A stretch of 20,494 nucleotides of DNA, from NCBI GenBank assembly GCA_034696485.1, contig JAQIWT010000432.1, forward strand, positions 1 through 20,494, in the 5' to 3' direction. Of the stretch, positions 1 through 20,494 are shown one piece after another (positions within the stretch are counted from its first letter, which is position 1; the number at the start of each line of letters is the position of its first letter). Position numbers and translations under genes: made by a program. Under the pieces are notes generated by a model. That model did not search any database. It saw only the letters and a program-made list of their open reading frames with translations, and was not told the origin of the DNA. This DNA is from Isohypsibius dastychi (taxonomy: Eukaryota > Tardigrada > Eutardigrada > Parachela > Isohypsibiidae).

Positions 1-180
1 GAAATTGAAGAACAGCAGGGAACCAGCGCCCAAGGCCCAACTTGTGAGTTTAACAACGGTTGCTGGAATTCCGTTTTTCTTTTGATTTTCATTCTTGGTT
101 TGAGTTTGATTTCGATTGTCATTTTCGGCGGCATTTTCTTATCCATTATGGATTTGTTCAATTTTCAGAGATTGAATTGA
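1..180 (+). CDS. C-terminal fragment of a membrane protein (5' end outside window)
   Basis: Frame 1 is open from the first base to a TGA at 178-180, giving 59 residues. After about 20 polar residues, including two cysteines (CEFNNGC), comes a strongly hydrophobic stretch of about 26 residues (residues about 24-50, rich in F, L, I, V), then a short tail ending RLN. This looks like one transmembrane helix at the C-terminus of a type I or tail-anchored protein. Polintons and adintoviruses often carry small unclassified membrane proteins, but I recognise no family here. The start, any signal peptide and any upstream exon lie outside the window. A chance open frame is possible, although the composition is clearly membrane-like. 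Confidence 0.45.
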   Translation, partial: EIEEQQGTSAQGPTCEFNNGCWNSVFLLIFILGLSLISIVIFGGIFLSIMDLFNFQRLN

Positions 181-225
181 GAATATTCAGATAAAGAAAT
201 ATCAATGATTAGCTCGTTTTCGAAT

Positions 226-232
226 TATAAAA
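226..232 (+). promoter_or_regulatory. TATA box (TATAAAA) upstream of the three-exon gene
   Basis: TATAAAA lies 87 nt before the ATG at 313 and 21 nt after the alternative ATG at 205. Initiation about 30 nt downstream would exclude the ATG at 205 from the mRNA. This is why I chose the start at 313. Confidence 0.5.
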
Positions 233-312
233 TCATCCCTAGTTTTCGAGTGTTTAAGGCTACTGAATTATATTCGGGTTTATTTCTAGTAGTTGAAAAC
301 GGCAATGGAGAA

Positions 313-1333
313 ATGGAAGAAGACCAAGTAACCAGCACTAAGGCGCAGCCTAGCGAAGCTAGCAACCGAGACATGGACTGCGACGATTTCGATTGCAGTA
401 CGGAAGGTGAAGATAACGGTGCTGGAGGAAGTGCTGATGGAGAAAGCGACTGCGAAGCAACGACCAGCAAGCCGGAAGCTCCGCCCTACATTGAGAACAA
501 GAATAAAGACTATTCCATTGAGTACATCACAGACGAGCGAGAGAAGGATGGAGTAAAAGAAATTCAAGTCAAGATTCACGGATACATCGGGTAATTTCCT
601 GTCACTTATTAAGCGTTAACCGAACCATAATGGGTTTTTTCTGTAGGCTGACTTGGGTCCCGATTACCGAGCTGGAACCAGGCCAGGATGAAATTCTGGC
701 TATGCCCCTGGGTATGCGTACTGTCAACGAGTTGATTCGAAATGAACTTCTCACCCGTGAAGTTATTCAAGTCCGAGGACCGGTTCGACCGGAGGATCGA
801 ACTGATCCCAACCAAGCTGACTATGTCGTTACTTGGTAAGTTGAGATGTCTTGGATTCAACGTACAGTTGAACACGTCGTCTTTGCTTTTCCAGGAAGTC
901 CAAGATACGAGGGGAAATTACAACAACCACGACTGCATTCGGTTTGCAGATGGACCCTGATTGGCGAAAAGCCCATATGGAGCTTCTGGCGGCCAACACC
1001 GATGCTCTTGGTTTGAAGATGGCTTTCGTCAAAACCGGTGATGTTCCGAAACTTGCCGGACAAGTCATCTTGGCCCACGAAAACATGAAGCTTTTGGCGT
1101 TGTCGAGCGAAAACAAGGCCTATCGAGAGGTGATTATCGACATGGTCATGAAGAGTGCGAACAAGGACATTGAAATCGACCACCTGCGATTACATGACCG
1201 AAAAAAGAAGGCGTCCATCCAAAACTACAAGAAGCAGATCGAAGCCATGGAAAAGTGTAATGGGACTTTGAAGCGTAAAGTTGAGGCTCTGGAGAAGGTT
1301 TCTACCACTTCTCCAACCATTGTTCTTGAGTAA
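313..1333 (+). CDS. Unknown acidic protein with C-terminal coiled coil, three exons
   Basis: Exons are 313-590, 647-835 and 895-1333. The introns (56 and 59 nt) are GT-AG, and the phases join to an unbroken 301-residue frame. An in-frame ATG at 205 would add 36 residues but lies upstream of the TATA box. The N-terminal third is acidic and low in complexity (many D, E, S, G). The middle is a compact globular-looking region. The last about 90 residues are charged and heptad-like (for example KKKASIQNYKKQIEAMEK), predicting a coiled coil. I recognise no family; oligomeric structural or regulatory roles are both possible. An AATAAA follows the stop by about 20 nt. Confidence 0.7.
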
Positions 1334-1353
1334 AATCAACTTCTTCACTTCTG

Positions 1354-1359
1354 AATAAA
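1354..1359 (+). terminator. Poly(A) signal AATAAA for the three-exon gene
   Basis: A canonical AATAAA begins 21 nt after the TAA stop at 1331-1333, a normal spacing for the end of a eukaryotic mRNA. Confidence 0.55.
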
Positions 1360-1701
1360 GATGAAAACCTGACCTGACCGTGAGTGGCTCGCATTTTTTC
1401 AAACTATATAGAAGCTTTTCGTAAATTCAGTGGATAGACAAGGACTTCTATAAATTTTTGGTTGTGCATGATTCGAGAAAGACTGAGAGAACTGGTCGGC
1501 GGTGAAAACTGGCACGACAAGGCGTCCCCGAGAAGCAAATGGCCCAAGACTCTGCGGATGAGGAAACCGCTCTCGGGTGGCTGGCAGCGCCCTTCTAGTA
1601 TCCAAAAACTGGTTTTGGATGTCTGACTCGAATCATGTACGACCATAAATTTTGCGAATATTTGCATGTCCAAGTTTGAAAGTCAATTTCCTAAATTTTG
1701 C
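1360..1701. other. Intergenic stretch, no convincing gene
   Basis: Together with the bases to 1838 this is the largest low-coding part of the window. Overlapping short minus-strand frames at 1399-1673 have no family resemblance and no promoter signal. The stretch holds an 8-bp perfect hairpin (1600-1620) and an AT-rich CATAAATTTT near 1644-1653 that might serve as a TATA box for the small gene after 1702. Nothing else was recognised. Confidence 0.4.
1600..1620. repeat. Perfect inverted repeat (8-bp arms, 5-nt loop)
   Basis: ATCCAAAA at 1600-1607 is the exact reverse complement of TTTTGGAT at 1613-1620, around the loop ACTGG. It sits in the non-coding gap between the oppositely oriented 3' ends of the three-exon gene and the polymerase gene. 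It could be a terminator-like or recombination hairpin, or chance. Confidence 0.5.
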
Positions 1702-2042
1702 ATGAAATCTGCTGCTTCTAACGCTTGTCAGCTAAGGTGTCGGGGGTTCCTGCTCAAGGTAAGTGAATAAAGCACCAAAACACACATTAAAGCCCTTACA
1801 AGCGCTCAAAAACTGACGTAAAGGGCGAGTTTGGCATCATGGAGAGAATACAAGCTCTGTTTGGATGTTTATTTTGGATCATGGTTTTGGGGACACTGTT
1901 TACGTTGAATGGTTTGACTTACGATAATCAGATTAAAGAGCTGGCGTTATTGAAGAAACTCAATGCAACGTTTATTCTGAAGTTTCTGAAGCCCGGAATC
2001 CAAAGGGTCGAGTCTCGTAATTGGACAGAATTCGGCGCTTAG
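1702..2042 (+). CDS. Possible small membrane protein, perhaps two exons
   Basis: A 67-codon frame opens at the ATG at 1839 and ends at 2040-2042. It has an N-terminal hydrophobic segment (residues about 6-27) like a signal anchor, then a polar tail with an NAT glycosylation sequon. It overlaps the 3' end of the polymerase gene on the other strand by 71 nt. Upstream, an ATG at 1702 opens 19 codons that end exactly at AAG|GTAAGT. A possible acceptor at 1801-1802 rejoins the same frame and would give 98 residues. That intron would be 44 nt, shorter than the others here, with a weak pyrimidine tract. No family is recognised, and the frame may be chance. Confidence 0.28.
1971..1976 (-). terminator. 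Poly(A) signal AATAAA overlapping the polymerase stop codon
   Basis: On the minus strand the polymerase TAA stop (1974-1972) lies inside AATAAA (1976-1971). The stop codon and cleavage signal are fused, in keeping with the compact layout. Confidence 0.5.
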
Positions 2043-5000
2043 AGTAGGTCATCCGGAATTTCTTCTTGAGGGGAACCACAGAAACTTGCATGGTTTTCTT
2101 GTTTCGAATAATGTTAAAGTCGTAGGTGATCTCAATTGGAGCAACGCTTCCAGGGTCTTCGAGGGTTGAAATCAGCAAGTCTCGCAGCGATTCATATGTG
2201 AGAGCTTCCTGGGAATTCCGGTTGATGGTGAACCCCTTCACTTTAGTGACTTGTTTTCCAGTGTTGAGCATGTAGCTGTAGCTCTTCGGTCCGGTCGAGC
2301 AGAAATGAGTGATGTATTCGCCGGGGTTGAGGGAATCTGCCAGGTCGCCAAGAAAATTACCGGTCGGCGGATCAGCGTCACCTTCTCGGGAAATATAAAA
2401 CAGACTGTCGGTGTCTGTATAGAGAAGTCGGTCTCCAAGGAAATGCATATGCTTGAAGAGTAGTAACCTGGCGCAGGCAGTCGTCCAAGCAGCAAGGACC
2501 ACATTTGTTTTCCCACTCGTTGGGATGAAATCACTTTTAACTTTATAAGAGAGTTGGATGGTCTCGTCCGTAACAATGTCGAAACTTTTTACTTCGTATT
2601 CGCCCGAAGTCAGATACTTGTGGAACTCGGCGACATCTTGAATAAAAATAGTGTTTGATCTTGACTCACGTTCTCCAAGTTTTCCCCCTAAAACAAATTT
2701 TGTCAACACGATATCATCGAAAGGACCAAATAAAAATTTACAGAAGCTGTTGAGCATCATTTTTGCAAGGGCTCGAAGCCCCTCGTTGAAAACAATCTTT
2801 TTTTCATCCAAGCGAATTCCTTGTCGAACGAAGAATTCCTCGACATACGCAGTTTTCAATTCAGGCGTATTGCAGTCTGGTGGATATCCTGATGACTCAC
2901 TCTTTATTTTCAAGAATAAGTCAATGTAGTCTTTGAAGAGGTGCTTTTTACGTTCAGGAAAATCCCAAATTTCATACATTTTCAGTATTTTATAACCATG
3001 TTGAAGTGCCTCTTGCACCTCGTTGGTGCACCATGTACCTAAAAGGTTTAAATTATTGCTTGCTTGTTCTAAAAAAGGAAACAGTTAAATTACCTGTGAA
3101 TGCCCGTTCAGATTCTGAGTGAAAACAGTCCTCGTTTTGTTTGGTGATGCAGCATGATCGACAAAGCGCAAAAGTCAATTTGTCGGTTCGGAATGGAAGA
3201 ACCGGAATCAGCTGATTGGTGGGAGGTAGAATCATGCATTTAATCAGGCCGACAACGGTTTCGATTGGGGGGAAATCCTGTGTGTAAATTTTGGGGGCAC
3301 CAATTGGGTATTCAGCATTGCGGTTGATGAATGGGTATTGCGACACGATATCCAGGGAACGAATTCTTTCATCCGGTTTAATTTCATGCAGCAGTTTGAA
3401 AGCATTCGTTCGACCCCCGTAGAACGCATCACGAGGAAATAGTGGTTCGGTAATCGAGCAGGTCTTTCCAAAATCAGTAAAGTCAATGTCGGATTTCGCT
3501 TCATGCTCCCAAATGGAACGAACTGAATACCCCATATTACGTAGCTCCCGCAAACGTGACAAAGTGGATCGATTGACTTCGGCCATTGGTTGGTACAGAA
3601 TTGGATGTTGAAGATCAGGGCTGTAGCACTTCAAGCACCCATGCCAAAAGCACCTGGAATTTTTTTCTCGTTAAAAATTACACCAAGTGTGAGTAAAGTC
3701 TTACCCAAGAAATTCAAAACAACACATCATGTCGTTCGAAAATCCATCGACAGTCAGTCGTCCGACTCGGTGTTCATGTACAATATCCGTGTGCAAAGTC
3801 TCAGCCATGAACATTAACCACTTTGTTCCAATAATAGATTTCGGTTTTCCCCTGTTTGGTCCACAAGGCGAAATGAGACAAATCTGTTTGTCGAGCAACA
3901 TTGTCGCTCGCCAAAAGTAATTACACACTCCTGCAATAGTGAGGCCAACAGAATAAGGGCATATGCCAAGCGTGATCTGCATAAAGAGCAAACGAAACTT
4001 TTCGCTGGCTTTTTGAAGAACAAGAGTGTCCAGAATACAGTAGCTGATCAACTCATCATTGAAATCGAAAAGATTTTTCTTCCTGGTTTTCTCTTCGTCG
4101 TACCACAATGAGAATGCAGCTTTGTCGGAATCAGCCATAGATGAAAATCCATAAGATTCTTTGCTAGGCCATGGAATGATTTGATTCCAGTTTTCGGGTT
4201 TGTTGATGCTGAACGGAAATTTCGATTTGGAAATTTCGAGACCGAACGTCTTTCCAAACTTGGCCAGAGATTGAGAGACGTAATTCAAAGTGTCTCGGAA
4301 TCGAATACCGTGAGAAGGAACGTCCATTTGAACAATCTTACTTCCGTTGAAAATCAGTTTTGGAATGGTTCCAGATTTGATGAGGTAGCTCAAGATGAAA
4401 TAGCCGTCAAAAGCTTTAAAATTGTGGGCGATAATGATATAATCTTTGAACTGGCCACTGAATAAAAATTCGCACAAGTCAGCAGTAATGTCTCTTCCAA
4501 TCTCATCAGTCCGAGGCGGAAACACGTGAATCTCATCTCCAAACGTGACTACAGCCAGGTTCGGATAGAAAACTCCGTTTTCTTGCTCCACGGTTTCGAG
4601 GTCAAAATAGGCAATTTTCTGCTCAGCATATCTAGGTAGGTCTTCCGGGTTGACGATGACAGGCTTCATGAAACAATGGTGGTCTTCTTCTGCCAGGAAA
4701 AAATCTTTACAAGAGTGACAAAAACGTTCGTGGCATCGATGCACACGGCCACTGTACATGGTCTTGTAGAACACATCACAAGCCAAGCACACATGAAATT
4801 TCTGGCAAATGCTCCTGCCATTCAGTTTATTACTGTTGAAGAGCAATGCAGTCTTCTTGTGACTGGCGTAGCAGGTTTGCCCGTTAAAACGGCGGTTGCA
4901 GTCAGTACATTGAACGTACTCGGGTGGATCCTGATCGTTCACACAGTTGCTTTTCAAACACATTTTGCAGATGACTTTGCATCGGTGAATTCCCAAGTTG

Positions 5001-5974
5001 TTGTGTGCTTTGAGGCAGTCGAAGCAGTAGTAAGTTTGCGAGAAATATGCAGGTAGAGAAGTGATGACATCAAAGTGAGAATTATGGTGAAGAACGATAA
5101 TTCGTTTTGGTTTCGGAGGACCCGAGTAGATCACCGTGTTCAGATGATCCACAGAAACCACAACGACCTGGTAGTCCGGAAGAACGGCCTGGAAGGCAGG
5201 AAAATCATGCCGAGTGTAGGCCCTCACTGGTAATCCAGACTCGCCAATCAGTTCCATCGCGGTCTGAGTTTGAAAGGCTTTAGTTCGATACAAAGTGCGG
5301 TATCTCTGCATGTTTTCGTCGGCGTGAGCTTTTCCAATCACCAGGGCCCTTGCAAAACAAATGTCGTCCTTGTTGTTCACCTGAGTGATGCATCGCTTGC
5401 TAGCAAGCTTGCGTCGAAGCATTCCGGTTATGTCATTGTTGTTGGATCCAACTGGAATTCGTGTGTGTTGAACCGCAATGGTGAATGAGTCGTCCAACCG
5501 GAATTCTTCATTCGAATTGAGTACCCTCTCGATTTCTAACATCCAGCGGTTCACACTGAGTTGATCTCGACGTACTAACGGCGTCCATATTGGAGCTCGG
5601 AGGTTGGTGTTTTCGATCCTCAAACGAACCAAGTCATGCTCGGGTACATCTTGAAGAACAGTTTCAAGAAGATTCTCGAGGATTGAAGCAACTCCCTGGA
5701 CACTCAGGTGAAAAGGCAAATTTTCAAGATGTTTGACTGTTACTTCGAACGTTGTAAAAGTAATCTTAAATTTCGTGCAATGAAATGTCCCAGTCTCGCG
5801 GATGGTGAAGAAGTTTGCAATATGCCTTGGTAGACCATAACCAAACTGAACGTTTTCAAACTCTTCCAGCTTGGCTTTTGCCAGTTCATCGTCCTCAACA
5901 TGGGACTCACCCCAAATTTCATGAAGCCACTCATCCTCGTCCAGGCCATCGTAAAAAAGTTCTTCGACTTCCAT
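1972..5974 (-). CDS. polB: Protein-primed family B DNA polymerase (DNA_pol_B_2), three exons
   Basis: Exons in transcription order are 5974-3705, 3653-3094 and 3038-1972. The introns (51 and 55 nt) are GT-AG, and the phases close to 1298 residues, within the Polinton range. In order: an N-terminal region of unknown role; a Cys/His-rich zinc-finger block around residues 310-440; the 3'-5' exonuclease motifs ExoI FDLET (457-461), ExoII HNFKAFDG (517-524) and ExoIII YCILD (645-649); palm motif A SLDIVSQYP (856-864, Asp858); motif B KMMLNSFCKFLFG (1036-1048); and motif C YTDTDS (Asp1152, Asp1154). A GCFWHGC motif spans the first splice junction, as expected for this family. It should replicate the linear genome from a protein primer. 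All catalytic residues are present, so I see no sign of decay. The start lies 3 nt after the stop of the upstream gene. Confidence 0.95.
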
Positions 5975-5977
5975 TTA

Positions 5978-6607
5978 TTATAGCAAATAGTTTAAAACAT
6001 GGGCGAGGTCTTCAGAAATGGATTCACGCAAGTGCTTGTAAGCATTAAAATGTAACAAGAACAAGCTTTTCGTTCGAATGTTATATAGCTTCAAGAAGCA
6101 TCGCTCGCCTTGGCGGCCCCGTAGCCGTCGGCCCAAGCGAATGTAAAGTTCTTTCTTGTCAACCAAAGTCCAAGATTGGTCAATGATCGGTTGCTCCGGC
6201 TGATACTTATCTGCATCTTGATCATCTTGCAAACTTTGGTGTTCCGCGGCGTGTTTGTCGAACGATCTCACAAGCGCTGTAACTTGACTGTAACTGAGGG
6301 CTATCTTGGATCTTCCCGCCTGGAGAAGAGCATAATTCCTCTTGAACGTGAACGATGTGATCGATCTTTGATGCATCTTGATGCAAGATTTGTCTTGAAG
6401 AATGTATCTGGCTCTGACAAGGTGTTCTTTCGCAAACATTTTCATGTCTGAACGTGGAACCCCAAACGGTGAATTGGAGATTGCTAGAACTGGTAAACTG
6501 GGTGGACTTCAACTTTTGTAATGCATTGAAAACTTACGTTCGGGGTCTTGTAACATGGGCACCGGTGGAGCATCTAACTCGTCAGGAAAATTTAACAACT
6601 GATCCAT
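5978..6607 (-). CDS. Basic 179-residue protein, two exons, possible tandem PC4-like fold
   Basis: Exons are 6607-6538 (70 nt) and 6447-5978. The 90-nt GT-AG intron gives an unbroken 179-residue frame. A TATATA lies just upstream, and the stop is followed after 3 nt by the polymerase ATG, so the two may share a transcript. The protein is basic. Twice (about residues 55-87 and 122-168) it shows strands followed by a hydrophobic strand-helix unit, such as KIALSYSQVTALVRSF (71-86) and SLFLLHFNAYKHLRESI (151-167). This resembles the strand 3/helix unit of PC4-type ssDNA-binding coactivators. That is inference by eye. A terminal-protein or replication-accessory role would also fit its place beside polB. 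No close family is recognised. Confidence 0.72.
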
Positions 6608-6612
6608 GGTGT

Positions 6613-6618
6613 TTTATT
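6613..6618 (-). terminator. AATAAA between the IAP gene and the 179-residue gene
   Basis: This minus-strand AATAAA lies 35 nt past the IAP stop and 6 nt before the next ATG (6607). It can serve as the IAP poly(A) signal. It is also 27 nt downstream of the next gene's TATA box, i.e. at its expected transcription start. Confidence 0.45.
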
Positions 6619-6639
6619 TTTGTCAACATCGAAAGCAAG

Positions 6640-6646
6640 TATATAT
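6640..6646 (-). promoter_or_regulatory. TATA box (ATATATA) of the 179-residue gene
   Basis: Minus-strand CATATATAC lies about 33-39 nt before the ATG at 6607. It overlaps the region just after the IAP stop codon, so promoter and upstream 3' end are interleaved. The 5' UTR would be only about 10 nt. Confidence 0.45.
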
Positions 6647-6652
6647 GCATCT

Positions 6653-7582
6653 TCACAAGAATATCTTAGTTCGACCTTTGATGATTGATCGGCAAATAGG
6701 ACACGATGTAATCTTAACGGAGCATTGCTCGCAAACACAGAGGTGATTGCACGTTAAAACAGTAGCCACTTTGTTCTCAAGACAGACTTTGCACGTTAAA
6801 TCTAGTTTAAGTTCATCGAGATTGTTGGAGACTTGCGAAAATTCAGTGGGCGATTCTTGCGGGTCAAAATGTAGGTCATACTTTTCCAGGAATTCCTCGT
6901 AGGTGAAAATGTTCTGGTCATTGGCTTCAAACACTTCCATGCAATCTTCCTCATCAATCTCGTCGACTTCATTTGCCCTTTTGATGATATCACATTTGTT
7001 CTCAATTCCGTTCTGGGAATTCGGTGAACTGTAAAGAAAGATGACATCGTTGACCCACCTCCGACCGACCAGTTGATGAAGATAAGCACAAGTTGGTGAC
7101 AGTAACGCATGACGTGCCATCGGGGCCGCTGGCCCAGATTCATCGTCCTCAGTCAGGTCCCACTTTGGCAGCTTCAGATCACAACAGAAACAATGGACTT
7201 CATCACCCAGGCAGATGAATCCAGCTTTTGCAAATTGATCCGAGTAACAGGTGGCTTGGTTGAACGGCCAAAGGTGGAAAAACGTTTCAATACGAGTGTC
7301 AAAGTTTGCGAATTTTACATCTCGAAAGACGACAGTTTGAGACTTATCTTCGTCAATACGTTTGTTTTTCGCATTTTGGACCCGGCATAGGTGGTCGTTC
7401 TTTAGAATCGCAGAGTCGTAGCATTTCCCGATGATGACCCCACAGTGCAGGCAGCGGACCACGTGGTGGACTCTGGTGCAGTACCAACCTCTTTCGGCTT
7501 GAGCTCGGTAGTTGGTGACTCCGCAAAGCTTGTATCTGGCTGTTCGACTCGCCAGCCGGTGAGGGAAACGAAGGTCCTCCAT
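6653..7582 (-). CDS. Inhibitor-of-apoptosis protein: degenerate BIR, BIR, C-terminal RING
   Basis: I chose the ATG at 7582 (309 residues) because a TATA box lies 27-35 nt upstream. The frame runs on to 7816, but those codons overlap the divergent promoter and the start of the next gene. Residues about 5-68 look like a worn first BIR (GWYC, then CLHCG, with no full ligand set). Residues about 96-168 are a canonical BIR with zinc ligands C131, C134, H158 and C165 and the conserved W141. An acidic linker leads to a C-terminal C3HC4 RING (C264, C267, C278, H280, C284, C287, C294, C297) of IAP type. IAPs bind caspases through BIRs and ubiquitylate partners through the RING; baculoviruses use them to block host cell death. 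The same role is inferred here. Host capture is the likely origin. Confidence 0.9.
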   Translation of the reverse strand: MEDLRFPHRLASRTARYKLCGVTNYRAQAERGWYCTRVHHVVRCLHCGVIIGKCYDSAILKNDHLCRVQNAKNKRIDEDKSQTVVFRDVKFANFDTRIETFFHLWPFNQATCYSDQFAKAGFICLGDEVHCFCCDLKLPKWDLTEDDESGPAAPMARHALLSPTCAYLHQLVGRRWVNDVIFLYSSPNSQNGIENKCDIIKRANEVDEIDEEDCMEVFEANDQNIFTYEEFLEKYDLHFDPQESPTEFSQVSNNLDELKLDLTCKVCLENKVATVLTCNHLCVCEQCSVKITSCPICRSIIKGRTKIFL

Positions 7583-7608
7583 AAGATGTAATGAATTGAA
7601 TGTCGACC

Positions 7609-7617
7609 TATATATAT
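7609..7617 (-). promoter_or_regulatory. TATA box of the IAP gene
   Basis: Minus-strand ATATATATA lies 27-35 nt before the ATG at 7582, followed by an initiator-like TCATTA. It is back to back with the TATA box of the divergent PC4-like gene, 64 nt away. Confidence 0.55.
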
Positions 7618-7681
7618 GGTGAGATTGCAATGAGCTATATTGTCCGCTTATCAGGTCATCGACCCTTCTTCTCAAATTCTG

Positions 7682-7689
7682 TATATAAC
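7682..7689 (+). promoter_or_regulatory. TATA box (TATATAAC) of the PC4-like gene
   Basis: TATATAAC is followed by TCAGTT at 7716-7721, which matches the arthropod-type initiator though at a slightly long spacing. It favours the ATG at 7737 over the ATG at 7695, which would lie upstream of or at the transcription start. Confidence 0.5.
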
Positions 7690-7736
7690 GAGACATGAAA
7701 TTGTTAGTAATGCAATCAGTTCTGTTTTCGGTTTCG

Positions 7737-8693
7737 ATGGCTCCAACTAAGCGCCCAGCCTCTGAATCTTCGGAAGGTCCCGATCCCAAGAAAAGTTTTG
7801 TTAAACGAGAGTACACTTGTGAAGGATTTCCAGCTTACAAACTGGGATATGACCGTGCGCTGTGTGTCCGCGTCAACGATGATCAGAAGCTCGAATTTGT
7901 TCTTGGATGCTTCACTCCATCCCAACCTGGGAGTACCGCTCTGGTCCAAACCGAGAAAACGATCGTTCTGAGTGAACAACAAGTTGTCAAACTAATTGGC
8001 CTCATCTTCAACGAGAAACTTGCTCTAACTTCAAGCTCAAAGGTGGGAGACGGAAACATTTCACGTCTTCAAAGTATTGGAGAGAATGTCTACCTTGCAT
8101 GGTCATCATTCCAAGGTTCAGCCATGGTGCAGGTTCGAGAGCATTCGATTGGCTACAGCGGCCATATGTTTCCTACTAAAAGAGGCGCCACGTTGAACAC
8201 TGCAGCGTTTGAGGCTCTGCAGTCGTGCATCAAGGACGGGACTCTCATGAAGGCAATCGGTGAGTTCTCGCAGAAAGAACTCAGTATGCCACCTGGAGAC
8301 TTGCCATCCTTTACGGAGATCCTTGAGGAAACCGTTCCGAACGTTCTTTTGGAAATCGTTCGAGCTCGCTTGCAAGATCAATGCGATGTGTGCCAGAAAG
8401 CGGCGACTTTGTTTCAAGCTCCATTGTACGGTAACAAAGGACGACACACTTGCTTCTTCAATTCATCGGTCATTTCTGCCCCGGATGAGACCAAGCGAGC
8501 AGTCATCAAAGAGCTCAAGGCTGAGAAGAAAATTTCGGGAATGCTGTTGCTTTTGCATGAGAACATCACGTTTGCTCAGGCTATGGCTTTCAACAACGAT
8601 GCATACTTGGATGATCATGAAGTCAACTTGTGGAAATGCGTGGAGAAATATCGATTACTGGAGACGGGAGGGAAGAAGAAGGTCACTGTTTAA
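7737..8693 (+). CDS. PC4-like ssDNA-binding/transcription coactivator protein
   Basis: 318 residues from the ATG at 7737. An in-frame ATG 42 nt upstream is unlikely given the TATA box. Residues 1-20 carry a bipartite-type nuclear signal (KRP, then PKK). Residues about 113-168 match the PC4/Sub1 core in order: an IG and strand 1, a second strand reading VQVREHS (131-137), a G-x-M/F-P-x-K-R-G turn (142-150), then the final strand and helix ATLNTAAFEALQSCI (151-165). An earlier segment (about 41-92, ending TIVLSEQQVVKLIGLIF) has the same strand-strand-strand-helix order, so the protein may hold two copies, an intramolecular pseudo-dimer. The C-terminal half has a possible zinc site (C216, C219, H238, C239). 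PC4 binds ssDNA and links activators to TBP/TFIIA. The gene converges on the protease gene with an 11-nt overlap. Confidence 0.62.
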   Translation: MAPTKRPASESSEGPDPKKSFVKREYTCEGFPAYKLGYDRALCVRVNDDQKLEFVLGCFTPSQPGSTALVQTEKTIVLSEQQVVKLIGLIFNEKLALTSSSKVGDGNISRLQSIGENVYLAWSSFQGSAMVQVREHSIGYSGHMFPTKRGATLNTAAFEALQSCIKDGTLMKAIGEFSQKELSMPPGDLPSFTEILEETVPNVLLEIVRARLQDQCDVCQKAATLFQAPLYGNKGRHTCFFNSSVISAPDETKRAVIKELKAEKKISGMLLLLHENITFAQAMAFNNDAYLDDHEVNLWKCVEKYRLLETGGKKKVTV

Positions 8694-9192
8694 TGGCAAA
8701 AATGCTTTGTTCTATCAACTGCTTATCGTAAATTTGTGTCTTAACATCAAAGATGCGGTTCACTTTTTCAGTAACCATTTTATCGTTGTCGTTTTGATCA
8801 CTTGAAAACTGGCCGAGAAAAAATTGAAAACTCGAGTTTGATGCACGTTCCCATATGAAAAGACATGCAAATTGCCCACAAGCGGTACTAAATGGACTTT
8901 GCAGTGCAACATCTTGTAAACACACTCTTTTACCGCGACAAAAATTCTGAATTTCGGCATCGAAATCTTTGATGGGTCTTCCGAAGCTGTCGAAAAACTC
9001 CACCGTTTCTTGATCCGGTTGAAATATTCCTATCCAATGTTCTCCGGGTTTTCCATGGCGGTCCGTGTTTACAATATAGCCTGCTGGTAGGAATACAGCT
9101 TGTTTGATGGTATCAGCTGCAAACACTCCCGCAAACACTTTAGACGTAACTGAATTCTGACGCATGATATAATTGATCTGTGAAGTGTTCAT
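8683..9192 (-). CDS. Adenain-like maturation cysteine protease
   Basis: 169 residues. Catalytic His52 lies in GEHWIGIF, acidic Asp68 in EFFDSFGRP, Gln98 forms the oxyanion site, and Cys105 lies in STACGQFACLF. Order and spacing match the adenovirus protease (C5) and Ulp1-like viral maturation proteases, and the length is typical. It should cleave capsid and core precursors during virion maturation; candidate sites are visible in three small neighbours. Its ATG overlaps the stop of the spliced major capsid frame (ATGA, 9192-9189). Hexon followed by protease is also the adenovirus gene order. All catalytic residues are present. Confidence 0.93.
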   Translation of the reverse strand: MNTSQINYIMRQNSVTSKVFAGVFAADTIKQAVFLPAGYIVNTDRHGKPGEHWIGIFQPDQETVEFFDSFGRPIKDFDAEIQNFCRGKRVCLQDVALQSPFSTACGQFACLFIWERASNSSFQFFLGQFSSDQNDNDKMVTEKVNRIFDVKTQIYDKQLIEQSIFAIKQ

Positions 9193-10582
9193 GCTGTAAA
9201 GTCGGCAATCAGTTGGCGATGCTGGTTGATCTCTAAAAGAGACTTATTAGTTTGGAGAATTCAAATTTGTGCCGGATAAACTCACCTATAATGTTATCAA
9301 ACACCATATATACCACACACATTATAGTTTGGGCCAGTGGTGCTTCAAACTGCACACGAAGTGACAAGTTCCCTTGCTTGACCAAGGACATGAGCCCACG
9401 TCCAGTCCCACCAGGCGTCAAGTCAACAGCAAAAATCGAGTAACCATCCAGCCACTGGTATCGATTGAATGGAAGATCGCCCCAGTTGTTGTTTTTCTTT
9501 TGAAGAGTTGACAGCAATCCGTCATATGCTTCCAAGCACATGCCTTTGGTGGGATTGAGCTGGTAAGGTTTTGTAGGGAATGAAATACCTTCGGCTTCAA
9601 TGCTCAGCTGATTTAATTTGAAATGTTCAAACAAAAACGGGTTTTTATTTTTTTCGCCGTGGTAGTTTGATGATTTGATGAAGCCCGTGTAGATGACTTT
9701 TGGTAAAGCTCCAATGTGGATATTAGCGATTGTTGTTCCAGTGGTATCTTTGGGTATATCAATAGTACGAATCAGGACTCGTTCAATATGATACTTTGCT
9801 GTCGTGGTCGTGAGCTGCTGAGTGATGGCTGCAAGGTATGACGGGTTCGGGACCAATCGTGTAATCAAGAGTCGAGGGTTCCGAATATGAACTTTAAATT
9901 CAGTGGACAGGTTGGTACCCACGGACCAGTTTCGGAGATAGAACTCGGGGCGATTCAGAACAAACCGTACAGTCAACGGAACGAATGGAATCAGGTTTTT
10001 GCTCTGTTGAAAAATATCACAATGTGGTCGGCCCGAAAGTTCTACGTAGCCGTTTTTGACAAAAGGTGCTTTTCTCGCAATTTCGGCAGTGTTTGTGATG
10101 GTTTCAAACTCTCCACTCACATCCAAATTGAGAAGAGAGGACGTGAACTGACTGGCGATTGCAGTCGGAGAATTATGAAGGATATCTTCTAGATAGCTTC
10201 GGTGAGCATATGTCGGGCTGGCATCCGAGATTAGTCTGTTGGCCATCGTGACTTGAATGTGAGACCAGACAGAGTGAGCAAAATTATTGACTGGTGCCAC
10301 ATCATCACCAGCAACAATTGGAGTCCACACGGTATCAGTTGACGCTTTCTTTTTGATGCAGGCTTCAAATTCCAAAGTAACATCTGGTAGTGAAATGAAT
10401 GTCGATGATGGCGGTATGTAAAATGTCATATCCCCTGATGACATCTCTTCTGTGACACCGCTGGTTGGTAATATTCGTTCCGTTTCCAAGCGAATAAAGT
10501 CGGTGTAAGTAGCAGGAACTGTGAACATGTGCGACTCGAGCTGGAGTGCTGGCTCCGATCCTTCTTGCATCGAAAGAGCCAT
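9189..10582 (-). CDS. Major capsid protein (hexon-like, double jelly roll), two exons
   Basis: The large exon is 10582-9286 and a 44-nt last exon is 9232-9189, separated by a 53-nt GT-AG intron (9285-9233). The spliced product has 446 residues and ends in a polar NIIEINQHRQLIADF-type tail that resembles the C-terminus usual in Polinton capsids. Without splicing, the frame runs into the intron and stops at the acceptor TAG (449 residues). The N-terminal region shows the typical PPSSTFISLPDVTLEFE strand pattern, and long beta-rich stretches follow. Trimers of this protein would form the icosahedral shell. The ATG directly follows the stop of the pX-like gene. Identification rests on motif pattern and position between penton/pX and protease. 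Confidence 0.88.
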
Positions 10583-11002
10583 TTAGAAAATGTCAGGGAT
10601 GTCTCTTGGATATAAAGCACGTTTCTTTCTTCCTGTACTTTTCTGTTTCTTTCGTCGTTTCCTTGATCCGCCTTGTTGAGGTGCTGGTGCAAGTGCTTCT
10701 CCAATCTTTGCGCCGATTCTGTTTGTAGCTTCTCCAAGGGCTGATGTTGCTGCAGTCTTTAAATGAGGTTTTGCTGCTTCAAGAGCGCTTCTAACATGCG
10801 GAGCTGCAGATTTTAACAGAGGTTTTGCAAAGCTTGATAATTTTGTCAAAAGTGTTCGAAGAAAAGCCGGTATCATAAAACCACTTCCATTCTGCAACAG
10901 GCTACCCCGATATCGGGATAACATTTCTCCATGTCCAATCTGATGTTCGGTGAATATGTGCGCGTAAAACTGGTCCAGATCACCAACAGCTACCAGAGGC
11001 AT
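10583..11002 (-). CDS. pX/pVI-like minor virion protein with two protease sites
   Basis: 139 residues. After a variable N-terminus comes QNGSGFMIPAF, then an amphipathic helical stretch rich in A, L and K (about 42-105), and a strongly basic tail (SRKRRKKQKSTGRKKR, 113-128). Two matches to the adenain consensus frame the helix: Q37-N-G-S40|G41 (type [MILNQ]xGx|G) and Q109-Q-G-G112|S113 (type [MILNQ]xGG|x). Cleavage would give a membrane-active-looking helix and a DNA-binding basic peptide, like adenovirus pVI and pX. The start overlaps the penton stop by one base (TAATG), and the stop abuts the capsid ATG. Confidence 0.8.
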   Translation of the reverse strand: MPLVAVGDLDQFYAHIFTEHQIGHGEMLSRYRGSLLQNGSGFMIPAFLRTLLTKLSSFAKPLLKSAAPHVRSALEAAKPHLKTAATSALGEATNRIGAKIGEALAPAPQQGGSRKRRKKQKSTGRKKRALYPRDIPDIF

Positions 11003-11925
11003 TATCGGTAGTTTCGAAGTGGTCTAAAGTGTAACTTGACCAGCGACTTTCCGGTTTGAAATTTGGCGTCTTCTCCTAGGTCAGTTGTGAGGCTCAGCTG
11101 AATGGTGTCGAAAACTGGATGTAGGACGGGTGTGTAATGTGGCGAATCGAACCGTTCAATAATTGGTTGAAAGCGTACCCCTTCAACTTTAATGGGGACA
11201 GCTCGTAAAAGCTGCAGTGTTTCTCCTCCGACAATGTTGAAATCCACAATTGAAGAGTAAACAAAGATATTCTGACTTCCAGCTTGTAAATTCACAGGTC
11301 GGTCAGCAACCAGCTCGGTCTCGTATTCAAGCGAATCTGATTTGTTGAGAAGGAATAGTTGTTTTTCAAATGAACCTATTGGCTTGATCCGATTTTTTTC
11401 GAGTATTTTGAGAAATCGTGGTGCACTGTCCACCGAAAACACATCCCTGGTGAGGCCAAACATGATTTTGAGTAGCGGCGAGTTTGAAAAGTCAACATCC
11501 ACCCTCATACTACCAAGCGTCAGCTTGAGCTTTCCGTCAATCGGAGATATTCTGGCTGTGTATGCTGGCTTCTCAAGTATCGGTCGTCCAGGGAAGGGTT
11601 TGAGTTTTGGGCTACCAGCATTGAGCAAAGTTACAATGTCCTCTTTGCTATAGACTCCAGCTGGGAAATGCACTGTTGAGGTTTCCCGAGAAGATGTTAC
11701 TTCGTTCGGTGTATCTGTCACTTGTCTTATTAATATCTGCTGATCGGCAATGATGTTGTACATTGAGTTTGGATAAATCAGCTCGACCACTGCAACCTCC
11801 CATGATCCAGTTAAGTTCACAGCTTTTTTGAGCTTTGTCGTCCAGTTGGACGCGGTATTCGGATAAACGTCCATGCAGGCATCGCTAGGTAAGGTCATGT
11901 AAAATGAATTCTGAGATGATGCCAT
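11002..11925 (-). CDS. Minor capsid protein (penton-type, single jelly roll)
   Basis: 307 residues. The N-terminus has the Polinton penton pattern: a SFYMTLPSDAC strand, then YPNTASNWTTKL, and later LTGSWEVAVVELIYPNS (38-54). The rest is beta-rich. It should sit at the fivefold vertices. It lies 1 nt after the integrase stop and overlaps the pX-like start by one base. I see no breaks. An IVGG|E match to the protease consensus lies in a predicted strand and is probably chance. Confidence 0.85.
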   Translation of the reverse strand: MASSQNSFYMTLPSDACMDVYPNTASNWTTKLKKAVNLTGSWEVAVVELIYPNSMYNIIADQQILIRQVTDTPNEVTSSRETSTVHFPAGVYSKEDIVTLLNAGSPKLKPFPGRPILEKPAYTARISPIDGKLKLTLGSMRVDVDFSNSPLLKIMFGLTRDVFSVDSAPRFLKILEKNRIKPIGSFEKQLFLLNKSDSLEYETELVADRPVNLQAGSQNIFVYSSIVDFNIVGGETLQLLRAVPIKVEGVRFQPIIERFDSPHYTPVLHPVFDTIQLSLTTDLGEDAKFQTGKSLVKLHFRPLRNYR

Positions 11926-11926
11926 T

Positions 11927-12862
11927 CTATTCCCGGCGCACTTGCTGTAATTCCGATTCGTAGAATTGGCCGTTCACGACTTCACCCTTTAAATCTTCCA
12001 GTTCATAAACAACCCGAGGTCTGTGCCGAATGACTTTGGTGATAACAAAAATTTCCTCTTTAAATCCACCGAGGTACTCTTTTTGAAACACTTTCTTTTC
12101 AAGGCTGATCCTGACCTTGTCACCAACACTTAGCTTTGGGAGTGTTTTTTTCGAGCGCAGCAAAGCTCTGTACAAATTTTCAAAGACCTCCAGAGAGTTA
12201 TTTTCGTTCACCTCTACAGGTCGGAACTTGTGGGCCGAGTGGATTGTCCGGTTGTAGGAATCCACCAGATCTTGCAGGTGTTCATGATACTTCCAGTTTT
12301 TGTTGGCTCGCATAAGTCGGTAGATTCGAGTCTTTAAAGTCCGGACTGCATTTTCGGCAACTGCACATTTGATGTCACTATTTTCCGTTGAAAATAGTTT
12401 AACCTTTCGGCTGCTGAGAAATTGTTTAACTTCTTTGTTATAGAATTCACGGCCTTTGTCCACTTGGATTTTGACGGGTTCACCAATTTCACGAAAAACT
12501 TTGCCAAACGCTTCCTTGACTTCCGTTCCGGTTTTATGTTTCAGGAGCTGACAGCTCATTTCCTTGCTGAACAAATCGATAGTCAGCATGATCCAGTTGT
12601 AACCGCGATTGAATCTGGCCAGATTACTCATGTCTAACAAATCTGTTTGGTACTGGTGCTGCTGAGCTGTCACCACTATAGGGTTGCGTTTGAATCGCAA
12701 CCGTCTTGGTTTGTGGATTGTGTAGGCATCGACATGTTCCAGCTCCTTCTCTACCTCCTTTCGGCTCACTTTCCCCAGGTTTTGATTTTTCCTCAAGGTT
12801 GAGACTCCTCCGAGACTCCCAGGTTCTTTTGGATCGAGATACGTCTTCCGTACAGGCTTCAT
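11927..12862 (-). CDS. Retroviral-type (rve) integrase of Polintons
   Basis: 311 residues from the ATG at 12862; the frame extends five codons to a GTG, an unlikely start in a eukaryote. The catalytic triad is D74 (QTDLLDM), D135 (IQVDKGREF) and E170 (AVAENAVRTLK). Upstream is the usual Polinton lead-in with GSLGGVSTL and YTIHKPRRLRFKRN. The C-terminus has the SH3-like domain (LSVGDKVRISLEKKVF, then YLGGFKEEIFVI, ending GQFYESELQQV). No N-terminal HHCC zinc finger is visible in this frame, so it may be absent or on an unseen upstream exon. It should insert the element's ends into host DNA. It sits inside the morphogenesis cluster, 1 nt from penton and 154 nt after the Lys-rich gene. All catalytic residues are present. 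Confidence 0.94.
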   Translation of the reverse strand: MKPVRKTYLDPKEPGSLGGVSTLRKNQNLGKVSRKEVEKELEHVDAYTIHKPRRLRFKRNPIVVTAQQHQYQTDLLDMSNLARFNRGYNWIMLTIDLFSKEMSCQLLKHKTGTEVKEAFGKVFREIGEPVKIQVDKGREFYNKEVKQFLSSRKVKLFSTENSDIKCAVAENAVRTLKTRIYRLMRANKNWKYHEHLQDLVDSYNRTIHSAHKFRPVEVNENNSLEVFENLYRALLRSKKTLPKLSVGDKVRISLEKKVFQKEYLGGFKEEIFVITKVIRHRPRVVYELEDLKGEVVNGQFYESELQQVRRE

Positions 12863-13016
12863 CACAGCAGTCTTCACAACACTTTGATATACAGTTTAAT
12901 TTCATACCCTCACCACATCGGAAATGCATGTCAGGTAATAGGCCAAGCATGTTGAGGCGACCATTTAAGGACCACCAGAAACGAAAAAACAACCAGAACA
13001 AGTTTTTAAAAGCTCC

Positions 13017-13604
13017 TCAAATCTTTATCCAACGGATTCCTTTTCCTGACATGACGGATCTTTCTTCAGGTATGGTTCTCTTTGGTATAACCCGTGTCCC
13101 GACTCGGTCTTTCAAGGGTCTCATAGGTGATGGCTCAATGAGTAGTGTTTTTGGGCGTCCTGGCTTTCTCCTCGATGCAAGTGGGCTCTTGAAATCCAGT
13201 TCGCCTTCCGAATCTGAAACCTCCTTTCGTACTTTTTTTGCACTTTTCCGAACTTTTGCTTTTTTCGGGACGAGTTTGAACTTTGGGGTTCGCAGTTTTT
13301 TTTTTGAGGCCAGAGGGTTTGTAGGCGCCGGCGGTTTTTCTTCATTCTGTTTAATTTCCGGAGGTTTTTCATCAGTCGCTGGTTTGAAAGCTAGAAATCT
13401 TTGGAGATTCTGATTTAACAAATCCGCTTTTTTCCAAACGTCCAAATCCTTTCGTTGCAGTATCTTTTTCGTAAGTTCATCAATGTCCAGAACCACACTT
13501 TCCTCTGGAGTCTGCTTGTTTGCGTAGAGTTTTGCAGCAGTTTGAACAATGTCGTGTGACTTCATAGCGGCAGCCGGTACAATGTAGTGAACTTCGGTTT
13601 TCAT
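13017..13604 (-). CDS. Lys/Pro-rich core-like protein with C-terminal protease site
   Basis: 195 residues. The first about 75 are mixed and helical (LDIDELTKKILQRKDLDVW); the middle is very rich in K and P. RKPGRPK (146-152) resembles an AT-hook, suggesting DNA binding or condensation like an adenovirus core protein. The last residues read M185-S-G-K188|G189-I-R-W-I-K-I, a match to the adenain consensus [MIL]xGx|G that would release a seven-residue C-terminal peptide. Adenovirus pVI releases its 11-residue protease cofactor in the same way; the parallel here is inference. The start overlaps the upstream stop by 4 nt (ATGA). Confidence 0.75.
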   Translation of the reverse strand: MKTEVHYIVPAAAMKSHDIVQTAAKLYANKQTPEESVVLDIDELTKKILQRKDLDVWKKADLLNQNLQRFLAFKPATDEKPPEIKQNEEKPPAPTNPLASKKKLRTPKFKLVPKKAKVRKSAKKVRKEVSDSEGELDFKSPLASRRKPGRPKTLLIEPSPMRPLKDRVGTRVIPKRTIPEERSVMSGKGIRWIKI

Positions 13605-13933
13605 GCTCGGCTAGCGATCACTGTTCCGAGCACTGATGCAAGAATAGGTAAAAGAGCAGGCAGAAAACCACCTTTTTGCATGAGAATCTCCTTTTTCGCT
13701 TTCAGAGGATGTCGTCTCAGGGCAAGCAACTTGATTTGCTTCCTCCACCGTTTGCAAGTTCTTAGCTGCTTGGCATCCAATGGCACAGAATTCTTACAAA
13801 TATTCAAGCACACCTCCTCAAATCCTCTTAGGTGGCTTTTGTTGCAAGCTTTTATCAGCGACGACCGTTGATTTGGTTTAAGACTCTTCAGGGTCATCAC
13901 GAAGGGTGCTAACTCGCGTACTTTGTCCGTCAT
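13601..13933 (-). CDS. Small virion peptide precursor (GG-cleaved hydrophobic tail)
   Basis: 110 residues. A helical, basic N-terminal part (LKPNQRSSLIKACNKSHLRG, then RTCKRWRKQIKLLALRR) is followed by LMQKGG|FLPALLPILASVLGT. The Q86-K-G-G89|F90 site matches the type II adenain consensus, and the freed 21-residue tail is a strongly hydrophobic, pore-like helix. This build (a conserved GGFLP-LLP tail after a basic domain) recurs as a small protein in Polintons and adintoviruses. A role in membrane penetration on entry is inferred. The gene overlaps the ATPase 3' end by 56 nt and the next start by 4 nt. Confidence 0.78.
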   Translation of the reverse strand: MTDKVRELAPFVMTLKSLKPNQRSSLIKACNKSHLRGFEEVCLNICKNSVPLDAKQLRTCKRWRKQIKLLALRRHPLKAKKEILMQKGGFLPALLPILASVLGTVIASRA

Positions 13934-14606
13934 TTTGGGGGAACGAGGTTTCTTCCGGATTCACATACACTCGCATACGTTCTCCCGGTAGAATATGTGA
14001 CCGAATCCGAAAGTGGTCTGGGGTATCACCGCGAAAATCGATAACTAGAGGCTGGTAGGGTTCAGCCATGACCATATCGTAGGCCGTGCTTAAATGCTTT
14101 AGTCCCATTTGCCGACCAAGGTGTTTCATCTGATTATTATCTCGCACGTTTTTGAATAGAAAAATATATTGTGCATTGAGATGAATATCTCTCATGGAAT
14201 TCCCTTGCTTATACAAATTATGCAGCATGAATAAGATGGACACGTTTTTGTGATGAATCTTTTGCGTGAACAATTTCGTAGCGTTTTTGTTGTCCACTAA
14301 AGCCTCGGTTACATCATCCAAAATCAGAAGCGTTTTTTCTCCGGCTCTGAAGAATGCCTCGTCTTCAAAAATCTGGGTGATGTTTTTCGTGAAGAAAACA
14401 TCCGGCATGTTCCGAGTCAGCTCTTCGTAGATCGATTGCCATTCGTCGTAAACGTAAACTATGCGATCAAACTTTGCGTCAAACACTTCCTCGCCGGCCA
14501 TGATTAATTTTGAAACAAAATGAGTTTTTCCACTCATCGTCCCACCGCATATTAGAGCTCCAAAAGGCGTTCTCAGTCTCAAATCGAATTTTGTTTCAGG
14601 CCACAT
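13878..14606 (-). CDS. Genome-packaging ATPase (FtsK/HerA, A32-like)
   Basis: 242 residues from the ATG at 14606; a GTG four codons upstream is not a likely start. Walker A is GGTMSGKT (21-28) and Walker B is LLILDD (93-98). They are followed by a sensor region FMLHNLYKQGNSMRDIHLNAQ (126-145) and FKNVRDNNQMKHLGRQMG, the typical Polinton pattern. The length is normal. It should pump DNA into preformed capsids. It is the first gene of the minus-strand cluster. A TATA box lies about 80 nt upstream. Its ATG shares the palindrome CATG (14604-14607) with the plus-strand gene. Confidence 0.93.
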   Translation of the reverse strand: MWPETKFDLRLRTPFGALICGGTMSGKTHFVSKLIMAGEEVFDAKFDRIVYVYDEWQSIYEELTRNMPDVFFTKNITQIFEDEAFFRAGEKTLLILDDVTEALVDNKNATKLFTQKIHHKNVSILFMLHNLYKQGNSMRDIHLNAQYIFLFKNVRDNNQMKHLGRQMGLKHLSTAYDMVMAEPYQPLVIDFRGDTPDHFRIRSHILPGERMRVYVNPEETSFPQNDGQSTRVSTLRDDPEES

Positions 14607-15117
14607 GTTTCGTCCCACAACTGAAATGACGTCAAACGTTGTAGTGGATATCGATTGGTTCGTCGCAGGGAAAAAAAGGATTATAAAGCAGCTTGCCTTT
14701 TGCGATTCTCATTCAGGATCCAGCGAGAGTTACTTGTTCACAATCCCCGACACCTTTAATCATCTGGGTCCTTATTTTGAACACCAAGCCCGTCATTCGC
14801 ATGGCTTAGTGTGGCATACTCGAGGCGATATTCACTATACCGAAGTGGTTCTTGCGATTCAGCAAATGCTGAATATATTGAACGTGCGAGCATCCGATAT
14901 TACGTTTTGGGCAAAGGGACTGGAAAAGGCAACGATTCTCGAGGCGTATCTGCCAGAAGTGAAGAATCTTGAGGATATCGGCTGTCCAAAGTTCACCAGG
15001 CTGACCGAAGCTCGGCAAACAACGCTTCGAAAGGCTGAGACGTTTGCTGCTTGGCTTCATGGCTCACGTAACCAATGTTGTAGCGACGGCAAAACTGAAT
15101 TGCATTCTGAATCTTGA
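14605..15117 (+). CDS. Exonuclease-like (RNase H-fold?) ORF overlapping the TBP start
   Basis: 170 residues from the ATG at 14605; an in-frame ATG at 14626 is an alternative. Landmarks in order: VVVDIDWF (12-19) with D15 and D17, KQLAFCD (28-34), HGLVW (66-70), FWAKGLEKATIL (101-112) and NLEDIGCPKF (121-130). The same string of motifs (DxxxF, HG-x-W, vKGxEK, NLExxgCPxL) occurs in uncharacterised invertebrate proteins linked to mobile elements, which I take to be degenerate or divergent DEDD-type exonucleases. That is recall plus inference. The last exonuclease motif is not clear, and the final 20 residues overlap the TBP ORF in another frame by 59 nt. A shortened or inactive enzyme is possible. 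Confidence 0.5.
   Translation: MFRPTTEMTSNVVVDIDWFVAGKKRIIKQLAFCDSHSGSSESYLFTIPDTFNHLGPYFEHQARHSHGLVWHTRGDIHYTEVVLAIQQMLNILNVRASDITFWAKGLEKATILEAYLPEVKNLEDIGCPKFTRLTEARQTTLRKAETFAAWLHGSRNQCCSDGKTELHSES
14681..14687 (-). promoter_or_regulatory. TATA box (TTTATAA) of the minus-strand cluster
   Basis: Minus-strand CTTTATAATCC lies about 75-81 nt before the ATPase ATG. It lies within the plus-strand exonuclease-like ORF. It is the only strong TATA sequence I see for the packed cluster running down to 8683. Confidence 0.4.
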
Positions 15118-15571
15118 ACATATAAGCAACACTGCTTCGGGTGTTCAGTATATTCCATCAGAATTTTCCGGATTGTTATTACGGCGGAATTCTGCAATCA
15201 AGAGTCACTGCCAAATATACAAGAACGGCCACATTACGGTGAACGGAGGAAAATCTGTACGGCAGTCACGATATCTTTTGCGCAAATATGTCAGAACCAT
15301 CAAGGCCCTGGGTTACCCCGAAATTCGTCCTTCAGATTTTAGAGTTGTCAATCTTATTGGTTCTGCTAATCTTGGACGTCGTCTCAACCTGCAGTCCGTA
15401 GCAAAAAAGTTTAACCTAACCTATGACTCGGAACTTTTTCACGGCCTTACAATTAAACTCAGCGAATGTACTGCTGTGGTATTTTATAACGGTAAAGTGA
15501 ACTTTTTAGGCGCAAAAAGTGAACTAGCGCTTCACGCAATGCTGATTGAACTTCTCATCATGATTGATTAA
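15059..15571 (+). CDS. TATA-binding protein (TBP) homologue
   Basis: 170 residues from the ATG at 15059, essentially the bare TBP saddle with no N-terminal extension. Two repeats are visible: residues about 3-83 (VTNVVATAKLNCILNLEHI, then YIPSEFSGLL and IYKNGHITVNGGKS) and about 93-165 (DFRVVNLIGSANL, then YDSELFHGLTI and VVFYNGKVNFLGAKSE). The minor-groove asparagines are kept (N6, N98). So are three of the four intercalating phenylalanines (F36, F127, F142), with Tyr54 in the fourth place. The GAKS turn and KYVRTIKALGYP helix are also typical. TBP nucleates transcription complexes on TATA boxes. The saddle is complete but divergent. Its 3' end overlaps the BIR-tailed gene by 4 nt. It may be host-derived or virus-specific. 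Confidence 0.9.
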   Translation: MAHVTNVVATAKLNCILNLEHISNTASGVQYIPSEFSGLLLRRNSAIKSHCQIYKNGHITVNGGKSVRQSRYLLRKYVRTIKALGYPEIRPSDFRVVNLIGSANLGRRLNLQSVAKKFNLTYDSELFHGLTIKLSECTAVVFYNGKVNFLGAKSELALHAMLIELLIMID

Positions 15572-17547
15572 AGTCGTACAGTTTCGCACATGAACTCAAA
15601 CGGTCGCTCTCGACAGTTGTAAGATGTTTGACATTTATGTCGACATGCGCGCATGAGATGATGATTGGATCCATCTCCATGGGGGAGAAAGATGCAGCCG
15701 CATCTCACGCACTTGAGTCGTCCATCTTTGCTGAAGCAGTACATTCCCAGTCTCGCTAAAACCGGGTGACCGCCGGTTTGTCTTTGTTGATATTTATGGA
15801 AGCTTTCTAGACGTCCTTCTGGCCAGTTCATTTCCGACAGCAGAAAATCAGGGTTCAATCCATATTTCTACAACAAGCAGACCTTGGCATGATTATCATT
15901 CATTCGACATGCAGTTTTTACCCTTTCATCAAGACCCAAATTTGCTCGAATATATTGATCGTTCATGAACTTGCCAAAGAAGCGTTTTTGGTTTTGGTCA
16001 ACTTCAGCTTGACTCGGGCGATGACTCCGTCGACATGACCGTGAGCTTCCCGTCATCATGTCTCGAATCAATTTGTCACACTTTTCACGAGGTTCTTCGT
16101 GGTAATTCGGTGGAGCAATGTGTTGGAACATTCGCTGTTGGTCCAACGTCATCCAGTATGCAGCAGCTACTTCAAGCCATTCCAGTGGCAACTCGTCTGC
16201 AATTTCAAACCACCCTTCATAGAAAAAACTTTTACCAGAACGTATCTTCGGGTTTTCGCGCAATCGCTGGTAATTTCCATCAAGGACTCTGTAGTTGGAC
16301 TCGTAGCTTCGCTGATAGATGAAAACGCAGGGCGTCAATCTGGTCATGTTCGTGATTTTCCAGACGGCACAACCGTCAATGCGTAATTTAACACTGTTCT
16401 CGCGCTCCATGACGTTTCGTTGCTCAACAGTGTCGCAGGCAAAGAGAGAATCCAGACTCAGCACACCAATGCTGATGTGGTGAAGCAATGCAGCACTAGG
16501 GCGATAACACGGTTTACCACGGTTTCGATTATCAGCCATAAATTTGTGGAGCCAATCATCTAGTTCTTTTCCGTTTTGTACGGGTGGCACCGTCGTGGCC
16601 ATCATCAAAGCCTGCTGTTTCAGGGTCATCCAGTGTTGCCTCAGGGGCTCATGCAGCAGTTCGCCGACAATTTCTAACACCTCGAAGAACTCTTTGTAGA
16701 TGACGACCGAACACGTTTTACCGGACAGAACCGGTTGATTTGTTTTCAAATCCCACACGTACAATGCCTGCAGTTTGGGACCGCTCGTTTCAGTTGGCAC
16801 AATGACTGGCCGAGTCGAATGATACGTTTGACGTTCTGATTGCCCGCTGCAGAAGCAATAGTTTCCGCCGCATTCCTCCAAACTAGGGTCTCTCATTTCC
16901 GGCATCTTCTTCCATTCCAGGTACCACTTTTCCAACTGGTCAAATTCTTTGCGGTTGAGCTCCACATTACCATCACCAAGATGTGGGACTGACCATAGTG
17001 ACGCTCGCGGTTCCATCAGTGGTTTCAGTTTGAGTGGGTCGACGACCGTGTGAGCACTTTTCACTTTCGGACTGCTGGCAGTGTCATCTCGTCGTCCCCC
17101 GTCCCAATTCATCTCTGGGCGTTTGGGGGCCGCCACTGTCTCTTTATCCGCACCAGAAATCTTGCCAACTGCCAAAACCGGTGACGGCGTGTCTCGGGAC
17201 ATTGGTGAATCTGATGATTCGCTGCTCGAAAAACTCAGAATTCGTGCTGGCTCGAGTCCCTCACATTCTTCTTCACTGTCCGACCCCTCCATGTTTTGAG
17301 AGACACTGTAAACTCGTCGTTCAGAGGTTTTAGCCATGCGACGTTTCTTCGGCGCGTTCAGGATATTCGAGACCTCTTCCTCGTCTTCTGAAGGCTCCAT
17401 GGATTCTGCAACAACAGGGTTGTCGACAATAGGTTTGGTTTCCGGTATACTATTGAACATACCGAAACGACACTTGTGCTCCTTTCCAAGTCGCTTCTCG
17501 TTATAGTCCCTTTCTGCAGATGATCTGGTTTGGATCTTACGAATCAT
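15568..17547 (-). CDS. 641-residue protein with disordered N-terminus and C-terminal degenerate BIR, two exons
   Basis: Exons are 17547-15922 and 15867-15568. The 54-nt GT-AG intron joins in phase 0 to 641 residues. Unspliced, the frame stops at the acceptor TAG, and the second exon alone lacks an ATG before residue 553. Residues 1-200 are acidic, Ser-rich and basic-patched (KKRRM), so probably disordered and nuclear. Residues about 200-540 look globular but are not recognised. The tail (about 562-621) has the BIR plan: RLESF, LARLGMYC, CVRC (C595, C598), H611/H612 and C617/C621, with spacing that is not canonical. BIRs bind IAP-binding motifs or caspases; a role in countering cell death is inferred. 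It converges on TBP with a 4-nt overlap. Confidence 0.78.
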
Positions 17548-17578
17548 ACTCAGGTTGACTTTCTATACAAAAATCCAT

Positions 17579-17588
17579 GTTATATACC
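17579..17588. promoter_or_regulatory. Bidirectional TATA element between the BIR-tailed gene and NADAR 1
   Basis: GTTATATACC reads TATATACC on the plus strand, 75 nt before the NADAR 1 ATG. It reads TATATAAC on the minus strand, about 38 nt before the ATG at 17547. One short sequence may serve both divergent genes. On the plus strand an AATAAT-type element (17610-17615) follows at 29 nt, as in neighbouring promoters. Confidence 0.5.
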
Positions 17589-17655
17589 ATTAGAGGGTTT
17601 GTTTCTTCAAATAATCGGTACATCGGCCTTTATTTTTCAACGCATTTACGGAATC

Positions 17656-18180
17656 ATGGACAACAACAACGGCAGTGCCAACTTCATAACCTTTGTGAGC
17701 TTTTTTTCTGCTGCTGGAGATAATGGTTACTTGTCTAGTTTTTACCCTTCACCGATAACCGTCGACGGAAAGACTTATCGTCACAGTTCAACGTACTACT
17801 ATGCAATGCGCTTCCCTGATCAACCTCAATTTCAAGAACAATTGCGAGCGGTTGTCAACCCTTCGACTGTGAAGCTCTTGGCCGACAGTGAACTTTATCC
17901 CGGCCGATCTGACTGGTTCAGGGTTCGCGATACGATCATGCGTCGAGCAATCTTTTACAAGTTCACTCAACACCCTGCCCTCTTTGAAAAACTTTTGACC
18001 ACAAGAGGAAAGAATATTATCGAGCAGACCAGTCGAAGCTGCTATTGGGGCAGCGGCGCCGATGGATATGGTGTTAATCGCATGGGAACTCTGTTGGTTG
18101 AGTTCAGAGATACGTATAAAAATGGAGACATCATGGCCGATGTTTTCAGTCCAGTAATTCAGCAATCCAGTCATGACTGA
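17656..18180 (+). CDS. NADAR-domain protein 1
   Basis: 174 residues from the ATG at 17656; the frame opens earlier but with no ATG. The domain fills the protein: NGYLSSFYPSPITVDGKTY (23-41), RSDWFRVRDTIMRRAIFYKF (84-103), YWGSGADG (130-137) and NRMGTLLVEFRD (141-152). NADAR proteins are N-glycosidases of the YbiA type. Some reverse guanine ADP-ribosylation of DNA as DarT antitoxins; others act on riboflavin intermediates. The helix that normally carries the Glu of the xEHxxQ motif reads SSTYYYA (44-50), so that Glu and Gln are missing and activity is doubtful. The last codons contain the promoter and ATG of copy 2 (8-nt overlap). Confidence 0.88.
   Translation: MDNNNGSANFITFVSFFSAAGDNGYLSSFYPSPITVDGKTYRHSSTYYYAMRFPDQPQFQEQLRAVVNPSTVKLLADSELYPGRSDWFRVRDTIMRRAIFYKFTQHPALFEKLLTTRGKNIIEQTSRSCYWGSGADGYGVNRMGTLLVEFRDTYKNGDIMADVFSPVIQQSSHD
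18115..18122 (+). promoter_or_regulatory. TATA box plus TCAGT initiator of NADAR 2, inside the NADAR 1 coding region
   Basis: TATAAAAA at 18115-18122 is followed by TCAGT at 18146-18150. The initiator A is at 18148, 33 nt from the start of the TATA box, close to the canonical arthropod spacing. The ATG of copy 2 is 25 nt further on. Confidence 0.5.
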
Positions 18181-18604
18181 TTTTGGGTCGTATCGCGGAA
18201 CTAATGGATACCTTTCTTGTCATTATCCATCTCAATTCACCGTGGATGGGAAGACCTATCGTTCCGCTACAGCATACTTTCAAGCAATGAAATTCCCGGA
18301 CAGCCCCCAGTTTCAAAAACAGATTCGTCTTGCAAAGCAGCCTGAAGAAGCTTACCTACTGGGTGGAACACTCGGCCCTTTGCCCATCGACTGGATCGAT
18401 AAACGTGATGATATCATGAGAGCTGCGATTCGTCACAAGTTTACCCAGAACCCTCATTTATTTAACAAGCTCTTGTTGACTGCACCACAAGGTGACATTG
18501 TTTTTTATTTTGATAGATACTGGGGCATTGATTTTTTTGGTTCGGGTGAGGGTGATAACCGCATGGGTCAACTTTTGGTCGAATATCGTGATTCAAAGCT
18601 TTGA
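18173..18604 (+). CDS. NADAR-domain protein 2
   Basis: 143 residues, the shortest copy; it starts directly at the domain edge (NGYLSCHYPSQFTVDGKTYR, 11-30). Other landmarks are IDWIDKRDDIMRAAIRHKF (72-90), YWGIDFFGSGEGDNRMG (116-132) and LLVEYRD. The active-site helix reads SATAYFQ (31-37): the Gln is kept, but the usual Glu is Thr33. It overlaps the end of copy 1 by 8 nt (ATGACTGA), with a likely promoter of its own inside copy 1. It is closest to copy 1 in the shared FP-x-x-PQFQ (41-48 here) and NRMG-LLVE features. Confidence 0.88.
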   Translation: MTDFGSYRGTNGYLSCHYPSQFTVDGKTYRSATAYFQAMKFPDSPQFQKQIRLAKQPEEAYLLGGTLGPLPIDWIDKRDDIMRAAIRHKFTQNPHLFNKLLLTAPQGDIVFYFDRYWGIDFFGSGEGDNRMGQLLVEYRDSKL

Positions 18605-18622
18605 TTTCATCTGTTCACAACA

Positions 18623-18630
18623 TATATAAG
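18623..18630 (+). promoter_or_regulatory. TATA box (TATATAAG) of NADAR 3
   Basis: TATATAAGCAAC begins here, 42 nt before the ATG. The identical 12-mer precedes the gene at 20076. TCAGTT (18646-18651) and AATAAA (18653-18658) follow. Confidence 0.6.
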
Positions 18631-18652
18631 CAACCCAGTCGTTTGTCAGTTC

Positions 18653-18658
18653 AATAAA
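18653..18658 (+). terminator. AATAAA between NADAR 2 and NADAR 3
   Basis: It lies 49 nt past the NADAR 2 stop and 7 nt before the NADAR 3 ATG, 30 nt after the start of that gene's TATA box. It may be the poly(A) signal of copy 2, part of the promoter of copy 3, or both. Confidence 0.4.
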
Positions 18659-18664
18659 TCCAGA

Positions 18665-19231
18665 ATGTCAAAGCAACTTATCTTCTTCTCGAGCCCAACT
18701 GGCGAAAATGCCTACTTGTCGAACTATTACCTCTCTAAATTCGCTGTTGACGGCCACGTCTATTCTTGTGCCGAGGCATATTTCCGTTGTATGAAGTACA
18801 TTGATGTACCAAATTACCCACAGTGGTTACGTACGTGTGGGAGACTCTCGGCTGCCCCTTTGTTTGGAAAGCATGACCGGTGGGCACCTCGAGGCGATTG
18901 GGCCGAGATGCGAGAAGATGTTATGCGCGAAGCCATTTTTCACAAATTCGACCAGAACCCAGTCTTGATGAGGGAGTTGCTAACGACAAAGGACGCCATT
19001 CTCATCGAAATGTCTCGTCTCCCCACACCGGCCTATTTTTCGTTCCTTGAACTCGAAAGAAATAATAATGGCCGACGTGTCCCATCGAACACAGTTCTGC
19101 CGGACATTCAACCCGAAGACTACTGGAAGAATGACCCCTTTGGTAGCCGGTTCCCAAACATGGGTCAGATGCTAATGGACTTGCGTGATTCTAAGAGTTC
19201 TGGTTCTCATGTTAAAAAAAGTTTGTTCTAA
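18665..19231 (+). CDS. NADAR-domain protein 3
   Basis: 188 residues. Landmarks: NAYLSNYYLSKFAVDGHVY (15-33), the helix CAEAYFRCMKY (35-45) that keeps Glu37 but has Arg in place of Gln, DWAEMREDVMREAIFHKFDQN (79-99), and MGQMLMDLRDS near the end. Between the LIEM strand and the final helix is an insert of about 35 residues containing LPTPAYF and PEDYW, shared in layout with copy 4 but absent from copies 1 and 2. The usual WG-x-G is replaced by YW-x-x-DPFG. With the Glu present this copy could be catalytic. It has its own TATA promoter. Confidence 0.88.
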   Translation: MSKQLIFFSSPTGENAYLSNYYLSKFAVDGHVYSCAEAYFRCMKYIDVPNYPQWLRTCGRLSAAPLFGKHDRWAPRGDWAEMREDVMREAIFHKFDQNPVLMRELLTTKDAILIEMSRLPTPAYFSFLELERNNNGRRVPSNTVLPDIQPEDYWKNDPFGSRFPNMGQMLMDLRDSKSSGSHVKKSLF

Positions 19232-19330
19232 ATGTGTCAGAGTTCATGACCGGAATTCAATTCACAACAGCGTTTTTTCGTTTGGTTCCATGACCCGTCT
19301 GTTCAAAGTTTAATCAGATCAACAAATCGG

Positions 19331-19337
19331 TATATAA
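19331..19337 (+). promoter_or_regulatory. TATA box (TATATAA) of NADAR 4
   Basis: TATATAACCAGCTC begins 44 nt before the ATG at 19375 and resembles the neighbouring promoters; AACAAAATC follows about 24 nt later in the place of the AATAAA-like element. The rest of the 143-nt spacer after NADAR 3 shows nothing recognisable. Confidence 0.55.
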
Positions 19338-19374
19338 CCAGCTCCTTTGCTGTGAACAAAATCGACGTACAATC

Positions 19375-19956
19375 ATGTCACTTGTTGCCTTTTCTCACCC
19401 CGACCAAGCCTATGGCTGTTTAAGTCCGTTTTACAAATCCCCATTCACTGTCGACGACATAAGGTATGAGAGTGCGGAGCATTACTTTCAATCGGCCAGG
19501 TATCCTCGAGATACACATTTCCGCCTGATTGCGGCTGACGTCCCTGCCCATGAGATCAAACTTCTAGGACGAGCTTCTCATTCCCCAGGATCAAGCGGTC
19601 GCAATGATTGGTCATCCATCCGTGAATGGTTGATGAGAGATGCCATCTACCACAAGTTTGTTCAAAACCCACGGCTGATGAACAAACTCCGGGCAACCGC
19701 CGGGCAGGCCATTGTTGAACTTCCTCATCATCCAAGTCCAGCCCATCCGGTTTACGAGGACATTCAGATCGACCTCCAATGGGAAAAGAACAAACCAATC
19801 CCTCTCCTTATCTTGCCGTTGGATTACTGGCGTGCTGGTGAGTTTGGCACAGGCTTCAAGAACTATGGTCAAATGCTGATGGACCTTCGTGATGGCCATA
19901 ACATGACCCTCAAACTGAATGACCTTCCACCTGATACCCCATTCTCATTCTCGTAA
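19375..19956 (+). CDS. NADAR-domain protein 4 (most canonical active-site helix)
   Basis: 193 residues. Landmarks: YGCLSPFYKSPFTVDDIRY (13-31), the helix SAEHYFQSARYP (33-44) with the full family motif (Glu35, His36, Gln39), LLGRASHS (an ALG/GR-type step), DWSSIREWLMRDAIYHKFVQN, IVELPHHPSPAHPVYED and, after a copy-3-like insert, LDYWRAGEFGTGF and YGQMLMDLRDG. It is the copy most likely to be an active N-glycosidase. The AATAAA at 20063-20068 lies 106 nt past the stop. Confidence 0.9.
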   Translation: MSLVAFSHPDQAYGCLSPFYKSPFTVDDIRYESAEHYFQSARYPRDTHFRLIAADVPAHEIKLLGRASHSPGSSGRNDWSSIREWLMRDAIYHKFVQNPRLMNKLRATAGQAIVELPHHPSPAHPVYEDIQIDLQWEKNKPIPLLILPLDYWRAGEFGTGFKNYGQMLMDLRDGHNMTLKLNDLPPDTPFSFS

Positions 19957-20035
19957 AAAAATGTTCTTTCTCACGATTCAGTTTGAAGATAAATTCTGTT
20001 CTCAATTGAAATCACTGACCTCGCCGTGAGAATAC

Positions 20036-20043
20036 TATATAAG
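20036..20043 (+). promoter_or_regulatory. TATA box (TATATAAG) of the right-edge gene
   Basis: It begins the 12-mer TATATAAGCAAC, shared exactly with the NADAR 3 promoter, 40 nt before the ATG at 20076. Spacing and downstream composition are also alike. Confidence 0.6.
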
Positions 20044-20062
20044 CAACTAGCTCGTTCTGGCA

Positions 20063-20068
20063 AATAAA
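20063..20068 (+). terminator. AATAAA between NADAR 4 and the right-edge gene
   Basis: It lies 7 nt before the ATG at 20076 and 27 nt after the start of the TATA box, mirroring the arrangement before NADAR 3. It may end NADAR 4 transcripts, mark the next start site, or both. Confidence 0.4.
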
Positions 20069-20075
20069 TTCCGAC

Positions 20076-20494
20076 ATGGATCGTCGTTTGATCGATGCCA
20101 GTTTGGTCAGGCCTATCCAAACACTTCTAGAGTCTTCCACTTTTCCTGGTTACCAGGTAAGACCTAAGTTGCGCTTGTATAGATTCACTGATTGACCACT
20201 TTTGTCAAGGGGTTGTTTCCGGTATTGTTTTTTGTTCGACGATGTCCCTGTTGCAAACACGAAATGGCCTGGAAAGCATTAACACGAACCGGTTGCATAG
20301 TGGACACTACTGGTCCTGACGAGCCAGATATCAACTGCGTGGTTTCCTTTGAGATCCGCGATTTCGATGATGAGAGTGCGACCATCTACATTTTACAAGC
20401 TTCTGCACAGTGGGCGGTTTCGATTTTATGCGCGCTACCAGGTTCTTGGGATAAGATTGTTATTTTTATGGCAGAACGAGTTGAAAACCGTGTA
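20076..20494 (+). CDS. Spliced gene cut by the right edge, possible RPA-like zinc/OB domain
   Basis: Exon 1 (20076-20156) codes 27 residues and ends CAG|GTAAGA. A 53-nt intron ends at TTTGTCAAG (20209), and exon 2 is open in phase 0 from 20210 to the window end (95 codons). Exon 1 is too short to show up in an ordinary ORF scan. Exon 2 has C39-P-C-C42, further cysteines at 56 and 70, then a beta-rich stretch VVSFEIRDFDDESATIYIL (71-89) followed by QASAQWAVSIL. This resembles the C-terminal zinc-ribbon/OB fold of RPA70-type ssDNA-binding proteins (Cys pair, then I-x-D-F, then A-x-x-xL), but the cysteine spacing is not canonical. An SSB would suit the polymerase; this is a hypothesis. Confidence 0.6.

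What the first reader, a model, noticed from the sequence alone, without database searches (positions are those of the whole stretch)
15059..15571. A complete TATA-binding-protein homologue encoded by a Polinton/adintovirus-like element
The 170-residue ORF is a whole TBP saddle with both repeats, the two minor-groove asparagines (N6, N98) and three of four intercalating Phe (F36, F127, F142; Tyr54 in the fourth place). Viral TBPs are known from giant DNA viruses, but I do not know of one as part of the Polinton/adintovirus gene set. It sits between element genes in both directions with overlaps, so it is not simply host flank. The Phe-to-Tyr change and loss of any N-terminal extension suggest specialised promoter reading.
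Basis: partly seen in the sequence, partly recalled or inferred. Interest (0 to 1): 0.92.

Follow-up and report, generated by a model that had tools for sequence, protein, structure and literature searches.

The report
Virus-like element with own TATA-binding protein
A virus-like mobile element found in many diverged copies in one eukaryote's genome assembly carries its own version of the TATA-binding protein, the protein that marks where genes start, and its changed residues on the predicted DNA-touching face would likely let it switch on the element's own genes with the host's transcription machinery.

Summary
15059-15571 (+) is a 170-residue TBP core: PF00352 in both repeats, E 1.4e-31; predicted fold pLDDT 97.4, best matches all solved TBPs. 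It is neither host flank nor a chimera. In the same assembly TBP lies on 13 of 17 contigs with a related packaging ATPase (37% identity or more) and on 0 of 13 contigs of a more distant intact ATPase lineage. A likely host TBP is separate. A profile search lists 61 relatives of this type; 61 tree rows, window included, form one side of a 99/96 branch. TATATAA boxes precede some PolB, orf170 and accessory genes but 0 of 33 structural, packaging and integrase starts. I found no earlier report; the founding adintovirus paper was not held.

The parts
15059..15571 (+). TBP gene, 170 aa in one open frame, both saddle repeats
   Evidence: Pfam PF00352 E 1.4e-31; PDB phmmer TBP E 1.2e-19; AlphaFold2 pLDDT 97.4; Foldseek/VIA to TBP cores
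14605..15117 (+). orf170, ORF of unknown function directly 5' of TBP and overlapping it; the pair is kept on contigs C394, C101, C131, C157 and, with TBP in broken frames, C1494
   Evidence: no Pfam or PDB family
13878..14618 (-). A32/FtsK-type packaging ATPase, divergent from orf170-TBP; first in-frame ATG at 14606
   Evidence: PF04665 E 4.1e-4, just under its cut-off; homologues on TBP contigs
13601..13933 (-). 110-aa ORF resembling adenovirus core protein X
   Evidence: PF05829 E 5.9e-5, just under its cut-off; conserved in sister elements
13017..13604 (-). 195-aa ORF, unassigned, related ORFs on C394 and C157
11927..12877 (-). retrovirus-type integrase
   Evidence: PF00665 E 9.8e-8, at its cut-off
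11002..11925 (-). 307-aa ORF, probable minor capsid protein (name inferred from position)
   Evidence: conserved in sister elements; no Pfam match
10583..11002 (-). 139-aa ORF, unassigned, conserved in sister elements
9233..10582 (-). 449-aa ORF, probable major capsid protein (name inferred); its 3' end has intron-like signals, GTGAGT at 9285 to TTTTAG at 9233
   Evidence: relatives (five named F54H12.2-like, Paramacrobiotus); splice signals; intronless relatives
8683..9192 (-). adenovirus-type maturation protease
   Evidence: PF00770 E 6.8e-5, above its cut-off
7695..8693 (+). ORF with a PC4 (transcriptional coactivator p15) domain; a second in-frame ATG lies at 7737
   Evidence: PF02229 E 3.4e-7, above its cut-off
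1972..5974 (-). viral-type PolB in three frames (introns or decay not resolved)
   Evidence: PF03175 in three ORFs, the last one under its cut-off
6081..6087 (-). TATATAA box upstream of PolB, also present upstream of PolB in C394 and C101
7682..7688 (+). TATATAA box upstream of the PC4-domain ORF (13 nt before the ATG at 7695, 55 nt before that at 7737)
17580..17586 (-). TATATAA box upstream of the 559-aa ORF (15868-17547, -)
18623..18629 (+). TATATAA box upstream of the third NADAR ORF
19331..19337 (+). TATATAA box upstream of the fourth NADAR ORF

Best explanation
The ORF encodes a TATA-binding-protein core that recurs as a gene of a Polinton/adintovirus-like element family, and it likely acts as the element's own promoter-recognition factor, predicted to read non-canonical element promoters with an altered DNA face and to recruit the host's TFIIB and RNA polymerase II. 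Shown: the gene, its linkage in many diverged copies, purifying selection, and class-wide replacement of residues that map to the DNA face of a confidently predicted TBP fold, with the best-known TFIIB-facing glutamate kept. Shown as sequence: TATATAA boxes lie before some PolB, orf170 and accessory genes but before none of the structural, packaging or integrase starts counted. Inferred: host TBP would start the first group from canonical boxes, and the element TBP would then direct the TATA-less structural genes. No TFIIB match lies on the element contigs found here and no RNA polymerase family was seen among the window ORFs scanned, so the rest of the machinery would have to come from the host nucleus.
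For: TBP family and fold. Element gene, not flank: same-contig TBP on 13 of 17 contigs with an ATPase at 37% identity or more (and 50 bits or more), against 0 of 13 contigs of the 31-36% class without internal stops; TBP beside orf170 or overlapping the ATPase start. Two database contigs probably link TBP to the capsid-like ORF too: P0022/P0141 (20036 bases) and P0061, P0062/P0136 (21688 bases) share source and contig length (an inference from lengths). One class: 99/96 branch of 61 rows. DNA face, 62 class rows against 11 cellular rows: Y54 60/62 (F 11/11), T60 61/62 (V 11/11), N62 62/62 (T 11/11), V140 61/62 (L 11/11), N148 61/62 (V 11/11), L150 58/62 (T 11/11), Q52 57/61 (L 10/11). Residue 125 (yeast E188, human E286, a TFIIB contact as recalled) is E in 62/62, while three recalled TFIIA-contact positions (28, 30, 44) have mostly lost the cellular residues. 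Changes at yeast V203 and L205 are two of the three in the laboratory altered-specificity TBP (recalled); here T138 50/62 and V140 61/62. That three substitutions in the second repeat let TBP use TGTAAA is in a passage of PMC10005294. Selection: dN 0.062, dS 0.66. Promoters: TATATAA 6 in the window against 0.57 expected, 0 of 100 shuffles; 0 of 33 structural starts against 9 of 34 others, Fisher p 0.002. A PC4 coactivator domain in the same element. TFIIB matches only on C503 and C870. Precedent for the idea: an algal giant virus with TBP and two TFIIB is proposed to redirect host Pol II (passage of PMC12085832).
Against: No shared motif was found upstream of the structural genes. TGTAAA is not enriched: 17 against 12.4 expected, 13 of 100 shuffles as many. 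In the k-mer test the TATA words of the other genes did not pass the shuffles' maximum either, and 0 of 6 boxes in the block from protease to TBP has a chance probability of 0.086. The gene classes were set after looking, homologous genes are not independent, many structural starts lie inside the preceding gene, and the 34 others include 6 PolB pieces that are not true starts. The window's own orf170-TBP unit has no TATATAA box, though C131 and C157 do. Two other recalled TFIIB contacts are less kept: position 123 is E in 28 of 62 (D in the window), 126 is L in 46 of 62. Group B TBPs carry I and L in place of the two Thr and one has lost the second Asn, so the DNA face is not one fixed design. 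No expression or binding data exist. The roles of contact residues are recalled.
Confidence: 0.5

Rival explanations
1. The TBP is a general booster: it binds ordinary TATA boxes and only raises or frees transcription of element genes from host control (loss of TFIIA, Mot1 or NC2 contacts), without new sequence specificity.
For: Core fold, both Asn and three of four Phe kept; canonical TATATAA boxes exist on the element, 6 against 0.57 expected; recalled TFIIA-contact positions changed.
Against: Class-wide replacement of both central Thr, two Val and one Phe on the DNA face is not expected for unchanged TATA reading; most counted gene starts lack the box.
Confidence: 0.22
2. The TBP is a decoy that ties up host TFIIB or occupies host promoters and so damps host transcription or antiviral response.
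For: One TFIIB-facing Glu kept in 62 of 62, TFIIA-facing residues mostly lost, an arrangement that could give dead-end complexes; the element also carries IAP-like and NADAR ORFs that could act on the host.
Against: A decoy needs no fixed, polar, class-specific set of base-facing residues, and that set is kept across the class.
Confidence: 0.13
3. It is a DNA-bending factor for element replication, packaging or integration, not transcription.
For: TBP overlaps the start of the packaging ATPase ORF in group B and lies close to it in C432, C394 and C101.
Against: In C131 and C157 the TBP lies by PolB, far from the ATPase; a TFIIB-facing Glu is kept.
Confidence: 0.08
4. It is a host TBP or TRF copy captured recently, or an assembly chimera, with no element role.
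For: Giant viruses show that TBP genes do occur in viruses.
Against: The likely host TBP, C792, groups with cellular TBPs and the element class is separate at 99/96; repeated linkage on independently diverged contigs and purifying selection.
Confidence: 0.02

Closest known systems
Cellular TATA-binding protein (eukaryotic and archaeal TBP core, PF00352)
   Different: 25-29% identity to the 44 solved TBP chains; class-wide Y54, T60, N62, V140, N148, L150; recalled TFIIA-contact positions changed; encoded by a virus-like element
Giant-virus TBPs (HaV01, mimiviruses, Ectocarpus virus, asfar-, irido- and ascovirus relatives)
   Same: Virus-encoded TBP fold (BFVD)
   Different: 7-18% identity over the 50 matches. 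Passages read: megavirus carries TBP with TFIIB and RNA polymerase subunits, Yellowstone algal viruses TBP with TFIIB, Chrysochromulina parva virus BQ1 TBP with two TFIIB and proposed use of host Pol II. The last is the nearest precedent for the mechanism, but no TFIIB match was found on the element contigs here
Mirusvirus TBP, and TBPs in endogenous elements of putative mirusvirus origin in Cymbomonas
   Same: Virus TBP: 59% of mirusvirus genomes (passage of PMC10132985); sporadic in the Cymbomonas elements (passage of PMC10675990)
   Different: Mirusvirus genomes of hundreds of kb; the Cymbomonas elements have HK97-type capsid genes and no DNA polymerase, ATPase or jelly-roll capsid gene; no sequence comparison made here
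Polintons / adintoviruses
   Same: PolB, integrase, adenovirus-type protease, packaging ATPase, capsid-like ORFs
   Different: TBP: no mention in term searches of five papers on or touching such elements. PC4 domain: looked for by term only in the first two
Laboratory altered-specificity TBP (recalled as I194F, V203T, L205V)
   Same: T138 and V140 sit at the V203 and L205 places with the same residues (numbering recalled, offset consistent)
   Different: Position 194 is T in the window (mostly S, R or T in the class), and both central Thr are replaced as well

Membership tests
TBP family | Two PF00352 repeats above the curated cut-off | tested here: met
   108.6 bits for the protein, cut-off 22.9, two stretches
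TBP family | Saddle fold over the whole chain | tested here: met
TBP family | Two minor-groove Asn and four intercalating Phe | tested here: met
   N6, N98, F36, F127, F142 present; the fourth is Y54: met but for one conservative change
TBP family | Binds and bends TATA-like DNA, recruits TFIIB | not testable with these tools
   Needs binding assays
Polinton / adintovirus-like element | Viral-type PolB and retrovirus-type integrase | tested here: met
   PF03175 E 1.4e-20, PF00665 E 9.8e-8 at cut-off
Polinton / adintovirus-like element | Adenovirus-type protease | tested here: met
   PF00770 23.1 bits, cut-off 21.3
Polinton / adintovirus-like element | A32/FtsK packaging ATPase | tested here: inconclusive
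   PF04665 E 4.1e-4, 20.3 bits, just under its cut-off of 22.8
Polinton / adintovirus-like element | Double jelly-roll major capsid protein | tested here: inconclusive
   449-aa ORF in the expected place, five relatives named F54H12.2-like; no Pfam or PDB sequence match; not folded
Polinton / adintovirus-like element | Terminal inverted repeats and target-site duplication | tested here: inconclusive
   No terminal inverted repeat of 20 nt or more in the contig, but the contig may cut the element's ends
Giant virus (Nucleocytoviricota) fragment | RNA polymerase, TFIIB or other giant-virus transcription genes nearby | tested here: not met
   No such Pfam hits among the window ORFs scanned; TFIIB only on C503 and C870

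The most novel reading that the evidence does not exclude
A natural altered-specificity TBP: a roughly 20-kb virus-like element runs a private core-promoter code inside the host nucleus, using only its own TBP (perhaps with a PC4-type helper) and otherwise the host's TFIIB and Pol II. It would be the smallest viral take-over of promoter choice by a TBP that I know of.
Probability: 0.4. Interest if true: 0.88.

Novelty: new variant of a known kind. Interest (0 to 1): 0.72.

Why it matters
TBP is among the most conserved proteins of archaea and eukaryotes, and its DNA face hardly varies (general knowledge; here 11 of 11 cellular rows agree at six positions). Here is a large natural class in which that face differs as a fixed set, in small virus-like elements that seem to bring no polymerase. 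It offers a direct test of whether TBP can evolve a new core-promoter specificity in nature, and of how a small nuclear DNA virus could time its genes. It also puts a basal transcription factor into the Polinton/adintovirus gene pool, from which larger eukaryotic DNA viruses are often derived (general knowledge).

Full report

It is part of an element. Around it are PolB, an IAP-like ORF, a PC4-domain ORF, an adenovirus-type protease, capsid-like ORFs, an integrase and a packaging ATPase. The window is contig C432 of a 30.4 Mb assembly in 1648 contigs. That assembly holds 28 PF00352 matches on 18 contigs. On C394, C101, C157 and C131 the TBP follows orf170 on the same strand, with other element genes around; C1494 keeps orf170 beside a TBP in broken frames. 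On C439, C198 and C801 a more diverged TBP (in two frames on C198) overlaps the start of the ATPase. With the window's ATPase as query, 17 contigs have a match at 37% identity or more and 50 bits or more; 13 of them also have a PF00352 match (missing: C192, C124, C1479, C239). Of 13 contigs with a 31-36% match without internal stops, none has one. So the gene marks one element lineage, and a lineage without a TBP match lives in the same genome. Contigs may be cut and only the best candidates are scored, so the counts are lower bounds. The likely host TBP on C792 has a separate upstream exon-like frame and no tblastn match to element genes in the 10 kb fetched.

A class, not a singleton. A single-sequence search gave 13 proteins. 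A profile search gave 633 at E 1e-6 or less, 120 listed; P0002-P0012 and P0015-P0064, 61 proteins, rank above the first cellular-type row. Fifty-seven of these entered the residue counts. None of the 61 bears an organism name in the list. The tree of 74 rows puts 61 class rows (the window, four own-genome copies, 56 of the listed proteins) on one side of a 99/96 branch, the 11 cellular rows on one side of a 99/93 branch, and the two group B rows apart at 100/99. Whether group B and the main class share one origin depends on the root, which is not settled.

The DNA face. In 62 class rows against 11 cellular rows: F to Y at 54 (60/62), V to T at 60 (61/62), T to N at 62 (62/62), L to V at 140 (61/62), V to N at 148 (61/62), T to L at 150 (58/62), and L to Q at 52 (57/61). 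In yeast numbering these are 116, 122, 124, 205, 213, 215 and 114, which I recall as base-contacting positions; the ends of the alignment agree. Of 33 positions fixed in both classes (90% of class rows, 80% of cellular rows), 13 are fixed differently, and 7 of these 13 are on my recalled contact list, against 5 of the 20 fixed alike (6, 36, 98, 127, 142). Position 138 is T in 50 of 62 (V in 10 of 11 cellular rows); with V140 it repeats two of the three changes that I recall for the laboratory altered-specificity TBP. A review passage confirms that three changes in the second repeat let TBP use TGTAAA (PMC10005294) but does not name the residues in what I saw.

Partner faces. E125, recalled as a TFIIB contact, is kept in 62 of 62; two other recalled TFIIB contacts are less kept (123 E in 28 of 62, 126 L in 46 of 62). 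The recalled TFIIA contacts at 28, 30 and 44 (N, E, R in 10-11 of 11 cellular rows) are mostly M/L, Q/L and L/F. TFIIB-family matches in the assembly lie only on C503 and C870. Megavirus carries TBP with TFIIB and RNA polymerase subunits, Yellowstone algal viruses TBP with TFIIB, and Chrysochromulina parva virus BQ1 TBP with two TFIIB and a proposed redirection of host Pol II (passages). The last is the closest published idea to the mechanism proposed here.

Promoters. TATATAA occurs 6 times in the window, 0.57 expected, 0 of 100 shuffles as many; five lie upstream of assigned ORFs, the sixth (20036) is unassigned. Within 150 bases upstream of starts in C432, C394, C101, C131 and C157 it precedes PolB in 3 of 4 starts, orf170 in 2 of 4 (C131, C157), PC4 in 1 of 4, NADAR in 2 of 6, and the 559-aa ORF. 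It precedes 0 of 33 structural, packaging and integrase starts against 9 of 34 others (Fisher p 0.002; A+T 58% in both). Classes were named after looking, homologues are not independent, and the 34 include 6 PolB pieces that are not true starts. Within the window alone, 0 of 6 boxes in the protease-to-TBP block has probability 0.086. No alternative motif emerged, and the TATA words did not pass the shuffles' maximum in that k-mer test either. TGTAAA is at chance. This part is suggestive only.

Nuclear expression. The 3' end of the capsid-like ORF has GTGAGT at 9285 and a pyrimidine-rich TTTTAG ending at 9233. The frame after it reads INQHRQLIADF, and intronless relatives end with the same kind of peptide (consensus; C131 and C157). 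This points to a spliceosomal intron and hence to nuclear Pol II, by inference.

Selection. Against C27, over the shared frame, dN is 0.062 and dS 0.66; C394 against C101 has dN 0.148 with saturated synonymous sites.

Mechanism. I favour an element-specific TBP that hands viral promoters to host TFIIB and Pol II, perhaps for the structural genes. Gene, class and fixed residues are shown; the fold is predicted; binding, specificity and timing are inferred.

Novelty. Virus TBPs are known (50 BFVD matches at E below 0.001; none whose name is given is a Polinton or adintovirus, many have no name). No held paper found was seen to report a TBP in Polintons or adintoviruses, with passages read as told under Tried and rejected; the founding adintovirus paper was not held.

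Noticed in passing
17530-19956 (+): Four tandem NADAR-domain ORFs; NADAR also occurs on C394, C101, C801, C27 and C360, which carry related elements, and on C480 and C45.
   Followed up: partly
6653-7816 (-) and 15568-15858 (-): An IAP-like ORF with BIR and RING domains, and a second short BIR-like ORF next to the TBP (BIR below cut-off there).
   Followed up: no
7695-8693 (+): PC4 (p15 coactivator) domain ORF; PF02229 also on C131 and C1246, and tblastn relatives on C394, C101, C131 and C1494: a second basal-transcription-type gene of the element.
   Followed up: partly
9233-9285 (-): Intron-like signals at the 3' end of the capsid-like ORF, absent from the C131 and C157 relatives.
   Followed up: partly
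14605-15117 (+): orf170 family, kept directly before the TBP in group A elements, with D-x-D-W and G-C invariant in five aligned copies; no known family.
   Followed up: partly
contigs C147, C265, C1522, C1040, C276, C450, C693, C907, C154, C8, C824, C220, C87: A second lineage of ATPase-bearing contigs without a TBP match in the same assembly; capsid-like matches also lie on eight of them.
   Followed up: partly
L046 (C27:1-10000): A decayed close copy of the window's TBP-NADAR side at the start of a 53-kb contig whose second 10 kb shows no match to element genes, pointing to integration; the rest of the contig was not read.
   Followed up: partly
20036-20042 (+): A sixth TATATAA box with no assigned gene behind it before the contig end.
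   Followed up: no
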